Below are positions 1 through 64,000 of a DNA stretch of 64,000 bases, one piece after another. Position 1 is the first letter of the stretch. Every line of letters starts with the position of its first letter. Location of the stretch: the NCBI RefSeq assembly GCF_041261445.1, contig NZ_JBGCCU010000014.1, positions 1 through 64,000 on the forward strand. The letters are read 5' to 3'. Both the position numbers and the translations under genes were made by a program. Source of the DNA: Catenulispora sp. EB89 (GTDB lineage: Bacteria > Actinomycetota > Actinomycetes > Streptomycetales > Catenulisporaceae). The notes beneath the pieces are model-generated. The model had not been told where the DNA came from. It saw nothing but the letters and a program-made list of their open reading frames with translations, and did not search any database.

Positions 1-87
1 ATCCGCCCCGACCAGCTCACCAGTCCACTCACCCTGCATAACAGCAGTCTGACCCCGCCGACCAAACGACGAGGTCAGAACGCATGA
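1..87 (+). CDS. possible 3' end of a gene entering from upstream
   Basis: A frame open from the window edge ends at TGA 85-87 and gives 28 residues ending LTPPTKRRGQNA. A strong hairpin (119-167) follows 32 nt later, which fits a plus-strand gene end. Third-position GC is lower than in neighbouring genes, so the frame could be accidental. The LTPPTKRR ending loosely recalls the C-termini of AMP-forming acyl-CoA synthetases, but this is too short to assign a function. Confidence 0.35.
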   Translation: MRPDQLTSPLTLHNSSLTPPTKRRGQNA

Positions 88-118
88 TTTTCATCAGCCT
101 TCTAGGGGCGGCTGGGGG

Positions 119-167
119 ACGGCCCGCGGCCGCCGGCGCCCGGTGCGGTGCGGCGGCCGCGGGCCGT
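119..167 (+). terminator. strong GC-rich hairpin, likely terminator
   Basis: A 17-bp perfect inverted repeat (119-135 against 151-167) encloses a 15-nt loop. There is no U-tract, which is normal for actinomycete terminators. It separates whatever lies upstream from the NRPS gene. The rest of 88-395 shows no convincing gene; it should contain the promoter of the NRPS operon, but I see no clear -35/-10 pair. Confidence 0.55.
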
Positions 168-395
168 GTTGTCAGGTGCCGCGGGCGATATGAGGCCCAG
201 CGGCGAGTTCCGCGTGCCCGCGTCCGGCGCGGGTCGACCGCTTCGGTACAGCCGCACTCCAAAAGATGCCGCGTCTTCCCCGCCACCGTCATTGTGCAGG
301 TAGGGGACCGCTCGCTGCGAGTCAGAGTCCTGATGAACAGTGCCGACGCGGTCTGTCCGATCCCCGTGAACCGTGCCGCCTGATGGAGGCTGTCC

Positions 396-3300
396 ATGAC
401 CGATCCCGCATACCGGGATGTCCCGGCGACCGAGGTCCAGCAAGGGCTGTGGCTGCTGCGTGCGCTCGGGCAGGAGCCGGCGGCGCGGTGCCGGGCCTAC
501 CGGGTGGTCGGCGACCTGGACGTGGCGGCGCTGGCGGAGGCCTGGCGCGCGCTCGTCGACCGGCACGAGGGGCTGCGCTCGGCGCTGGTGCTGCAGGACG
601 GCGCGCCGGTGCGCAGGGTCTGGACACGCTCCGAGCCCGAGGCCTTCCGTACCCGCGAGATCGACGCGCAGGACTGGACGCCGGCCGACGCCAACGAATC
701 GGACCCGGCCGACGTCCCCGTCCGCGCGCAGCTGACCGTCACCCGGCGCGGGCCCGAGGATCACCAGATCCACCTGGCGGTTCCCCGCGCGTTCGCCGAT
801 GAGGACTTCCTGGACACGCTGGTCGGAGAACTCTCCGAGCTCTCCGCGGGCCGTGCGCTCCGTACCGACATCCCATCCGCCGGCGCGCCTGTCGCGGAAG
901 CGGCCGACGACCCCGAGGCCCTGGCCTGGTGGGTCAATGCCCTGACTCCGCTGCCCAGCGAACTCCCGCTCCCCGCGGACCGTCCGCGCCCGGACCGCGG
1001 CTCCGGACGCTGGGGCACCGTCAGCGCCCCGGCCGACCCCGACCTCGGCCGCGCCGTCGCCCGCTGCGCCGAGGCCAGCCGCAGCAGCCCCTCCGTCGTG
1101 ATGCTCACCGGATTCCAGGTGCTCCTGCACCGCTACACCGGAGGCGACCGCGTGGCCGTCGCGGTCCCGGTCCCGCAGCGTGGGGCGGGCGCGGCGGCGA
1201 ACGTCCTGATCCTGCCCGCCGACATCGAAGCCGGCCAGAGCTTCAAGGACGTCCTGGAGCGCGGCACGACGCTGGCCGCCGAGGCGATGGCCCGCCGCGC
1301 GGTACCGCTGGCCCGCGTGCTCGGGGCGCTCCCGATCGTGCGCGAAGTGCGCCGGGTGCCGCTGGGCGACGTCGTGTTCGACTACCGCGGCCGGCCGCGC
1401 TCGGTCCTGGCCATCCCCGGCGCGGTCGTCGAGCCCTGTCCGGACCACGGCGGCCCGGCGCCGGCCGACCTGGTCCTGCAGGTCGACGACGGCGGGAACG
1501 GCCCGGCCCTCACCGTCCTGTACGACGCCGACCAGTTCGAACCGGCGACCGCCCGGATGATCCTGCGCCAGTTCCGCACCCTGCTCCGGCACGCCGGCCG
1601 GGCCCCGGACACCGCCGTCGGCGAGCTGACGCTCGACGGCCCCGGGGAGGCCGCGCGCGCTGCCGTCGAGGCGGACCGGCGGGCCGACGACGGGGCGCCC
1701 GGCCACACCATCGTGGAGGCCGTCCGCCGGCGCGCGTCGCAGGATCCTGACGCCGTGGCGATCGACAGCCACGACGGGACGCTCACCTACCGCGAGCTGT
1801 ACGCCGCAGCGATCCAGGTCGCTGAGGATCTGCACGCTGCCGGGGTGCGCGCCGGTGAAGCGGTCGTCGTGCGGCTGCCGGTCGGAGCCCGTCAGTACGC
1901 CGCGTTGCTCGGGGTGCTGGCGGCCGGTGCGCACCTGACCTGGTTCGGAGTCGCCGACAGCGGGGAGCGCGGCCGGGCGGTCGTCGGGGCGCTGAGACCC
2001 GCCGCGATGCTGGTGGCCGACCCGGCCGACCCCGACGAGTTCGTCGGCTGGTACCGCGCGACCACTGGCGGCCGGGTCGTCGCGGTCGCCGCCGCGGAGC
2101 GCGAGCCGGAGCCGGCTCCGGCTCCGGAGTCAGAGTCGGCGTCGCAGCCATCTGCCGCATCCGCGCTGCCGATCTCAGCGTTCCCCCGCCTCGCCGACCG
2201 CGCCTACGTAGCCTTCACCTCCGGCACCACCGGCGTCCCCAAAGGCATCGCGCAAACCCACGCCGCCCTCGCACAGTTCGCCGCCTGGATGGCCGCCGAG
2301 TTCGAGATCGGCCCCGGCGTCCGCGTCGCGCAGTGGGTCGCCGCCGAACACGACCCCGCGCTGGCCGAGACCTTTGCGGCGCTCGGATCCGGCGCCACCC
2401 TGTGCCCGGTCCCGGAGAAGATCCGCGCGAACCCCGAACGCCTCCTGCACTGGCTGGGCGCCGAGCGCATCGGCGTCCTCCAGACCGTGCCGAGCTTCGC
2501 CCGCGAACTGCTCCGCGTCCTCACCGGCCGGCACTCCGCCGAGCGCCTGGGCACTCTCAGGGTCCTGCTTCTCATGGGCGAGGCGCTGCCCGCCGAGCTC
2601 GCCGACGGCCTGCTGGCCGCGCTGCCGCTGGTCCACGTCGCCAACCTCTACGGCCCGACCGAGACCGTCGCGGCGACCTGGCATCCGGTGCGCCGCCGCG
2701 CGGTGCAGATCAACACCCTGACCGGCATCGAGGCGGCGAGCACGGCCGCGTCCCTGGCCGCGCGCCGGGCCTCGGGCACGGTCCCGATCGGCCGCCCCAT
2801 CCCGGGGCGCGGCATCCTCATCCTCGACGAGTCCGACCGGGTCTGCCCGGCCGGCGTCACCGGCGAGCTGGTCATCACCGGCGCCTACGTCGCCGACGGC
2901 TACCTCGGCGCGCACGACCACGCCGCCTTCGCGCCGCTGCCCGGCATCGACGCCCCCTGCTACCGCACCGGCGACCTCGCGCGCCGCCGCCCCGACGGCG
3001 CCCTGGAGTACCGCGGCCGCAAGGACAGCCAGGTCAAGCTCTACGGCAACCGCCTGGAGCTCACCGACGTCGAGGCCGCGCTGGCCGGCCACCCCACCGT
3101 CGCCGAGTGCGCCGTCGTGGCCGTGGCCGACCGCGACGGCCTGGCCGTGCGCCTGGTGGTCTGCGTCGTCCCGCGGCGCGGACCCGACGGCCGGCCGGAG
3201 GGCGCCCCGGACCAGTGGCGCACCCAGCTGCGCCGCCGCTTCGGCCGGGCCCTGCTCCCCGCGCTCTACCGCACGCTGGACCGCCTGCCGCGCACCGTCA

Positions 3301-3599
3301 CCGGCAAGGTGGACCGTCCGCAGCTGGCGCGCAGCGTCGCCGCCGCCGAGCGCGACGCCTCCGCCCGGCGCCCGGCCGCTGGGACCGAGGCCGTCCTGGC
3401 CGCGATCTGGGCGTCCCTGCTCGGGGCGCCGCCGGAGCACGCCGACCAGAGCTTCTTCACGCTCGGCGGCAGCTCCCTGATGGTCCCGCGGCTGCTGCAC
3501 CAGGTGCGCCGGCGCCTCGCGGCCGATGTGACCGTCCCCCAGTTCTACGCCCATCAGAGCCTGGCCGCGCTGGCGGCTTTGGTCGACCGAACCAGATGA
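396..3599 (+). CDS. NRPS module, C*-A-T, probably loading (beta-)tyrosine
   Basis: A 1067-residue protein. A condensation-fold domain spans about 8-430, an adenylation domain about 437-970 and a carrier domain about 990-1060. Adenylation cores are clear: FTSGTTGVPKG (A3, ~606), NLYGPTET (A5, ~749), YRTGDL (A7), GRKDSQVKLYGNRLE (A8) and LPRTVTGKVD (A10, catalytic Lys). The carrier has LGGSS with the phosphopantetheine Ser at ~1025. The condensation domain lacks HHxxxDG: the equivalent stretch reads HLAVPRAFADEDF (~126), so it is probably not a normal amide synthase. GGAGG lies 6 nt before the ATG. The aminomutase starts 11 nt downstream and the hydroxylase follows, so I infer that the module activates tyrosine or beta-tyrosine and presents it to tailoring enzymes. 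In C-1027 these functions are separate proteins (SgcC1, SgcC2, SgcC5). Substrate is inferred from context only. Confidence 0.9.
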   Translation: MTDPAYRDVPATEVQQGLWLLRALGQEPAARCRAYRVVGDLDVAALAEAWRALVDRHEGLRSALVLQDGAPVRRVWTRSEPEAFRTREIDAQDWTPADANESDPADVPVRAQLTVTRRGPEDHQIHLAVPRAFADEDFLDTLVGELSELSAGRALRTDIPSAGAPVAEAADDPEALAWWVNALTPLPSELPLPADRPRPDRGSGRWGTVSAPADPDLGRAVARCAEASRSSPSVVMLTGFQVLLHRYTGGDRVAVAVPVPQRGAGAAANVLILPADIEAGQSFKDVLERGTTLAAEAMARRAVPLARVLGALPIVREVRRVPLGDVVFDYRGRPRSVLAIPGAVVEPCPDHGGPAPADLVLQVDDGGNGPALTVLYDADQFEPATARMILRQFRTLLRHAGRAPDTAVGELTLDGPGEAARAAVEADRRADDGAPGHTIVEAVRRRASQDPDAVAIDSHDGTLTYRELYAAAIQVAEDLHAAGVRAGEAVVVRLPVGARQYAALLGVLAAGAHLTWFGVADSGERGRAVVGALRPAAMLVADPADPDEFVGWYRATTGGRVVAVAAAEREPEPAPAPESESASQPSAASALPISAFPRLADRAYVAFTSGTTGVPKGIAQTHAALAQFAAWMAAEFEIGPGVRVAQWVAAEHDPALAETFAALGSGATLCPVPEKIRANPERLLHWLGAERIGVLQTVPSFARELLRVLTGRHSAERLGTLRVLLLMGEALPAELADGLLAALPLVHVANLYGPTETVAATWHPVRRRAVQINTLTGIEAASTAASLAARRASGTVPIGRPIPGRGILILDESDRVCPAGVTGELVITGAYVADGYLGAHDHAAFAPLPGIDAPCYRTGDLARRRPDGALEYRGRKDSQVKLYGNRLELTDVEAALAGHPTVAECAVVAVADRDGLAVRLVVCVVPRRGPDGRPEGAPDQWRTQLRRRFGRALLPALYRTLDRLPRTVTGKVDRPQLARSVAAAERDASARRPAAGTEAVLAAIWASLLGAPPEHADQSFFTLGGSSLMVPRLLHQVRRRLAADVTVPQFYAHQSLAALAALVDRTR

Positions 3600-3610
3600 A
3601 GGAGAACGTC

Positions 3611-5224
3611 GTGTCCACCCCCAATAGCGCAGCTGTCAGCGCGCCTGTTGTTCTCGACGGCGAGACGCTCGACATCCCGGGCGTGCGCAGGGTCGCCGAA
3701 CAGCGGGCCGAGGTCACGCTGACGCCGCAGTCGCTGGCCAAGGCCGGCAAGAGCCGCGCCGTGTTCGAGGACGTGGTCCGCGCCGGGATCCCGGTCTACG
3801 GCGTCACCACCGGCTACGGCGAGATGATCTACATGCTCGTCGACCCCTCGCGCGAGACCGAGCTGCAGACCAACCTGGTGCGCAGCCACAGCGCCGGCGT
3901 CGGACCGCACTTCCCCGAGGACCAGGCCCGGGCGATCGTCTCGGCGCGGCTGAACGCCCTGGCCAAGGGCTACTCGGCGGTGCGGCCGGAGATCCTGGAG
4001 CGCCTGGCCCTGTACCTGAACACCGGCCTGATCCCGGCGATCCCGGAGATCGGCTCGCTGGGCGCCAGCGGCGACCTGGCGCCGCTGGCGCACATCGCGG
4101 CCACCGTGATCGGCGAGGGCTACTTCCTCGGCCCGGACGGCCCGCGGCCGGTCGAGCCGGTGCTGCGCTCGCTCGGGATCACGCCGCTGGAGCTGAAGTT
4201 CAAGGAGGGGCTGGCGCTGATCAACGGCACCTCGGCGATGACCGGGCTCGGCGCGCTGGTCGCCGGCCGGGCGCTGGAGCAGGTGCGGCACGCCGAGATC
4301 GTCTCGGCGCTGCTGGTGGAGGCGGTGCGCGGGTCGATGGGGCCGTTCCAGCCCGAGGGCCACGACATCGCCCGGCCGCACCCCGGCCAGATCGACACCG
4401 CGGCGAACATGCGCGCCCTGCTGCGCGGCAGCGGGCTCACCGTGGAGCACGCCGACCTGCGCCGCCAGGTGGCCGCGGCCAAGGGGGACGGGGACGTCAC
4501 CCGGACCGAGATCTACCTGCAGAAGGCGTACTCGCTGCGGGCCATGCCGCAGGTGCTCGGCAGCGTCCGGGACACCCTGTCGCACGTCACGGCCCGGGTG
4601 CAGACCGAGCTGAACTCCGCGAACGACAACCCGCTGTTCTTCGAGGACCAGGAGGTCTTCCACGGCGCGAACTTCCACGGCCAGCCGGTGGCCTTCGTCA
4701 TGGACTTCACCACCATCGCCCTGACCCAGCTCGGGGTGCTGGCCGAGCGGCAGCTCAACCGGGTGCTGAACCGGCACCTGAGCTACGGCCTGCCGGAGTT
4801 CCTGGTGGCCGGCGACCCCGGGCTGAGCAGCGGCTACGCCGGCGCGCAGTACCCGGCCACGGCGCTGGTCGCCGAGAACCGGACGATCGGCCCGGCCAGC
4901 ACCCAGAGCGTGCCGTCCAACGGCGACAACCAGGACATCGTCAGCATGGGCCTGATCGCGGCCCGCAACGCCCGCCGGGTGCTGGCCAACAACCAGTACA
5001 TCCTGGCCGTGGAGTTCCTGGCCGGGGCCTCGGCGGTGGACGTCTCCGGGCGCTACGACGGCCTGGGCCCGGCCGGCCGCGCCGCCTACGACGCGGTGCG
5101 CTCGCTGGTGCCGCCGCTGAACCAGGACCGGTACATGGCCGACGACATCGAGACCGTCGCCGCGGCCCTGACCCGCGGGGAGTTCATCGCCGCCGTCGAG
5201 AACTGCGGCGTGGAACTGCGCTGA
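3611..5224 (+). CDS. MIO-dependent tyrosine 2,3-aminomutase (SgcC4-like)
   Basis: A 537-residue member of the histidine/phenylalanine ammonia-lyase family. It converts L-tyrosine to beta-tyrosine through the prosthetic group 4-methylideneimidazole-5-one. The MIO triad Ala-Ser-Gly falls at 152-154. Tyr63, Glu71 and His93 sit at the same numbers as the active-site residues known for SgcC4 of C-1027 biosynthesis, and the length matches (539 in SgcC4). The stretches [13 protein letters not shown] and [14 protein letters not shown] are typical of the aminomutase clade rather than of HutH. The start is GTG 3611 with GGAG 4 nt upstream, just after the NRPS stop, so the two are probably co-translated. 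Stereochemistry (S as in SgcC4, or R as in MdpC4) and residual ammonia-lyase activity cannot be read from sequence. Confidence 0.93.
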
Positions 5225-5231
5225 CACCGGT

Positions 5232-5264
5232 GTCCGGGCGGGCCGCCGCGCGGTCCGCCCGGAC
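5232..5264 (+). other. intercistronic hairpin
   Basis: A perfect 10-bp inverted repeat (5232-5241 / 5255-5264) lies between the aminomutase stop and the AGGAGG site of the hydroxylase. It may stabilise or partly terminate the transcript, lowering hydroxylase expression relative to the upstream genes. Confidence 0.4.
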
Positions 5265-5285
5265 CGACAGGAGGGCAGGACAGCT

Positions 5286-6815
5286 ATGGCCACTCGGCCG
5301 ATGACCGGCGAGGAGTACGTGGACAGCCTTCGCGACGGTCGCGAGGTCTACGTCTACGGCGAGCGCGTCAAGGACGTCACGACGCACCCGGCGTTCCACA
5401 ACCCGGTGCGCATGACCGCCCGGCTCTACGACGCGCTGCACGACGAGCGCTACCGCGACGTCCTGACCTGCCCGGTCGACGGCGGCGGCGAGGGCTACAC
5501 CCACCGCTTCTTCACCACGCCGCGCAGCGCCGAGGACCTGGTCGCCGCGCAGGGCGCGATCGCGCAGTGGGCCCGCCTGAGCTACGGCTGGATGGGCCGC
5601 AGCCCCGACTACAAGGCCTCCTTCCTGGGCACGCTCGGCGCGAACGCCGAGTTCTACGGGCCCTACGCCGACAACGCGCGGCGCTGGTACCGGGAGTCGC
5701 AGGAGAAGGTCCTGTTCTGGAACCACGCGATCGTGCACCCGCCGGTGGACCGGAACCTGCCGCCGGACGAGGTCGCCGACGTGTTCGTGCACGCCGAGGC
5801 CGAGACCGACAACGGGCTGGTGGTCAGCGGCGCCAAGGTGGTGGCCACCGGCTCGGCGCTGACGCACTACAACTTCATCGCGCACTACGGCCTGCCGATC
5901 CGCAAGCGGGAGTACGCGCTGGTGGCGACGGTGCCGATGGACGCGCCCGGGGTGAAGCTGATCTGCCGGCCCTCCTATAGCGCGACCGCGGCTGTGGCCG
6001 GGAGCCCGTTCGACTATCCGTTGTCCTCGCGGCTGGACGAGAACGACACCATCCTCGTCATGGACAAGGTGCTGATTCCCTGGGAGAACGTCTTCATCTA
6101 CGGGGACCTGGGCAAGGTGCAGATGTTCACGGCCCGGTCCGGGTTCCCGGAGCGGTTCACGTTCCACGGCTGCATCCGGCTCGCGGTGAAGCTGGAGTTC
6201 CTGGCCGGGCTGCTGTCCAAGGCGCTGGAGGTGACCGGGACCCGGGACTTCCGGGGCGTGCAGAGCCGGATGGGGGAGGTGCTGGCCTGGCGGAACCTGT
6301 TCTGGGGGCTGGCCGACGCGGCCGCGCGGAATCCGGTGCCGTGGAAGGACGGGGCGGTGCTGCCGAACCCGGACTACGGGATGGCGTACCGGTGGTTCAT
6401 GCAGATCGGGTATCCGCGGATCCGGGAGATCATTCTGCAGGACGTCGCCAGTGGGCTGATATACGTGCCCTCCAGCGCGGAGGACTTCCGGAATCCGCAG
6501 ACGCGGCCCTATCTGGACAAGTACGTGCGCGGCTCGGGCGGGGTCACGGCGGTGGAGCGGGTGAAGCTCATGAAGCTGCTGTGGGACGCCGTCGGGACCG
6601 AGTTCGGCGGGCGGCACGAGTTGTACGAGCGCAACTATTCGGGGAACCACGAGAACACCCGGGTCGAGTTGTATACCGCGCAGCTGGCTTCCGGGCAGCT
6701 GCGGGGGTACGAGAAGTTCGTCGAGGAGTGCCTGGGCGAGTACGACCTGGACGGGTGGACGGTGCCGGATCTGGAGTCGTTCCCTGATCTCAGGGGGCTG
6801 ACGAACCGGCCTTGA
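5286..6815 (+). CDS. HpaB/SgcC-family FADH2-dependent aromatic 3-hydroxylase
   Basis: A 509-residue protein of the 4-hydroxyphenylacetate 3-hydroxylase large-subunit family, colinear from the N-terminal [20 protein letters not shown] to the C-terminal [15 protein letters not shown]-type region. These enzymes use reduced flavin from a separate reductase and O2 to ortho-hydroxylate phenols. SgcC in C-1027 hydroxylates a beta-tyrosyl group tethered to a carrier protein. Position directly after the aminomutase and carrier module makes beta-tyrosyl-S-carrier the likely substrate. AGGAGG lies about 10 nt before the ATG. No HpaC/SgcE6-type flavin reductase is seen in this window, so the partner must be elsewhere. 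Free tyrosine or hydroxyphenylacetate remain possible substrates. Confidence 0.9.
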
Positions 6816-6880
6816 CGGCGGTCGGTGGCGGGGCGGGGCGGGGCTGTCCCGGGCTGGCGCTGCCGCTGCCGCTGCCTCGG

Positions 6881-6957
6881 CTGGGGTCGTTCGGGCCGGC
6901 GTCATCCGGGCTGGCGTCGTCCCGGCCGGCGTCGTCCCGGGCCGGCGTCGCCCCGGG
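6881..6957. repeat. imperfect 15-16 nt tandem repeat, five units
   Basis: Five head-to-tail units of the form cyGGcGTCrTcccGG occupy most of the gap between the hydroxylase and the next flavoenzyme gene. No reading frame crosses it convincingly. It is probably a slippage-generated simple repeat. Confidence 0.6.
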
Positions 6958-7041
6958 CCAGCACGGCCGAAGATGCCCCGGCCGGCGGCCGGTGGCGAGA
7001 GTTGACACGTATCCACGTTTCGCGAATCTCAAGGAGCTTTC

Positions 7042-8223
7042 ATGTCCGACACGAACGCGCCGTCGCGCCAGGAACTGCTCGGCCGCGCGACCGACCTGGT
7101 CCCCCTGTTGCAGAAGAACGCGCCGTGGATCGAGGAGAACCGGCGCCTGCCCGACGACGTGGTGGGCGCGCTCACCGACGCCGGGCTGCTGAAGATGCGG
7201 GTGCCCAAGCACTACGGCGGCTACGAGTCGCCGATGCGCACCGTCGCCGACGTGGTGTCCGAGCTGGCCCGCGGCGACGGCTCGACCGGCTGGACCGCCG
7301 CGGTGTGGGCGATCAGCTCCTGGATGGCCGGGATGTTCCCCGACGCGGTCCAGGACGAGGTCTTCGGCGAGGCCGACGTGCGCATCAGCGGCATCCTGAG
7401 CCCGACCGCGGTCGGCGTGCCCACCGAGGGCGGCATCGTGCTGAACGGCAAGTGGGCCTTCAACACCGGCAGCCGCCAGAGCGCGTGGAACACCAACGCA
7501 GCGGTGCGCGCGCACCCCGACGGCTCCTTCGAGCCGATCATGGTGCTGATCCCCCTGTCGGACCTGGCGGTCGTCGACGACTGGCACACCGCCGGCATGC
7601 GCGGCTCCGGCAGCGTGAGCACGGTGGCCCAGGACCTGTTCGTCCCGGACGCCCGCATCCTGTCGATGCCCCCGGTCCTGGCCGGCGTCCACCAGCTCGG
7701 CCGCAACGCCGCAAGCCCGGTCTACCAGGCCCCCTTCATGCCCACGGCGTGCACCACAGTGGCCTCGGTGGCACTGGGCCTGGCGCGAGCAAGCCGCGAC
7801 GCCTTCTTCGAGCGCCTGCCCGGCCGCAAGATCTCCTACACGGCCTACGAGAACCAGGCCGAAGCCCCGATCACCCACCTCACCACCGCCGACGCCATCA
7901 CCCGCATCGACGAGGCGGAGTTCCACGTCATGCGCGCCGCCGGCATGCTGGACGACAAAGCCGCCGCCGGCGAGCAGTGGACCCTGGAGCAGCGCGCGAA
8001 GGCACGCCTGGACCTGGGCGCGGCGACGCAGCGCTCGAAGGAGGCGGTGGACCTCCTGAACTCGGCCAGCGGCGGGTCTTCGGTGTACTCCACGGTGCCG
8101 ATCCAGCGGATCCAGCGCGACGTCCAGACGCTGACGCTGCACGCGATCATGCACCCGGCGACGAACTTGGAGCTGTACGGGCGGGTGGTGTGCGGGCTGG
8201 AGCCGAATACGCATTACATCTGA
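7042..8223 (+). CDS. acyl-CoA-dehydrogenase-fold flavoenzyme (group D monooxygenase type)
   Basis: A 393-residue protein with the N-terminal helical, central beta (GSGSVSTVAQDLFVPDARI) and C-terminal helical regions of the acyl-CoA dehydrogenase superfamily. It has the look of the HsaA/KijD3-type reduced-flavin monooxygenases: the family opening DVVGALTDAGLLKMRVPKHYGG and the C-terminal SGGSSVYSTVPIQRIQRDV. It ends with ...NTHYI. AAGGAG sits 5-6 nt before the ATG. The gap of 226 nt to the hydroxylase leaves open whether it is in the same transcript. Likely role: oxygenation, N-oxidation or desaturation of an intermediate of the same pathway. This is inference from position. Confidence 0.8.
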   Translation: MSDTNAPSRQELLGRATDLVPLLQKNAPWIEENRRLPDDVVGALTDAGLLKMRVPKHYGGYESPMRTVADVVSELARGDGSTGWTAAVWAISSWMAGMFPDAVQDEVFGEADVRISGILSPTAVGVPTEGGIVLNGKWAFNTGSRQSAWNTNAAVRAHPDGSFEPIMVLIPLSDLAVVDDWHTAGMRGSGSVSTVAQDLFVPDARILSMPPVLAGVHQLGRNAASPVYQAPFMPTACTTVASVALGLARASRDAFFERLPGRKISYTAYENQAEAPITHLTTADAITRIDEAEFHVMRAAGMLDDKAAAGEQWTLEQRAKARLDLGAATQRSKEAVDLLNSASGGSSVYSTVPIQRIQRDVQTLTLHAIMHPATNLELYGRVVCGLEPNTHYI

Positions 8224-8631
8224 GCTTGTGAGGGGGAGGGGCTGAGGGTTGGGGGTGGGCTGGGGGAGTGTGCTGGAGGTGGGGAGTGCCACCGCGCCGG
8301 GTTCGGGGCGGTGGCACTTTTGGTGGGGTGGGGTGGGGGTGCTGATGCTGGTAGCGCCGGCGCCGGGTAGGGGTTCGGTTAGCTGGCGAGGTGCGGTTGG
8401 GCTGTGGTTTACAGGCAATTTTTACGGCTTCGCCTAAGGTTTGGTGACCTCGCTGGGAGACGCAGTTCGGTTGAGCACAGCATGGCGCGCTGGCGGCCGC
8501 CGGTTTTCGCGTCCATGACCGCGCACCGGTCCGAGTCACTGCGCACACGTCATGCGGGCGGCTGGCGGCCGCGTTTGGTGGGTGCCTAAGATCAAAAGCA
8601 GGGCCTCCGGCGGGCCTCTACAGCGAGGGGG

Positions 8632-8675
8632 CGACCCGTGCGACCTGCTGTTTGGCGGCGGTCCGCGACGGGTCG
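8632..8675 (+). terminator. possible terminator hairpin
   Basis: Eight-base arms CGACCCGT / ACGGGTCG with a 28-nt loop are followed by CTTTCTTT. It could end transcripts of the flavoenzyme gene, although that gene stops about 400 nt earlier. Confidence 0.3.
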
Positions 8676-8737
8676 GCTTTCTTTACGCTGTTGCCTGCGC
8701 CGCGCTTAGCGGTGGCGGTGTTGCTTGTGGTCGCCGG

Positions 8738-8895
8738 GTTCTGGGTCCCTCGCCGCGTCGTCGCCGTAAACGGAACCAGTCCGGTCCGGTGGTGTCCAGC
8801 CGCATCACAACTGCTGTGGCCGGGCTCCGTCCGGCTGGACACCACCGGCCCGGCCAGGTTGGCAAAGCCCGCCGACGCGGCGAGGGACCCAGAAC
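8738..8895. repeat. nested long inverted repeats (MITE-like or RNA hairpin)
   Basis: The outer arms are a perfect 23-bp inverted repeat (8738-8760 / 8873-8895). Inside lies a second perfect 17-bp inverted repeat (8786-8802 / 8832-8848). A further GGTGTTG / CAACACC match (8717-8723 / 8896-8902) can extend the stem if 14 nt bulge out. Such a two-tier palindrome could be a miniature mobile element, a REP-like repeat or a structured RNA. No target-site duplication was recognised. Confidence 0.6.
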
Positions 8896-9065
8896 CAACA
8901 CCCCGCATGGTCCTTCGGACCCCCTCACCACGTGGCCGGCCGCGCGCGGCCCGTCACCAACCGCAGCTACTCCCGCGCCGGCGGCGCGCCTGCCAGTTCG
9001 TCGAAGTGCTCTACCACGCCACGCTTCGCCGGCCCTGAATCGCGCCGTCGCCTCAAGCCGTCGCC

Positions 9066-9896
9066 TCAAGCCGTAGTCCAAACCCCCGCCAGCCCCGGCT
9101 GGAAAACCAGCCCCAGTGGAGGCACCGGGTGCGTTCCGCGCCGGTCGAACTCCGGCAGCGCCAGCAGGATCGGCAGGTCCATGACCTCCGCGGGGCGTAG
9201 CTCCAGGTCCACGTCGACGCAGCCGCCGCCGCGCTGTACCACTGCGCGGGCTGTGCCTACGGCCAGCTGTTGCGGCTGGGGGTCGGGGTGGTGCGGGGTG
9301 AGTGGTACCGCGGTGGCTCGGATGTGCCAGTGGCCGGCTGGGAGGGCGGTGAGGCGGTAGGGGCCGGGGGCGTCCAGGACGTCGCGGGCTATCGGGGCGC
9401 CGCGGACGATGGGGCCGGTGAAGGCTCCGACGTAGATGCGCATGCCGGGGGTCTGGAGGGGGACGCGGATCAGGCCTCGCATGCCGCCGCGGCGGATGGT
9501 GGGGTGTTGGGCGCAGGTCAGGGGGCGGGGTTCGGCGTCCTGGGCCAGGTGGCGGTAGCGCTCTGGTGGGGTTCCGACGCGGGCGGTGAAGCCGCGGTCG
9601 AAGGTGCGGGGGCTGTGGTAGCCGGTTTCGAAGGCGATGTCGGCCACGCTCAGGGTGGTCTCCTGCAGGAGGCGCTTGGCCTGGTACATGCGGATCGCGG
9701 CCAGGAAGCGGAGCGGGGAGGTGCCGGTCTGGGCCCGGAACGCCCGGGACAGGCGGAAGGGGCTCAGACCCGCGGATTGCGCGACGCAGGACAGGGAAAG
9801 TGGTTCGCGATGGCGGTCCCACAGGGTCACGATCGCGCGTTCGACGGCCGCTCGGAGACGGGGTTCGGTGGAAAGGGTGGTCTTGGCGCTCTGCAT
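9066..9896 (-). CDS. AraC-type regulator with N-terminal HTH
   Basis: A 276-residue protein. The double helix-turn-helix of the AraC family is at the N-terminus (about 15-110; SLSCVAQSAGLSPFRLSRAF, then LSVADIAFETGYHSPRTFDR), not at the usual C-terminus. The remaining ~160 residues contain PYRLTALPAGHWHIRATAV, which looks like a small beta-sandwich of the carboxypeptidase-regulatory type. The second AraC gene at 12638 has the same layout, so the two are paralogues. The ATG at 9896 is chosen because GGAG precedes it by 6 nt; an upstream GTG at 10043 would add a low-complexity Pro/Gly/Arg stretch. Target genes are unknown. Confidence 0.8.
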   Translation of the reverse strand: MQSAKTTLSTEPRLRAAVERAIVTLWDRHREPLSLSCVAQSAGLSPFRLSRAFRAQTGTSPLRFLAAIRMYQAKRLLQETTLSVADIAFETGYHSPRTFDRGFTARVGTPPERYRHLAQDAEPRPLTCAQHPTIRRGGMRGLIRVPLQTPGMRIYVGAFTGPIVRGAPIARDVLDAPGPYRLTALPAGHWHIRATAVPLTPHHPDPQPQQLAVGTARAVVQRGGGCVDVDLELRPAEVMDLPILLALPEFDRRGTHPVPPLGLVFQPGLAGVWTTA

Positions 9897-10112
9897 CCCC
9901 GTCTCCGGTCGATGGTGGCCGCTGCCCCGCGGGCTCGATCCGCCGCGCCTGGCGCCGACTGTTCCCCGAGGTCCTCCAGCCGGCGCCGGAGCGCGGGGCC
10001 CTACCTGGTCGATCACTCGTGGTGGAGAGTAGTCATGTGACACATCTTTGGCAATGCGTCACCCTCGGTGATCGGTGGTGCCCGCGGCCGTCCGGACCAG
10101 CGCCGGAGTGCG

Positions 10113-11783
10113 TCAGGCCCCTGCGGCACCGGCCAGTCGGACGGCCTGTGTCCAGGAGGCGTCGCGGGCCGCGGTCTGGCCGTCCGGGGACGGCGCCCCG
10201 TAGCGGACGTCGATGCCCCGCTCGCGTGCCGCGGCCACGATCCCGGGCATCGCCCGCTCGGCCAGCGCCGCGATCGTGAACGCCGGGTTGACCAGCAGGG
10301 CGCCGGGGACCGCGGAGCCGTCGGTGACGAAGATGCCCGGGTGCCCGCGCAGTTCGTGCGTGTCGTCCAGGGCTGAGGTGTCCGGGTCGTCGCCGATCCG
10401 GCACGAGGCCAGCGGGTGCACGGTGTACGCGCCGACCACCTCGTTGGTCCACGGTCGCACCTCGGCCAGCCCGTCCTTCTCCAGCACCCGCTTGATCTCG
10501 GCGTCTGAAAGTTCCCATCCGTGCAGCGTGTTCGCCGTCGGCCGGTACGTCAGCGGGCCGAAGCCGAGCATCTGCTGGGAGAACCGGGTGGCGTTCCCGG
10601 TCGGCGGCGGCGGGCCGAAGACGCCCTCGTTGTCGTCCTCGCTGGTGGTGAAGATGGTCAGCCAGGACTGCCAGCGCTCGACGATCTCCTTCTTGCGCGG
10701 CCCGAACCAGGCCGGGACGGACGCGTCCGGGTTCGGCGTCTGCGCCAGGATCGTGCCCAGCCCCGGCGGGAAGTAGAGCTGCTCCAGGGAGAAGCGCTCG
10801 AACTCCGGCTTGCTCGCGTCCAGGTCGTCCCAGGAGGCCACGGTCGGCCCCTTGCCGATCTGGTTGGCCGCGTAGGCCAGGCCGTCGCCGCGGTCCAGGC
10901 CCAGCACGATGCGTGCCTTCTCGTCGTCGATGATCGCGGTGTTCAGCCGCTCCCCGTTGCCGGAGAAGAAGCGCCCGACCGCGTACGGCATCTTGCCCAG
11001 CACCGGCTCGGAGCGCTGGAGGATCACCGGCGTCGCGCCGGCCCCGGCGGCCAGGATCACGATCTTGGCCTGGATGGTGCCGCTGCCGGTGATGACCCGG
11101 TAGTCCACGTCGTGCAGGGTGTTGTACGCGACCTCGTACGAGCCGTCCTGGTTCCGCGCGATCTGCTGCACCTCGTGCAGCGGCCGGATCTGCGCACCGT
11201 GCGACACCGCCGCCGGCAGGTAGTTCAGCAGCATGGAGCGCTTGGCGTCGAAGCGGCACCCGGCCAGCATCCAGTTGCAGTTCGTGCACAGCTCGCGGTC
11301 GATCGCCGCCGGCACCGGGTTGGCGGTGCGGCCCGCGTGTGCGCACGCCGCGGCCCACAGCCCGCCGGCGTACGTGGCGTCGTTCCAGTTCAGCTGGGTG
11401 ATCGGCAGCGCCTCGGCGACCCGGTCGTACCACGGCTCCAGCGTGTCGCGGCTGATCGCGGCCGGCCACATCCGGCGCCCGATCGACCCCTGCCGCTCGA
11501 ACACGAAGCGCGGCGCGCGGGGCATCGCGGCGAAGTACACCACGCTGCCGCCGCCGACGCAGTTGCCGCCCAGCAGGCTCATGCCGTTGCCGATGACGAA
11601 GTCGAAGATCCGGGTCCCGGAAGCCCCGAACCGGAAGTCCTGGTCGAAGTCCTCGCCGGTGAGCCACGGACCGCGCTCCAGCACCACCACCCGGGCGCCG
11701 CCGGCGGCCAGGTGGTAGGCGGCGATGGCGCCGCCGAAGCCGCTGCCGACGACCAGGACGTCGGTCTGCTCGACCGTACTCAT
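10113..11783 (-). CDS. GMC-family FAD oxidoreductase
   Basis: A 556-residue flavoprotein. The N-terminus has the dinucleotide fold VLVVGSGFGGAIAAYHLA and LERGPW. The middle has GGNCVGGGSVVYFAAMPR, a cholesterol-oxidase/choline-dehydrogenase type FAD loop. The C-terminus has HPLASCRIGDDPDT and VNPAFTIAALAERAM, where GMC enzymes carry the catalytic His/Asn. It oxidises an alcohol; the substrate is not evident. An internal LCTNCNWMLAGC carries several cysteines. No signal peptide. Its ATG overlaps the stop of the DUF5987 gene by ATGA, so the pair is translationally coupled and probably forms a two-subunit enzyme. Confidence 0.88.
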   Translation of the reverse strand: MSTVEQTDVLVVGSGFGGAIAAYHLAAGGARVVVLERGPWLTGEDFDQDFRFGASGTRIFDFVIGNGMSLLGGNCVGGGSVVYFAAMPRAPRFVFERQGSIGRRMWPAAISRDTLEPWYDRVAEALPITQLNWNDATYAGGLWAAACAHAGRTANPVPAAIDRELCTNCNWMLAGCRFDAKRSMLLNYLPAAVSHGAQIRPLHEVQQIARNQDGSYEVAYNTLHDVDYRVITGSGTIQAKIVILAAGAGATPVILQRSEPVLGKMPYAVGRFFSGNGERLNTAIIDDEKARIVLGLDRGDGLAYAANQIGKGPTVASWDDLDASKPEFERFSLEQLYFPPGLGTILAQTPNPDASVPAWFGPRKKEIVERWQSWLTIFTTSEDDNEGVFGPPPPTGNATRFSQQMLGFGPLTYRPTANTLHGWELSDAEIKRVLEKDGLAEVRPWTNEVVGAYTVHPLASCRIGDDPDTSALDDTHELRGHPGIFVTDGSAVPGALLVNPAFTIAALAERAMPGIVAAARERGIDVRYGAPSPDGQTAARDASWTQAVRLAGAAGA

Positions 11784-12346
11784 GCCGGACTCCCGGTGGG
11801 GGTGGTGTGCGGATGCAGGGGGGCCAGCGGGCGCCGGTAGGAGAAGTCCGGGAACCGCCACAGGCCGTCGGCGTCGGGCTGGGAGTAGCCCAGCGCGGTC
11901 AGGCCGGGGTGGCCGGCGGCCAGCGCCTCGACGGTGCTCAGGTGGGCGCCGGTGTCGAAGGCCATGTTGCTGAAGATCGCCAGCCCCACCCACAGGAACT
12001 TCTCCGGGTGTCCGGGCCGTACCAGCTCGGCGACCAGCGTCGCCCGGTGCCCGGCCGGCAGCGCCACGAACGCCGGGACGTCGGGGTCCAGCTCCAGGCG
12101 CAACTCGTCGCGATAGGCCTCGGCGTGCTTGTTCAGGGCCTGGACCAGGTTCGGCAGCGCCTCGGCCATCCCGCCGGCCTCGGTCCGCATGAGGTCCACG
12201 GCGCCGGCCGCCACGGCCCCGCCGCCCTGGGCCGTCCCGGCGATCGCCAGGTCCCCGGGAAAGCGCTTCTCACCAGGCACGATCGTATCGGCGAACGCTT
12301 CCAGCGTCATCGTCTGCAGCTGTTCGTCAGCCAACGGTGGTCTCAC
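11780..12346 (-). CDS. DUF5987-type partner of the GMC oxidoreductase
   Basis: A 188-residue, mostly helical protein that opens QLQTMTLEAFADTIVPGEKRFPGD and ends RFPDFSYRRPLAPLHP. The pattern (an early 'FADTIVPG' stretch, no membrane segment, coupling to a GMC flavoprotein) recalls the small subunit of gluconate-2-dehydrogenase-like enzymes and the family I know as DUF5987. I assign it as an accessory or folding subunit by context. The GTG start has GGAGG 7 nt upstream. The divergent AraC gene 290 nt away is a plausible regulator. Confidence 0.7.
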   Translation of the reverse strand: MRPPLADEQLQTMTLEAFADTIVPGEKRFPGDLAIAGTAQGGGAVAAGAVDLMRTEAGGMAEALPNLVQALNKHAEAYRDELRLELDPDVPAFVALPAGHRATLVAELVRPGHPEKFLWVGLAIFSNMAFDTGAHLSTVEALAAGHPGLTALGYSQPDADGLWRFPDFSYRRPLAPLHPHTTPTGSPA

Positions 12347-12637
12347 GTGGATTCCTCCTCCTCAATCACGGTCGTGTTCATTGTCAGAGCGCGTGTTCGA
12401 GGCGAGCGTCTTCGCTCGTGCGCTGGGCCAGGGCCGCGGCGCACAACGCACAAAAACCGCACGGACCGAGAAGGCGGGCAAATCAGATGTCTAGCATGCT
12501 GGAACACGTCTCGTTCCCGGATGCGCCGCCAGGGTTGCGTCGGCCGCCGGAGCGACACATAGATATCAGAGCACAGATTCAATCCGCTGCCGTGCGCGGA
12601 CGCCGTCCGGACCACGGTCTACCTAATGGGGCACGCG
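12347..12637. promoter_or_regulatory. divergent promoter region DUF5987-GMC / AraC
   Basis: The 291 nt between divergent starts hold no gene. There is a CGAGCG-TCTT-CGCTCG hairpin near 12402-12417. Both promoters must lie here, but no consensus -35/-10 pair stands out. Local A+T is raised around 12465-12500 and 12555-12580. Confidence 0.45.
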
Positions 12638-13525
12638 ATGAACGACGCCATCACCCGGGCCGCCGAGCGGGCCATCACCACGATGCACGAACGACTCAGC
12701 GAGCCGGTCACCGTCGACGACATGGCCCGCGCCGCGATGTTCAGCAAGTTCCACTTCACCCGCATGTTCCAGCGCGCCACCGGGGTCTCCCCGGCCCGGT
12801 TCCTGTCCGCGCTGCGCCTGCAGCGGGCCAAACACCTGCTCACCTCGACCACCATGACCGTCGTGGACATCAGCGTCCTGGTGGGCTACAACAGCGTCGG
12901 CACCTTCAGCTCGCGCTTCAGCCGCAGCGTCGGGCTCTCGCCGACCGACTACCGCCGCCGGGGCGGGCACACCGACCGGATCCGGCTGGCCGAGCCGCGC
13001 GGCTCGGCCTCGGGCGTGGCCACCGTCAGCGGCGTGATCGAAGGGCACGACGAACGGCGCGGGCCGGTCTTCGCCGGCCTGTTCCCCGAGTGCGTGCCGG
13101 AGGGTCGCCCGGTCTGCTGCACCATCCTGGACGGACCGGGTTCGTACCGGTTCGACAACGTCCCCACCGGCCGCTGGTACCTGCTGGCGCAGTCCATCGT
13201 GGAGGACGACGGCCCGGCGCAGGCGCCCCGCCCGAACCGTGGACGCCCCGGCACCGAGGCGCCGCGGGGCGGAGAATCGCGCGGTGGCGAATCGCGCGGC
13301 GGGGAGTCGCCGGTCTGGGTCGGGACGCTCGGCCCGATCATCGTCCGCCGCGGCGTCGAGCACTACGTCGCCGACCTCGCGCTCAAGCCCGCCGGCGTGC
13401 TCGACCCGCCGGTGCTGCTGGCGCTCCAGGCGGCGCGGGAGGAGGCTGTGGAGCGGGCCGCCGCGGCCGCGGCCGCCGCGGCGGAAGCATCCGTCGCGGC
13501 CGGGGTCGGGGCGGGCGCGCGCTAG
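12638..13525 (+). CDS. AraC-type regulator with N-terminal HTH (paralogue of 9066-9896)
   Basis: A 295-residue protein. The N-terminal AraC double HTH (about 5-105) includes VTVDDMARAAMFSKFHFTRM and VVDISVLVGYNSVGTFSSRF. A C-terminal part with SYRFDNVPTGRWYLLAQSI resembles a carboxypeptidase-regulatory-like beta-sandwich. An imperfect Gly/Glu/Ser/Arg repeat (GGESRGGESRGGES) sits around residue 215, and the tail is Ala-rich. ATG 12638 is preferred over ATG 12626 because GGGG lies 7 nt upstream of it and nothing similar precedes the other. It is divergent from the DUF5987-GMC pair, its likeliest target. Confidence 0.8.
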   Translation: MNDAITRAAERAITTMHERLSEPVTVDDMARAAMFSKFHFTRMFQRATGVSPARFLSALRLQRAKHLLTSTTMTVVDISVLVGYNSVGTFSSRFSRSVGLSPTDYRRRGGHTDRIRLAEPRGSASGVATVSGVIEGHDERRGPVFAGLFPECVPEGRPVCCTILDGPGSYRFDNVPTGRWYLLAQSIVEDDGPAQAPRPNRGRPGTEAPRGGESRGGESRGGESPVWVGTLGPIIVRRGVEHYVADLALKPAGVLDPPVLLALQAAREEAVERAAAAAAAAAEASVAAGVGAGAR

Positions 13526-13530
13526 CCAGT

Positions 13531-13571
13531 TTCGCAGAAGCCTTACATACCTTCGCAGAAGCCTTACATAC
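13531..13571. repeat. 21-nt direct repeat, two copies
   Basis: TTCGCAGAAGCCTTACATAC occurs at 13531-13550 and again at 13552-13571. It lies just after the AraC stop and just before a hairpin. It could be a duplicated regulator-binding site for the gene at 13658, or a slippage duplication. Confidence 0.7.
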
Positions 13572-13572
13572 T

Positions 13573-13610
13573 GGTCCCGGCCGGACGTTCTCGGGCGTGC
13601 GGCCGGGACC
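13573..13610. terminator. perfect 11-bp hairpin after AraC gene
   Basis: GGTCCCGGCCG (13573-13583) pairs with CGGCCGGGACC (13600-13610) around a 16-nt loop. Position 48 nt after the AraC stop suits a terminator; an operator role for the following gene is also possible. Confidence 0.5.
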
Positions 13611-13657
13611 TCACCGCAGCATCGGGCAGATTTCCAGGCACACGCAGGGAGTGCGGC

Positions 13658-15025
13658 ATGACGACGACCGCTGGTGCGGCCGAAGCGGCGGTCGATGTGT
13701 GGCTGCCGCGCCACCCCGGGAACCCGCGCTACATCAACGGGATCCGTGAGGCCGCGGCGTCATTCCTCGACCTACACCCCGAGTACGTGATCACCATCCG
13801 CGAGACCGACCCCAGGACGCTGCCCGAGGACGTGCACGCGGCGTCGCGCCGGGGCCGTCCGCCGGCGCTGGTGCAGTTGGCGCAGACCAGGACGCAACTG
13901 GCCCGCGACATGCTCTCCGGCTCCGGCACGCCGCTGTTCGCCTCCGTCCACGACGCCATCGCCGGCCGCCGGGAGATCCTGGGCCATCCCGTCGTCACCG
14001 AGGACATCGTGGCCGCCGCGCGCGCCTGCTACTCCTCCGACGGCGCGCTGATGGCCGTCCCGTCGCTGATCTCCACGACGCTGCTCTACGCCAACACCGA
14101 CCTGCTGGCCGCCGCCGGCGTGACCCGGCTGCCGCAGACCTGGAACGAGGTCGAGGGCGTCTGCGAGGCGGTGCGCGGCCTGCCCGGCGTCAGCCACGGC
14201 AGCACCTGGCCGAACCACGGCTGGATCTTCCAGCAGGCGGTCGCGCAGTCCGGCGGCCTGCTCGCCGACCAGGGCAACGGCCGCCGGGGGCGGGCGGAGA
14301 AGATGCTCCTGGACTCCCCGGAGATGCTGGCCTTCGTCGGCTGGTGGCGCCGCATGCACCGGCAGGGCCGCTACCTCTACGCCGGTCAACCGGTATCCGG
14401 GGAGAACGCGCGGCAGGCGTGGGAGGACACGTTCACCGCCTTCGTCGAGCAGAAGGTCGCCTTCATCATCGGCTCCTCGGCCGAGGCCGACCGGCTGGCG
14501 CGCGCCGCCCGCGAGCGCGGCTTCCGGGTCGCGGCCGGGCGCACGCCGTACAGCGGGCGCTTCCCCTTCGCCGGGACGCTGATCGGCGGGGACGCGATCT
14601 GGCTGGTCGACGGCCTGGAACCGGCCGTGCGCGACGGCGCGCTGGCGTTCCTGCAGTACCTGATGACGCCGGCGCACGTCGCCGACCGGCACCGCGACAC
14701 CGGATTCGTCCCGGCCACCGGCGCGGCGACGAAGCTGCTGGCGGCCCAGGGCTGGTTCGACGAGCAGCCGCACGCGGCGGTCGCGCTCGACCAGCTGGCC
14801 GCCTCGGACCGCTCGCCGGCCGCGCTCGGCGCGCTGGTCGGGGACCTCACACGGATCCAGGGCGTCCTGGCGCAGGCGATGCACGACGTGCTGCTCGGCG
14901 AGGACGACCCGGCCTGGCGCTTCGCCTCGGCGAACGTCGAGGCGCAGCGGCTGCTGGACGAGTACAACGGCCGGGGGCGCGGGGGGCCGGACTGCGGGAA
15001 CGACCCCCCGCGCCGGCTCAGGTGA
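13658..15025 (+). CDS. solute-binding-protein-like (family 1) without signal peptide
   Basis: A 455-residue protein with the fold signature of ABC sugar-binding proteins of the UgpB/MalE type: VDVWLPRHPG...RYINGIREAAASF at the start, LISTTLLYANTDLLAAAGV, RLPQTWNEVEGVCEAV, and a C-terminal FLQYLMTPAHVADRHRDTGFVP. It begins MTTTAGAAEAAVDVW, so there is no signal peptide or lipobox, and no permease or ATPase gene adjoins it. Either the protein works in the cytoplasm as a ligand sensor, or the true start is elsewhere (none seen upstream in frame). GGGAG precedes the ATG. Confidence 0.75.
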   Translation: MTTTAGAAEAAVDVWLPRHPGNPRYINGIREAAASFLDLHPEYVITIRETDPRTLPEDVHAASRRGRPPALVQLAQTRTQLARDMLSGSGTPLFASVHDAIAGRREILGHPVVTEDIVAAARACYSSDGALMAVPSLISTTLLYANTDLLAAAGVTRLPQTWNEVEGVCEAVRGLPGVSHGSTWPNHGWIFQQAVAQSGGLLADQGNGRRGRAEKMLLDSPEMLAFVGWWRRMHRQGRYLYAGQPVSGENARQAWEDTFTAFVEQKVAFIIGSSAEADRLARAARERGFRVAAGRTPYSGRFPFAGTLIGGDAIWLVDGLEPAVRDGALAFLQYLMTPAHVADRHRDTGFVPATGAATKLLAAQGWFDEQPHAAVALDQLAASDRSPAALGALVGDLTRIQGVLAQAMHDVLLGEDDPAWRFASANVEAQRLLDEYNGRGRGGPDCGNDPPRRLR

Positions 15026-15080
15026 GGGTTTCCAGCGCGCGATCGATGAAGTCCCGGCTGTGTGCCCGGATGTCGCTCAT
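15018..15080 (-). CDS. possible 20-residue peptide gene
   Basis: ATG 15080 opens MSDIRAHSRDFIDRALETLT and stops at 15018, overlapping the last bases of the convergent solute-binding gene. The upstream sequence GAGGAAAGG, 8 nt before the ATG, is a very good ribosome-binding site. The peptide would form a charged amphipathic helix. There is no cysteine or leader-type motif. It may be a small regulator, a RiPP-like precursor or an accident; no modifying enzyme is adjacent. Confidence 0.3.
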   Translation of the reverse strand: MSDIRAHSRDFIDRALETLT

Positions 15081-15177
15081 CGCTTTCGCCTTTCCTCGCT
15101 ATGGCTCCGAGGGGACGCTGGAGACCCCGCTCGACCATTGGTCGGAGCTGAGAACGAGAAAGCGACACGCGAAGACG

Positions 15178-15223
15178 CCGCAGGGCCGGCGTTAGGGGAA
15201 ATCACTGCACGCCGGCCCTGCGG
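15178..15223. terminator. 15-bp perfect hairpin
   Basis: Arms 15178-15192 and 15209-15223 pair perfectly around a 16-nt loop containing an A/T-richer GGGGAAATCA. It follows the solute-binding gene by about 150 nt and could terminate it. Confidence 0.6.
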
Positions 15224-15300
15224 ACCCTGTTAGCTGTGTCAGTTGTGCCACTTGCCACTTGCCACTTGAGCCGCCTGCCGCCGAGCCGCGGGCCGCCTAA

Positions 15301-15333
15301 GCGCGGGCCGCCGGGGCACACGGCGGCCCGCGC
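15301..15333. terminator. 13-bp perfect hairpin downstream of BBE-like gene
   Basis: GCGCGGGCCGCCG pairs with its complement around GGGCACA (15314-15320). TAAG/CTTA flanks can add pairs. It lies about 130 nt after the stop of the minus-strand BBE-like gene. The rest of 15081-15461 shows a triple CCACTTG repeat (about 15248-15268) and a CAGCCG repeat, but no gene beyond the 20-codon candidate. Confidence 0.55.
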
Positions 15334-15461
15334 CGCTTATGCCGACTCCGGCAGCCGCAGCAGCCGCAGCAGCCGGCGCGGCGGCAGGGCGCCGGGGACC
15401 GCCGTGATGGCGCGCGCCGAAGCCGAGCCCGGCGCCGCCGGTGCCGCCGGTGCCGTCGGGC

Positions 15462-16985
15462 TCACGGCAGCCGCACCGACAAGCCGTGGTGGAACACGTC
15501 GAGCGGGTCATAGGCCTGCTTCGCCCGCTGCAACCGCGGGTAGTTGCCCTTGAAATACAAGGCCGACCAGTCGACTCCCGAGCTGTTCCACGCCGGGTCG
15601 GCCAGGTCGGTGTCGGGGTAGCCGATGTAGGACCCGTCGCCGGTCGCGTCCGGGACCGGCACGCCGCCGGAGTGCGCGTAGACGTCGCGGTAGTACTCCC
15701 GGACCCACGCCAGGTGGCGCTCGTCGTCGGCGGGGTCGGTCCAGCAGCCGGTGCTGTAGGAGGCCTTCAGGATGCTGTCACGCTGCGGCACCGCCGTCGT
15801 GTCCGACGCCAGGGCGTTCACCTGGCCGCCGAAGCCGGTCACGACCAGGCAGCCCATGGGGTTGTCGTAGTCGGCGGCGGACAGGTGGCGGTGGATCGCG
15901 GCGATCTGCGCGTCGGTGAACCCGCGGCGCAGGTAGGCCGCCTTGTTCTTGTACCGGCCCTGCGGATCGCTGGGCCAGCTGTAGGACGGCAGCCAGGTGT
16001 CCAGCCACGGCGCGAGCTCGGAGGTCGAGGACATCGGCGCGGCCTGCATGCCGCGTGTGATCGCCTCGGTGTGCGCGTCCAGGAGCTTGGCCGCGTCCGG
16101 GGCGTCGTCGGGGATCACCGAGGTCAGGATGAACATGTTGCCCGAGCGGTGGGTGATGATCAGGTTGCTCCACAGCGGCGCCGCCGGGGCGCCCGGCTCG
16201 CTGTTCTCCTCGTACCAGGTGCAGTAGTTGCGCAGGAGCGTGTGGAAGTCCGCGTCCGACATGGTGTCCCAGGACCACATGGTGTCGCGGCGGTGCACGG
16301 CGCGCGGCGCCCGGGGCAGCTGGCGGGCCGGGTCGCCGTCGGGCGTCCCGGGGGAGCGCAGCCAGTACTTGGTGACGACGCCGAAGCTGCCGCCTCCGCC
16401 GCCGGTGCAGGCCCACCACAGGTCGTGGTGCGGGTCGTCGGGCTGGTTGGTGCCCACCACGGTGCGGACCCGGCCGTCGGCCTCGACGACCACCGCCTCG
16501 ACCGCGACCAGGTGGTCCACGACCAGGCCGTCGCGCCGGGACAGCGGGCCGTAGCCGCCGGCCGCGAAGTGCCCGCCGGCGGCGACCTCGAAGCAGGTGC
16601 CGGCCGGGATGGTCACGCCCCAGCCGTCGTGCAGCGTGCGGTAGACGTGGTCCAGGCGCGCGCCGGGCTCCACCACGAAGGCGTCGCGCTCCGGGTCGTG
16701 GCCGACGTGGTTCAGCGCGGACAGGTCGATGAGCATCCTGACGTCCGGATGCGCGGTGAAGTCCTCGAAGCAGTGGCCGCCGCTGCGGACGGCGACGTCG
16801 CGCCCGGAGTCCACGGCGATCTGCACCGCCGCCTGCACCTCCGCGGCGTCGCGGACCAGCCGGACCTGGTCCGGCCGGCCCACGAAGCGGTGGTTGTAGC
16901 CCTCGACGAGGGCGGCGTAGCGGGGGTCGTCGCGGGTGACGACGTCGGCGGTGGCGCCGGTGGTGGCGGCGGTCGTGTCCGTCAT
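15462..16985 (-). CDS. berberine-bridge-type FAD oxidase, bicovalent flavin
   Basis: A 507-residue protein of the FAD-linked oxidase (PCMH) family with C-terminal BBE segment YDPLDVFHHGLSVRLP. RSGGHCFEDF carries the histidine that binds FAD, and GTCFEV carries the cysteine position seen in bicovalently flavinylated enzymes. GGHFAAGGYGPLSRRDGLVVD and GGGGGSFGVVTKY complete the FAD site. Such enzymes oxidise sugars or close rings in secondary metabolism. No signal peptide. It is divergent from the ECF sigma gene 117 nt away. Substrate unknown. Confidence 0.88.
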   Translation of the reverse strand: MTDTTAATTGATADVVTRDDPRYAALVEGYNHRFVGRPDQVRLVRDAAEVQAAVQIAVDSGRDVAVRSGGHCFEDFTAHPDVRMLIDLSALNHVGHDPERDAFVVEPGARLDHVYRTLHDGWGVTIPAGTCFEVAAGGHFAAGGYGPLSRRDGLVVDHLVAVEAVVVEADGRVRTVVGTNQPDDPHHDLWWACTGGGGGSFGVVTKYWLRSPGTPDGDPARQLPRAPRAVHRRDTMWSWDTMSDADFHTLLRNYCTWYEENSEPGAPAAPLWSNLIITHRSGNMFILTSVIPDDAPDAAKLLDAHTEAITRGMQAAPMSSTSELAPWLDTWLPSYSWPSDPQGRYKNKAAYLRRGFTDAQIAAIHRHLSAADYDNPMGCLVVTGFGGQVNALASDTTAVPQRDSILKASYSTGCWTDPADDERHLAWVREYYRDVYAHSGGVPVPDATGDGSYIGYPDTDLADPAWNSSGVDWSALYFKGNYPRLQRAKQAYDPLDVFHHGLSVRLP

Positions 16986-17090
16986 GGCGGCCTTCCTCAG
17001 CGGTTCGCGGTCCCTGCCCAGACGGTGTCAAACACCCCGTCCGGCGGCATCTCGCCCCGTGCGCTCCCCGGGCGCCGGTCCCGGCGCCTA

Positions 17091-17096
17091 TACAAT
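17091..17096 (+). promoter_or_regulatory. -10 element (TACAAT) for a leaderless sigma-factor mRNA
   Basis: TACAAT ends 6 nt before the GTG at 17103, exactly the spacing expected if transcription starts on the initiation codon. No ribosome-binding site is present. No -35 consensus is evident. Confidence 0.45.
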
Positions 17097-17102
17097 GAGC
17101 TG

Positions 17103-18380
17103 GTGCGTTCCGACCAACGCCTGGAAAGTCTGCTCGCGGAGCTCAGGCCCTCGGTCCTCGGTGCCATGGTCCGGCGCCACGGGCAGTTCGACGGCTGCGA
17201 GGACGCGGTCCAGGAGGCGCTCGTCGCGGCCGCGACCCAGTGGCCGGCCGAGGGCGTGCCCGACAACCCGCGCGGCTGGCTGCTGACCGTCGCCGGCCGC
17301 CGGCTGACCGACTACTGGCGCAGCGACCAGGCGCGCCGCACCCGCGAGGTGACGGTCGCGACGATGGCCGCGCCGGAGGCTTCGCTGGCCCCGGGCCCGG
17401 ACGACGAGGAGCGGGTGTCGGCCGACGACGACACGCTGATGCTGCTGTTCCTGTGCTGCCACCCGGCGCTGACCCCGTCCTCGCAGGTGGCGCTCACGCT
17501 GCGCGCGGTCGGCGGCCTGACCACCGAGGAGATCGCCCGCGCGTTCATGGTCCCGCTGACCTCGATGACGCGCCGCATCTCGCGCGCCAAGCAGCACATC
17601 AAGGACGCGGGCATGACGTTCCGCATGCCTCCGGAGGAGGAGCGTGCCGAGCGCACCCGGGCTGTCCTGCACGTGCTGTACCTGATCTTCAACGAGGGCT
17701 ACACCGCCACCGCCGGCCCCGACCTGCTGCGCCCGGACCTCACCGCCGAGGCGATCCGCCTCATGCGCCAGGCGCACCGCGTCCTGCCGGGCCACGGCGA
17801 GGCCGAGGGCCTGCTCGCGCTGATGCTGCTCACCGAGGCCCGCGGCCCGGCCCGGACGCACGCCGACGGCGCGCTGGTCCCGATGGCCGAGCAGGACCGC
17901 TCGCGGTGGGACACGGAGCTCGCCGAGGAGGGCCTGGCCCTGGTCGTCGAGGCGCTGGCGCTGCCCGGCGTCGGGCCCTACCGGCTGCAGGCGGCGATCG
18001 CGGCCGTGCACGTGGAGACCCCGGTCGGCGGCCAGACCGACTGGCCGCAGATCCTGGCGCTGTACGACCTGCTCGAGCAGGTCACCCCGAGCTCGGTGGT
18101 GCGCCTGAACCGCGCGGTGGCGATGGGGATGGTCAAAGGCCCGCGCGAGGGGCTGCGGCTGCTGGAGCCGCTGGAGGAGGACCGGTGGATGGCCGGGAGC
18201 CACCGGCTCAGCGCGGTGCGGGCGTACCTGCTGGAGCGGGACGGCGACCTGGACGGCGCGCGCGAGGCCTACGAGACGGCCACGCGGCAGGCGGCCAGCG
18301 GGCCGGAGCGGCGGTTCTTGAAGGAGCAGGCGGAGCGGGTCGCGGGGATGCTTGGGGCGGCGGGGCGCGGGGATGCCTGA
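17103..18380 (+). CDS. ECF sigma factor with C-terminal TPR-like domain (ECF42-like)
   Basis: A 425-residue protein. Sigma region 2 is near the N-terminus (CEDAVQEALVAAATQWPAEG...PRGWLLTVAGRRLTDYWR), and region 4 follows at ~140-185 (LTTEEIARAFMVPLTSMTRRISRAK). About 240 further residues form the TPR-like extension that marks ECF42-type sigma factors and replaces an anti-sigma factor (FNEGYTATAGPDLLRPDLTAEAIRL; LNRAVAMGMVKGP). The usual DGPF/YCII neighbour gene is not in this window. GTG 17103 is chosen from the start of similarity and from the -10 element just upstream; the frame stays open far upstream but only as the shadow of the BBE-like gene. Confidence 0.85.
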   Translation: MRSDQRLESLLAELRPSVLGAMVRRHGQFDGCEDAVQEALVAAATQWPAEGVPDNPRGWLLTVAGRRLTDYWRSDQARRTREVTVATMAAPEASLAPGPDDEERVSADDDTLMLLFLCCHPALTPSSQVALTLRAVGGLTTEEIARAFMVPLTSMTRRISRAKQHIKDAGMTFRMPPEEERAERTRAVLHVLYLIFNEGYTATAGPDLLRPDLTAEAIRLMRQAHRVLPGHGEAEGLLALMLLTEARGPARTHADGALVPMAEQDRSRWDTELAEEGLALVVEALALPGVGPYRLQAAIAAVHVETPVGGQTDWPQILALYDLLEQVTPSSVVRLNRAVAMGMVKGPREGLRLLEPLEEDRWMAGSHRLSAVRAYLLERDGDLDGAREAYETATRQAASGPERRFLKEQAERVAGMLGAAGRGDA

Positions 18381-18488
18381 GGCGGCGCGGCGCGGGGATG
18401 CTTGAGGCGGCGCGGCGCGGAACGAAGTAGCGGGAGCGGGCTCCGGCGCGGCCGGTCGGCGACGCTCCCCGATCGTCAGTGCTGCCCC

Positions 18489-18558
18489 GTCAGTACCGGC
18501 CTGTCAGTACCGGCCCGTCAGTACCGGCGTGTCAGCACCGGCCTGTCAGTACCGGCCC
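18489..18558. repeat. 14-nt tandem repeat reaching into the thioredoxin 3' end
   Basis: Five units of GTCAGTACCGGCCt/c (18489, 18503, 18517, 18531, 18545) run head to tail, with a degenerate copy at 18475. The last unit encodes the final residues and stop of the thioredoxin gene, so the gene end has been copied downstream. Upstream of it, 18381-18425 carries another degenerate repeat based on GGGGATGCTTGAGGCGGCGC. Confidence 0.75.
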
Positions 18559-18860
18559 TCGATCTCCGCCTGCAACCGCCGCTTCGACCGGGCGCCGATG
18601 ATCTGGTGCACGACCTCGCCGTCGCGATAGAGGTTCAGCGTCGGGAACGCCCGGACGTTGTAGCGCAGAGCGATGCCGGGGTGGTCGTCGCCGTTGAGCT
18701 TGGCGATCGTCAGCTTGTCGCCGAGCTCGGCCTCAAGCGCCTCCAGGATCGGGGCCATCGCCCGGCAGGGCGGGCACCATTCCGCCCAGAAGTCGACCAG
18801 TACCGGCTTGTCGGCGTGCAGGACCTGCTCGGCGAAGTTCTCCGCGGTCAGGGTGATCAT
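18546..18860 (-). CDS. thioredoxin with WCPPC active site
   Basis: A 104-residue thioredoxin: FWAEWCPPCRAMAPILE carries the redox cysteines, FPTLNLYRDGE the cis-proline. The active site is WCPPC instead of WCGPC, which changes redox potential in other family members. It follows and overlaps the MerR gene; both are probably transcribed from the MerR-type promoter at 19272. GGGGAG stands 4 nt before the ATG. Likely role: thiol-disulfide repair under the stress sensed by that regulator. Confidence 0.92.
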   Translation of the reverse strand: MITLTAENFAEQVLHADKPVLVDFWAEWCPPCRAMAPILEALEAELGDKLTIAKLNGDDHPGIALRYNVRAFPTLNLYRDGEVVHQIIGARSKRRLQAEIEGRY

Positions 18861-19236
18861 CGTTCTCCCCGGGGGACAGGGCGCAGTTCTCGCAGGAGCG
18901 CGCCAGTTGGGCGGCCAGGGCGGTGCGCTGGCGGGTCAGGGCGCGGATGTCCGCGTCGATCTCGGCGAGCCGGCGGCGGGCCGTCTGGATCGACTCCGGG
19001 CACGAGGCGCCGGTCTCGTGGCCGGTGCGCAGGCACTCGACGAAGGGGCGCGCGTCGTCCAGGGTGAAGCCCGCGGCCAGCAGGGTGCGGATCTCCTCGA
19101 CCAGGCGGACGTTCGACTCGTCGTAGTCGCGGTAGCCGTTGGCGGTGCGCCGCGCGGTGATCAAACCCTGCTGCTCGTAGTAGCGCAGGGCACGGGTGCT
19201 CACGCCCGCGCGCTCCGCCAGCTCTCCGATCTGCAT
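18733..19236 (-). CDS. MerR-family regulator, cysteine-containing
   Basis: A 167-residue protein. The N-terminal winged HTH is MQIGELAERAGVSTRALRYYEQQGLI, followed by a dimerisation helix. Cysteines at ASCPESIQ and SCENCALS could bind metal or sense oxidants. ATG 19236 starts the HTH directly and is preceded by GGGGAGG. The frame runs 128 nt into the thioredoxin gene in another phase, giving an Arg/Pro/Gly-rich tail not expected for the family. Homologues would normally end near SPGE, so the tail may be a result of a lost stop codon. It likely activates its own operon with thioredoxin. Confidence 0.85.
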   Translation of the reverse strand: MQIGELAERAGVSTRALRYYEQQGLITARRTANGYRDYDESNVRLVEEIRTLLAAGFTLDDARPFVECLRTGHETGASCPESIQTARRRLAEIDADIRALTRQRTALAAQLARSCENCALSPGENDDHPDRGELRRAGPARRQAGTGRLLGGMVPALPGDGPDPGGA

Positions 19237-19271
19237 GGTCCTCCCCGGTCGGTGCCGCTCGATCACGGTAG

Positions 19272-19293
19272 ACCTTGACACCGGCGTCAAGGT
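19272..19293 (-). promoter_or_regulatory. MerR-type operator/promoter
   Basis: ACCTTGAC-N6-GTCAAGGT is a perfect 8+8 inverted repeat. On the minus strand it lies between TTGACC and TACCGT, a spacing of about 20 bp, as in MerR-family promoters where activator binding untwists an overlong spacer. It precedes the MerR-thioredoxin operon by about 36 nt. Confidence 0.7.
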
Positions 19294-19342
19294 CAAGCGC
19301 GGGCCGGAGCCTGGTGGCCTGGGCTCAGGAGAGCAGGCCCGG

Positions 19343-20503
19343 CTACCTCGACCATCGACGCGACCGTGGCTTGTCCGCGTCCTTCGCGTCCTTCGCGTCC
19401 TTCGCCTCCTTCGCCGGGAACTCGGCGCGGGCGCTCTCGATGGTGTCCAGCCACCCGGCGTAGTCGTCGCGGAGCGTGACGTTGTCCGCTTTCACGCAGG
19501 CGTCCACGCACAGGGCGACAGCGTTGCCCCACGCGGAGATGTGGCCGCCGTCGAGGTGCGCGTCCGGGCCCGCGAGGCTGCCGGTCAGCCGCGTGGTGGA
19601 CCATGCCGCGGCGATGAGGTAGTGCGCTTCTCGGGCGAGGAAGACGCTCGGGTTCGGGGCGTCCGGGTAGGCCGCGACCGCGAGTCGTGAGAGAAGGGTG
19701 CCGATCCCGGCGGAGCGTGACAGGCCGTGTCGCTCCGAGGGGCACGTGGCTGATTGCTCGAGACCGGGTTCCTGATTGAAGCGCGCCAACTCGAGCGCCT
19801 GGTCTGCGTGTCTCCTGGTACTGCGCGGCACGGTGCGGTCGCGCCGAATCGCGTCGAGCGACGCGTACAGTTTCTCGCCCTCGCTCCGTCCCGTGCGGAC
19901 GATGTCGTCCGCCTCGCTGATGAGCGGGGCGTAGCCGACGTATTGGAGCTCGCCGAGTTCCAAGAACAGGTCGCTCGACTCGTCCGCGGAGTTCGTCGCC
20001 AGGCCGACGTCGCCGAACTCGGCCAGGATCCGGGCGTTGAAGGCCAGCAGACGTCCCACATCACCGTCGGACGTCAGGCCCTGCTGACGTAACCGGCGGC
20101 ACAGGCTGACGGCGCGATCGCTGTCCACGACCGCGCCGGCCCCGCAGCCGAGCAGCAGGCGGCTGTAGGCGCGGCGGCCGTAGACGTCCGCCAGCACCGG
20201 GGCCGCCCGCTCGTCACCGGCGTCGATGAGCGTGACGCACTCCTGCTCCGCCGTGTCCAACGCCATGACGGCCTTGTCGGGCGCGCCGACGGCGTTGCTG
20301 GTGCTGGCGAGCTGGTAGCGCGCGGGCAGCGCCAGCCTCAGCAGATCCAGGTCCCCCGGCCGATCGAGCAGCAGTTCGTCGGCCTGCTCCAGGGCCCGCT
20401 CGAGGAACGCGCCGACCCGGCCCGGATCACTGCCGGCCGCAGCCTGCGACTGCTCTATCAGTATTTCGATCCGCCGTATCGCGGAGTGATCGCCGTTCGC
20501 CAT
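19343..20503 (-). CDS. TPR-like helical protein, unknown function
   Basis: A 386-residue soluble protein, all helical and rich in Ala/Leu/Asp, with pairs of helices resembling tetratricopeptide repeats (for example ALDTAEQECVTLIDAGDE and LADVYGRRAYSRLLLGCG). The C-terminus has a lysine/aspartate repeat KEAKDAKDAKDADK from a 9-nt DNA repeat (19375-19412). I recognise no family. The ATG at 20503 is preferred to a TTG six codons upstream. It is transcribed in the same direction as, and downstream of, the SDR gene (35-nt gap), so the two may form an operon. Confidence 0.65.
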   Translation of the reverse strand: MANGDHSAIRRIEILIEQSQAAAGSDPGRVGAFLERALEQADELLLDRPGDLDLLRLALPARYQLASTSNAVGAPDKAVMALDTAEQECVTLIDAGDERAAPVLADVYGRRAYSRLLLGCGAGAVVDSDRAVSLCRRLRQQGLTSDGDVGRLLAFNARILAEFGDVGLATNSADESSDLFLELGELQYVGYAPLISEADDIVRTGRSEGEKLYASLDAIRRDRTVPRSTRRHADQALELARFNQEPGLEQSATCPSERHGLSRSAGIGTLLSRLAVAAYPDAPNPSVFLAREAHYLIAAAWSTTRLTGSLAGPDAHLDGGHISAWGNAVALCVDACVKADNVTLRDDYAGWLDTIESARAEFPAKEAKDAKDAKDADKPRSRRWSR

Positions 20504-20537
20504 CCGGCCAGTGAAGCACAAGGCCGTTCTGGGCGTT

Positions 20538-21368
20538 TCAGGAGTGGAACTCGCCCCCGTCGACGTTGAGGCTCTGCCCGGTGATCGCCCTGGCCAGGTC
20601 CGAGGCCAGGAACAGCACCGCGTTGGCCACGTCCCCTGGGTCGGGCAGCCGGCGCAGGTCGAACGACGCGGCGGTCTCCGCGTACACGTCCTCCAGCGTC
20701 ACCCCGCGCTCGGCGGCCTGGTACGCGAACCAGCCCTTCAGCCCCTCGCCCCAGATGTAGTTCGGCACGACGGTGTTGACCCGGACGCCGCTCGGTCCGA
20801 GCTCGCTGGCCAGGCTGCCGGCCAGCGACCTCAGCGCCGACTTGGACGCCTTGTAGGCCCCGAAGTTGGCCCGCGAGTGGTGCACCACGGCCGAGCTGAC
20901 CATCACGATCGAGCCCGCGTGCGCGGTCAGCGTCGGGGCGAGCAGCTGCACCAGGCGCAGCGCGGCGAACGCGTCCGTCTCCAGCGACGTGCGCACCGCG
21001 TCCACGTCCATCGTCGCCAGATCGCCCATCGTCGGCGGCACGAAAGCGTTGCTGACGAACACGTCGACGCGCCCGAAGGCGTCCACGGCCCGCTCGGTGA
21101 GCGCCCGGCAGGCGTCCGGGTCGAGGATGTCGGTGGGGACCGTCAGTGCCCTGCGACCGTAGGACTCGACATCGGCGGCCACCGACTTCAGGACCGCCTC
21201 GGTTCGGGCCGCCAGGACGACGTCGGCCCCGGCCGCGGCGCCGCGCACCGCGATCTCGCGGCCCAGGCCCGGTCCGACGCCGGACACCAGCAGAACCTTG
21301 TCCTGGAGCAGCGCGGCGCCGGCCTCGGTGATACCGGGCGGCTCGGGGATGGTGAAGGGCTCGGGCAT
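20538..21368 (-). CDS. short-chain dehydrogenase/reductase
   Basis: A 276-residue classical SDR: cofactor motif GVGPGLGREIA, acidic region, SNAFVPP in place of NNAG, catalytic Ser in SSAVVHHS, Tyr-x-x-x-Lys in YKASK, and the C-terminal ITGQSLNVDGGEFHS. It interconverts an alcohol and a ketone with NAD(P); substrate unknown. GAAAGAAGG lies upstream of the ATG. The ~115 nt to the next upstream gene holds CATGGTCATGGTCA repeats. Confidence 0.88.
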   Translation of the reverse strand: MPEPFTIPEPPGITEAGAALLQDKVLLVSGVGPGLGREIAVRGAAAGADVVLAARTEAVLKSVAADVESYGRRALTVPTDILDPDACRALTERAVDAFGRVDVFVSNAFVPPTMGDLATMDVDAVRTSLETDAFAALRLVQLLAPTLTAHAGSIVMVSSAVVHHSRANFGAYKASKSALRSLAGSLASELGPSGVRVNTVVPNYIWGEGLKGWFAYQAAERGVTLEDVYAETAASFDLRRLPDPGDVANAVLFLASDLARAITGQSLNVDGGEFHS

Positions 21369-21484
21369 CTTCGCCTTCTTTCCTACGTGGTCATGGACAT
21401 GGTCATGGTCAGGTGAGGACGTGGTGGAAGAAATGGGTCACGCCGGAGGAGTGCACGACGCGCTCCGTCTCCAGCCGACGGCGG

Positions 21485-22873
21485 TCACGACCGCTTCCCG
21501 AGCACGGTCTCCGGCATCGCGTCGCCCCGGAACAGGCCGTCGGGGTCCACGCGCGCCCGCACCCGCTCCACGGCGCGCAGGTCGTCCTCGGTCAGGTGGC
21601 CGCGCGGCCGGTCCAGGCCCTTGACGAAGCCCGGCGCGGTCCGTCGGGTGTCCCAGGGCTCCAGGGCGGCGCGGACCTTGTCGCAGTGTTCGATGATCCC
21701 CGCCGGGGTGCCGCGCAGCGCCGGCACCCCGGCTCCCATGTAAGCCAGGCTCGGGTCCAGGTGGTTCAGCACGCCGCCGGACGGATCCGGGACCGCGAAC
21801 CGGCCGCCGAGCTGCCGCAGCTCGGCCACGATCAGCGGCGAGCCGGAGCCTTCGCCGGTCAGGCGCAGGAAGGCGGCCATGCCGTCGCGGCCCGGTTCGG
21901 CGAGCAGGAAGTGGTCGCCGATGAACGCGCCGGGCTCCTCGGGGTCCATATGCACTTCCGGCACCACTTCGGGGCCGCCGTCCTGCCAGGTGTCGAGCAC
22001 CGCCCCGCCGATCGCGCGCAGCGGATCGAGCAGGCCGAGCGCGTGGGCCCGCGCCGAGTCGGCGTCCGCTCCCAGCGCGACGCCGGCGATGCACACCACC
22101 GGCCCGCCCTTGAGCATCGGCGGGATCTCCGGCAGGTCCGGGAGGTTCATGATCCGCAGCGAGGTGGACACCTCGTCCGGGGCGTGCAGGGTCCAGTCGT
22201 ACCAGGCGTGGACCACGGCCTCGGCGTGCGTCCCCGACCAGAAGGCGGCCCCGGCGACCAGGCCGGTGACCGGGAACAGCGCGAGTTCGACGGAGGTCAC
22301 GACGCCGAGGCCGCCCCCGCCGCCGCGCAGCGCCCGGAACAACTCGGGGTCCTCGTCCAGGCTGGTCCGCCGCAGTCGTCCGTCGGCGGTGACGAGCTCG
22401 ATCGCGCGGACGTGGTTGGCGGCCATGCCGAGCTTGCGGCCGTAGAGGCTGACGCCGCCGTGCAGCAGGTAGCCGACGGCGCCGACGGTGCCGGAGGTGC
22501 CGTGCGGGGCGGCGAGGCCGTGCGGCGCGGCGGCGTGGACGACGGCGTTCCAGGAGGTGCCGGCCGGGATGTGCGCCAGGCGGCGCTCGACGTCGATCTC
22601 GACGCCGCCGGCCAGCAGCGGCCGGATCAACAGCGCGCCGTCCATCGGCGGGGCCGCGGCGGCGGAGTGGCCGGTGGTGTGGACGCGGACGGCCTGCCCG
22701 CGCGCGGCCGCGTAGCCGACCGCGGCCTGCACCTCGGCGACGCCGGTGGCGGTGAGCGCGGCGGCCGGATGCGCGGGGCCGGCCAGGTTGTAGACCTGCG
22801 TGGCTTCGGCGTAGGCGGCGTCGCCGGGAAAGGCGACGCTCGCCGGCGCGGTCTCTTGTCGGGCATCGACCAT
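21485..22873 (-). CDS. FAD-binding oxidoreductase (6-hydroxynicotine-oxidase type)
   Basis: A 462-residue PCMH-type flavoprotein. VHTTGHSAAAAPP carries the FAD-binding histidine; HGTSGTVGAVGYLLHGG and GGGGGLGVVTSVELALFPV form the FAD pocket; DPDGLFR is the short BBE-like end. Unlike the enzyme at 15462, there is no cysteine at the second flavin-linking position, so single covalent attachment is expected. The start is placed at MVDARQETAPAS, where family similarity begins. Substrate unknown. Confidence 0.85.
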   Translation of the reverse strand: MVDARQETAPASVAFPGDAAYAEATQVYNLAGPAHPAAALTATGVAEVQAAVGYAAARGQAVRVHTTGHSAAAAPPMDGALLIRPLLAGGVEIDVERRLAHIPAGTSWNAVVHAAAPHGLAAPHGTSGTVGAVGYLLHGGVSLYGRKLGMAANHVRAIELVTADGRLRRTSLDEDPELFRALRGGGGGLGVVTSVELALFPVTGLVAGAAFWSGTHAEAVVHAWYDWTLHAPDEVSTSLRIMNLPDLPEIPPMLKGGPVVCIAGVALGADADSARAHALGLLDPLRAIGGAVLDTWQDGGPEVVPEVHMDPEEPGAFIGDHFLLAEPGRDGMAAFLRLTGEGSGSPLIVAELRQLGGRFAVPDPSGGVLNHLDPSLAYMGAGVPALRGTPAGIIEHCDKVRAALEPWDTRRTAPGFVKGLDRPRGHLTEDDLRAVERVRARVDPDGLFRGDAMPETVLGKRS

Positions 22874-23063
22874 GACAGCACGGCACCTTCCTGCTCGGCG
22901 CTCCGGGAACAGGTCCGGGCGGCTCCGCTTATCAGGGTGCGTGCTCGCGCGGGGCGGAGGCATCCGCCAACGTGCTCGTGCTCGTGCTGGTGCTCGTACT
23001 CCTGCTTGAATCGCCCCGGCGTACATCATGCGTACCGCGCCGACCCGTTCTACTGTCGGTGAC

Positions 23064-24329
23064 ATGTCTGGGCAGGAGGACGAGGCGCGGCCGGCCGTGA
23101 CCCTCGTCGGCGACCAGTGGTCGCCCGAATGTTCGGTGGTGCGGACCTTTCTGACCCGCAGCGAGGTCGCCCACACCTGGCTGCGGCCCGGCGACCCGCG
23201 CGGCGGCCGGCTGCTGGCCGAGCACGGCCTGACCGCCGCGGACACCCCGGTGCTGGTCGACGGGGCCGGCCGGATGCTGCGGGCGCGCGGGCTCGAGCAG
23301 GTCGCCGAGTGGCTGGGGCTGCACACCGACCCCGGCGGCGGGGCGTACGACCTGGTGGTCGTCGGCGGCGGCCCGGCCGGCATGGCGGCGGCCGTGTACG
23401 GGGCCTCCGAAGGGCTGCGCACCGTGCTGGTCGAGCGCTGGGCGATCGGCGGACAGTCCGGACTCACTTCACGGATCGAGAACTACCTCGGGTTCCCCGA
23501 CGGCATCTCCGGCGCCGACCTCGCCGACCGGGCCCGACGGCAGGCGGAGAAGTTCGGGGCCGAACTCGTCCTGACACGCCACGCGAGCACCCTGGCCGCG
23601 TCAGAGTCCGGCGACGGCTTCACCCTCGGCTTCTCCGACGGCGGTAGCGTCACCGCCCGCGCGGTCATCCTCGCCACCGGCGCCAACACCCGCACCCTGC
23701 ACGCCCCCGGCGTCTCCGACTTCGTCGGCCGCGGCGTCTACTACTTCTCCGCGCTCACCGAGGCGCCGCTGTGCACCGGCGCCGAGGTCTACATCGTCGG
23801 CGGCGCCAACTCGGCGGGGCAGGCCGCCATCTACTTCTCCGACTGCGCGCACAAGGTGGTCCTGCTGGTCCGCGGCGAGTCGCTGGAGCAGGAGATGTCG
23901 ACGTACCTGATCAAGCAGATCGCCGCCATCGCCTCGATCGAGGTCCGCACCCACACCGAGGTGGCCGGAGCGGCCGGCGACAGCCACCTGGAGCACCTGA
24001 CGCTGCGCGACACCCGCACCGACGCCACCGAAACCGTCCCCGCGACCTGGCTCTTCGCCTTCATCGGCGCCGCCCCCGACACCGCCTGGCTGGGCCCGCG
24101 CTTCCTCCGCGACGACACCGGCTGCCTGGTCACCGGCAACGACATCGCAGCCCTCGGCGCCCCGCACCCCGCCTGGCCGCTCCCGCGCGCCCCGTACCAC
24201 CTGGAGACCACGGTCCCCGGCGTCTTCGCCGCGGGCGACGTGCGCGCGTGGTCCGGGCGCCGGGTCGCGGCTGCGGTGGGGGAGGGGTCGATGGCGGTGA
24301 TGTTGGTGCACAAGTATCTGGCCGATTGA
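23064..24329 (+). CDS. thioredoxin-reductase-like flavoprotein lacking CxxC
   Basis: A 421-residue protein. Residues ~10-90 are a glutaredoxin-like domain in which the CxxC site reads SPEC. Residues ~97-421 are a pyridine-nucleotide disulfide oxidoreductase: VVVGGGPAGMAAAVYGASEG, then IGGQSGLTSRIENYLGFP, NADPH fold IVGGANSAGQAAIYFS, and VFAAGDVRAWSGRRVAAAVGEG. Where thioredoxin reductase has CATC, this has YYFSALTEAPLC, so it cannot do the usual dithiol relay. A reductase for a ferredoxin or another partner is more likely. A TACTGT lies 7 nt before the ATG, suggesting a leaderless mRNA. Confidence 0.85.
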   Translation: MSGQEDEARPAVTLVGDQWSPECSVVRTFLTRSEVAHTWLRPGDPRGGRLLAEHGLTAADTPVLVDGAGRMLRARGLEQVAEWLGLHTDPGGGAYDLVVVGGGPAGMAAAVYGASEGLRTVLVERWAIGGQSGLTSRIENYLGFPDGISGADLADRARRQAEKFGAELVLTRHASTLAASESGDGFTLGFSDGGSVTARAVILATGANTRTLHAPGVSDFVGRGVYYFSALTEAPLCTGAEVYIVGGANSAGQAAIYFSDCAHKVVLLVRGESLEQEMSTYLIKQIAAIASIEVRTHTEVAGAAGDSHLEHLTLRDTRTDATETVPATWLFAFIGAAPDTAWLGPRFLRDDTGCLVTGNDIAALGAPHPAWPLPRAPYHLETTVPGVFAAGDVRAWSGRRVAAAVGEGSMAVMLVHKYLAD

Positions 24330-24560
24330 GCTACGTTGGTGGTCGTCCCCGGGGTGCCGTTGTTGTTGTAGGCCAGTAGCGCGCCGTTCGCCGGGGTGCG
24401 AGCGAGGACATCGACGGTTCCGTCCTTGTTCCAGTCGGTCAGCCCCGCGTGGGCGCGCCCGACCCCACCGATGATCGATTTCGTTGATCGAATACTGCCG
24501 ACCGTCGAACGTATAGACGAACAATGACATCCGGTGCCGGGTGTCGCGAACCGATCTTTT
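24325..24560 (-). pseudogene. frameshifted FG-GAP/VCBS repeat protein remnant
   Basis: On the minus strand one frame reads MSLFVYTFDGRQYSINEID (about 24530-24470). After a shift, the next frame reads LTDWNKDGTVDVLAR and GALLAYNNNGTPG (about 24450-24340). The DWNKDGTVDVLAR pattern is the calcium-binding FG-GAP repeat of secreted actinobacterial proteins. The fragment has no start, changes frame, and runs into the 3' end of the flavoprotein gene. It is a decayed remnant. The rest of 24330-24685 holds the promoter of the RHS gene; no clear consensus seen. Confidence 0.55.
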
Positions 24561-24685
24561 CAAATCTCCCGCGACCTGTTTCAAATCAATGGTCGAACCT
24601 CAGTTTCGTGATTAGAGTCCGCTGAGTCTGTACCGGATCATGAAGCGGCACGGTTTGCCGCCGTGCGCGATCTTTGGGGGATTGG

Positions 24686-27600
24686 GTGGCTGGCACCAGT
24701 CGTTTCATGAGGTTTGACAGGGCCCGGCGCCGACGGCGCGAGCGGGTTGTGGCGGTGGTGGCGATCGCCGCGCTGGGTGTGGGTGTGCTGTCGTCGCCGT
24801 CGAACGGGGCCACGCCGGCCCCGCCGAAGTCGAAGTCGTCGTTGGTGAAGTACAACGGCAAGGCCCGGACGCTGGATTCGACGGTGGCGGGTGCGGCGTG
24901 GAAGCCGTCGCCGATCAAGGCGCCGGCGCGGCCGAAGGCGTTGGATTTGGCGGCGAGTCAGTTCCCTGCTGCGGCTACTGCTGATGTCGCGGTTGCCGCG
25001 CGCACGTCGACGAAGACGACTCAGGACTCGAACTCGACGGCGTCTGGCCTGGTTCAGGCGTCTGGCACTCCAGTCCTTGTCGGGGCCCCAGCCTCGCAGG
25101 CCGCGCGTAGCGCAGCCTCGGCCGCAGGTCTCGGCGCTGATGCTGCTGCGGTGGCGGCTCCGGCGAAGGTGACGGTCAACGTTGCCGACCACGCGGCGGC
25201 GACTGCGGCGGGTGTCGACGGTGTGGTGGTTTCGGTGGCCCGCTCTGATGGTCAGACCGGTCCGGCGTCGGTGGCTGTGGGCCTGGATTATTCGACGTTC
25301 GCGCGGGCTTTTGGTGGTGACTTGCCGGACCGGCTTCAGCTGGTGGCTTTGCCGTCGTGTGCCCTGTCGACGCCGAAGGTGGCTGCGTGTCGTACGCAGA
25401 CCCCGGTGAAGTTCGTCAACGACGGCGCTGGGAAGAAGCTGACCGCCACGGTGACGCTGCCGGGCGCTGCTGCTGTCTCTTCGCATTCCACAGCATCTAC
25501 ATCTGCCTCGACGCCGAAGCCGCAGGCGATGGTGTTGGCCGCGACGTCAGCGCCGGCTGGTTCGACCGGGTCGTACAGCGCCACGTCGTTGTCGGCGTCG
25601 AACGGCTGGGGTGAGGGTGGCGACTCGGGGTCGTTCACCTATTCGTATCCGATCACGATGCCGCCGGCGTTGGGTGGTGGGGCGCCGAGTGTGGCGCTGT
25701 CGTATGACTCCGGCAGTGTCGATGGCAAGACCGCTGTCGAAAACTCCCAGCCGTCGTGGATCGGCGATGGCTGGGACTACAGCCCCGGCTACATCGAGCG
25801 GACCTACACCCCGTGTGCCAAGGCGATGCCGACGGCGTACCCCACCTCCTCCGACAACTGTTTTGCCCGGGACAAGAGCGGTAATCTGCTGCCGTCGTTG
25901 ACGATGTCGTTTGGTGCGCATGGCGGGCAGTTGGTGCCCACCAACTCCAGCAACACCTCGTTTGTGTTGCCGACCGATGACGGCACCCGGGTTGATGTGC
26001 TGTATGGGCAGTTGAACAACGGCACCCGCGGTGGCGAGTTCTACCGGGTGCGCAGCCCCGATGGTTCGGTGGCGTTTTTCGGTGCCGAAATCCTGCCCGA
26101 TTCCAGTGCCGTCACCGCCGCCCCCGGCTCCACCGTCCCAGGCAGCAGTGGCCTGGTCGACGGGTCGGCGTGGATCGAGCCGGTGTTCAACGACACGGCC
26201 GCGTCTGGGTGTCAGGACCCGACGAAGGTGACGAACCCGCAGCCGGCCGGCTCGAACTGTATGCAGGCGTGGCGGTGGAACGTCGACTACGTCATCGACG
26301 CGCACACCAATGTGACCCGGTACAGCTACCTGGATGAGACCAACTACTACGGCTTCGGCACCGCCAAGTCTCCGAACTGGTATGTGCGTGGCGGGGTGCT
26401 CAGCGAGATCGACTACGGCTTCCAGCTGGGGGATCTGCAAAACGGCGCCACCCCCACCCCGGCCGCGAGCGTGTCGTTCACTACCGCCACCCGCTGTGTG
26501 GACCCGAACACTGATGACGCCTACGCCTCCACTTACGGCAAGGGCGCGCCTGGTTGTGGCGGCGCATCGTTCGATACGGTGGCGTCCGCCAGCATGGTGG
26601 ACACACCGGTCGACTTGAACTGCCCGTCCACGGGGACCGCCAATAATCAGTGTCAGATCCAGTCGCCGTCGTTCTGGTCCTCCCGGCGTCTGGCCTCGAT
26701 CGTCACGCAGGTGGCGGTCAACGGCACCCTGCAGCCGGTGGACCACTGGGACCTGTTCAACCAGTTCCACACCTTGGACACCGCGAACTCCCCGATGTGG
26801 CTGGCCGCGATCCGCCGCTGTGCCGCCTCGGCTGTCGGCAGCAACGGGGTGTGCCCGGCGGAGACCGGTGCGGCCAACCAGCAGGTGCTGCCGGATGTGC
26901 AGTTCATCCCGCAGGTCCTGGCCCAGCGGGTGCCCGGCGTGACGGGTGCGAACGTGCCGCCGAACCTGCCCGCCTACCAGCGTGAACGTATCGCCGAGGT
27001 CTTCGACGAACTCGGCGCCACCACGTCGGTCACCTACGACGACCCGACGGTGAACCCCAATACCGGCAAAAGCAACTACGCTCCGCTGGGTTGTACCGCA
27101 CCGCCCACGGTGACACCGGACTGGCACAACACCCAGTTGTGTTACCCCGAATACTGGACCGCGCCAGGGACCAGCGGCCCGTTCACGGACTGGTTCCAGA
27201 AGTACGTGGTGACCGGAATCAGCACCCAAGACAACACCCACGCTGCGAATGTTCCGGCGCCGGTGACCACCGCCACCTACACCTATGGCAGTAGCACCTC
27301 CAGCATCTACAACACTGCGGCCTCCAACGGTGCCGGTGCGGCGTGGCACTCCAACGACTCGGAGTTGCTGACCGATCCCAACTCCCGCACCTACGACCAG
27401 TACCGCGGCTTCGCGGTGGTAACCACGACCACCGGCTCCTCCACCGATGCCCCCGGGCATCCGCAGACCCAATCCATCACCACGTATCTGCGGGGTATGG
27501 ATCAGGACCCGGATAAGGCTGCGGCCGCGGCGGGGTCCTGTACCTCCGGGACGTTGACGGTGGTGAAGGACTGCACCCCATTCAACTTCACCGATGACTT

Positions 27601-30600
27601 GTCGGGGGTGGCCACCCGCGACGACAACGCCCTGGCCGGCACAGTCTTCGAAAGCCAGACCGTCGACACTGTTGCCAACAAGGTGTATTCCACCGTCGCC
27701 ACCGTGCCGTGGATGTCCACCGCGATCGCGCAGCACACCCGCATCAGCCCCCTGCCGACGCTGCGCTCCTTCCAACTGGGTACGGCCCGCAGCATCACCT
27801 CCATGCCAATGTCCACCGGCGGCAACCAGGTCACCGAAGACCGGTACTGGCACGAGCAGTCACTCGGCGGCGCCGTCATCGCCACCGACACCCTGCCGGC
27901 CAACGTCGCCGACGGCAGCGCCGAGGTGTGCACCAACACCGGGTATGCCCCTGCGGATCCGTCCAAGCCGTGGATGATCGGCTATACCAACCAGACCGTG
28001 ACCACGGCGGCTCCGTGCGCGTTCACCTCTCCGGTGTATTCCGGTGAGCCGCCGGCGGCGCAGGCCACCGGTGCGGTGTTGTTGGCAACCCGTGACTACT
28101 ACGACAACGGCACTACCTGGCCGACCACTGTGTTGCATGGCGACGTGACGCGTACCGAGGCCCAGATCGACCATGCGTCCCCGCCTACGTGGCAGATGCG
28201 CTCCACCGCCGCCTTCGACGGCTACGGCCGCGCTGTCGCCACATCCGACGCCGCCGGCTCGCAGACCACCACCACCTATACCCCGGCCACTGGTGTGTTG
28301 CCGACGGATCTGACGGTGACGGCCCCCGCGCCGCTCGCTGGTGGTGCTGGATGGGTCACCAAGACTCACTTCGACCCGACCCGTGCACTGCCGCTGTCGG
28401 TCACGGACGCCAACGGCCGTGTCACCAACGTCAGCTATGACGCCTTGGGCCGCACCTCGGCGGTGTGGCTGCCCGGCCGGCCCTATACCCCTGGCGGTAG
28501 TAGCAACCCGCTGCCGAACAGCCGGTTCTCCTACACCGTCAACGGCATCGCCCCCGGGGTGACCACCACCACGATCCCGGCCACGGTCCCGCCCTCCATG
28601 GTCGAAACCGACAACCTGCTGGAGGACGGCACCTACGGGGTGTCGACCACGTTGCTGGACTCCCTGGGTCGCACCCGCCAAACTCAGGCGACGCCGCCGT
28701 CGGATGACCACGGCCGGGTCGTCACCGACACCACGTACGACAGTGCCGGACGCGTCGAAGCGGTCTCAGGGCCCTACTACGACTCCACCACCAGCCCGTC
28801 CGGGTCGATGTGGATCCCGGCCAGCCAGTCCGCGATACCCAGCCAAACCCAGACCCAATACGACGGACTGGGCCGCACCATCAACTCCATCGCGGTCGCC
28901 TCCGGGGCCGAGTTGTGGCGCACCCACACCGACTACCCCGGTGCCGATCGCACCGATGTGACACCTCCGGCCGGGGGGTCGCGTACCTCCACCTTCACCA
29001 ACAGCCGCGGCAAGACCACCGCGCTGTACACCTACCACTCGGGTGTGGCCTTCGGCACCGTCGACGCTGCCGACGCCGACGCTCTCACCTATACCTACGA
29101 CCTGCTGGGAAACCTGACCGAGGTCGATCAGCGCGCGGACAAGACCGGCGACGTCAACAAGTGGACGTTCGGCTACAACATGCTCAGCCAGAAGACCCAG
29201 GCCGGTGACCCCGATGCCGGGAACTCCAGCTACGGCTACGACGTCAACGGCAACCTGCAAACCGTCACCACCGCCATCGGCACCCCGGTGCAGAAGTCGT
29301 TGTTCTACACCTACGACCTGCAGAACCGACGCACCGCCGAATACGCCGGGACATCCACCAGCGGAACCGAGCAGGCGTCCTGGTCCTTCGACAACGTCCC
29401 GGCCCTGACCGCCGCACAGTCCCTGGCGAACCCGGGCTCCGACATGCTGGGCAACCTCGGCCGGGCCGCCGGCTCCATCCGGTACAGCTCCAGCGGCCAG
29501 AAGTACACCGAGTCGGTCAGTGGTTTCGACGCTTCCGGCAACCCGCTGAGCAGCAGCGTGAAGATCCCCAACGCTGACGGCAACGGTGCCCTGGCCGGGA
29601 CCTACACCACCACCAACCACTACACGGCACTTGGCCAGCTGACCAGCACGAATCTCCCCACCGGCGGGGACCTGCAGCCGGACACGATCGGCAATGGCTA
29701 TGACGTGCACGGTCTGCTGGTCGGTACCACCGACTCCTACGCCGACCTGCTCATCGACTCCGCCTACAGCCAGTTCGGCGAGCCGGAGCGCCGGGTCATG
29801 GGCGACTACCCCAACCAGGTCGTCCAGGACACCATCTACGACCAGCCCACCCGCCGCGTCACCAACTCCACGGTCTCCCAGCTGGCCTGGACCGCACCGA
29901 TCGACACCACCACCTACACCTACGACCCCGCCGGCCACATCACCGCCGCAGTCGACATCCAAGGCAAGGCAGCCTCCTACAACAGCACCACCGGGATCGC
30001 CACCGCGAACGTGTCGACGGATGCTGAGTGCTACCACTACGACTACGCCGGACGCCTGGACGCGGCCTGGTCCGACACCGGCGCCGTGAACACCTCGCTG
30101 ATCACGGTGGTCAACGGCCAAACCCAAACCACCACCACGCCGCTGAACGGCACCAACTTCGGCTCCGTCAGCTACCCCGGCGGCGCTCCCGGCGGCTCCG
30201 GACAAGCCAACACCACCACCGCCCCCACCACCGGCGGTCTCGGCTCCTGCGCCAACGTCGCACCCACCGCCGGCGCCACCGCCACTTGGCAGATCGGCGG
30301 CCCCGAGCCCTACGCGCAGGTGTTCGGCTACGACGCCTACACCGGCAACCGCACCCAGGAAACCGACTACAACACCACCGGTGCGGTGACCAACACCAGC
30401 AACTACAGCTACAACGCCCCCGGCACCAACCAGCCCCACGTCCTGAACAAGGTCACCCACAGCGCCGGGAACACGGCCGATCAGTACCAATATGACGCCG
30501 CAGGCAACACGACAGTGCGTGCCGTCGCCGGCCAACCCACCCAGAACCTGTCCTGGGACGCCGAAAACCGGCTGTCCGGTGACACCGACGGCTCCGGTGC

Positions 30601-32503
30601 CGCAGCCGCATACCTCTACGATGCCGACGGCAACCAGCTGATTCGCCGCGACGCCAGCACCGCAACCCTCTACCTCGGTACCACCGAGCTGCACCTGGAC
30701 CTGGCACACAACACCGTTACCGGCGATCGCTATTTCGCCTACTCCGGTGCCCCCACCGTCGTGGAATCCGGCGGTGCCACACCGCACTTGTCCTACGAGG
30801 CCGGGAACCCGCAGGGCACCGCGTCCACCACCATCGACGCCTCACCCACTACCGCCGACCAGGCCGTCACCGCCCGCCGCGCCTACACACCCTTCAACAC
30901 CCCCCGCGGCACCAGCCAACCCAACACCTTCGGCACGTTCCTCGACGACCACACCTTCCTCGGCAAAACCACCGACGGCAGCACCGGTCTCGTCGATATG
31001 GGAGCCCGCAAGTACGACCCCGCAACCGGACGCTTCATCTCCATCGACCCTCTGTTCCAAGCCACCAGCCCGCAGGACATCGGCGGCTACGTCTACGGCG
31101 GCGACGACCCCACAGACGTCACCGACCCCACCGGCCTTGGCCACTGGACCGACACCAGCAACCCTGCTGCGACCAAGACCAACGACCCGCAGCCCAAGAC
31201 CAACTGCCCCGGTTCCCAAGCCGACGATGGATCGTGCGCGCCACCGCCCCCGGCGTCGAACAAGAACAGCACGGATGCCATGAACGTGGCCGCCAAGCTG
31301 ACGGCCAAGCAGAAAGCGGACATCCAGAAACACATAAACCTTGCGAAGAGCCTGTATCCCACCACCTGGTACGTTCCCGGGACCGATGCTTATCGAGGTT
31401 TGGCAGAGTACCTTCGGCATGACATCTACGGCGGTCCGACATGGAAGGATTTCTGGGACGCAGCCAAGGGGCCCGGCGCGGCGATGCTCGTGGCAGTCGT
31501 TGGCGTCGCGCTCTGCCCAGCCTCCGCAGGGGTGACCTGTACGGTGGCGGTTGGTGCAGCAAGTGCGTTCGCAGGGCAGTGCGCCACTAATTGCTCGGAT
31601 AGAACGAGCCTGGTGATCAGTACCCTGGCCGGCGCGGTCACTGCCGGTGCATTTGCCAAAGCCGGCGATCTCTTTGACGGCATGGCTTCTGACGCCATGT
31701 CTGGCTGCGACAGCTTCGTCGGCGGCACAGAAGTGCTCATGGCCGACGGGCGAGTCAAACCCATCCAAGATGTCCGGATCGGCGACGATATAGCGAACAC
31801 GCAGCCGGGCCAGAAGGTGACCGAGCATCATGTGGTCACTGCGATCCACGTTACCGATACAGACCGTGACTACACCACTCTCACGATCGAATCGGGATCG
31901 AAAGCCGGATCTGTAACCGGAACCTCGCACCACATCTTCTACGACATTTCGAATCACGCGTGGACGCCTGCCGACCACCTCATGGTCGGAGACAAGCTCC
32001 AAACCCCTGACGGCGGCCTTGCCATCGTCACAGCAGTCCGCAACTTCGTCCAGACCGAGCGCACGTACAACCTGACCGTCGACGGTCTGCACACGTACTA
32101 TGTGGTCGCGGGGGACACGCCGCTGCTGGTGCACAACTGCCCCGATGGTGTGCCGGCACCGACCGTCGCGCAGGCGACTGTCGCCGAGAGGGATGCGGCG
32201 ATTACGGTCGCAGCAAGTCACGGTACAACGCTCGGCAATCTGGGCAGAGGCGTCGGGGGTGCAAACGCGGGCGAGGGCGGATTCAGATTGTGGGACAACC
32301 AAGACGGCAGTCTCGCATTGATGACCCAAGACCAGTTGGACGCGGTTCGCGGCTCGGGCTATACGCCCGAAGAGATCAAGGTCTTCGCTGACTACTTCAG
32401 TAAGGTTTCGGATGCATCCGATGCTCGCGGAAACCCGAACCCGAGTGCCCAGCAGCGGGCTGATCTGTTGAATTGGTACATCGATAGCTGGGGAAACAAA
32501 TGA
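24686..32503 (+). CDS. secreted RHS-repeat polymorphic toxin with HINT domain
   Basis: A 2605-residue protein. A basic start (RARRRRRER) and hydrophobic stretch VVAVVAIAALGVGVL form a signal peptide. Around 300-360, PITMPPALGGGAPSVALSYD and QPSWIGDGWDYSPG are typical of actinobacterial RHS proteins. YD-type repeats such as YDLLGNLTEVDQ and YDVNGNLQTV build the shell, closed by the core GRFISIDPLFQ...GGYVYGGDDP near 2115-2140. A HINT (Hedgehog/intein) module runs from Cys2341 (CDSFVGGTEVLMADGRVKPI) through GTSHHIFYD to VHN-Cys2485, so the tail can be released autocatalytically. The last 120 residues are a toxin-like domain I do not recognise (GGFRLWDNQDGSLALMTQDQ). GTG 24686 is chosen for the GGGGGA just upstream; ATG 24707 is an alternative. 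The tail has lower GC than the body, as expected for exchangeable toxin cassettes. Confidence 0.88.
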   Translation: MAGTSRFMRFDRARRRRRERVVAVVAIAALGVGVLSSPSNGATPAPPKSKSSLVKYNGKARTLDSTVAGAAWKPSPIKAPARPKALDLAASQFPAAATADVAVAARTSTKTTQDSNSTASGLVQASGTPVLVGAPASQAARSAASAAGLGADAAAVAAPAKVTVNVADHAAATAAGVDGVVVSVARSDGQTGPASVAVGLDYSTFARAFGGDLPDRLQLVALPSCALSTPKVAACRTQTPVKFVNDGAGKKLTATVTLPGAAAVSSHSTASTSASTPKPQAMVLAATSAPAGSTGSYSATSLSASNGWGEGGDSGSFTYSYPITMPPALGGGAPSVALSYDSGSVDGKTAVENSQPSWIGDGWDYSPGYIERTYTPCAKAMPTAYPTSSDNCFARDKSGNLLPSLTMSFGAHGGQLVPTNSSNTSFVLPTDDGTRVDVLYGQLNNGTRGGEFYRVRSPDGSVAFFGAEILPDSSAVTAAPGSTVPGSSGLVDGSAWIEPVFNDTAASGCQDPTKVTNPQPAGSNCMQAWRWNVDYVIDAHTNVTRYSYLDETNYYGFGTAKSPNWYVRGGVLSEIDYGFQLGDLQNGATPTPAASVSFTTATRCVDPNTDDAYASTYGKGAPGCGGASFDTVASASMVDTPVDLNCPSTGTANNQCQIQSPSFWSSRRLASIVTQVAVNGTLQPVDHWDLFNQFHTLDTANSPMWLAAIRRCAASAVGSNGVCPAETGAANQQVLPDVQFIPQVLAQRVPGVTGANVPPNLPAYQRERIAEVFDELGATTSVTYDDPTVNPNTGKSNYAPLGCTAPPTVTPDWHNTQLCYPEYWTAPGTSGPFTDWFQKYVVTGISTQDNTHAANVPAPVTTATYTYGSSTSSIYNTAASNGAGAAWHSNDSELLTDPNSRTYDQYRGFAVVTTTTGSSTDAPGHPQTQSITTYLRGMDQDPDKAAAAAGSCTSGTLTVVKDCTPFNFTDDLSGVATRDDNALAGTVFESQTVDTVANKVYSTVATVPWMSTAIAQHTRISPLPTLRSFQLGTARSITSMPMSTGGNQVTEDRYWHEQSLGGAVIATDTLPANVADGSAEVCTNTGYAPADPSKPWMIGYTNQTVTTAAPCAFTSPVYSGEPPAAQATGAVLLATRDYYDNGTTWPTTVLHGDVTRTEAQIDHASPPTWQMRSTAAFDGYGRAVATSDAAGSQTTTTYTPATGVLPTDLTVTAPAPLAGGAGWVTKTHFDPTRALPLSVTDANGRVTNVSYDALGRTSAVWLPGRPYTPGGSSNPLPNSRFSYTVNGIAPGVTTTTIPATVPPSMVETDNLLEDGTYGVSTTLLDSLGRTRQTQATPPSDDHGRVVTDTTYDSAGRVEAVSGPYYDSTTSPSGSMWIPASQSAIPSQTQTQYDGLGRTINSIAVASGAELWRTHTDYPGADRTDVTPPAGGSRTSTFTNSRGKTTALYTYHSGVAFGTVDAADADALTYTYDLLGNLTEVDQRADKTGDVNKWTFGYNMLSQKTQAGDPDAGNSSYGYDVNGNLQTVTTAIGTPVQKSLFYTYDLQNRRTAEYAGTSTSGTEQASWSFDNVPALTAAQSLANPGSDMLGNLGRAAGSIRYSSSGQKYTESVSGFDASGNPLSSSVKIPNADGNGALAGTYTTTNHYTALGQLTSTNLPTGGDLQPDTIGNGYDVHGLLVGTTDSYADLLIDSAYSQFGEPERRVMGDYPNQVVQDTIYDQPTRRVTNSTVSQLAWTAPIDTTTYTYDPAGHITAAVDIQGKAASYNSTTGIATANVSTDAECYHYDYAGRLDAAWSDTGAVNTSLITVVNGQTQTTTTPLNGTNFGSVSYPGGAPGGSGQANTTTAPTTGGLGSCANVAPTAGATATWQIGGPEPYAQVFGYDAYTGNRTQETDYNTTGAVTNTSNYSYNAPGTNQPHVLNKVTHSAGNTADQYQYDAAGNTTVRAVAGQPTQNLSWDAENRLSGDTDGSGAAAAYLYDADGNQLIRRDASTATLYLGTTELHLDLAHNTVTGDRYFAYSGAPTVVESGGATPHLSYEAGNPQGTASTTIDASPTTADQAVTARRAYTPFNTPRGTSQPNTFGTFLDDHTFLGKTTDGSTGLVDMGARKYDPATGRFISIDPLFQATSPQDIGGYVYGGDDPTDVTDPTGLGHWTDTSNPAATKTNDPQPKTNCPGSQADDGSCAPPPPASNKNSTDAMNVAAKLTAKQKADIQKHINLAKSLYPTTWYVPGTDAYRGLAEYLRHDIYGGPTWKDFWDAAKGPGAAMLVAVVGVALCPASAGVTCTVAVGAASAFAGQCATNCSDRTSLVISTLAGAVTAGAFAKAGDLFDGMASDAMSGCDSFVGGTEVLMADGRVKPIQDVRIGDDIANTQPGQKVTEHHVVTAIHVTDTDRDYTTLTIESGSKAGSVTGTSHHIFYDISNHAWTPADHLMVGDKLQTPDGGLAIVTAVRNFVQTERTYNLTVDGLHTYYVVAGDTPLLVHNCPDGVPAPTVAQATVAERDAAITVAASHGTTLGNLGRGVGGANAGEGGFRLWDNQDGSLALMTQDQLDAVRGSGYTPEEIKVFADYFSKVSDASDARGNPNPSAQQRADLLNWYIDSWGNK

Positions 32504-32742
32504 TCAGGTTCGATATCGTCGCCGACAGCGGTGAGCCGCTGACGATCCAGTTCGAGCCGGCGGCGAATGAGCTGGTGCTTGAGCCTGGCGACAAGATCAC
32601 GATCGAATGGCCGGACTGGGATGGAAGGACGGAGGGCGCCTTTTATTACCGGGCCGGGAAGGTGGTGATTCTGGAGCCCAGCGCCAAGCGGGGGGAGTGG
32701 CCGAGGGTATGGAACTCTCAAGGCGAAGAAATTACCTACTGA
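32500..32742 (+). CDS. candidate immunity protein for the RHS toxin
   Basis: An 80-residue acidic, beta-rich protein (LTIQFEPAANELVLEPGD, ITIEWPDWDGRTEGAFYY) without signal peptide or membrane segment. Its ATG overlaps the toxin stop (ATGA), so the two are made together. Small size, acidity and position directly after a toxin tail are what is known for polymorphic-toxin immunity genes. A strong terminator follows. No family recognised. Confidence 0.7.
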   Translation: MIRFDIVADSGEPLTIQFEPAANELVLEPGDKITIEWPDWDGRTEGAFYYRAGKVVILEPSAKRGEWPRVWNSQGEEITY

Positions 32743-32823
32743 TTGGCCGCGTCTTCGCTGATCCTGGCTGACTGGCTATTCGTGATTTGCTCAAAGCGAG
32801 CCGGCTTGTCTGTCGAGTCATAA

Positions 32824-32863
32824 CACGTCGGGTCCTCCGGATCGTTCCGGAGGACCCGACGTG
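32824..32863. terminator. 18-bp perfect hairpin terminator
   Basis: Arms 32824-32841 and 32846-32863 pair without mismatch around a 4-nt TCGT loop, 82 nt after the immunity gene. This is the strongest terminator-like hairpin of the window. The rest of 32743-33160 shows no gene. Confidence 0.85.
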
Positions 32864-33160
32864 CGCTGGTCTCGGTTGAGGGCGGCACGGCCCCCAGCAC
32901 GAAGACGCCATCCGGCACCGGGCCCCTGACTGTCTCGGCACTTGGCTGACTGATTCATGGCTCTGGTCGTTCGACCGCTCTGCCGATACGACAGCTGGAC
33001 ATTTGACCGGCCGCGGCCCCGCTGTGCCGAACCACGTTCGTTTCCGCGCGGAGTCGCGCGCGCATTCCGGCCATTCGATCGGCTCGGGCCCGCTCGGGCC
33101 GTCGGATGCCCGATGGTGGGATCACCGAAGCGGTCATTCGTCCGAGAGGCGGTTCCTTCC

Positions 33161-34258
33161 ATGCCTGGGTTCCCGCAGTGGCCTGATCACGAGGCGGTTC
33201 TCATCCGGACCGGCGTGCGTTCCGGGCTGCCGGTGGTCATTGCGATGCACTCCTCGGTGCTCGGGCCGTCGGCCGGGGGGTGTCGGATCTGGCGGTATTC
33301 GCGGTGGCAGGACGGGTTGGAGGATGCGCTGCGGTTGTCGGCGGCGATGACGGCCAAGTTCGCGGCGGCGGGGTTGGCGCGGGGCGGTGGCAAGACGGTG
33401 GTGGCGATGCCGGAGGGGTACGAGCTCACGCCCGAGCGCAAGCGCGGGATCCTGCACGATGTCGGCGACGCCGTCGAATCGCTCGGCGGACGGTATGCGA
33501 CCGCGCCTGACGTCGGTACGTCGCCGCAGGACATGGTGGTGATCGGGGAGCGGACCGGCCACGTGTTCTGTAAGCCGGCTGAGTACGGTGGCAGTGGGGG
33601 TTCCTCGCTGGCCACGGCGGAGGGGAGCGTCGCGGCGTTGCGGGCGGTCGCGGTGCGGTTGAACGGTGGCGGTGGCGGTGGCGGTGGCAACGGTTCGTCG
33701 CGTGAGCTGGACGATTTGAGCGGCCTGCGCGTGGCGGTTGTCGGGCTCGGCAGCGTCGGCGCACGTATCACGGCCCTGCTTTCCGAAGCCGGTGCCGATC
33801 TCGTGCTCAGCGACATCGACGCGAGCAAGAAAGACCTCGCAGATGGCCTCGGCGCACAATGGCACGGCGATCCGCACCAGGCGCTGACCGCGGACGTCGA
33901 CATCCTCGTCCCGGCCGCGCTCGGCGGCGTGCTCACCGGGGAGATCGTCCCCGACCTGCGGTGTCGGGCGATCGTGGGACCGGCCAACAACCAGCTCGCC
34001 GTTCCGGATGTCGTTGACGCGCTGCACAAACGCGGCATCGCCTGGGTCCCGGACTACATCGCGAGCGCCGGAGGCGTGATCCACGCGATCACCGTGGAGT
34101 TGGACAAGCGCTCCGAAGACGAGGCGCAGCAACGGGTTCGCGGTATCGAGGACACCGTCGCCGAGCTGCTGCAGAGTGCTGATACGCGGGGTGTGACGCT
34201 CGCGGTGGTCGCGGAAGAATTGGTGCGCTCCCGGCTCGGTGCCGCTGCGGACCGCTGA
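33161..34258 (+). CDS. Leu/Val/Phe-type amino-acid dehydrogenase
   Basis: A 365-residue NAD-dependent oxidative deaminase of branched-chain or aromatic amino acids. GLARGGGKTVVAMP holds the catalytic lysine, APDVGTSPQDM the catalytic aspartate, and VAVVGLGSVGARITALL the NAD fold. GPANNQLA and YIASAGGVIHA are typical family signatures. A run of eight glycines (around residues 169-176), made by a GGT/GGC microsatellite, sits just before the NAD domain. The start at MPGFPQWPDHEAV matches the family N-terminus. An Lrp-type regulator follows 34 nt later, a usual pairing for amino-acid catabolism. Likely feeds amino-acid carbon into branched-chain keto acids. Confidence 0.88.
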   Translation: MPGFPQWPDHEAVLIRTGVRSGLPVVIAMHSSVLGPSAGGCRIWRYSRWQDGLEDALRLSAAMTAKFAAAGLARGGGKTVVAMPEGYELTPERKRGILHDVGDAVESLGGRYATAPDVGTSPQDMVVIGERTGHVFCKPAEYGGSGGSSLATAEGSVAALRAVAVRLNGGGGGGGGNGSSRELDDLSGLRVAVVGLGSVGARITALLSEAGADLVLSDIDASKKDLADGLGAQWHGDPHQALTADVDILVPAALGGVLTGEIVPDLRCRAIVGPANNQLAVPDVVDALHKRGIAWVPDYIASAGGVIHAITVELDKRSEDEAQQRVRGIEDTVAELLQSADTRGVTLAVVAEELVRSRLGAAADR

Positions 34259-34292
34259 GCCGGCCAGGGTGCCCGAGTGCCAGGATCGGAGA

Positions 34293-34751
34293 ATGGATCA
34301 CCTCGACGCGGAGATCGTCCGCCTCCTGCAAGCCGATGCCCGCCGGTCGAATCGCGAACTGGCCCGTACGCTCGGTGTCGCGCCCTCGACCTGCCTGGAG
34401 CGCGTCAGATCCCTGACGCGCCGGGGCGTGATCCGCGGCTACCACGCCGAGATCGACACCGCGGCCCTCAACCGGGGGGTGCAGGCGCTGGTCGCGGTGC
34501 AGATCAGGCCGCTGAGTCGGAGCGTGATCGACGCCTTCTCCGACTTCGCCTCGGGGTTGCCGGAGGTGCTCAGTACGTTCGTGCTGTCCGGCGGGGACGA
34601 CTTCGTGCTGCACGTCGGTGTGCCCGACCTGGATCGGCTGCATGTGTTCCTGACCGACCGGATCGCCAAGCGGCGTGAGGTCACCGGGTTCCGGACGTCG
34701 GTGATCTTCAAGCAGGTGCATCAGGCGGTGCCGGAGCGGTTGCCGGACTGA
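34293..34751 (+). CDS. Lrp/AsnC-family regulator
   Basis: A 152-residue protein. The N-terminal HTH is MDHLDAEIVRLLQADARRSN then ELARTLGVAPSTCLERVRSL; the C-terminal RAM ligand-binding domain follows (VQALVAVQIRPLSR...VLSTFVLSGGDDFVLHVGVPD). Members sense amino acids and control their metabolism. The position after the amino-acid dehydrogenase in the same orientation makes that gene the natural target. Confidence 0.92.
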   Translation: MDHLDAEIVRLLQADARRSNRELARTLGVAPSTCLERVRSLTRRGVIRGYHAEIDTAALNRGVQALVAVQIRPLSRSVIDAFSDFASGLPEVLSTFVLSGGDDFVLHVGVPDLDRLHVFLTDRIAKRREVTGFRTSVIFKQVHQAVPERLPD

Positions 34752-34785
34752 CGCGCGGGCGGCTTCGGCCCCGGGATCCCGCGGC

Positions 34786-34917
34786 TCAGCCCAGTAGCGC
34801 GATGCACGCCGCGGTGCCGGCGAGCACGATCATCGCCAGGACGATCAGCATGATCTCCTTGTTGCTGACGATGCTCACGTCGACGCTCTGCTGAGCCTTG
34901 GGCTTCTGGGACGCCAT
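34786..34917 (-). CDS. 43-residue single-pass membrane peptide
   Basis: MASQKPKAQQSVDVSIVSNK is followed by one hydrophobic helix (EIMLIVLAMIVLAGTAACIA) and LLG. GAAAGG lies 8 nt before the ATG. The charge pattern puts the basic N-terminus inside. No family recognised; a small membrane regulator or a subunit of a membrane complex is possible. It is convergent with the Lrp gene. Confidence 0.6.
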   Translation of the reverse strand: MASQKPKAQQSVDVSIVSNKEIMLIVLAMIVLAGTAACIALLG

Positions 34918-34992
34918 GCTTGATGCCTTTCGCAGGTCGATATCGCGGCAACACTAGCCTGGTGACTTGTGGGGCTCGCAGTCGGGGCCGGA

Positions 34993-35080
34993 GCGGGCCA
35001 CGGCGGTCGCGCCTCCTCGCGCGGCGGGCCACGGCGGCGGCCCCTCCTCGCGCGGCGGGCGCCGACGGTCGCGCCTCCTC
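34993..35080. repeat. 31-nt tandem repeat, three copies
   Basis: Units begin at 34993, 35024 and 35055, each reading about GCGGGCCACGGCGGTCGCGC plus CTCCTC. They sit between the small membrane peptide gene and the 3' end of the DUF4436 gene. Confidence 0.65.
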
Positions 35081-35960
35081 ACCCCGTCTTCGGCTCCCGC
35101 ACCGAGTTGCGCAGCCAGGACAGTGCCGCGGCCACCAGGCACAGCCCGATGATCATCAACGCCCAGAAGAACACCAGGAAGTCGGCCAGCGTCCCGACCG
35201 GCGGTGTGTTGGGCATGCCGTTGCGGATGCCGGGGATCGCGAACAGTGTCGCGGCCAGTGCCGCCAGCGTCGTGAACTCCACCTTTCGCAGCCGGATCGC
35301 GCGCACGACCATCGCGACGTTCACCACCACCAGCAGGCCCAGCACGGTCATCAGGCCGAAAGCCATGATCAGTACCGAGCTGGAGCGGCGCGCGTTGACG
35401 TCCAGGATCACGTCGCCGGGTGCCGCGTCGGGGGAGACGGCCGGGGTCAGGGCCCAGTCGTCGGAGGAGGAGACCCAGTCCGTCCGTACCGGGACCGGGG
35501 CGCCGTTCTGATCGCGGACGTGCAGGTCCAGGGTGAAGGAGTGGCGGTCGACCGGGTAGGTGTCGGTCTCGCCGACGGCGTCCAGGGTGGCGTCGGACGT
35601 CGGGATCACCTGGCCCGCGGTGTACTGCTGCTTCTTCGCGCCGCCGACGTCGTCGACGAGTACGGACAGTGGCTTGGCCAGCTCGTTGTGCTCGGGGCCG
35701 GCCCAGGAGCCGGTCGGGGTGAAGTTCAGCCGCATCTTGTAGGAGTTCATGACCGGGTCGACCGTCAGCATCGTCGCCTGCAGGGTCAGGCCGCCGTCGG
35801 CACCGGCGCCGCCGACCGGGGCGAAGGTCTCCCGGCGCGCGCCGCCGGAGTGCACGAAGCCGACGATGACGTAGGCGTAGGCCGCCGTGAGTAGGGCCAG
35901 CGCGGCGATCGCGGCCGGGACCCGGTTCCGGCCGCTCTTGGTGGGAGAAGTGCTGGTCAT
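35079..35960 (-). CDS. DUF4436 membrane protein
   Basis: A 293-residue protein with an N-terminal transmembrane helix (AAIAALALLTAAYAYVIVGF), an extracytoplasmic beta domain containing DTYPVDRHSFTLDLHVRD, and three C-terminal helices (SSVLIMAFGLMTVLGLLVVV; LAALAATLFAIPGIRN; FLVFFWALMIIGLCLVAAAL). The YP-D-Y/H region and topology are those of DUF4436, common in actinomycetes and of unknown function. Confidence 0.8.
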   Translation of the reverse strand: MTSTSPTKSGRNRVPAAIAALALLTAAYAYVIVGFVHSGGARRETFAPVGGAGADGGLTLQATMLTVDPVMNSYKMRLNFTPTGSWAGPEHNELAKPLSVLVDDVGGAKKQQYTAGQVIPTSDATLDAVGETDTYPVDRHSFTLDLHVRDQNGAPVPVRTDWVSSSDDWALTPAVSPDAAPGDVILDVNARRSSSVLIMAFGLMTVLGLLVVVNVAMVVRAIRLRKVEFTTLAALAATLFAIPGIRNGMPNTPPVGTLADFLVFFWALMIIGLCLVAAALSWLRNSVREPKTG

Positions 35961-36053
35961 GGCGGCCTTTCTCGGCGGCGAGCAAACGATCTTGATGATG
36001 CTGCCAAGCCGGGAGATCTGCTGCGGTTCGGCACCGTCCGGGCTGCGGTGTTT

Positions 36054-36563
36054 TCACTCGATAGAGGTATGCCGAGCCTCCTGCCACACCTCGCTCTCGA
36101 CGAAGTACGTGTCGAACCGCTCCTGCGAAGCGCGCAGCGTCTCCGGCGCCTCCAACCCGGCCCGCGTCCGCACGACGAGGTGGAAGTAGTCGAAGCGCTG
36201 CACCCCCGGCGTGATCACGATCAGCGCCTCGGCGGTCGAGCCGGCGTGCGCGCCGAAGGCGTGGTTCAGGCCCGGCGGGACGACCAGCAGGTCGCCGGCG
36301 TCCGCGGTCTGCACCGAACTCCCTACCAGGACGTCGAGGCGGCCGTCGAGGATGTAGAAGAGCTCGGAGGAGCCGCTGTGGTAGTGCGGGACCGCGCTGT
36401 CGGCGCCGGTGGCCAGCGCGACGCGGTGGGTGCTCAGCGCGCCGCGCGTGGAGTCGGCGTCGGCGAGCAGGAAGTGGCCGATCGAGGGCAGGTGCTCGGC
36501 CTCGTCGGCGCGGATCAGGACCGGCGGGTAGAGGCCGGGGTTGTCGTCTGCGTGGTTCGCCAT
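36054..36563 (-). CDS. cupin-domain protein
   Basis: A 169-residue single-domain cupin. Motif 1 contains HYHSGSSELFYILDG and motif 2 DLLVVPPGLNHAFGAHAG, giving the His/His/Glu/His metal site. The C-terminal part PGVQRFDYFHLVVRTRAG is common in cupins paired with transcription factors. It may be a small dioxygenase or isomerase, or a ligand-binding protein. The divergent LysR gene starts 75 nt away and probably controls it. Confidence 0.85.
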   Translation of the reverse strand: MANHADDNPGLYPPVLIRADEAEHLPSIGHFLLADADSTRGALSTHRVALATGADSAVPHYHSGSSELFYILDGRLDVLVGSSVQTADAGDLLVVPPGLNHAFGAHAGSTAEALIVITPGVQRFDYFHLVVRTRAGLEAPETLRASQERFDTYFVESEVWQEARHTSIE

Positions 36564-36638
36564 ACGTCCAGCGTCATGCCGCGTCGCACCATCGGTCCAA
36601 CAGATGTTTCCGCTCATGTGCATGGCTACGATCGATAC

Positions 36639-37553
36639 ATGGAGCTCAGGCAGCTGGAACAGTTCGTGGCGGTGGCCGAGGAGCGGCACTTCACCAGGGC
36701 TGCGGCGCGCGTGCACGTCGGGCAGTCGGGACTCAGCGCCGCCATCGCCGCCCTGGAGCACGAGCTCGGCGACGCCCTGTTCGTCCGCAACAACCGGCAG
36801 GTGACGCTGACCGCGGCCGGACAGGCCCTGCTGCCGGCGGCTCGGCGCGCGCTGGCCGCCGCGCAGGACGGCCGCGACGCCGTCGCCGGGGTCCGCGGCG
36901 TGCTGCACGGTCGGCTGCACGTCGGCGCGATCCAGACCTTTGGCGCGGTCGACCTCCCGGCCGCGATCACCGAATTCCGGCGTCGGCATCCGGCGGTGAC
37001 CGTGCGGTTCATGCATGACGCGGCCGGCGCGCTGGCCCGCGCGGTCGCCGAGGCCGAGCTGGACATCGCGTTCGTCGACGGGCCAGTCGATTCGCGGCTG
37101 ACCCGGGTTCCGCTCGGGCGGGATCGGCTCGTGCTGGCCGTCCCGGCCGGGGATCCGCTGGCGCGCGTCGCCGAGATCCGGCTGGACGATCCGGTGCTGC
37201 GCGACCGGGACTTCGTCGCCTATCGGCTGGATTCCGGGATGGAGAGCCAGATCTCGGCGATGTGCGCGGCGTCGGGGCTGGCTCGGCGGGTCGTCGCCGA
37301 GGTGGTGAACCTTCAGTACCTCGTGGAGTTCGTCGGGCACGGTGCCGGAGTCGCGATCCTGCCGCCGGGGGCGATCGGCGAGGCGGCGCGGCAGCGGATT
37401 CGCACGGTCCCGATCACACCCGCGATCCACCGCGACCTGTGCGCGGTCGTGCCCGGCCGACGTCCGCCGACCGGGCCCGCGCAGGCGCTGCTTGACGCCG
37501 CACTGGAAGCAGCGACCGCTACTTCGACCGCTACTTCGAGCGCCGCGCCGTGA
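36639..37553 (+). CDS. LysR-family regulator
   Basis: A 304-residue protein: N-terminal HTH MELRQLEQFVAVAEERHFTR and VGQSGLSAAIAALEHELGD, then an effector domain (GRLHVGAIQTFGAVDLPAAI; FVGHGAGVAILPPGAI). A TACGAT lies 6 nt before the ATG and no ribosome-binding site is visible, so the mRNA may be leaderless. Its 3' end overlaps the convergent ABC permease gene by 23 nt and carries a Thr/Ser/Ala repeat. Most likely target: the divergent cupin gene. Confidence 0.9.
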   Translation: MELRQLEQFVAVAEERHFTRAAARVHVGQSGLSAAIAALEHELGDALFVRNNRQVTLTAAGQALLPAARRALAAAQDGRDAVAGVRGVLHGRLHVGAIQTFGAVDLPAAITEFRRRHPAVTVRFMHDAAGALARAVAEAELDIAFVDGPVDSRLTRVPLGRDRLVLAVPAGDPLARVAEIRLDDPVLRDRDFVAYRLDSGMESQISAMCAASGLARRVVAEVVNLQYLVEFVGHGAGVAILPPGAIGEAARQRIRTVPITPAIHRDLCAVVPGRRPPTGPAQALLDAALEAATATSTATSSAAP

Positions 37554-38300
37554 TCAGCCGCTCCCGGTCGAACATCGGCGCGATGAGCCGGTAGGCCCCG
37601 ATGTCGAGCACCAGCAGCCCGACCGCGAACAGCAGCGCCACGCGGAACGTCGGCGTGATGACGTTGAACGCCATCAGCGCCGTCACCGCCAGCGGCGGCA
37701 GGCTGGCCAGCGTCCCGAGCTGCTGCGCGACCCGCACGTCGTTGGCCCGCACCGACACCGCGAGCCCGGCCCAGATCGCCCAGCCGGCCAGCAGCGGGAC
37801 GAACAGCACCTGCGCCAGGATCCGCGGGCCCTCCAGGGCGACGTCGGCGATCTGCTGGTGCGCGAAGAGCTTCACCATCAGCAGGAAGATGCCGAGCATC
37901 GCGTAGGCGATGCTGACCGCCGGGATGAGGGCGGCCAGAGCCTTGCCGATCAGCAGCTCCTCGCTGCGCACCGGCGTGGTCAGCACCGGCTCCAGGGTGC
38001 CCTGCTCGCGTTCGGTGACGATCGACGTCGCCGCGATCGTGGCCGGCAGGATCACCGGGACCAGCAGCAGGAACAGCATCGTGGAGCCGACGCGGGCGTC
38101 CAGGGCGGTGCGCGAGACGTCGGTCGGCGCGGTGAAGATGTTGATGATCGGGTTGGCCAGGAAGACGATCGGCAGGACCGTCATCGTCCCGAGCACGAAG
38201 CGGTTGCGGCGGTAGTCGGTCACTTCCTTGCGGACCACCGCTCGCACGCGGGTGGCGTCGATGCGGCCGGATCGGACCGCCTGGATCGCTCTGATGGCAC

Positions 38301-38304
<4 letters not shown>
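37531..38304 (-). CDS. ABC-2 type permease
   Basis: A 257-residue membrane protein with about six helices and the ABC-2/NatB signature TSIVTEREQGTLEPVLTTPV after the second helix. It pairs with the ATPase at 38301; the genes overlap by ATGA. Likely an exporter of ions, drugs or lipids; substrate not evident. Confidence 0.88.
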
Positions 38305-39271
<967 letters not shown>

Positions 39272-39275
<4 letters not shown>

Positions 39276-39616
39276 GGCCCCTCCTCGGGCTGACGGTCTG
39301 GTGTCGGGTCGGGCGGTTCGGTGGGTGCGTTCGGTGCGTTCGGTGCGTTCGGTTCGGTGGTGTCGGTGGTGTTGTTCGACTCGGTCGTCTCGGTGGTGCC
39401 AGTCGTCACGGCCGTCTCGTCCTCGTCCTTCGGCGGCCGCCCGCGGCGGGGCATCTTCCCCACGTTCGACGGCAGCCGCCCGGCCTGGGCCAGGGCCTGG
39501 CGCAGCACGTACTCGATCTGTGCCGTGGTGCTGCGCAGCTCGTCCCCGGCCCAGCGGGCCAGAGCGTCGTGGACGGCCGGGTCCAGGCGCAGCAGGATCT
39601 GCTTGCGGTCGGCCAT
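39272..39616 (-). CDS. ribbon-helix-helix (Arc/CopG-like) protein
   Basis: A 114-residue protein. Residues 1-48 (MADRKQILLRLDPAVHDALA, then RSTTAQIEYVLRQALAQ) form a ribbon-helix-helix DNA-binding fold. The rest is a disordered Thr/Pro/Asn tail with NAPNAPNAP from a 9-nt DNA repeat. It lies between the SPFH and ABC genes. It is a good candidate to bind the 16-bp palindrome in front of the operon and repress it. Confidence 0.75.
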
Positions 39617-39630
39617 ACGCGCGCCCGCGC

Positions 39631-40599
39631 CTACTGGTAGAGCGTGCCGGTGTTGACCACCGGCTGCGTGGCCTGTTCGCTGCACAGCACGACGAGCAGG
39701 TTGCTGACCATCACGGCCTTGCGCTCCTCGTCGAGCTCGACGATGCCCTCCTCGCCGAGCTCGGTCAGGGCCGAGCGCACCATGCCCACGGCGCCCTGCA
39801 CCATCCGCTGCCGGGCGGCGACGATCGCGTCGGCCTGCTGCCGGCGCAGCATGACCTGCGCGATCTCCGGGGCGTAGGCCAGCCGCGTGATGCGCGACTC
39901 GACGACCTCGATCCCGGCCAGCGCGACCCGCGCCGCGATCTCCCGCGACATCTGCGAGGTGATCTCCTCGGCGTGCTCGCGCAGCGAGATCTGGCCCTCG
40001 CCGCGCGCGTCGTAGGGGTAGCTGGTGGCGGTGTGCCGGACGGCGGTCTCGGCCTGGATGGCGACGAACTGCACGAAGTCGTCGACCGCGTAGACGGCCT
40101 GCGCGGTGTCCCGCACCTGCCACACCACGACCGCGGCGATCTCGACCGGGTTGCCGTCGGCGTCGTTGACCTTGAGGGTCGCGGTCTCGTGGTTCCGCAC
40201 CCGGGTGGAGACCTGCCGCCGCGTGGTCAGCGGGACGACCCAGCGCAGCCCGGTGGTCCGCACCGTCCCGGAGTAGCGGCCGAACAGCGCGACCACCCGC
40301 GCCCGCCCCGGCGCCACCGGCACCAGCCCGAGCAGCATCACCGCGGCGACGACGATGAGCACGACGTGCGGCGCCGGACCGCCGCTGCGCAGCGCGATGG
40401 CGGCGACGATCGCGGCGGCGGCCACGATCAGCGGGAGCCAGCCGGGCACTTCCCAGGCGGCGTGCTCGGCGATCGGGGTCGCGGCGGCCGGGGCCGGGAG
40501 CGGCGGGATGGGCGAGCCGGGAGGGATCGGTGACCCCGGCGATCCCGGTGTGGTCGGTGGCGGTGGCGGTGGCGGCGGCGTGACGGGGTTGGTGGACAT
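39631..40599 (-). CDS. SPFH/band-7 membrane protein
   Basis: A 322-residue protein. A proline-rich N-terminus is followed by two close hydrophobic helices ([34 protein letters not shown]) and an SPFH domain ([44 protein letters not shown]). These proteins oligomerise at membranes and scaffold other complexes. The RHH gene starts 14 nt after its stop, so it heads the SPFH-RHH-ABC operon and may organise the ABC exporter. Confidence 0.88.
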
Positions 40600-40653
40600 G
40601 GCAGACGTCTCCTCGAGCCCTGGGTCCCGGTGTTCTCCAAGAAAAACTCTAGC

Positions 40654-40669
40654 AAAGTGATATCACTTT
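40654..40669. promoter_or_regulatory. perfect 16-bp palindrome, RHH operator candidate
   Basis: AAAGTGATATCACTTT is perfectly symmetric, 55 nt upstream of the SPFH start and adjacent to CTAGAGTTT, a possible -10 on the minus strand. Short symmetric sites centred on TGATATCA are typical for ribbon-helix-helix repressors. The A/T content stands out in this GC-rich DNA. Confidence 0.7.
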
Positions 40670-40825
40670 TGGTATCCCGAAGCAGACGCCCTGGTCCGGG
40701 CGCGGTGACTCAGTCCGTTCAGCCGCGCGTTCAGCCACGCCACAGTCGTTCGACTGATGCGGCGCAGTCGCCGTGGTCGGCAGGCTGGCGGCATGTCAGT
40801 GGCACGCCGATCACAGGAGAACACC

Positions 40826-41803
40826 ATGTCCGACAACGTCCCCACGGGCCCGAAGCCCGTCCTGGAGCCGGAGGCGCAGGCCTTCGTCGAGGCCACCGCG
40901 AACCCGCCCTACCTCGCCGACCTCGGCCCGGTCGAGGGCCGCAAGGCGGTGGACGAGGTGCAGTCCGGCGCGGTCGCCAAGCCCGCGGTGGACGAGGAGT
41001 GGGTGACGGTCCCGGGCGGCCCGACCGGCTCGGTGCGGGCGCGGATCGTGCGGCCCGCCGGCATCGCCGGGGAACTGCCGGTGATCCTCTACATCCACGG
41101 CGCGGGCTGGGTGTTCGGCAACGCCCACACCCACGACCGCCTGGTGCGCGAGCTGGCCGTCGGGGCCGGCGCGGCGGTGGTGTTCCCCGAGTACTCGCTG
41201 TCGCCGGAGGAGCGCTACCCGGTCGCGATCGAGCAGAACTACCTCGTCGCACAGTGGATCGTCACCAACGGTGCGGCCCAGGGCCTGGGCGCCACGCGCC
41301 TGGCCGTCGCCGGCGACTCGGTCGGCGGCAACATGGCCGCGGCGCTGACGCTGATGGCCAAGGACCGCGGGGACGTCGCGCTGGTGCAGCAGGTGCTCTT
41401 CTACCCGGTGACCGACGCGAGCTTCGACACCCCTTCGTACCACCAGTTCGCCGAGGGCTACTTCCTGCGGCGCGACGGCATGCAGTGGTTCTGGGACCAG
41501 TACACGACCGATCTGGAGCAGCGCAAGGAGATCACCGCCTCCCCGCTGCGGGCGAGCCTGGAGCAGCTGGCGGACCTGCCGCCGGCGCTGGTCGTCACCG
41601 GCGAGGCCGACGTGCTGCGCGACGAGGGCGAGGCCTACGCGAGCAAGCTGCGCGCGGCCGGCGTGCCGGTGACCGCGGTGCGGTTCGAGGGCATCATCCA
41701 CGACTTCGTGATGCTCAACGCCCTGCGCTCCACGCACGCTGCCGAGGCGGCCATCACCATGGCCGTGCAGACGCTGCGCTCCGCGCTGCACCCGGAGGTC
41801 TGA
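40826..41803 (+). CDS. alpha/beta hydrolase, hormone-sensitive-lipase family
   Basis: A 325-residue cytoplasmic esterase. The oxyanion motif is HGAGWVFGN, the nucleophile elbow GDSVGG, the acid VVTGEADVLRDEG and the histidine GIIHDFVML. It hydrolyses small acyl esters. GGAG precedes the ATG by 7 nt. Substrate unknown; not clearly linked to neighbours. Confidence 0.92.
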   Translation: MSDNVPTGPKPVLEPEAQAFVEATANPPYLADLGPVEGRKAVDEVQSGAVAKPAVDEEWVTVPGGPTGSVRARIVRPAGIAGELPVILYIHGAGWVFGNAHTHDRLVRELAVGAGAAVVFPEYSLSPEERYPVAIEQNYLVAQWIVTNGAAQGLGATRLAVAGDSVGGNMAAALTLMAKDRGDVALVQQVLFYPVTDASFDTPSYHQFAEGYFLRRDGMQWFWDQYTTDLEQRKEITASPLRASLEQLADLPPALVVTGEADVLRDEGEAYASKLRAAGVPVTAVRFEGIIHDFVMLNALRSTHAAEAAITMAVQTLRSALHPEV

Positions 41804-41913
41804 GTGGTGGCGAGCCGGACCCGCTTCCCCGCTGAGCACCTGGCTGAGCACCCGGCCGGGCACCCGGTCGCGGCGGCTCCCGAGCCCGACCGGGACTGAG
41901 GCGAGAGGCCCGC

Positions 41914-42228
41914 GTGAAGCCGCTCGCCGCCAAGCCGTTGCTCACCGAGTGGGCCTGGCAGGCGCGGGCGGCCTGCCGCGGCATGGACGTATCAGTGTTC
42001 TTCTCCCCGCACTACGAGCGCGGGGATTCGCGCAGGCGCCGCGAGGAACGGGCCCGCACTGTGTGCCGGGGGTGCCCGGTGCTGGAGTCGTGCGCGGCGT
42101 TCGCGGTGCGGACCGGCCAGGCCTTCGGGGTCTGGGGCGGGCTCACCGAGGCCGACCGGGGCCAAACGCCCGACACGACCGCCGCCTACCCTGAAACGCC
42201 ACCCACCGACGAAACGGCGCGCCGATGA
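41914..42228 (+). CDS. WhiB-like iron-sulfur regulator
   Basis: A 104-residue protein with the four cysteines of the Wbl family (AACRGMD; VCRGCPVLESC) that hold a [4Fe-4S] cluster, and the turn GVWGGLTEADR. GTG start with GAGAGG 6 nt upstream. The stop overlaps the ATG of the MFS exporter (ATGA), so regulator and transporter are co-translated, an arrangement seen with WhiB7-like drug-resistance control. No AT-hook of WhiB7 is visible at the C-terminus. Confidence 0.93.
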   Translation: MKPLAAKPLLTEWAWQARAACRGMDVSVFFSPHYERGDSRRRREERARTVCRGCPVLESCAAFAVRTGQAFGVWGGLTEADRGQTPDTTAAYPETPPTDETARR

Positions 42229-43835
42229 CCTCCGACACCTCGACCCCCGCCGCCGCCCGGACCCCGGCCCCGCCGTCCGCCTGGTCGCCCCTGCGCCAGC
42301 CGGTGTTCCGTGCGCTGTGGTTCGCGCAGTTCGCCTCGAACGTCGGCAGCTGGATGCAGACCGTCGGCGCGCAGTGGCTGCTGATCGCCAAGGGCGCGGC
42401 GCTGCTGTCCCTGGTCCAGGTGGCCGCGGGGCTGCCGGTGCTGATCCTGGCGCTGCCCGCCGGGGTGCTGGCCGACCTCGTCGACCGGCGGCGGCTGCTG
42501 CTCGGGGTGCAGGGCGGGATGGCCGCGGTGGCGGCGGTGCTGACCGTGCTGGCCTTCGCCGGGCACCTCGGACCCTGGACGCTGCTGGCGCTGACCTTCC
42601 TGCTCGGCTGCGGCGGGGCGCTGAACGGCCCGGCGTGGCAGGCTCTGCAGCCCACGCTGGTCCCGCGCGACCAGCTCCGGCCGGCCTCCGCGCTCGGCGC
42701 CGTGAACCAGAACGTGGCGCGCGCCGTCGGCCCGGCGCTGGGCGGACTGCTCGTCGCCGCGGCCGGCGTGGGCTGGACGTTCGCGTTGAACACCGTCTCC
42801 TTCGCCGGGATCCTGGTGGTGCTGGCGCGCTGGCGGCCGGCCCGGCCGGCGCCGCGTCCGGGGCAGGAGCGGGAGCAGGCGGTGGCCGCGCTGCGGGCCG
42901 GGACCCGGTACGTGAGCCACAGCCCGCGCGTTCGCAGGATCCTGCTGCGCAGCGCGCTGTTCGTCCCCGGCGCCGCCGCTTTGTGGGCGTTGATCCCGCT
43001 GACCGCGCACCAGACCCTGCACATGGGCTCGGCGGGCTACGGCCTGCTGCTGGCCGCCGTCGGGTTCGGCGCCGTCGGCGGAGCCTGGGCGCTGCCGCGG
43101 GTCTCCGGGCACCTCGGCGGCGACTGGACGCTGGCGTTGTCCAACGTGCTGTTCGCCGCGGCGCTGCTGGCCGTCGACTACGTCGCCGACGCGGTGGTCG
43201 CCTTCGTCGCGCTGGTGATCGCCGGCACGGCGTGGATCTGGGCCCTGTCGACGCTGAACGCCGCGCTCCAACTCGGCCTGCCGGCCTGGGTGCGGGCCCG
43301 CGCGGTCGCCTTCTATCTGCTGGTGTTCCAGGGCGGCATGGCGATCGGCGCGCTGGTGTGGGGACAGGTCGCGCAGTGGGCCGGTCTGTCGGCGGCGCTG
43401 GTGTCGGCGGCCGTGCTGCTGGTGGCCGGCGCCGCGACCGTCCGCCTGCTGCCGCTGCGCGACCGGCAGCTCGACACCGACGCCGGCGTCACCTGGCCGG
43501 AGCCGCGCCTGGAGCTCGAGCCGGCGCCGACCGACGGTCCGGTCATGGTGACCGTGGAATACCTGGTCCCCGAGGAGAACGCAGAAGCGTTCCGGCGGGC
43601 CATGGCACGGCTGGAGCGGACGCGCCGGCGGACCGGTGCCACGACGTGGGGCCTGTACCGGGATCCGGAGCAGACCGACCGGTATCAGGAGACGTTCACC
43701 GTCCGGTCGTGGGCGGAGCACATGGCGCAGCACCACGAGCGGTACACCGGCAGCGACCAGGAAGCCGAAGCCGACGCGCGCGCCTTGGCCGAACGGACAC
43801 CGGAGGTGCGGCACGCGCTCATGCAGCATCTGTAG
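42225..43835 (+). CDS. MFS exporter fused to a monooxygenase-like domain
   Basis: A 536-residue protein. Residues ~15-420 form a 12-helix EntS/MFS_3-type exporter with FAQFASNVGSWMQTVGAQWL and RAVGPALGGLLVA. Residues ~435-536 are a soluble ferredoxin-like domain (VMVTVEYLVPEENAEAFRRA; RYQETFTVRSWAEHMAQH) related to the antibiotic-biosynthesis-monooxygenase fold. Fusion of the two is known in the 'transmembrane secretion effector' family. Substrate unknown; coupling with the Wbl gene suggests stress or drug response. Confidence 0.88.
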   Translation: MTSDTSTPAAARTPAPPSAWSPLRQPVFRALWFAQFASNVGSWMQTVGAQWLLIAKGAALLSLVQVAAGLPVLILALPAGVLADLVDRRRLLLGVQGGMAAVAAVLTVLAFAGHLGPWTLLALTFLLGCGGALNGPAWQALQPTLVPRDQLRPASALGAVNQNVARAVGPALGGLLVAAAGVGWTFALNTVSFAGILVVLARWRPARPAPRPGQEREQAVAALRAGTRYVSHSPRVRRILLRSALFVPGAAALWALIPLTAHQTLHMGSAGYGLLLAAVGFGAVGGAWALPRVSGHLGGDWTLALSNVLFAAALLAVDYVADAVVAFVALVIAGTAWIWALSTLNAALQLGLPAWVRARAVAFYLLVFQGGMAIGALVWGQVAQWAGLSAALVSAAVLLVAGAATVRLLPLRDRQLDTDAGVTWPEPRLELEPAPTDGPVMVTVEYLVPEENAEAFRRAMARLERTRRRTGATTWGLYRDPEQTDRYQETFTVRSWAEHMAQHHERYTGSDQEAEADARALAERTPEVRHALMQHL

Positions 43836-43910
43836 CGGATCGACGCGGGGCTGGTCATCAGGGCCAGTCATCGAGGTCGGTCACTCGACGGTAACTCGAT
43901 GCGAACCGGG

Positions 43911-43950
43911 TCTCCCTACCGTGGCCGTGCACAAGGCCGACGTAGGGAGA
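43911..43950 (+). promoter_or_regulatory. 5'-UTR hairpin covering the LuxR ribosome-binding site
   Basis: TCTCCCTAC (43911-43919) can pair with GTAGGGAGA (43942-43950). The right arm contains AGGGAG, the ribosome-binding site for ATG 43956. Inside, GGCC/GGCC adds four pairs. Translation of the regulator could thus be limited unless the hairpin opens. Confidence 0.5.
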
Positions 43951-43955
43951 ACCGC

Positions 43956-45521
43956 ATGATCACGGAGCCGGTGGCCGGCCCGCACGACCCCGCCGAGCGC
44001 GAGGCCGACCGGAGCCGGCCGGGCCGCTCCGAGGCGCTGCTGGTCAGGGCTCGGCGAGCCACGTTCGCCACCCGCGTCCGCTGCGCCGACGACGAACCCC
44101 GGGCCCTGATCGCCCTCGCCGGGGAGCTCGCCGCCGACGGTGAGCGGGACGCCGCGCTGGACCTGCTCCTCGCGGCCTGCACGCGGCAGTGGATGTCCGG
44201 AAACGATTCCGGTCACGCGTTCGGTTGGCGCGTGGCGGCCGCGACAGCCGTGAACATGACCGGAGCCGCGCCCGAAGACCGCCGAGCCCGCGCCGTCGCC
44301 GCCTTCGCCGACCCGCGCACCGCGTCGCCGAACCGGGGCTGGAACGCAGAGCTCGAATTCAGCCGGGACCCGGACGTGTTCGCGGCGGCGGCGCTGGAAG
44401 CCCTGGCCCGCGCGGACGTCTCGCGGGCCGCGATCCTGCTCGACATCGCCGTCCCCGAAGCCCGGCGTGCCGGCCGCATCGGACGGCTGACGCACCTGTG
44501 CACCCTGCGGTCCCGGGCCGCGATCGTGCTCGGCGACTGGCACGCGGCCGCGAAGGCCGCCGAGGAGGCGTGCGTCGCCGCGGTGTGCTCGGCCCAGCCC
44601 TGGTGGCTGGCCCACGCGACGGCGGCCGCGGCGGTGGCGCACGCCGCGACCGGGGACGCCGAGCGGGCCTGGCGGCTCGCCGCCGAGGCGGAGGTGCGGG
44701 CCGGATCCACGGTGCGGGAGACCGCGCAGCTGGCGCGGGCGGTGGCGCTGTCGGGCACCGGGCAGTACGCCGAGGCCCGGCACGTGCTGGTGCCGCTGCT
44801 GCGGCAGATCCGGGCCGACGCCGGCCGGTGGGAGGCGGCCATCGTCGAGGGCTACCTTGCCGAGGCGGCTGTCTACGCGAAGGGGATCCCGGCCGCGCTG
44901 ACCGAGGCGCTGGCGCTGGCGCCGGCGCAGACGTCGGCCGCGACCCCGAACAACGGCGACTGCGACGGCGAAGGCACCTGGTCCGTGACCGCACCGGTGA
45001 CGGCGAACCGCCTTTACGCCCGAGCACTGCTGGCCGGAGACGACACCGCGCAGGGCGCCTACGAGCACGCTCGCGAGGCGGCGGCCGGGTCCTCGCCCTG
45101 GCTGGCCGCCCGGGTCGACCTGGCGCACGGCATGTGGCTGCGCCGACAGCGCCGCATCGCCGAAGCCCGCCCGATCCTGCAGACCGCGGCGCACATGTTC
45201 GACTCGCTCGGCGCCGTCGCCTGGGCCGAACGTGCGCGCGGCGAGCTTCGGGCCTCCGGTTCGGCGGCACAGATTCCTGAGTCGCCGTCGCTCCCGTCCT
45301 CGTCGGTGCCCCCGCTGCTGACATCCCGGGAGCAGCAGATCATGCTGCTGGTCGCGGAGGGCCTGACGAACCGCGAGATCGGCCGGCGGATGTTCCTGTC
45401 GCCGCGGACGATCGGCTCGCACCTGTACCGGATCTTCCCCAAGCTCGGGATCACCTCGCGCGCGCAACTCGCGGTGCGGGCTCAGGAACTGCTGGCGCCG
45501 GAGGCCGTGGGCAGAGGCTGA
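43956..45521 (+). CDS. LuxR-type regulator with TPR-like N-terminal part
   Basis: A 521-residue protein. Most of it is helical and TPR-like, as in MalT/LAL-type regulators, but it lacks the N-terminal P-loop. The C-terminal LuxR HTH is TSREQQIMLLVAEGLTNREI and RMFLSPRTIGSHLYRIFPKL. AGGGAG is 6 nt upstream, inside a hairpin. The 3' end overlaps the convergent SARP gene by 40 nt, so antisense interference is possible. Confidence 0.85.
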   Translation: MITEPVAGPHDPAEREADRSRPGRSEALLVRARRATFATRVRCADDEPRALIALAGELAADGERDAALDLLLAACTRQWMSGNDSGHAFGWRVAAATAVNMTGAAPEDRRARAVAAFADPRTASPNRGWNAELEFSRDPDVFAAAALEALARADVSRAAILLDIAVPEARRAGRIGRLTHLCTLRSRAAIVLGDWHAAAKAAEEACVAAVCSAQPWWLAHATAAAAVAHAATGDAERAWRLAAEAEVRAGSTVRETAQLARAVALSGTGQYAEARHVLVPLLRQIRADAGRWEAAIVEGYLAEAAVYAKGIPAALTEALALAPAQTSAATPNNGDCDGEGTWSVTAPVTANRLYARALLAGDDTAQGAYEHAREAAAGSSPWLAARVDLAHGMWLRRQRRIAEARPILQTAAHMFDSLGAVAWAERARGELRASGSAAQIPESPSLPSSSVPPLLTSREQQIMLLVAEGLTNREIGRRMFLSPRTIGSHLYRIFPKLGITSRAQLAVRAQELLAPEAVGRG

Positions 45522-47863
45522 CGTTCCGCCGAACCGAACTCGCCTCGGCGGGTTTTGATGACGGCGACCGCGCGCTCGGACTCGGCGGTCAGTGCGGGGT
45601 CGCCGAGGCGGCCGGCGGCGGCCAGGCCGGCCAGGATGTAGGGCTCGATGTCGGCGACAGTGTCCACGCTCAGCGCCATCGGCCGCCAGTCCAGGACGAT
45701 GCGCGCCACGACGGTGTCCATGCCGTAGCCGTCGGCTATGTCCACGATGCGCCGCAACACGATGTGCTCGCGTTCGTACCATTCCGTCGCCTCCGGGATG
45801 CCCGCCGGAGCTTCCGGGACGATGCCTTCGGCCGGCGGGGGGAGCGTGCCGATCGGCGGCCGGCCGAACACCGCGTAGGCGTTCGCCGTCGAGTGCGTGT
45901 AGTGCCAGGCCAGCCGTTCGAACGCGTCCCGTTGCTCGTCCGGGGCGCACAGCTCCGCGCCGAACGCGCGCAGCAGGTCGTGCAGCGCGTAGCGCTCGGG
46001 CGCCGGCTCCTCCAGCAGGTTCGCGGCGCGCAGCGTCGCCAGCCCGCGGCGGACCGCGTGCTCGTCGGAGCCGGTCATGCTGACGGTCGCCGGGACGCTG
46101 ATCTCCGGGCCCGGATGGGCCGCGAGCTGGCGGAAGAGCTTCGCCACCGGCTCCGGCAGCGCCTCGTACGACCAGGAGAAGGCGGCCCGCACGTCGACGC
46201 CGTCGCCGTCGGTGGTGAACGCGTGCAGCGTGGAGGCGGCGCGCTCCAGCTGGTCGGCGGTGACCGAGAGCGGGAAGTCGTTGTGCGCGGCCCGGGCGGC
46301 CACGACGGCGAGCGCCAGTGGCAGCCCCGCGCACGCCTCGATGATCCGGTCGGTCGCCGCCGGATCGGCCTCGACCCGTTCGGCCCCCAGCCGGCCCGCC
46401 AGCGTCTGCCGGGCCTGATCCGGCGGCATCGGACGCAGCGGAACGGGGCGCGCGCCGTAGCGCGTGATCAGGCCGCTGAGCTGCGTGCGGCTGGTGACCA
46501 GCGCCGCGCATCCCGGCGCGCTGGGTAACAGCGGTTCGAGCTGTTCGCTGTCGCTGGCGTTGTCCAGGACGACGAGCAGCCGCCGCCCGGCCACCAGGCT
46601 CCGGAACCGTCCGGTGCGCGCTTCGACGTCGTCGGGCAGCCCGGCGGCGGAGACGCCGAGCGCCTCCAGGAACCCGGCCAGCGCTTCACGAGGGGTCACG
46701 ACCATCCCGGCCGGATCGAAGCCGCGCAGGTTGACGTACAGCTGACCGTCGGGGAACTCGCCGGCCACCTCGTGCGCGCACCGGATGGCCAGGCACGTCT
46801 TGCCGACGCCGGCCATGCCGCTGATCACCGTGACCGGGACCGCGGCCACGGGGCTGCGGCCGGGGCGCAGGCTCGCGATGACGGCCGCCTCTTCGGCTTC
46901 GCGGCCGACGAAGCCGCGGGCCAGCATGGGGAGCTGCGCGGGGCGGGGGACGGGGGCGGTGTGGCCGCTGGTGGTGACGTTTTCGCGGCCGGCGTCGCTG
47001 TCGGTGCCGGTGCCCGCGTCGGTGCCGGTGTCGGCGATCGTGCTCGACAAGTCGTCGGCGGTCCGGGACTCATGATCGGCGCTGGTGGTGAGACCGGTGC
47101 CTTCGCTCCGCGCGTCGGCATCGAGAATGCCCTGGTAGGCATCCCGCAACACCGGACTCGGATCGATCCCCAACTCCGCCGCCAACCGATCCCGCACCGC
47201 CCCGAACACCGCCAGCGCCTCCGCGTGCCGCCCGGCCGCGGTCAGCAGGCGGATGAGCGCGGCGTGCACCGGCTCGTCCAGCTGGTGGCAGCCGGCGATC
47301 CGCCGGACCGCGGGCACCAGCGCCGTCGCCGCGCCGTGCCGGAGCGCCGCATCAGCTGCTTCGGCCGCCGCCGCCACGACCTCACCGTCGATCGCGACCA
47401 CCCGCGGATGTCCGCCCAGGGCTGGCACTCCCGCCGCGATCTCGCCCTGCACGACCTCCAGTGCCCGCGTCCAGCGCTCGGCCGCCAGCGGCGACCGCTC
47501 GGCGCGGGCTTGCGCCGTCCGCTCCCGGAAGACGCTGAGGTCCAGATCGGCCTCCTCGACGCCGACGCGGTAGGCGTCGCCGATCCGGAACAGGAAGCGG
47601 CCGGTGGCGCGGACCGGCAGGTCGGGTTCGAGGATCCGCCGCAGCGCCCCGACGTAGCGGTGCACCAGGTTCACGGCGCTCGACGACGGCTCGGCGCCCC
47701 ACAGCGTGTCGATGATCTCGCCGAGCCCCACCGGGCGCCCGGCGGCGACCAACAGCAGGCCCAGCAGCGCGCGCTGTTGAGGCGGACCGAGCGGGACGTC
47801 GGCGTCGTCGCGCAGCACCCGCACGCCGCCGAACACTCCGAACCGCACTCGGGAATCCGCCAC
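45482..47863 (-). CDS. SARP/AfsR-like regulator with NB-ARC ATPase
   Basis: A 793-residue protein. Residues 1-95 form an OmpR-type winged helix; ~100-250 the bacterial transcriptional activation domain (VRRIAGCHQLDEPVHAALIR; ALAVFGAVRDRLAAELGIDP). A Thr/Asp/Ser linker leads to an NB-ARC ATPase with Walker A SGMAGVGKTCLA, RLLVVLDNASDSEQLEPLLP and GLPLALAVVAARA. Unlike AfsR there is little TPR after it. Such proteins activate antibiotic or metabolite clusters. GTG start. The divergent monooxygenase gene begins 139 nt away and could be a target. Confidence 0.9.
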   Translation of the reverse strand: MADSRVRFGVFGGVRVLRDDADVPLGPPQQRALLGLLLVAAGRPVGLGEIIDTLWGAEPSSSAVNLVHRYVGALRRILEPDLPVRATGRFLFRIGDAYRVGVEEADLDLSVFRERTAQARAERSPLAAERWTRALEVVQGEIAAGVPALGGHPRVVAIDGEVVAAAAEAADAALRHGAATALVPAVRRIAGCHQLDEPVHAALIRLLTAAGRHAEALAVFGAVRDRLAAELGIDPSPVLRDAYQGILDADARSEGTGLTTSADHESRTADDLSSTIADTGTDAGTGTDSDAGRENVTTSGHTAPVPRPAQLPMLARGFVGREAEEAAVIASLRPGRSPVAAVPVTVISGMAGVGKTCLAIRCAHEVAGEFPDGQLYVNLRGFDPAGMVVTPREALAGFLEALGVSAAGLPDDVEARTGRFRSLVAGRRLLVVLDNASDSEQLEPLLPSAPGCAALVTSRTQLSGLITRYGARPVPLRPMPPDQARQTLAGRLGAERVEADPAATDRIIEACAGLPLALAVVAARAAHNDFPLSVTADQLERAASTLHAFTTDGDGVDVRAAFSWSYEALPEPVAKLFRQLAAHPGPEISVPATVSMTGSDEHAVRRGLATLRAANLLEEPAPERYALHDLLRAFGAELCAPDEQRDAFERLAWHYTHSTANAYAVFGRPPIGTLPPPAEGIVPEAPAGIPEATEWYEREHIVLRRIVDIADGYGMDTVVARIVLDWRPMALSVDTVADIEPYILAGLAAAGRLGDPALTAESERAVAVIKTRRGEFGSAERQPLPTASGASSS

Positions 47864-48002
47864 CGGCCCATCATGCGGTGCCGAGGAGTGGATCTGCTAA
47901 TTCCGCGCCAGCCGTCGCAACCTGTGCGCGCCTCGGTACGTTCTCCGATGGGAATGATCGCCATCGGTCATGATCGAGTGACCGGGAGCACGAGGGGGCA
48001 TT

Positions 48003-49268
48003 GTGAGGATTCTGATCGTCGGCGCCGGCATCGCGGGGCTGAGTACGGCGCTGAGCCTGCACGACGCCGGGCTGGGCAGCGAGATCACAATTATCGACGC
48101 GGTCGCCGAGCTGCGGCCGCTCGGCGTCGGCATCAACCTGCTGCCGCACGCCACGCGCGAGCTGATCGAGCTGGGCCTGGGGCCGGAGCTGGCGCGGATG
48201 GCGGTGCCGACGGCGGAAGTGGTCACGATGGACGCGCTCGGCAACCGGATCTGGTCCGAGCCGCGCGGGGTCGGGGCGGGCTACGACTGGCCGCAGTACT
48301 CGGTGCACCGGGGCGAGTTGCAGGCGGTGCTGCTGGCCGCGGTGCGCGAGCGGCTCGGGCCGGAGTGCGTACGGACCGCCACCACGCTGGCCGAGTTGCA
48401 GCAGGACGGCGACTGCGTGGTCAGCCGGCTGGTCGGACGGGACGGCGAGGACCTGGGGACGTTCGAGTCGGACGTCGTGATCGGCGCCGACGGACTGCAC
48501 TCGGCGGTGCGTGCGCAGCTGCATCCCGAGGAGGGGCCGGCGCGCTGGAGCGGCATCACGATGTGGCGCGGGTGCGCCGAGGGCGAGCCGTTCCTCACCG
48601 GCCGGTCGATGATGTGGGGCGGGAGCAACCGGACCGCGAAGTTCGTCGCGTACCCGATCTCCCCGCCGCGCGAGAACGGACGTGTCCTGATCAACTGGGT
48701 CGCCGAGGTGCGGGTCGAGCCCGCCGCCGGGCGCGCGCCGGACTGGAACCGCACCGGCCGGCTGGCCGACGTCCTGCCGCACTATCAGGGCTGGAAGCTG
48801 GCCGGCGTGGACGTGTGCGGGCTGATGGCCGCCAGCCCGAGGATCCTGGAGTACCCGATGGTGGACCGGGACCCGCTGCCGTTCTGGGGCACCGGCCGGG
48901 TCACGCTCGCCGGGGACGCGGCGCACCCGATGTACCCGATCGGCTCCAACGGCGGGTCGCAGGCCATTCTGGACGCGCGCCACCTGGCGTACCAGCTGGC
49001 GCACCACGCCGACGACCCGGCCGCGGGGCTGGCCGCGTACGAGGCCGTGCGGCTTCCCGCGACGGCGAAGATCGTGCGGACGAACCGGTCCTTCCCGATG
49101 GACCGGATCCTCGACCTGGTCGCCGACCGGGCTCCGCGGGGGTTCGCCGCGATCGAGGACGTGCTGAGCGCGGCGGAGATGGCCGAGATCACCACGGCGT
49201 TCCGGAGCACGACGGGGACCGACGCGGAGGAGCTGAACGCGCGCGCGTCGCTTTCGGTGGGACCCTGA
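48003..49268 (+). CDS. FAD-dependent aromatic monooxygenase (PHBH-like)
   Basis: A 421-residue single-component flavoprotein hydroxylase: ILIVGAGIAGLSTALSLHDAG (FAD fold), VVIGADGLHSAVR (DG motif), RVTLAGDAAHPMYPIGSNGG (GD motif). Comparable to salicylate and 6-hydroxynicotinate hydroxylases. It needs NAD(P)H and O2. It stands alone between the SARP gene and a convergent MFS gene. CGGTCA-N8-TGACCG, a possible binding site, lies about 47966-47985. Confidence 0.88.
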   Translation: MRILIVGAGIAGLSTALSLHDAGLGSEITIIDAVAELRPLGVGINLLPHATRELIELGLGPELARMAVPTAEVVTMDALGNRIWSEPRGVGAGYDWPQYSVHRGELQAVLLAAVRERLGPECVRTATTLAELQQDGDCVVSRLVGRDGEDLGTFESDVVIGADGLHSAVRAQLHPEEGPARWSGITMWRGCAEGEPFLTGRSMMWGGSNRTAKFVAYPISPPRENGRVLINWVAEVRVEPAAGRAPDWNRTGRLADVLPHYQGWKLAGVDVCGLMAASPRILEYPMVDRDPLPFWGTGRVTLAGDAAHPMYPIGSNGGSQAILDARHLAYQLAHHADDPAAGLAAYEAVRLPATAKIVRTNRSFPMDRILDLVADRAPRGFAAIEDVLSAAEMAEITTAFRSTTGTDAEELNARASLSVGP

Positions 49269-49280
49269 TCCCTATGCTCC

Positions 49281-51047
49281 CTATGCCACCCCGGCCGGCT
49301 GTGGCGCCTCGACCGCCACCGGCCGGGTGAACTCCCGCAGCTGCGGCGTCTTGACGACGATCACCGCGAGCGCCGCCAGGCACAGCACGCCGCCGCTGAC
49401 CAGCGCCACCTGTCCGGACGTCGCGGCGGCGGTGAGCCCGGCGCGCAGGTTGCCGAGCTCGGGCCCGGCCTGGCCGGCGATCTGCTCGGCGGCGGCGACC
49501 CGGCCCAGCATCTCGTTGGGGGTGTTGAGCTGGACGACGGTGCTGCGCGAGACCACCGCCAGGGTGTCGGCGGCGCCCGCGACGGCCAGGCAGGCCAGAC
49601 CGAGCCAGGCGTTGGAGACCAGGCCGAGCATGAGCAGGGCCGCGGCCCAGACCGTCGAGCCGAGCAGCATCACCGCGCCGGGGCGCGGCAGGCGCGTGAA
49701 CGTGCCGGAGAAGACGGACGCGACGACGCCGCCGACCGCGATCGCGGTCAGGAACAGGCCGAGCGTGCGCGGGTTGTTGCCGAAGCGCTCCGCGTTGAGG
49801 AGCGGGAAGAGGCTGATGGGCATCGTGAGGACGGTCGTGGCGAGGTCGGTGAGCAGCGCGCCGCGGACCGGCGCGGCGTGCATGAGGTAGCTGAGGCCGT
49901 CGGCCACGCCCTGCAGGCCCGGACGCGGCGCCTGCTCGGAGCGCATCGCCAGGCGCGGCAGCCGGAAGGCGCCGTAGAGCGCGACGGCGAAGGACAGCGT
50001 GTCGATGAGATAGCAGGTCCCGACGCCCGCCACCCCGACCACCAGCCCACCGAGCGCCGGCCCGACCATCATCGACCCCTGGAACGAGATCCGGTTCAGC
50101 GCGATGGCGGAGCCCATGTGCTCGGTACGCACCAGGTGCGGCAGGAACGTGCGCGCGGTCGGCCCCGCTCCGGCCCCGAACACTGACTGCCCCGCAACGA
50201 TGAAGAGCACGGCCAAGACGGGGAACGTCCCGAGCAGAGCCTGCGTGGCGAGCAGCGCTGAGCACGCCCCCTGACCCACAGTGCACGCCATGAAGTAGCG
50301 ACGCCGATCAAGCCGATCGGCCAACGCCCCCGCGAACAACCCGAACGCGATGAGCGGCACAGCCTGCGCGAGCCCGATGGCCCCGGTCCACGCGGCACTG
50401 TTGGTGGAGTGCCAGATCTGGAAGAGCACGGCGACGGTGGTCATCTGCCCGCCGAAGCTGGAGCACAGGCTGCTCAGCCAGAGCCGCCGAAACGCCGGCG
50501 ACTCGCGCAGTGGCGCGGTGTCGGCGAGCATCGCGGTGAGGCGGCGGGCGCGGCTGCCGGGGCCGGGGCTCGGCTGGGATTCGGGGCGGGGAGGCTCGGC
50601 CGGCTCGCTACTACTTCGCGCTGAGCCGGAGTCATGCTGCGGTTCGGGCGGCGAGCTGTTCTGTGTGGTGCCGTGGTCGTGCTGTGGTTCGGGCGGCAGG
50701 CTGTGCTGTGCGGTGCCGGAGTCGTGATGCGGCTCGGGCGGCGAGTTGCGCTGTGTGGTGCCGTGGTCGTGTTGCGGTTCGGGCGGCGAGCTGCGCTGTG
50801 TGGTGCCGTGGTCGTGCTGCGGCTCGGGCGGCAGGCTGCTCTGAGCGGTGCCGCGGTCATGCTGCGGCTGCGCAGGGCTGATGTGCGGGGCGCCGGATTC
50901 TTCCTGCAGCTCGATGTGCGGCGAGTCTGGCGGCTGGCTGCTGCTCGCGGAGGCGCGGGCGTCGTGCGGTGCGGTGGGCTGTGCGGCGTTGGTGTCTTGC
51001 CGCGCCGCGTCCCGCCGGCGCCCCGGCCACCCTATTCGCCGCGCCAT
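49281..51047 (-). CDS. MFS exporter with His-rich 15-residue N-terminal repeats
   Basis: A 588-residue protein. Residues ~57-146 are six tandem copies of a unit like SPPEPQHDHGTTQRS, hydrophilic and His/Pro/Gln-rich, ahead of the first membrane helix. From ~170 an MFS_3-type exporter follows (RLWLSSLCSSFGGQMTTVAV; GALADRLDRRRYFMA; RISFQGSMMVGPALGGLVVG). The repeat region may bind metal or be a flexible tether. GGAGG precedes the ATG, which lies inside the 3' end of the MarR gene (16-nt overlap), so both are one operon under MarR control. Confidence 0.85.
   Translation of the reverse strand: MARRIGWPGRRRDAARQDTNAAQPTAPHDARASASSSQPPDSPHIELQEESGAPHISPAQPQHDRGTAQSSLPPEPQHDHGTTQRSSPPEPQHDHGTTQRNSPPEPHHDSGTAQHSLPPEPQHDHGTTQNSSPPEPQHDSGSARSSSEPAEPPRPESQPSPGPGSRARRLTAMLADTAPLRESPAFRRLWLSSLCSSFGGQMTTVAVLFQIWHSTNSAAWTGAIGLAQAVPLIAFGLFAGALADRLDRRRYFMACTVGQGACSALLATQALLGTFPVLAVLFIVAGQSVFGAGAGPTARTFLPHLVRTEHMGSAIALNRISFQGSMMVGPALGGLVVGVAGVGTCYLIDTLSFAVALYGAFRLPRLAMRSEQAPRPGLQGVADGLSYLMHAAPVRGALLTDLATTVLTMPISLFPLLNAERFGNNPRTLGLFLTAIAVGGVVASVFSGTFTRLPRPGAVMLLGSTVWAAALLMLGLVSNAWLGLACLAVAGAADTLAVVSRSTVVQLNTPNEMLGRVAAAEQIAGQAGPELGNLRAGLTAAATSGQVALVSGGVLCLAALAVIVVKTPQLREFTRPVAVEAPQPAGVA
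50610..50879 (-). repeat. 45-bp in-frame tandem repeat in the MFS gene
   Basis: Six units of 45 bp, 60-95 percent alike, encode the 15-residue repeat at the transporter N-terminus. Units with QHDHGT and QHDSGT alternate imperfectly, suggesting recombination-driven copy change. Confidence 0.85.
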
Positions 51048-51589
51048 GCCGGGTCCTCCCTCAGTCGCTCCGTGATCCGGTCGCGGAAGCTCTTGCGCGC
51101 CAGCGCCTGCTCCACGTCGGCGACCGCCTTGCTGATCGGGTACGGGATCTCCGTCTCCAGCTCGGCCAGGGCCGCTTCGGTGGCGCGCCACTCCGCGGCG
51201 AGGCGGGGGGCCAGGCGGCGGGATTTGGCGGTCAGGGTCACGCGCTTGGTGCGGGCGTCGGGGCCGGGGGTGGTGCGGACGAGGCCGGCGGTGCGCATGG
51301 CGGCGACCTTCTGGCTCAGGGCCGAGTGGGTGCGGCCCACGGATTCGGCCAGTTCGGTGATGGTCATCGGGCCGTGGAGGTGCAGGCGGAGGAGTTCCAT
51401 CACCCACGTCGGCTTCACGCCCTCGATGGCGGCGTCGGCGTAGACCTGCGCGATCGAGGCGTCGATGTCCGCGGTCAGCAGGTGCAGCGGACGCCACAGG
51501 CTGGCGCCGGTCGGGTCCTCGAAGGCCTGGTCGGCGGCCTGGTCGGCGGCGCGCGCGACCGGCTGCCCGGCAGCTTGATCATCCGTCAT
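51032..51589 (-). CDS. MarR-family repressor
   Basis: A 185-residue protein with a winged helix: TWVMELLRLHLHGPMTITEL, AESVGRTHSALSQKVAAMRT, then wing GPDARTKRVTLTAKSRR. An Ala/Gln-rich N-terminus precedes it. It heads the operon with the MFS exporter; a near-palindrome overlaps its promoter, pointing to ligand-relieved autorepression of efflux. Confidence 0.9.
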   Translation of the reverse strand: MTDDQAAGQPVARAADQAADQAFEDPTGASLWRPLHLLTADIDASIAQVYADAAIEGVKPTWVMELLRLHLHGPMTITELAESVGRTHSALSQKVAAMRTAGLVRTTPGPDARTKRVTLTAKSRRLAPRLAAEWRATEAALAELETEIPYPISKAVADVEQALARKSFRDRITERLREDPAWRGE

Positions 51590-51600
51590 GCCGCAATCGT

Positions 51601-51624
51601 AACAGCACTTCTATAAGCACTGTT
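51601..51624 (-). promoter_or_regulatory. MarR operator candidate over the -10
   Basis: AACAGCACTT and AAGCACTGTT form an inverted repeat with 8 of 10 pairs around CTAT. On the minus strand TTATAG in the middle can serve as the -10, about 20 nt before the MarR start. Binding would block the promoter. Confidence 0.5.
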
Positions 51625-51700
51625 GGAATTATTCGGGCACCCGGTCGTCCGCGTGGCGTCATGCCGAGTAGTCAACTGATCACTATCTTGAGGGAAAGAA

Positions 51701-53422
51701 GTGAGAAAGGTGGCCGGCCCGGTGCCCATCGGAGCAGACGCCCCGCCCGCAGCCCCGCCCGCCGCCCGGACCGCCGGCGCCCCGCGCGGCCGGTCGGTGG
51801 TCTGGGCCGCGGCGCTGATGTCGCTCGTGCTCGCCGCGATCTGGGCCCGCTACCTGGCCGGTGTCGGCGGCGACCTGGCCGCCCAGTGGTCCTGGGCCGA
51901 CTTCGCCGCCAAGTACCCCGGCTCGGCCTACGACCTGGCCTGGTACGGCGGCATCCACCCCGCCTCCTACAGCCTGCTCGCCCCGTTCCTGATGGCCGCC
52001 GTCGGCGTCCGCGCCGCCGGCGTCCTGTCGGTCGTGGTGTCGGCGGTCCTGCTCGCCCACATCCTTACCCGCGCCGGCCTGCGCTGGCCGCTGCCGGTGG
52101 CGCTGTGGGGCACCTTCGCGCTCTGGTGCGACCTGGCAGCCGGCCGTGTCACCTTCGCCATCGGGCTGATGTTCGGCCTGGCCGCGATCGCCGCCGCCGG
52201 GAACGACCGCACGCCCGGCTGGGGCCGCGTCGCGCTCGCCGCCGCCCTGTCCTTCCTGGCCGTCTGCGCCAGCCCGCTGGCCGGCTTGTTCGTCGAGGTC
52301 GCGGCCGCCGCCCTGCTGCTCACCGGACGCGTCCGGGCCGGCATCGCGCTCGGCGTGCCCGGACCGGCCGTCGTCCTGCTGACCAGCCTGCTGTTCCCGT
52401 TCGGCGGCGTGGACCCGGTCGGCGGCTCGACGATCATGGTCACCGCCGGCTGCGCCGTCGCCGCCGCCCTGCTGGTCCCCGGCGGCCCCGACGCCGCGCC
52501 GGTCTGGCGCGTGGTGCGCATCGGCGCCCTGCTCTACGCCGCCGGCGCCGGCCTGACCCTGCTGATCGACACGCCGCTGGGCAGCAACGTCGAACGCCTC
52601 GCGCTGATCTTCGGCAGCGTCGTCTTCCTCGCCGCACTCTGCGCCCGGGGCGACGTCCCCTGGCCGAAGCTCCCGCGCCCGAGCCTGACCTGGCTGCGCA
52701 CCGGCGCCCTGGTCGTCGCCTTCGCCATCGCCGGCTTCTGGACCGTCAGCAGCGACATCGTCGGCATCCCGATGCCGTCCTCCAAGGCCCAGGGCGCCGG
52801 CCTGGTCGCGGAGCTCCAGAGCCTGCACGTCGAAGCCACCGGCGCCCGCGTCGAAGCCGTCCCGATGCAGAACCACTGGGAATCCTGGGGCCTGACCGGC
52901 GTCGCCGAACTCGCCCGCGGCTGGAACCGCCAGGCCGACGTGCAACGCAACGCCCTGTTCTACGACGGCACGCTCACCGGCACCGCCTACTACGACTGGC
53001 TCCAGAAATGGGCCGTCGGCTACGTCGCCGTCCCCACGCTGCCCGCCTCCGAGCTGGACTACTCGGCGCGCGCCGAAGCCGTCCTGATCGCCACCCACCC
53101 CGCCTGGCTCCAGCAGGTCTGGCAGGACTCCTCCTGGCGGCTGCTGAAGTTCACCGACGCCGTCGCCCTGGCCTCGCCGCCCGCGACGATCGTCGCCACC
53201 GACGCCGCGCACGTCGTCCTCGACGTGCCGCAGAACCCGGAAGGGGTGGTGACCACGACGGTCCGCGTCCAGTGGTCCCCGTGGCTGCGCGTCGACGGAC
53301 CGGCAGGCGCCTGCCTGGTCCGCGACGGCGACTGGACGCAGCTGGAAGTCGCCGCCCCCGGCCGCTACACGATCGACAGCGACTACTCGCTCCCGCGCGG
53401 ATCGGGCTGCCGGCGGCCGTAG
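51701..53422 (+). CDS. polytopic membrane protein, GT-C-like
   Basis: A 573-residue protein with about ten to eleven hydrophobic helices in residues 30-370 (VVWAAALMSLVLAAIWARYL at the start) and a C-terminal soluble beta domain of ~190 residues. The first extracytoplasmic loop holds acidic residues (KYPGSAYDLAWYGGIHP), an arrangement like membrane glycosyltransferases of the GT-C class. Database names such as 'MFS transporter' are often given to these, but the helix pattern does not fit. GTG start with GGGAAAGAA upstream. Possible role in cell-envelope glycan assembly. Confidence 0.75.
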   Translation: MRKVAGPVPIGADAPPAAPPAARTAGAPRGRSVVWAAALMSLVLAAIWARYLAGVGGDLAAQWSWADFAAKYPGSAYDLAWYGGIHPASYSLLAPFLMAAVGVRAAGVLSVVVSAVLLAHILTRAGLRWPLPVALWGTFALWCDLAAGRVTFAIGLMFGLAAIAAAGNDRTPGWGRVALAAALSFLAVCASPLAGLFVEVAAAALLLTGRVRAGIALGVPGPAVVLLTSLLFPFGGVDPVGGSTIMVTAGCAVAAALLVPGGPDAAPVWRVVRIGALLYAAGAGLTLLIDTPLGSNVERLALIFGSVVFLAALCARGDVPWPKLPRPSLTWLRTGALVVAFAIAGFWTVSSDIVGIPMPSSKAQGAGLVAELQSLHVEATGARVEAVPMQNHWESWGLTGVAELARGWNRQADVQRNALFYDGTLTGTAYYDWLQKWAVGYVAVPTLPASELDYSARAEAVLIATHPAWLQQVWQDSSWRLLKFTDAVALASPPATIVATDAAHVVLDVPQNPEGVVTTTVRVQWSPWLRVDGPAGACLVRDGDWTQLEVAAPGRYTIDSDYSLPRGSGCRRP

Positions 53423-53462
53423 CGGCACGACCGTCGGCAGCGGCGAATCAGGCCTCAGAGAC

Positions 53463-54683
53463 TCACGGAATCGCCCACCGCTGCGCATTGGTCCCGTTGC
53501 ACGTGTAGATCTGCAACTGCGTCCCCGTGGTCGTCGTGGAACCGGGATCGTCCAGGCACTTCCCGGACTGCGGGTTGACCAGCGACCCGTTCGCCCCGTT
53601 CTGCCACTGCTGCGACCCGGTCCCGTTGCAGTCCCACGCCTGCACCTTCGTCCCGTCGGTCGTCCCGCCCTGATTCACGTCCAGGCACCGGCCCAGCACC
53701 GTCAGCGTCCCGTCGGAGTTCACCGTCCAGCGCTGCGCGCCGGTCCCGTTGCAGCTCCAGATCTGCACCTTCGTGCCGTTCGTCCGCGCCGACTGGTTGT
53801 CGTCCACGCACAGCCCGGACGACACGCCCGACGTGATCTGCCCCGTCGGCCCGACCGAGCTGGACTGCGCACAGCCGCCGATCGCGTTGCTCCACAACGG
53901 CTGCACCGCGTAGCCGCCGTTCGACGTGTTCAGCACCGACAGGTTCTGCCACGCGCACTTGTCGCCGATCTCCGAGCCGCCGCTGTCCAGCCACGCGTTG
54001 ATCAGCGGGTCGGTGATGCTCTCGGCCATCTCGTGGCCCTCGACGATGCTGACCCCGTCCAGCGGGCCCTGCACGGAGTTCGCGCCGCACGAACCGCCGG
54101 CGTCGGTCATGTACGGCAGGTCGGTGTACGTCGTGTTCGCCAGCGCGGAGACGGCGCCGTGGTACGCGCACCACTGCGTCCCGAAGCCCGACGTGCTGTG
54201 CCCGGTCGGCGTCGCCACGACCACCTGCACGTTCACCGACGTCCCGGTCCCGAAGTGGTTGGCCGCGCGCACGGCCTCGGCCTGGATCTGCGCGTCGGTG
54301 GGGGAGGAGGGCACGCTCGCGGAGTCCGACCACGTCCCGGCCAGCAGCCCGGACTGCCAGCCGCCGCCGTACTGCTGGACCGTGGCCAGCCACGAGGTCC
54401 CGCCGACCGAGGACAGGAAGTTGTTCAGATACCCCTGCTCCCCGCTCGGGTCGGACGTCCAGCCCCAGTAGACGACGTAGACCTTCGGCGTGTCCTGCAC
54501 CGGTCCGTGGTTGTCGACGAGGTTCGCCGACGAGGCGGCCGGCGCCGCGTGCGGGGTGCGGGGCTTGAGCAGGTGGGGGCCGCTCGGGTGGGCGGCGGTG
54601 GCGTCGGCGGCCGGTGCCACTGCGACCCCCAGAAGAGTCACCAGGGCCACGGCGGCAGCGCCGAGCGCACGTCTGTAGGACAC
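53463..54683 (-). CDS. secreted peptidase-like protein with ricin-type lectin domain
   Basis: A 406-residue protein. Residues 1-30 are a signal peptide (RRALGAAAVALVTLLGVAVAP). Residues ~50-270 form a catalytic-like domain with VEGHEMAESITDPLINAW; the HExxE...D pattern is shared with a family of secreted proteins that includes plant EXORDIUM-like proteins and is thought to resemble zinc peptidases. Residues ~280-406 are a beta-trefoil of three repeats, each ending in QRW/QQW (GKCLDDPGST...CNGTNAQRW). It may bind galactosides or xylan outside the cell. Activity unproven. Confidence 0.85.
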   Translation of the reverse strand: MSYRRALGAAAVALVTLLGVAVAPAADATAAHPSGPHLLKPRTPHAAPAASSANLVDNHGPVQDTPKVYVVYWGWTSDPSGEQGYLNNFLSSVGGTSWLATVQQYGGGWQSGLLAGTWSDSASVPSSPTDAQIQAEAVRAANHFGTGTSVNVQVVVATPTGHSTSGFGTQWCAYHGAVSALANTTYTDLPYMTDAGGSCGANSVQGPLDGVSIVEGHEMAESITDPLINAWLDSGGSEIGDKCAWQNLSVLNTSNGGYAVQPLWSNAIGGCAQSSSVGPTGQITSGVSSGLCVDDNQSARTNGTKVQIWSCNGTGAQRWTVNSDGTLTVLGRCLDVNQGGTTDGTKVQAWDCNGTGSQQWQNGANGSLVNPQSGKCLDDPGSTTTTGTQLQIYTCNGTNAQRWAIP

Positions 54684-54817
54684 GATCCTGTCTCCCTTTC
54701 ACAGTTGCGAATACGAGCACTGGTTCAGGCGAGCTGGTGGCCGTGCGTGGGAACGTTCACATGCGGGAGGGTACGAGGAGGATTGTCGGAACCGGCCGGA
54801 CGCTTGTCAACGGTCGG

Positions 54818-54837
54818 TGAAGCAAAGCTTTGATTCA
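54818..54837. other. 20-bp near-perfect palindrome
   Basis: TGAAGCAAAGCTTTGATTCA matches its reverse complement at 9 of 10 positions per arm. It lies between the divergently placed lectin-gene start and the TetR-gene end. It could be a regulator site for the lectin gene or an AT-rich terminator of the TetR gene. Confidence 0.45.
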
Positions 54838-54869
54838 GGGTTCCGATGCGCCGCCGAGCGCAAGCCCGC

Positions 54870-55460
54870 TCAGCTGCCGCCGTACCCCTTGACGAAGTGC
54901 TCGACCAGCCCCTCGACGAACCGGTCGTCGACCGGATCGCCGGTCATCAGGATCCGGTGGTACAGCGGCCCGACCAGCAGGTCGACCGCGGTGGCGACGT
55001 CCAGATCCGCGGGCAGCTCGCCGCGGGCGATCGCGCGGTCCAGCGGCACCCGGTCGCGCTGGCGCTGCTCGTCGAGGTAGTGCGTGCGCAGCTTCTCGGC
55101 GAAGACGGCGTCGTGCTGTGCGTGGCCGATCAGAGCTTTGAAGACGGCCCCCGCGTCCTCGCCGGTCAGGAAGCCCGCCAGCTGCCGCAGATGCCCGCGC
55201 AGGTCCTCGGCCAGGGTATCGTGCTCCTGGGGGGCCAGGTCGCGGGCGGCGTCCTCCAGGAACGTGTCCAGCAGGATGTCCGTCTTGGAGCCCCACCAGC
55301 GGTAGATCGTCTGCTTGGCGACGCCGGCGGCGGCCGCGACGCCCTCGATCGTGACGCCCGCGAAGCCCTTCTCCACCAGCAGGTCGTCGGCCGCCTGGAG
55401 TACCGCCTGCCGGGCGTCCTCGCTGCGTCCGTGCCGGTTGCCGTGGTGCTGTGCCGGCAA
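54870..55460 (-). CDS. TetR-family repressor
   Basis: A 196-residue protein: HTH AVLQAADDLLVEKGFAGVTI and VAAAAGVAKQTIYRWWGSKT, then a helical ligand domain. TTG 55460 is chosen because GAGGAGG lies 8 nt upstream; no ATG is available, and upstream in-frame codons would run across the operator. It is divergent from the methyltransferase at 55565, which it probably represses through the palindrome at 55535. Confidence 0.88.
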   Translation of the reverse strand: MPAQHHGNRHGRSEDARQAVLQAADDLLVEKGFAGVTIEGVAAAAGVAKQTIYRWWGSKTDILLDTFLEDAARDLAPQEHDTLAEDLRGHLRQLAGFLTGEDAGAVFKALIGHAQHDAVFAEKLRTHYLDEQRQRDRVPLDRAIARGELPADLDVATAVDLLVGPLYHRILMTGDPVDDRFVEGLVEHFVKGYGGS

Positions 55461-55534
55461 GCGTGCCACCTCCTCGACGTGCCGTGCCGTGTCCCGATCG
55501 GGAAAGGACAGGATAGGGCCCGATGTCCTAGACA

Positions 55535-55552
55535 AGACGCAACGTTGCGTCT
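55535..55552. promoter_or_regulatory. perfect 18-bp palindrome, TetR operator
   Basis: AGACGCAACGTTGCGTCT is fully symmetric. It lies 13 nt before the methyltransferase ATG and 75 nt from the TetR start. TACTCT immediately to the right (about 55552-55557) can be the -10 for a nearly leaderless methyltransferase mRNA. Size and position suit a TetR dimer-pair site. Confidence 0.75.
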
Positions 55553-55564
55553 ACTCTACAGCAC

Positions 55565-56272
55565 ATGACCTCGACCAGCACCCTCAGCACCCTGCGCGAC
55601 CCGCGCGTCTCCGAAGTCCTCCGGCGCATGTTCGCCGACGCGCAGCTGGACGACGCGGCCTACCAGCGCGCCCTGGCCGGCCGCCCCGACGGCTTCGACC
55701 CCACCGACCACCAGGAGCGCGCGGACGCCTGGTCGGAGATCTACATGCCGATCTCCGCCGACGCCGGGCGCCTGCTCTACACCCTCGTGCGAGCCGTGAA
55801 GCCCAGGACGGTGATCGAGTTCGGCATGTCTTTCGGGATCTCCACCCTGCACCTGGCCGCCGCGGTCCGGGACAACGGCGTCGGGCACGTGGTGACCACC
55901 GAGATGTCGGCGGCCAAGATCGAGGCCGCGCGGACCACGTTCACGGAGGTCGGCCTGGACGACGTCGTCACCGTGCTCGAAGGCGACGCGCTCCAGACCC
56001 TCCCGGAGTATCTGGACGCTGACAACGCAGATGTCGGCGCGGGTGCGGGCGACGGCGTCGACTTCGTCCTCCTCGACGGCTGGAAGGACCTCTACGTCCC
56101 CGTCCTGCGCGCCCTCGAACCGCGCCTGAACCGCGGCGCCCTGGTCATCGCCGACGACATCGACATGGCCTCGGTCCGGCCCTACCTGGACTACGTCCGC
56201 GACCCGGCCGACGGCTACGAGGGCGTCGCGTTCCCGGTCGAGGACGGCATGGAGATCAGCTGCCGGCTGTGA
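55565..56272 (+). CDS. class I SAM-dependent O-methyltransferase
   Basis: A 235-residue protein. SAM motif I is TVIEFGMSFGISTLHLA; motif II VVTTEMSAAKIEAA; a metal/catalytic region VDFVLLDGWKDLYVPVL; GALVIADDIDMAS follows. It resembles the catechol/caffeoyl-CoA O-methyltransferase and Methyltransf_24 group. Controlled by the divergent TetR gene. Substrate unknown. Its 3' end overlaps the convergent XRE gene by 17 nt. Confidence 0.88.
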   Translation: MTSTSTLSTLRDPRVSEVLRRMFADAQLDDAAYQRALAGRPDGFDPTDHQERADAWSEIYMPISADAGRLLYTLVRAVKPRTVIEFGMSFGISTLHLAAAVRDNGVGHVVTTEMSAAKIEAARTTFTEVGLDDVVTVLEGDALQTLPEYLDADNADVGAGAGDGVDFVLLDGWKDLYVPVLRALEPRLNRGALVIADDIDMASVRPYLDYVRDPADGYEGVAFPVEDGMEISCRL

Positions 56273-57053
56273 GCAACCGGGCCAGGGCGTCGGCCGACCG
56301 ACTTCCCGGCGCGGCCTGGTACACGATGACGACCTGCTGCTCGGCGCCGCCGACGGTCAGCGCTTGCCGCCGTAGCGAGAGCTCTCCGACCTCCGGGTGC
56401 GCGAAGCGCTTGAGCTCGTCGCGTGACGGCCGCGCGTCGTGCCGGGCCCACAGCCGTCGGAAGTCCTCGCTCGTCTCCAGCTCGGCGATGAGCCGCCCGG
56501 TCGCCGGGTCCCGCAGGTCCGCCTCGGCGCGTAGGGCCGCCACGGTCTGCTCTGCGATCTGCGGCCAATCCGGCAGCAGCTCACGCACTTCCGCGGAGAA
56601 GAACACCTCCCGCGCCAGATTCCGCCCCGGCTCGTACATCGAGGCCAGCATCCTGGCCGGCTTGTTGGCGGCCAGCACGTCGAAACGCCGGTTGCGCACG
56701 TATGCCGGAGTGTTCGTCCACGCGTCGAGCAGCCGGTGTACGTCCTCGCTGACATTGGGCGCGACCGGCGGCGTGGACTCCGGCGCCGCGAGCGAGAAGA
56801 AGTAGGCAGAGGTATCGGCGTCCAGTTCCAGAGCCCGCGCCAGCGCCTGCAAGACCTGCGGCGACGGATGCCGGTCGACGCCCTGCTCCAACCGCGTCAG
56901 GTACGGCTCGCTGATCCCGGCCTGCCGGGCCAGCTCGTCGCGTCGCAGCCCCGCGACCCGTCGCGGCCCGGACAGCGCCAGCTCCCGGGCCGACGGCGCG
57001 ATCCGCGCCCGCCGGGCCTTCACGAACTCTCCCAAGAGGTTGTCGGACGGCAT
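56256..57053 (-). CDS. XRE regulator with MmyB-like ligand domain
   Basis: A 265-residue protein. N-terminal HTH: RRDELARQAGISEPYLTRLEQGVDRHPSPQ (residues ~35-65). The C-terminal ~170 residues match the MmyB-like PAS domain (AYVRNRRFDVLAANKPARML; LWARHDARPSRDELKRFAHP), known to bind fatty acids in MltR-type regulators. It is divergent from an SDR gene 63 nt away, a very common actinomycete pairing, and likely represses it. Confidence 0.92.
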   Translation of the reverse strand: MPSDNLLGEFVKARRARIAPSARELALSGPRRVAGLRRDELARQAGISEPYLTRLEQGVDRHPSPQVLQALARALELDADTSAYFFSLAAPESTPPVAPNVSEDVHRLLDAWTNTPAYVRNRRFDVLAANKPARMLASMYEPGRNLAREVFFSAEVRELLPDWPQIAEQTVAALRAEADLRDPATGRLIAELETSEDFRRLWARHDARPSRDELKRFAHPEVGELSLRRQALTVGGAEQQVVIVYQAAPGSRSADALARLLTAGS

Positions 57054-57116
57054 GTCGTGAGGGTAACCCTCCCGGGGTGCTGGTTGCAGCTCCGCGATCA
57101 CCGCAGGGTTGAAGAC

Positions 57117-57935
57117 ATGAACACGACGACGAAGACCTGGTTCATCACCGGAGCATCCCGAGGGTTCGGCCGCATCTGGGCCGAGGCCGCCCTCAAGCGC
57201 GGCGACCGCGTGGCCGCCACCGCTCGCCGCCTCGAATCCCTGCAACCCCTCGTCGACGCCTACGGCGACGCGGTCCTCCCGCTCGTCCTGGACGTCACCG
57301 ACCGCGCCGCGGCCGTCGCCGCGGTCCAGCGCGCCGCCGAGGCCTTCGGCCGCCTCGACGTGGTCGTCAACAACGCCGGCTACGGCCTGTTCGGCACCGT
57401 CGAGGAGGCCACCGAGCAGCAGGCCCGCGAGCAGATCGAGACCAACCTGCTCGGCCCGCTGTGGGTGACGCAGGCCGCGCTGCCGTTCCTGCGCGAGCAG
57501 GGCAGCGGCCACATCCTGCAGGTCTCCAGCATCGGCGGGCTCGCCGCCTTCCCCACGCTCGGCCTGTACAACGCCTCCAAGTGGGGCCTGGAGGGGATGA
57601 GCGAGGCGCTGGCGCAGGAGGTCGCCCCGCTCGGCATCCACGTCACGATCGTCGAGCCCGGCCCCTACGGCACCGAGTGGTCGACCGGCTCGGCCGTGCA
57701 CACCGAGCCGATCGCCGCGTACGAACCCGTGCGGGAGGCACGCCGCGCCGGCGCCACGGCCCGCGCGCCGCAGGACCCGCAGGTCACCGCCGACGTCATC
57801 CTGGAGCTGGTGGACACCGAGGAGCCGCCGCTGCGGCTGTTCCTCGGCCCGTACCCCTATCCGGTCGTCGAGGCCGTGTACCAGAAGCGGCTGGAGACCT
57901 GGGAGGCCTGGCGTCCGCTGGCCACCAAGGCCTGA
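57117..57935 (+). CDS. short-chain dehydrogenase/reductase
   Basis: A 272-residue SDR: TGASRGFGRIWAEAAL (cofactor), VVNNAGYGLFGTVEEA, Ser in VSSIGGLAAFPTLG, YNASK catalytic pair, and IVEPGPYGTEW. The Gly-rich and NNAG motifs are intact. Probably an inducible detoxifying or metabolite reductase controlled by the divergent XRE/MmyB regulator. Confidence 0.92.
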   Translation: MNTTTKTWFITGASRGFGRIWAEAALKRGDRVAATARRLESLQPLVDAYGDAVLPLVLDVTDRAAAVAAVQRAAEAFGRLDVVVNNAGYGLFGTVEEATEQQAREQIETNLLGPLWVTQAALPFLREQGSGHILQVSSIGGLAAFPTLGLYNASKWGLEGMSEALAQEVAPLGIHVTIVEPGPYGTEWSTGSAVHTEPIAAYEPVREARRAGATARAPQDPQVTADVILELVDTEEPPLRLFLGPYPYPVVEAVYQKRLETWEAWRPLATKA

Positions 57936-57983
57936 TCCGCGGACCCGTGCCGGTCAGAGGAACGTCCGTCAGAACAACGTCCG

Positions 57984-60896
57984 TCAGAGGAACCTCCACA
58001 GGTGGTCCGCGGTCCCGTTGTCCTCGAACTGCACCACGTTGGCCGAGTCGGCCGTGGACATGCCGTCCACGCCGAGCATCAGTCCGCTGTTCATGTTCTG
58101 GATCCGGAACCACGGGCCGCCGCCGGGCCGCAGCCGCCACAGGTGGTCCGAGGTCCCGTTGTCGTCGAACTGCACGACCTGCGCGGAGTCCGCGGTCGAC
58201 ATGTTCGACACGCCCATGACCTTGCCGGAGTTCAGGTTCTGGAGCTTCCACCAGCCGCTGGAGTCGCTGAGGAAGGTCCACCGGTGGTCCGCGGTGCCGT
58301 TGTCGTCGTACTGCACGACGTTCACCGAGTCGGCGGTCGACATGTTCGCCACGCCGAGCACCTTGCCGCTGTTCTTGTTGATGATGCGGACCGGGCCGTC
58401 GGGGATCAGGGTCCAGAGATGGTCGGCGGTGCCGTTGTCGTCGTACTGGACCACGTTGACCGAGTCGGCGGTGGACATGTTCGCCACGCCGGCCACCTTG
58501 TTGCTGTTGACGTTGCGGATGCGCATCCGGCCGTCGCCGTTGTCGATCAGGGTCCAGACATGGTCCAGGGTATTGGTGTTCTCGAACTGCACGACGTTCG
58601 CGGAGTTGGCCGTGGACATCCCGTCCACACCGAGGACCAGGCCGCTGTTCGCGTTGCGGATGCGGACGTTGCCGTCGCCGTTGTCGAGCAGCTGCCAGAC
58701 GTGGTCCGCGGTCCCGTTGTCGTCGAACTGGACCACCTGCGCGCTGTCGTCCCAGGACATGTTCGACACGCCCATGACCTTGTTGCTGTTGGCGTTGAGC
58801 AGCCGGACGTAGCCGCCGGCCGGGTTCCAGGCGGCGCCGCCCGAGGCGACGGCCGGGAAGGCGGTGATCCGCAGCCGCGCCGCTCCCATGGGGATGAGCG
58901 TGACGTCGGTCGTCCCGGACGCTTGGAACGGCCCGGGCTGGAGCTCGGTCGCGATGTTCTGATCGTCGGCGGTCCAGCCGGTGATCTGTGCGGCCGGTGC
59001 GGTGATGCTGACCGGGACGCTCTGCTGCGTGAACGGGTTCGCCGAGACCGAGCCGCTGGTGCCGTTGAACGTCAGGGCACTGGCAGGGTTCGACGCGGGC
59101 AGCGCGAGGCCGTAGTTCCAGGCCGTCGTGGCGTGCACTTCGTACTCGGGGAACTCCGAGTCCCCGGCGAACTGGACGTAGTTCTCGCCGATCTGCAGCG
59201 AGTAGTCCAGCGCGCCGTTCGACACCGACAAGGCGCCGCCGATCGCGCTCCACGCCGTGACCACCGGTGTGGACGGCAGCTGGATTCGCACCGTGTCGCC
59301 GTTGTGCCAGGTGCGGGAGATCGAGGTGTAGGCCGGGCCGGACGGCGCGCTCACGCCCTGGCCGTTCACGGTGATCGACGGCGCCGAGCACCAGCCTGGG
59401 ACCCGCAGGTACAGCGGGAACGTGGTCGGCCTGGACATCGTCACCGTGAGCGTCACGGTGTCAGTGAACGGATATCCAGTGTCCTCGGTGATGGTGACCG
59501 AGGTGCCGCCGGATACGTTTGCGGTGACCGAACAGGGGGCGTACATCGCCGCACACAGTCCGTTGTCCGGAGTGGCGGCCCACAGCTCCTCGGTGAAGTA
59601 CGGCCAGCCCTGGCCGTAGTTGTGCGGGCAGCAGCGGTACTGGTCCACGCCGGGCATGTAGGCCTGCATCGGCTTGGCGTTGCTGAACTGGCCGTGGCTC
59701 GGGGTGTTGTCGGAGATGTCGACGCTGTTCATCGACGTGATGTAGTGCGTGCCCTTGCCCTGCGGGTCCAGGGTCGCGGGCAGCATGTTGAACGCCAGCT
59801 GCTCGCAGCGGTCGGCCCACACCGGGTCGCCGGTGATCCGGTTCATCAGCTCGTGGCTGGCCATCAGCTCCACGACGCCGCAGGTCTCGAAGCCCTGCCG
59901 GGGGTCGGTGTAGCCGATGCGGCCGTTCTCGTCGCCGGCGAAGCCGCCGCCGGGGAACTGGCCCCAGCGGCCCATGATCGAGGCGTAGTTCTGGTACGAG
60001 TTCTGCGTCATGCCGGACTGGCCGGAGCGCAGCGCGTACACCGCCGGCTCGCGGAAGCCCTGGGCCAGGTTGACGTTGTGCGGCGTGGGCAGGTTGTCCA
60101 GCCAGTTCGCGCTGTTGCTGTGCATCGTGTCGGCCAGGTCGAGCAGGAAGGCCTCGCCGGTGCGGTTGTAGAGCCAGAACAGCACGTCCAGGCCGTCCGC
60201 GACGCGGAACGAGAGCCAGTAGGCGGAGAACACCGAGCCCGGCTGCGTGTGCATGAACCGGCAGAACGCGGTCATGGCGTTCAGGATCATCTGGTCGCCG
60301 GTGTACTCCTGGCGGCTGCGCATGGCCTGCAGCAGCGGCAGGTACGGCCAGAAGTCCCCGTAGCCGCCCTGGCTGGTGCGCAGGCCGGTCGGGCCGAAGA
60401 AGCCGTCGGAGGCCTGGGTGGCCAGGATGCCGTCGATCCAGGTGGCGGTGTTCGCCTGGACCGTGCCGTCGCCGGTGAGGTAGCCGAGGTCGCCGTAGCC
60501 GCGCAGCCAGTACGGGACCTCCTCCCAACCGTTCTGGGACGGGTTGAGCCAGCCGGTCGTGCTCGGGTTCAGGTAGTGGGAGGTGTCCTGGTACTTCCCG
60601 CACAGGCCGTCCACCTGCAGCTGGAGCTGGCCGGCCAGCCAGCCGGCGGCGCGGACGGCGCCGGTCGGCAGGCGGAGCAGGGCCGTCGGCGCCAGGGGAG
60701 CGGCGTTCGGCGAGTAAAGCCCTCCGCGCGCTGGTGCGATCCGGGCGGTCGCGGCCGAGGCCGAGGCCGTCAGGTAGGGACGGGTGGTCAGCGCGGCCGC
60801 AGCGGTGAGGGCGCCGGTGCTCAGCACGGCACGGCGGGACAGCGACATGTCAGGCAGCGGCACGCGGGGCACACGGGGATCTTGGGGCAGGGACAT
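57984..60896 (-). CDS. secreted GH127-type beta-L-arabinofuranosidase with lectin-like repeats
   Basis: A 970-residue protein. Residues ~16-50 are a twin-arginine signal (SLSRRAVLSTGALTAAAALT). Residues ~60-640 are a DUF1680/GH127 catalytic domain: (alpha/alpha) barrel with GFETCGVVELM and QYRCCPHNYGQGW, which hold the cysteines of the Zn-thiolate site, then beta-sandwich parts (PLYLRVPGWCSAPSITVNGQ). The last ~270 residues are six copies of a ~44-residue repeat (RIRNVNSNKVAGVANMSTAD...DDNGTADHLW), a ricin-lectin-like carbohydrate-binding region. ATG 60896 follows GGAG by 7 nt. Divergent from a furanose-type sugar uptake operon, so it probably releases arabinofuranose from plant or cell-wall glycans. 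Confidence 0.87.
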   Translation of the reverse strand: MSLPQDPRVPRVPLPDMSLSRRAVLSTGALTAAAALTTRPYLTASASAATARIAPARGGLYSPNAAPLAPTALLRLPTGAVRAAGWLAGQLQLQVDGLCGKYQDTSHYLNPSTTGWLNPSQNGWEEVPYWLRGYGDLGYLTGDGTVQANTATWIDGILATQASDGFFGPTGLRTSQGGYGDFWPYLPLLQAMRSRQEYTGDQMILNAMTAFCRFMHTQPGSVFSAYWLSFRVADGLDVLFWLYNRTGEAFLLDLADTMHSNSANWLDNLPTPHNVNLAQGFREPAVYALRSGQSGMTQNSYQNYASIMGRWGQFPGGGFAGDENGRIGYTDPRQGFETCGVVELMASHELMNRITGDPVWADRCEQLAFNMLPATLDPQGKGTHYITSMNSVDISDNTPSHGQFSNAKPMQAYMPGVDQYRCCPHNYGQGWPYFTEELWAATPDNGLCAAMYAPCSVTANVSGGTSVTITEDTGYPFTDTVTLTVTMSRPTTFPLYLRVPGWCSAPSITVNGQGVSAPSGPAYTSISRTWHNGDTVRIQLPSTPVVTAWSAIGGALSVSNGALDYSLQIGENYVQFAGDSEFPEYEVHATTAWNYGLALPASNPASALTFNGTSGSVSANPFTQQSVPVSITAPAAQITGWTADDQNIATELQPGPFQASGTTDVTLIPMGAARLRITAFPAVASGGAAWNPAGGYVRLLNANSNKVMGVSNMSWDDSAQVVQFDDNGTADHVWQLLDNGDGNVRIRNANSGLVLGVDGMSTANSANVVQFENTNTLDHVWTLIDNGDGRMRIRNVNSNKVAGVANMSTADSVNVVQYDDNGTADHLWTLIPDGPVRIINKNSGKVLGVANMSTADSVNVVQYDDNGTADHRWTFLSDSSGWWKLQNLNSGKVMGVSNMSTADSAQVVQFDDNGTSDHLWRLRPGGGPWFRIQNMNSGLMLGVDGMSTADSANVVQFEDNGTADHLWRFL
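57990..58815 (-). repeat. six tandem ~132-bp coding repeats
   Basis: Six successive DNA units of about 125-135 bp encode the lectin-like repeats of the GH127 protein. Blocks such as the one encoding MSTADSVNVVQYDDNGTAD are almost identical between units three and four, pointing to recent duplication or gene conversion. Confidence 0.85.
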
Positions 60897-60929
60897 GATG
60901 AGGCTCCGGTGGGTAGAGCAGCCCTGATT

Positions 60930-60940
60930 CAACGATGTAA
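60930..60940. promoter_or_regulatory. operator copy 1 (GH127 side)
   Basis: CAACGATGTAA lies 34 nt upstream of the GH127 start. The same 11 bp occurs inverted at 61120-61130. Read on the other strand with flanks it is TTACATCGTTGAAT, close to a LacI-type TTACA-N4-TGnAA symmetric site. Confidence 0.6.
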
Positions 60941-61119
60941 AGCCTCATTCAGGCACCGGTCGCCGGGTGCGTCAAGACCCTGTGTTGAGGTCCGAGATTC
61001 ATCGGGTACTGATCGCGACGGTATAACCGCAGCTCCCGTCCGTCATCGAGCCCTGATCGCGGCTTTGCGCGACGAGACAAGAGGGTTGACACACATCCGC
61101 CGGACGTGCATGACTAGCG

Positions 61120-61130
61120 TTACATCGTTG
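61120..61130. promoter_or_regulatory. operator copy 2 (sugar-uptake side)
   Basis: TTACATCGTTG is the exact inverse of the site at 60930, 63 nt before the binding-protein start and facing that gene as the first faces GH127. A TTGACA lies about 30 nt upstream (61086-61091). One regulator probably controls both divergent transcripts. The other sequence in 60897-61192 shows no gene. Confidence 0.6.
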
Positions 61131-61192
61131 GAATGAACTCCCTCGGTGGCGCACACGCACCATCCCGATTCCCTTGTGACGAGGATGTGAAC

Positions 61193-62305
61193 ATGCCTGC
61201 CCGCTTGCGTGTAAGGACTCTGACCAGGCCGGTGGCGGCGGCGACGGTCGTCGCGGCCTGCCTGGCCGGCACCGCCGCCTGCGCCAAGTCGGCGCCCAAG
61301 GCCGCCGCCTCCGGCGCGACCTCGACCGGGACCGCGGCCCAGCAGGTGGTGGCGACGTCCGCCTCCGGCCCGGGCTGTACGTACCAGAGCTACGGCGGCG
61401 GCGTGCCGCAGCTGAACCTGACCGATCCCTCGACGATCGTCGGCTTCTCGCAGTCGGAGTCCACCAGCAACCCGTTCCGCTCCACCGAGACCGACTCGAT
61501 CACCAGCCAGGCCAAGTCGCTGGGGATCAAGCTGATCCAGCGCAACGCCAACGCCGACGTCAACGCGCAGAACTCGCAGATCGAGGACATGATCGCGCAG
61601 GGCGCGAAGGTGCTGATCGTGGCGCCGGAGAACTCCGACGGGCTGGGCCCGGCGCTGGCCGAGGCCAAGGCCAAGAAGATCCCGGTGCTCACCATCGACC
61701 GGACGGTCACCGGCACCGCGTGCGGGGACTACATCGCCTTCATCGGCTCGAACTTCTACGGCCAGGCCCAGATCGCCGCCGACGACCTGGCGGCCGCGAC
61801 CAACAACCAGGCCAAGGTCGCGATCCTGTCCGGCACCCCGGGCAACAACGTCAGCTCCGACCGGACCAGCGGGTTCCAGGACGAGCTCAAGGCCAAGTAC
61901 CCGGGGCTGACCGTGGTCGCCTCGCAGACCGGCAAGTTCGACCAGACCGACGGCCAGTCGGTGATGGCCCAGATGCTCCAGGCCAACCCGGGCATCAACG
62001 CCGTCTACGCCGAGAACGACGAGATGGCCCTCGGCGCGATCCAGGCGATCATCGCCGCGGGCAAGGTCCCGGGCAAGGACATCAAGATCGTCTCGATCGA
62101 CGGCACCCAGCAGGCCGTCCAGGACGTCGTCTCCGGCTCGATCTACGCCGACGTGGAGACCAACCCGCGCTTCGGCCCGCTGGCGTTCCAGTCCCTGCAG
62201 GCCTTCTACGGCAGCACCGGCGTGTCCAGCAAGGTGATCATCAAGGACAGCCACTTCACCCAGGCCAACGCCAAACAGGCGCTCGCCGGCGGGCAGGTCT
62301 ACTGA
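61193..62305 (+). CDS. sugar-binding lipoprotein, YtfQ-like (furanose ABC uptake)
   Basis: A 370-residue lipoprotein: basic start, hydrophobic VAAATVVAACLAGTAAC with the acylated cysteine, then a periplasmic-binding-protein type I fold (STIVGFSQSESTSNPFRSTE; GAKVLIVAPENSDGLGPAL; INAVYAENDEMALGAIQAI). The GFSQ...NPFR start is the hallmark of YtfQ-type galactofuranose binders. The neighbour GH127 enzyme suggests L-arabinofuranose or galactofuranose as ligand. GAGGATG precedes the ATG. First gene of an ABC operon continued by the ATPase. Confidence 0.92.
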   Translation: MPARLRVRTLTRPVAAATVVAACLAGTAACAKSAPKAAASGATSTGTAAQQVVATSASGPGCTYQSYGGGVPQLNLTDPSTIVGFSQSESTSNPFRSTETDSITSQAKSLGIKLIQRNANADVNAQNSQIEDMIAQGAKVLIVAPENSDGLGPALAEAKAKKIPVLTIDRTVTGTACGDYIAFIGSNFYGQAQIAADDLAAATNNQAKVAILSGTPGNNVSSDRTSGFQDELKAKYPGLTVVASQTGKFDQTDGQSVMAQMLQANPGINAVYAENDEMALGAIQAIIAAGKVPGKDIKIVSIDGTQQAVQDVVSGSIYADVETNPRFGPLAFQSLQAFYGSTGVSSKVIIKDSHFTQANAKQALAGGQVY

Positions 62306-62361
62306 GCTGGTGGCCGGGGGTTTGCGACATCTGAGTTCCTGGGTTGACCGAGGGAGGAACC

Positions 62362-64000
62362 GTGCCGTCGAGGCCGGATGAACCAGACCCCTCCGGGCCG
62401 CCGGAGGCAGGAGCGCCCACGGGCGCTCCTGCCGCGTTGCAGGCGCGCGAGGTGGCCAAGAGTTTCGGCGGCGTGCACGCGCTGCGCGGCGCGGACCTGC
62501 TGGTCCGCCCCGGCGAGGTGCACGCCCTGATGGGGGAGAACGGCGCGGGCAAGTCCACGCTGATCAAGCTGCTCACCGGCGTCTACCGCCCGGACGACGG
62601 CGTCATCACGCTGCACGGGCAGGAGCGGTCATTCCGCACGCCCCTGGAGGCGCAGGCCGCCGGCATCTCGACGATCTACCAGGAAGTGAACCTGGTACCG
62701 ATGATGTCGGTGGCCCGGAACCTGTTCCTGGGCCGCGAACCGCGCCGCCGGGGCCTGGTCGACCTGCGCGCGATGAACCGGATGGCCGCCGAGATCCTGG
62801 TGCGCTACGGGGTCCACGTGGACGTGACCGCGCCGGTGCACACGCTGGGCCTGGGCGCCCGGCAGATGGTGGCGCTGGCCCGGGCGGTGCGCACCGACGC
62901 GCGGGTGGTGATCATGGACGAGCCGACGTCGAGCCTGGAACCGCGCGAGGTCCAGACCCTGTTCGGGGTGATCAGGACACTGCGGGAGCAGGGCGCGGCG
63001 GTGGTGTTCGTCAGCCACCGGCTGGACGAGCTGTACGAAATCTGCGACCGGGTCACGGTGCTGCGCGACGGCCGCACGGTGCACAGCGGGCCGATGGCCG
63101 GGCTCCCGCGCACGGAGCTGGTCGCGCTGATGCTGGGCCGTGCGTTGCTGGCCGCGCACGACGGCCGGGTGACGGCGTTCGCGCCGGACAAGGCGCAGCG
63201 GCGGCCGGCGCCTGATGACGCGGCGCTGGGGGACCTGCTGCCGGCGGCGCGGCGGGGGCGGGAGCGGGGACGCGGTTCAGGGTGGGGGCGCGGCCGGGAC
63301 CGTCAGGCGGGCGGCCCCGGCGGCTCCGATTCGCATGCCGCGGTCGATGCCGGCATGGAGTTCGGGGCGCGGGCTGCTGCGGCCGCGGCAGCCGAGGCTG
63401 CGGGCTTGGAGGTTGCGGCTCGCGATGGTGCGGGTGCCGGTGCTTCGGGCTCGGGCTCGGGTGCTGCGGGTCACCCCGCACTCAGTATCAGCGGCCTGAC
63501 CGACCGCCACCGGCTGCGCGACGTCAGCCTGGACGTCGCCCCTGGCGAGGTCGTCGGCCTCGGCGGTCTGCTGGGCGCGGGCCGCAGCGAGACCGCGCAG
63601 GCGGTGATCGGCGCGCATCCCGCCGCCGGCGCGGTTTCCGTCGACGGCAAGCTGATCCGGCGCCGCAGTCCGCAGGCCGCCGTGCGGGCCGGGATCGCGA
63701 TGCTCGCTGAGGACCGCAAGGCCGAGGGGGTCATCCCGGGCCTGTCCGTGCGGGAGAACATCGTGCTGGCTGCGCTTCCACGCCTGTCACGTGCCGGGAT
63801 CGTTTCCACCGGGCGGCAGGACCGGATCGTCGAGTTCTTCATGAAGCGCCTGCGGATCAAGGCCTCCAGCCCCGAGCAGAAGGTCCAGGATCTCTCCGGC
63901 GGCAACCAGCAGAAGGTGCTGCTGGCCCGCTGGATGTGCCTGAATCCCCGCGTCCTGCTCCTCGATGAGCCGACGCGCGGCATCGACGTCGGCGCCAAGG
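62362..64000 (+). CDS. sugar ABC transporter ATPase, two NBDs (partial, runs off the window)
   Basis: At least 546 residues of a RbsA/YtfR-type ATPase. NBD1 has Walker A GENGAGKST, Q-loop STIYQEVNLV, and Walker B VVIMDEPTSSLEPRE; its signature region reads LGLGARQMV. NBD2 has the family's altered P-loop GLGGLLGAGRSE and signature LSGGNQQKVLLARWM. Between them lies an unusual ~100-residue low-complexity linker of Arg/Gly then Ala/Gly (about 275-375), longer than in typical members. GTG 62362 follows GGGAGG. It energises uptake by the sugar-binding lipoprotein; permeases should lie to the right. Confidence 0.92.
   Translation, partial: MPSRPDEPDPSGPPEAGAPTGAPAALQAREVAKSFGGVHALRGADLLVRPGEVHALMGENGAGKSTLIKLLTGVYRPDDGVITLHGQERSFRTPLEAQAAGISTIYQEVNLVPMMSVARNLFLGREPRRRGLVDLRAMNRMAAEILVRYGVHVDVTAPVHTLGLGARQMVALARAVRTDARVVIMDEPTSSLEPREVQTLFGVIRTLREQGAAVVFVSHRLDELYEICDRVTVLRDGRTVHSGPMAGLPRTELVALMLGRALLAAHDGRVTAFAPDKAQRRPAPDDAALGDLLPAARRGRERGRGSGWGRGRDRQAGGPGGSDSHAAVDAGMEFGARAAAAAAAEAAGLEVAARDGAGAGASGSGSGAAGHPALSISGLTDRHRLRDVSLDVAPGEVVGLGGLLGAGRSETAQAVIGAHPAAGAVSVDGKLIRRRSPQAAVRAGIAMLAEDRKAEGVIPGLSVRENIVLAALPRLSRAGIVSTGRQDRIVEFFMKRLRIKASSPEQKVQDLSGGNQQKVLLARWMCLNPRVLLLDEPTRGIDVGAK

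What the first reader, a model, noticed from the sequence alone, without database searches (positions are those of the whole stretch)
396..8223. Beta-tyrosine cassette in a fused C*-A-T layout
An SgcC4-type aminomutase (MIO at 152-154, Tyr63, Glu71, His93 conserved), an SgcC-type hydroxylase and an NRPS module sit in one run. Known enediyne pathways use separate A, PCP and C proteins; here A and carrier are fused behind a degenerate C domain. This suggests a beta-tyrosine-derived metabolite that may or may not be an enediyne.
Basis: partly seen in the sequence, partly recalled or inferred. Interest (0 to 1): 0.8.

Follow-up and report, generated by a model that had tools for sequence, protein, structure and literature searches.

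The report
Probable enediyne pathway in three loci
The window holds a beta-tyrosine gene set that very probably decorates an enediyne, a DNA-cutting antibiotic, but in this bacterium and its relatives the genes that sit together in some other bacteria appear to be spread over three distant places on the chromosome.

Summary
The claimed novelty does not hold: C*-A-T fusions are common beside such aminomutases (49 upstream proteins scanned: 49 A, 37 C, 28 carrier). Enediyne or not now has a probable answer. The same genome (Catenulispora) has an enediyne PKS cassette with the E2-type DUF1702 gene used to predict a 9-membered core, on another contig; a third contig holds a free C enzyme, free PCP and tailoring genes. 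In Streptomyces BIG105 and CB00316 homologous genes share one contig within about 70 kb. Of 34 BIG105 frames with counterparts, each has its best match in one of three Catenulispora loci (10 K, 11 T, 13 C), the same in three genomes for 33 of 34. In G018 and G019 the loci are at least 116-319 kb apart. T and C markers occur in the same 4 of 14 family genomes. Best reading: a dispersed 9-membered enediyne pathway with a beta-tyrosine-derived side group, its beta-tyrosine genes apparently exchanged between genera separately from the core. Function is inferred; no chemistry is known.

The parts
396..3599 (+). C*-A-T protein: degenerate C about 396-1685, A about 1725-3308, carrier about 3393-3584
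   Evidence: Pfam; no HHxxxDG; nine A-pocket residues DPAQLMLAA same as L027/L077
3596..5224 (+). MIO tyrosine 2,3-aminomutase, SgcC4 type
   Evidence: TIGR03832 922.9 bits vs 501; best PDB match 2ohy 832 bits; tree
5286..6815 (+). HpaB/SgcC-type two-component hydroxylase, oxygenase part
   Evidence: PF11794 + PF03241; best PDB match 4oo2 906.6 bits
7042..8223 (+). HsaA/XiaF-like flavin-dependent monooxygenase (acyl-CoA dehydrogenase fold)
   Evidence: homologue within the flank of 34 of 80 aminomutase loci
9066..10043 (-). AraC-family regulator
   Evidence: Pfam; conserved in G018/G019
10113..11993 (-). GMC-type oxidoreductase, 75% to BIG105
   Evidence: BIG105 counterpart also matches the S. 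globisporus contig at 76-78%
12626..13525 (+). AraC-family regulator
13658..15025 (+). extracellular solute-binding protein
15462..16985 (-). berberine-bridge-type FAD oxidoreductase, 83-84% to BIG105
17103..18380 (+). ECF sigma factor with DUF6596 (ECF42-like, by recall and PMC8999054), 84% to BIG105
20538..21368 (-). short-chain dehydrogenase
21485..23467 (-). FAD_binding_4 oxidoreductase (homology covers 21500-22918)
1..101 (.). contig end beside an insertion at a CTAG site; the locus continues on contig C54 (SnoaL-like, MFS, DUF2306, cyclase-like, YCII)

Best explanation
The window is the right-hand part of locus T of a 9-membered enediyne pathway that is split over three unlinked chromosomal loci. 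Locus K (own contig C29) makes the enediyne core (PKS, UnbV protein, E10 thioesterase, E3 and E2 DUF1702 proteins, P450, flavin reductase). Locus T (C54 + C14) makes and activates the beta-tyrosine unit: the aminomutase turns L-tyrosine into beta-tyrosine, the A domain of the C*-A-T protein adenylates it and loads it on a carrier, HpaB hydroxylates the ring with reduced flavin (a reductase gene is in K), and the degenerate C domain is non-catalytic. Locus C (C18) supplies a free PCP, the free-standing SgcC5-like condensation enzyme that joins the unit to the core, and further oxidases and methyltransferases. Shown: gene identities and homologies, the three-locus layout in detail in own, G018 and G019, co-occurrence of T and C markers. 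Inferred: every reaction, joint action of the three loci, the 9-membered ring.
For: Aminomutase. Pocket residues identical to L027/L077. One match in own genome to the BIG105 enediyne-type PKS, 55%; same long-KS type in S. globisporus, BIG105, CB00316, S. chryseus, C. rubra and Salinispora; domains. E2-type gene in own, G018 and G019 in one clade with the streptomycete copies, 100/100; TAM-less G011-G013 and G010 show only an E3-type gene in the stretches fetched; E2 is the 9-membered marker of PMC5181780 (passage). Of 48 BIG105 frames, 34 have their best match in exactly one of K (10), T (11), C (13), the same locus in own, G018 and G019 for 33 of 34, and the three sets are interleaved in BIG105. 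TAM and the C enzyme are in the same 4 of 14 family genomes. In G018 each locus is over 111 kb from a contig end; the T flanks sit about 2.36 Mb from the PKS in complete genome G011.
Against: No chemistry and no expression data. The 4 carriers may be one clade, so 4 of 14 is not 4 independent events; that all 4 are among the 9 PKS genomes is expected by chance at 0.13. TAM-less G011-G013 have a PKS cassette too, so K does not need T and C. The flavin reductase is also in TAM-less core loci, and a P450 end like that of K lies at the edge of the G011 stretch. Core identity to BIG105 (median 53%) is far below peripheral identity (median 75%), so the loci have different histories. Eight BIG105 frames have no strong counterpart in the three loci. 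No apoprotein gene or halogenase was recognised, though neither was searched systematically. In the own genome alone T lies at a contig end and C and K within about 31 and 43 kb of one, so the separation rests on G018, G019 and G011.
Confidence: 0.72

Rival explanations
1. T and C together make a beta-tyrosine-derived metabolite of their own, and the enediyne PKS locus K is a separate pathway that merely shares the genome.
For: K-type PKS occurs without T and C markers in 5 of the 9 family genomes that have it, and K has a different similarity history from much of T and C. In Salinispora three S. pacifica strains keep the sporolide core genes but lack the 45-kb NRPS part for the cyclohexenone unit (PMC8609351, passages).
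Against: In BIG105 genes of all three loci are interleaved in one region; GMC, SnoaL-like and HsaA-like genes of T also match the S. globisporus contig that holds its PKS; the E2-type gene of K was seen only in the TAM+ genomes within the stretches fetched.
Confidence: 0.15
2. The pathway is decaying: dispersed remnants that no longer make a product.
For: An insertion separates the SnoaL gene from the C*-A-T gene in this strain; an MFS gene present in T of G018 and G019 has no match here.
Against: The four frames in question are intact, and TAM and HpaB are 95-98% identical across the four carriers; C*-A-T is less conserved, 75-92%. The three-locus layout is kept in separate genomes.
Confidence: 0.08
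3. Assembly artefact: the three loci are really one cluster.
For: All four genomes with the trait are drafts (70-870 contigs).
Against: In G018 each locus is over 111 kb from a contig end; the flanks of T are ordinary genes syntenic with complete genome G011, where they lie about 2.36 Mb from the PKS.
Confidence: 0.03

Closest known systems
C-1027-type beta-tyrosine cassette (here L027 S. globisporus JCM 4378; L077 Streptomyces sp. CB02366)
   Same: L027: aminomutase 75% and hydroxylase 75% to own. L027 and L077: C*-A protein with the same nine pocket residues, free PCP, C enzyme, SnoaL-like and HsaA-like genes within the flank.
   Different: In S. globisporus the genes share one 89-kb contig with the PKS, not tested for L077; the A protein shows no fused carrier; the PKS is 54% identical to own. 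That CB02366 belongs to the C-1027 clade is from PMC5181780; L027 groups with it.
Gene region of Streptomyces griseus BIG105 / Streptomyces sp. CB00316 / S. chryseus (product not known to me)
   Same: TAM 92-93%, HpaB 92-93%, C*-A-T 72-78%; C enzyme 80-84% and ECF sigma 84-85% for BIG105 and CB00316.
   Different: One contig with PKS and TAM about 48 kb apart in BIG105 and about 52 kb in CB00316; in S. chryseus they are on different short contigs. In Catenulispora three loci, with a PKS only 54% identical.
Enediyne cores of TAM-less Catenulispora (G011-G013)
   Same: Nearest PKS outside the TAM+ genomes, 63-64% identical to own.
   Different: Only one DUF1702 gene in the stretches fetched; no TAM or C-enzyme match.

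Membership tests
MIO tyrosine 2,3-aminomutase (SgcC4 type) | TIGR03832 equivalog cut-off | tested here: met
   922.9 bits vs 501; HutH TIGR01225 501.9 vs 539.15 not met
MIO tyrosine 2,3-aminomutase (SgcC4 type) | ASG triad and Tyr63/Glu71/His93 (residue roles recalled) | tested here: met
   numbering from GTG 3611
MIO tyrosine 2,3-aminomutase (SgcC4 type) | makes beta-tyrosine rather than only coumarate | not testable with these tools
   needs enzyme assay
SgcC-type two-component hydroxylase | HpaB_N and HpaB domains, closest to SgcC rather than catabolic HpaB | tested here: met
   PF11794/PF03241; 4oo2 best PDB match (that 4oo2 is SgcC is recalled); TIGR02310 cut-off not met, 691.4 vs 885.2
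Enediyne gene cluster | PKS cassette E3/E4/E5/E/E10 (list from PMC5181780) | tested here: met
   own C29: DUF1702, UnbV, a 340-aa protein without Pfam match, PKS and 4HBT thioesterase, all with homologues in BIG105 and S. globisporus; which gene is E4 or E5 is recalled
9-membered enediyne | E2 gene present (criterion of PMC5181780) | tested here: met
   second DUF1702 in the E2-type clade, 100/100; that this clade is E2 rests on the S. globisporus pair and recall
9-membered enediyne | no R3-type gene; apoprotein gene in some clusters | not tested
   no dedicated search was made
Contiguous enediyne gene cluster | PKS and peripheral genes in one cluster | tested here: not met
   three loci in own, G018, G019
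Active NRPS condensation domain in the C*-A-T protein | HHxxxDG motif | tested here: not met
   absent; aligned stretch VPRAFADED

The most novel reading that the evidence does not exclude
A 9-membered enediyne is built by three unlinked chromosomal loci that are inherited as one trait, with the beta-tyrosine module gained or exchanged between genera separately from the core. This would be a natural case of swapping side groups between enediyne cores, possibly co-ordinated by the ECF42-like sigma and YCII genes found in two of the three loci.
Probability: 0.5. Interest if true: 0.75.

Novelty: new variant of a known kind. Interest (0 to 1): 0.6.

Why it matters
Enediyne discovery relies on finding one cluster around the PKS. 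If parts of the pathway sit far away, the product predicted from the core locus alone is wrong, and isolated beta-tyrosine cassettes elsewhere may be misread as separate metabolites. The layout also gives a natural test of whether peripheral modules work with cores of a different lineage, and of how dispersed loci are co-regulated.

Tried and rejected
Rejected: that the C*-A-T fusion is new. Pfam on 49 upstream proteins (the window plus 48 of the 80 loci) found A in 49, C in 37, PP-binding in 28. Of the 32 loci left out, 19 had no match to the C*-A-T protein within the flank; 13 had one that was cut (L021), distant from the aminomutase (such as L029, L036, L072), weak or partial; L082, an adjacent match, was left out by oversight.

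Rejected: HutH or plain ammonia lyase; the two outgroup rows of the tree are very long branches and the tree was a quick one.

Led nowhere: PKS, UnbV or DUF1702 lie within the 10-kb flank of only 9 of 80 loci, which says little because flanks are short. The ECF sigma tree is an unresolved fork, so no direction of transfer is claimed. The flavin reductase is not a TAM-specific marker. The two ends at the C54/C14 junction do not match as inverted repeats, so the kind of insertion is open. PF07103, tried from memory as an enediyne marker, proved to be DUF1365 and irrelevant. Genes were picked by GC at codon positions; weak or short genes may be missed and some frames on the wrong strand were picked. 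The KS list was cut by the tool, so counts of PKS per genome from it are lower bounds.

Literature: searches (CB00316 or enediyne; 15 of 705 listed, none holding CB00316; Catenulispora + enediyne, 5 papers, listing and abstract starts only; swamped; none of the 20 listed of 1,463 holds 'enediyne'; 0 papers; 1, on fungi; 15 of 50 listed, listing only) showed no report of an enediyne pathway split over loci. The library holds only openly licensed PMC papers, so this is weak. Searches were used only to find papers. PMC5181780: passages and section 6 read. PMC8609351, PMC8999054, PMC2657911: passages only. PMC11446937: one passage, a reference entry. PMC4753101 was not held.

Full report
What is in the window. 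The four genes at 396-8223 are intact: a 1067-aa C*-A-T protein, a 542-aa aminomutase whose ATG overlaps the previous stop, an HpaB-type hydroxylase and an HsaA/XiaF-like monooxygenase. The aminomutase passes TIGR03832 (922.9 vs 501 bits) and fails the HutH cut-off; its best solved relatives are tyrosine aminomutase entries such as 2ohy (that these are SgcC4 is recalled). In a quick tree of 85 rows it groups with C. rubra, G018, G019 and three streptomycetes (100), inside the 83 rows of close relatives and away from the genome's two other MIO lyases.

The fused layout is not the news. The C* domain scores 82 bits against the condensation profile, its best stretch covering positions 193-447 of 456, and has no HHxxxDG; no row listed shows HH at that place. 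Upstream of 48 related aminomutases plus the window, Pfam finds A in 49, C in 37 and PP-binding in 28 of 49. L027 and L077, C-1027-type loci, have C*-A with no carrier in the alignment. Nine A-pocket positions read DPAQLMLAA in the window, L027 and L077. The positions were placed by hand from recalled knowledge of PheA, and the tenth (Lys) was not extracted.

Left of the window. The window begins at the end of contig C14. C. rubra contig L005 bridges to own contig C54, and G018 and G019 are contiguous across the point. C54 adds a SnoaL-like gene, an MFS gene, DUF2306, a cyclase-like gene and YCII; beyond lie genes without BIG105 matches. An insertion with CTAG on both sides separates the contigs. 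Locus T is thus about 5.5 kb on C54 plus about 23.5 kb of the window; the right edge is my estimate from the lack of BIG105 matches further on.

An enediyne core elsewhere. A KS search showed an enediyne-like PKS at C29:18909; the BIG105 PKS has one match in the own genome, there. KS matches of the same length and score are listed in all six other genomes (C. rubra, S. chryseus, CB00316, BIG105, S. globisporus, S. oceanensis), and the whole protein was aligned in the first five. It has KS, AT, KR and DH domains (scanned on the C. rubra copy); beside it are UnbV, a 4HBT thioesterase and two DUF1702 proteins, a flavin reductase and a P450. One DUF1702 protein falls in a clade with four streptomycete copies (100/100), the other with the E3-type copies that all 11 loci share. 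PMC5181780 uses E2 to call a 9-membered core (passage).

A third locus. The free-standing C enzyme of CB00316 has an 84% match at C18:21098. Around it, C18 about 8.7-30.8 kb carries a free PCP, a second HsaA-like enzyme, P450, PhyH dioxygenase, molybdopterin oxidoreductase, FAD enzymes, acyltransferase, MFS and methyltransferases. Most match BIG105 at 69-91%; a second methyltransferase (48%), the ECF sigma (60%) and a YCII gene (36%) match less well.

One region there, three loci here. In BIG105 the PKS and the aminomutase are about 48 kb apart on one contig. Of 48 BIG105 frames examined I set aside 6 that overlap or oppose a better gene; 8 have no strong counterpart; 34 have their best match in one locus: 10 K, 11 T, 13 C. 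The locus is the same in own, G018 and G019 for 33 of 34; the exception, at 70254, lies beyond the end of the G019 contig. Some of the 34 (E2, the dehydrogenase, perhaps 73964) are represented by the opposite strand, so their identities are approximate. Second matches are weak paralogues, except the ECF sigma (84% in T, 60% in C of own) and the MFS gene (weaker copy in T of G018 and G019). Minimum distances are 272.8 (T-K), 270.3 (T-C) and 319.3 kb (K-C) in G018, and 274.7, 174.5 and 116.5 kb in G019. In complete, TAM-less G011 the T flanks lie about 2.36 Mb from the PKS.

Who has it. Of 14 family genomes, TAM is in 4, the C enzyme in the same 4, the PKS in 9. Two random sets of four would coincide once in 1001, but the four may be one clade; that the four lie within the nine PKS genomes is unremarkable (0.13). 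At the T site, the G012 and G013 stretches show no T gene, and G011 keeps a YCII gene, an oxidoreductase and an ECF sigma 85% identical to the window's.

Mixed ancestry. Against BIG105, own core genes have median identity 53% (10 genes) where S. globisporus has 78% (9 genes); nine peripheral genes are the reverse, 75% versus 57%. Own is closer than S. globisporus in 2 of 9 core and 7 of 9 peripheral genes (Mann-Whitney p 0.002 on these few genes, which are not independent). GMC, SnoaL and the HsaA-like gene differ by 4 points or less; C*-A-T, TAM, HpaB, PCP, C enzyme and MFS carry the signal. The S. globisporus data cover about 51 of 89 kb of its contig.

Reading. Most likely the three loci build one 9-membered enediyne with a hydroxylated beta-tyrosine side group. 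The main rival is that T and C make their own metabolite. No halogenase or apoprotein was recognised among the proteins scanned, which is not a systematic search. That the genome is Catenulispora follows from C. rubra being its near relative.

Noticed in passing
window 8385-8876: One copy of a dispersed repeat of roughly 480 bp found at dozens of places in this genome, often as two inverted copies about 130 bp apart; codon-position GC at the two copies looked at suggests it is not coding.
   Followed up: partly
window 24674-32503: A 2609-aa RHS-repeat protein with a pretoxin HINT domain in a stretch of lower GC (about 0.66), just right of the locus.
   Followed up: no
window 17103-18380, C54:5051-5521 and C18:19316-20937: Loci T and C each carry an ECF sigma gene of one family and a YCII gene, a pairing described for ECF42 (PMC8999054, passage). 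Locus K of the own genome has a sigma gene of another kind (C29:30575-31618) not found in the G018 and G019 core stretches.
   Followed up: partly
G011 C1:4931768-4934994 (L149): The TAM-less complete genome keeps YCII, an oxidoreductase and the ECF sigma at the T site, without the beta-tyrosine genes; the G012 and G013 stretches show none of them.
   Followed up: partly
G011 C1:7299001-7304361, G012 C268, G013 C19: TAM-less Catenulispora carry another enediyne PKS cassette with a single DUF1702 gene in the fetched stretch, which might predict a 10-membered core.
   Followed up: partly
window 1-101 and C54:1-90: Different short sequences, one of which looks to me like an insertion-sequence end (not tested), at a CTAG site between the SnoaL-like and C*-A-T genes; C. 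rubra, G018 and G019 are uninterrupted there.
   Followed up: partly
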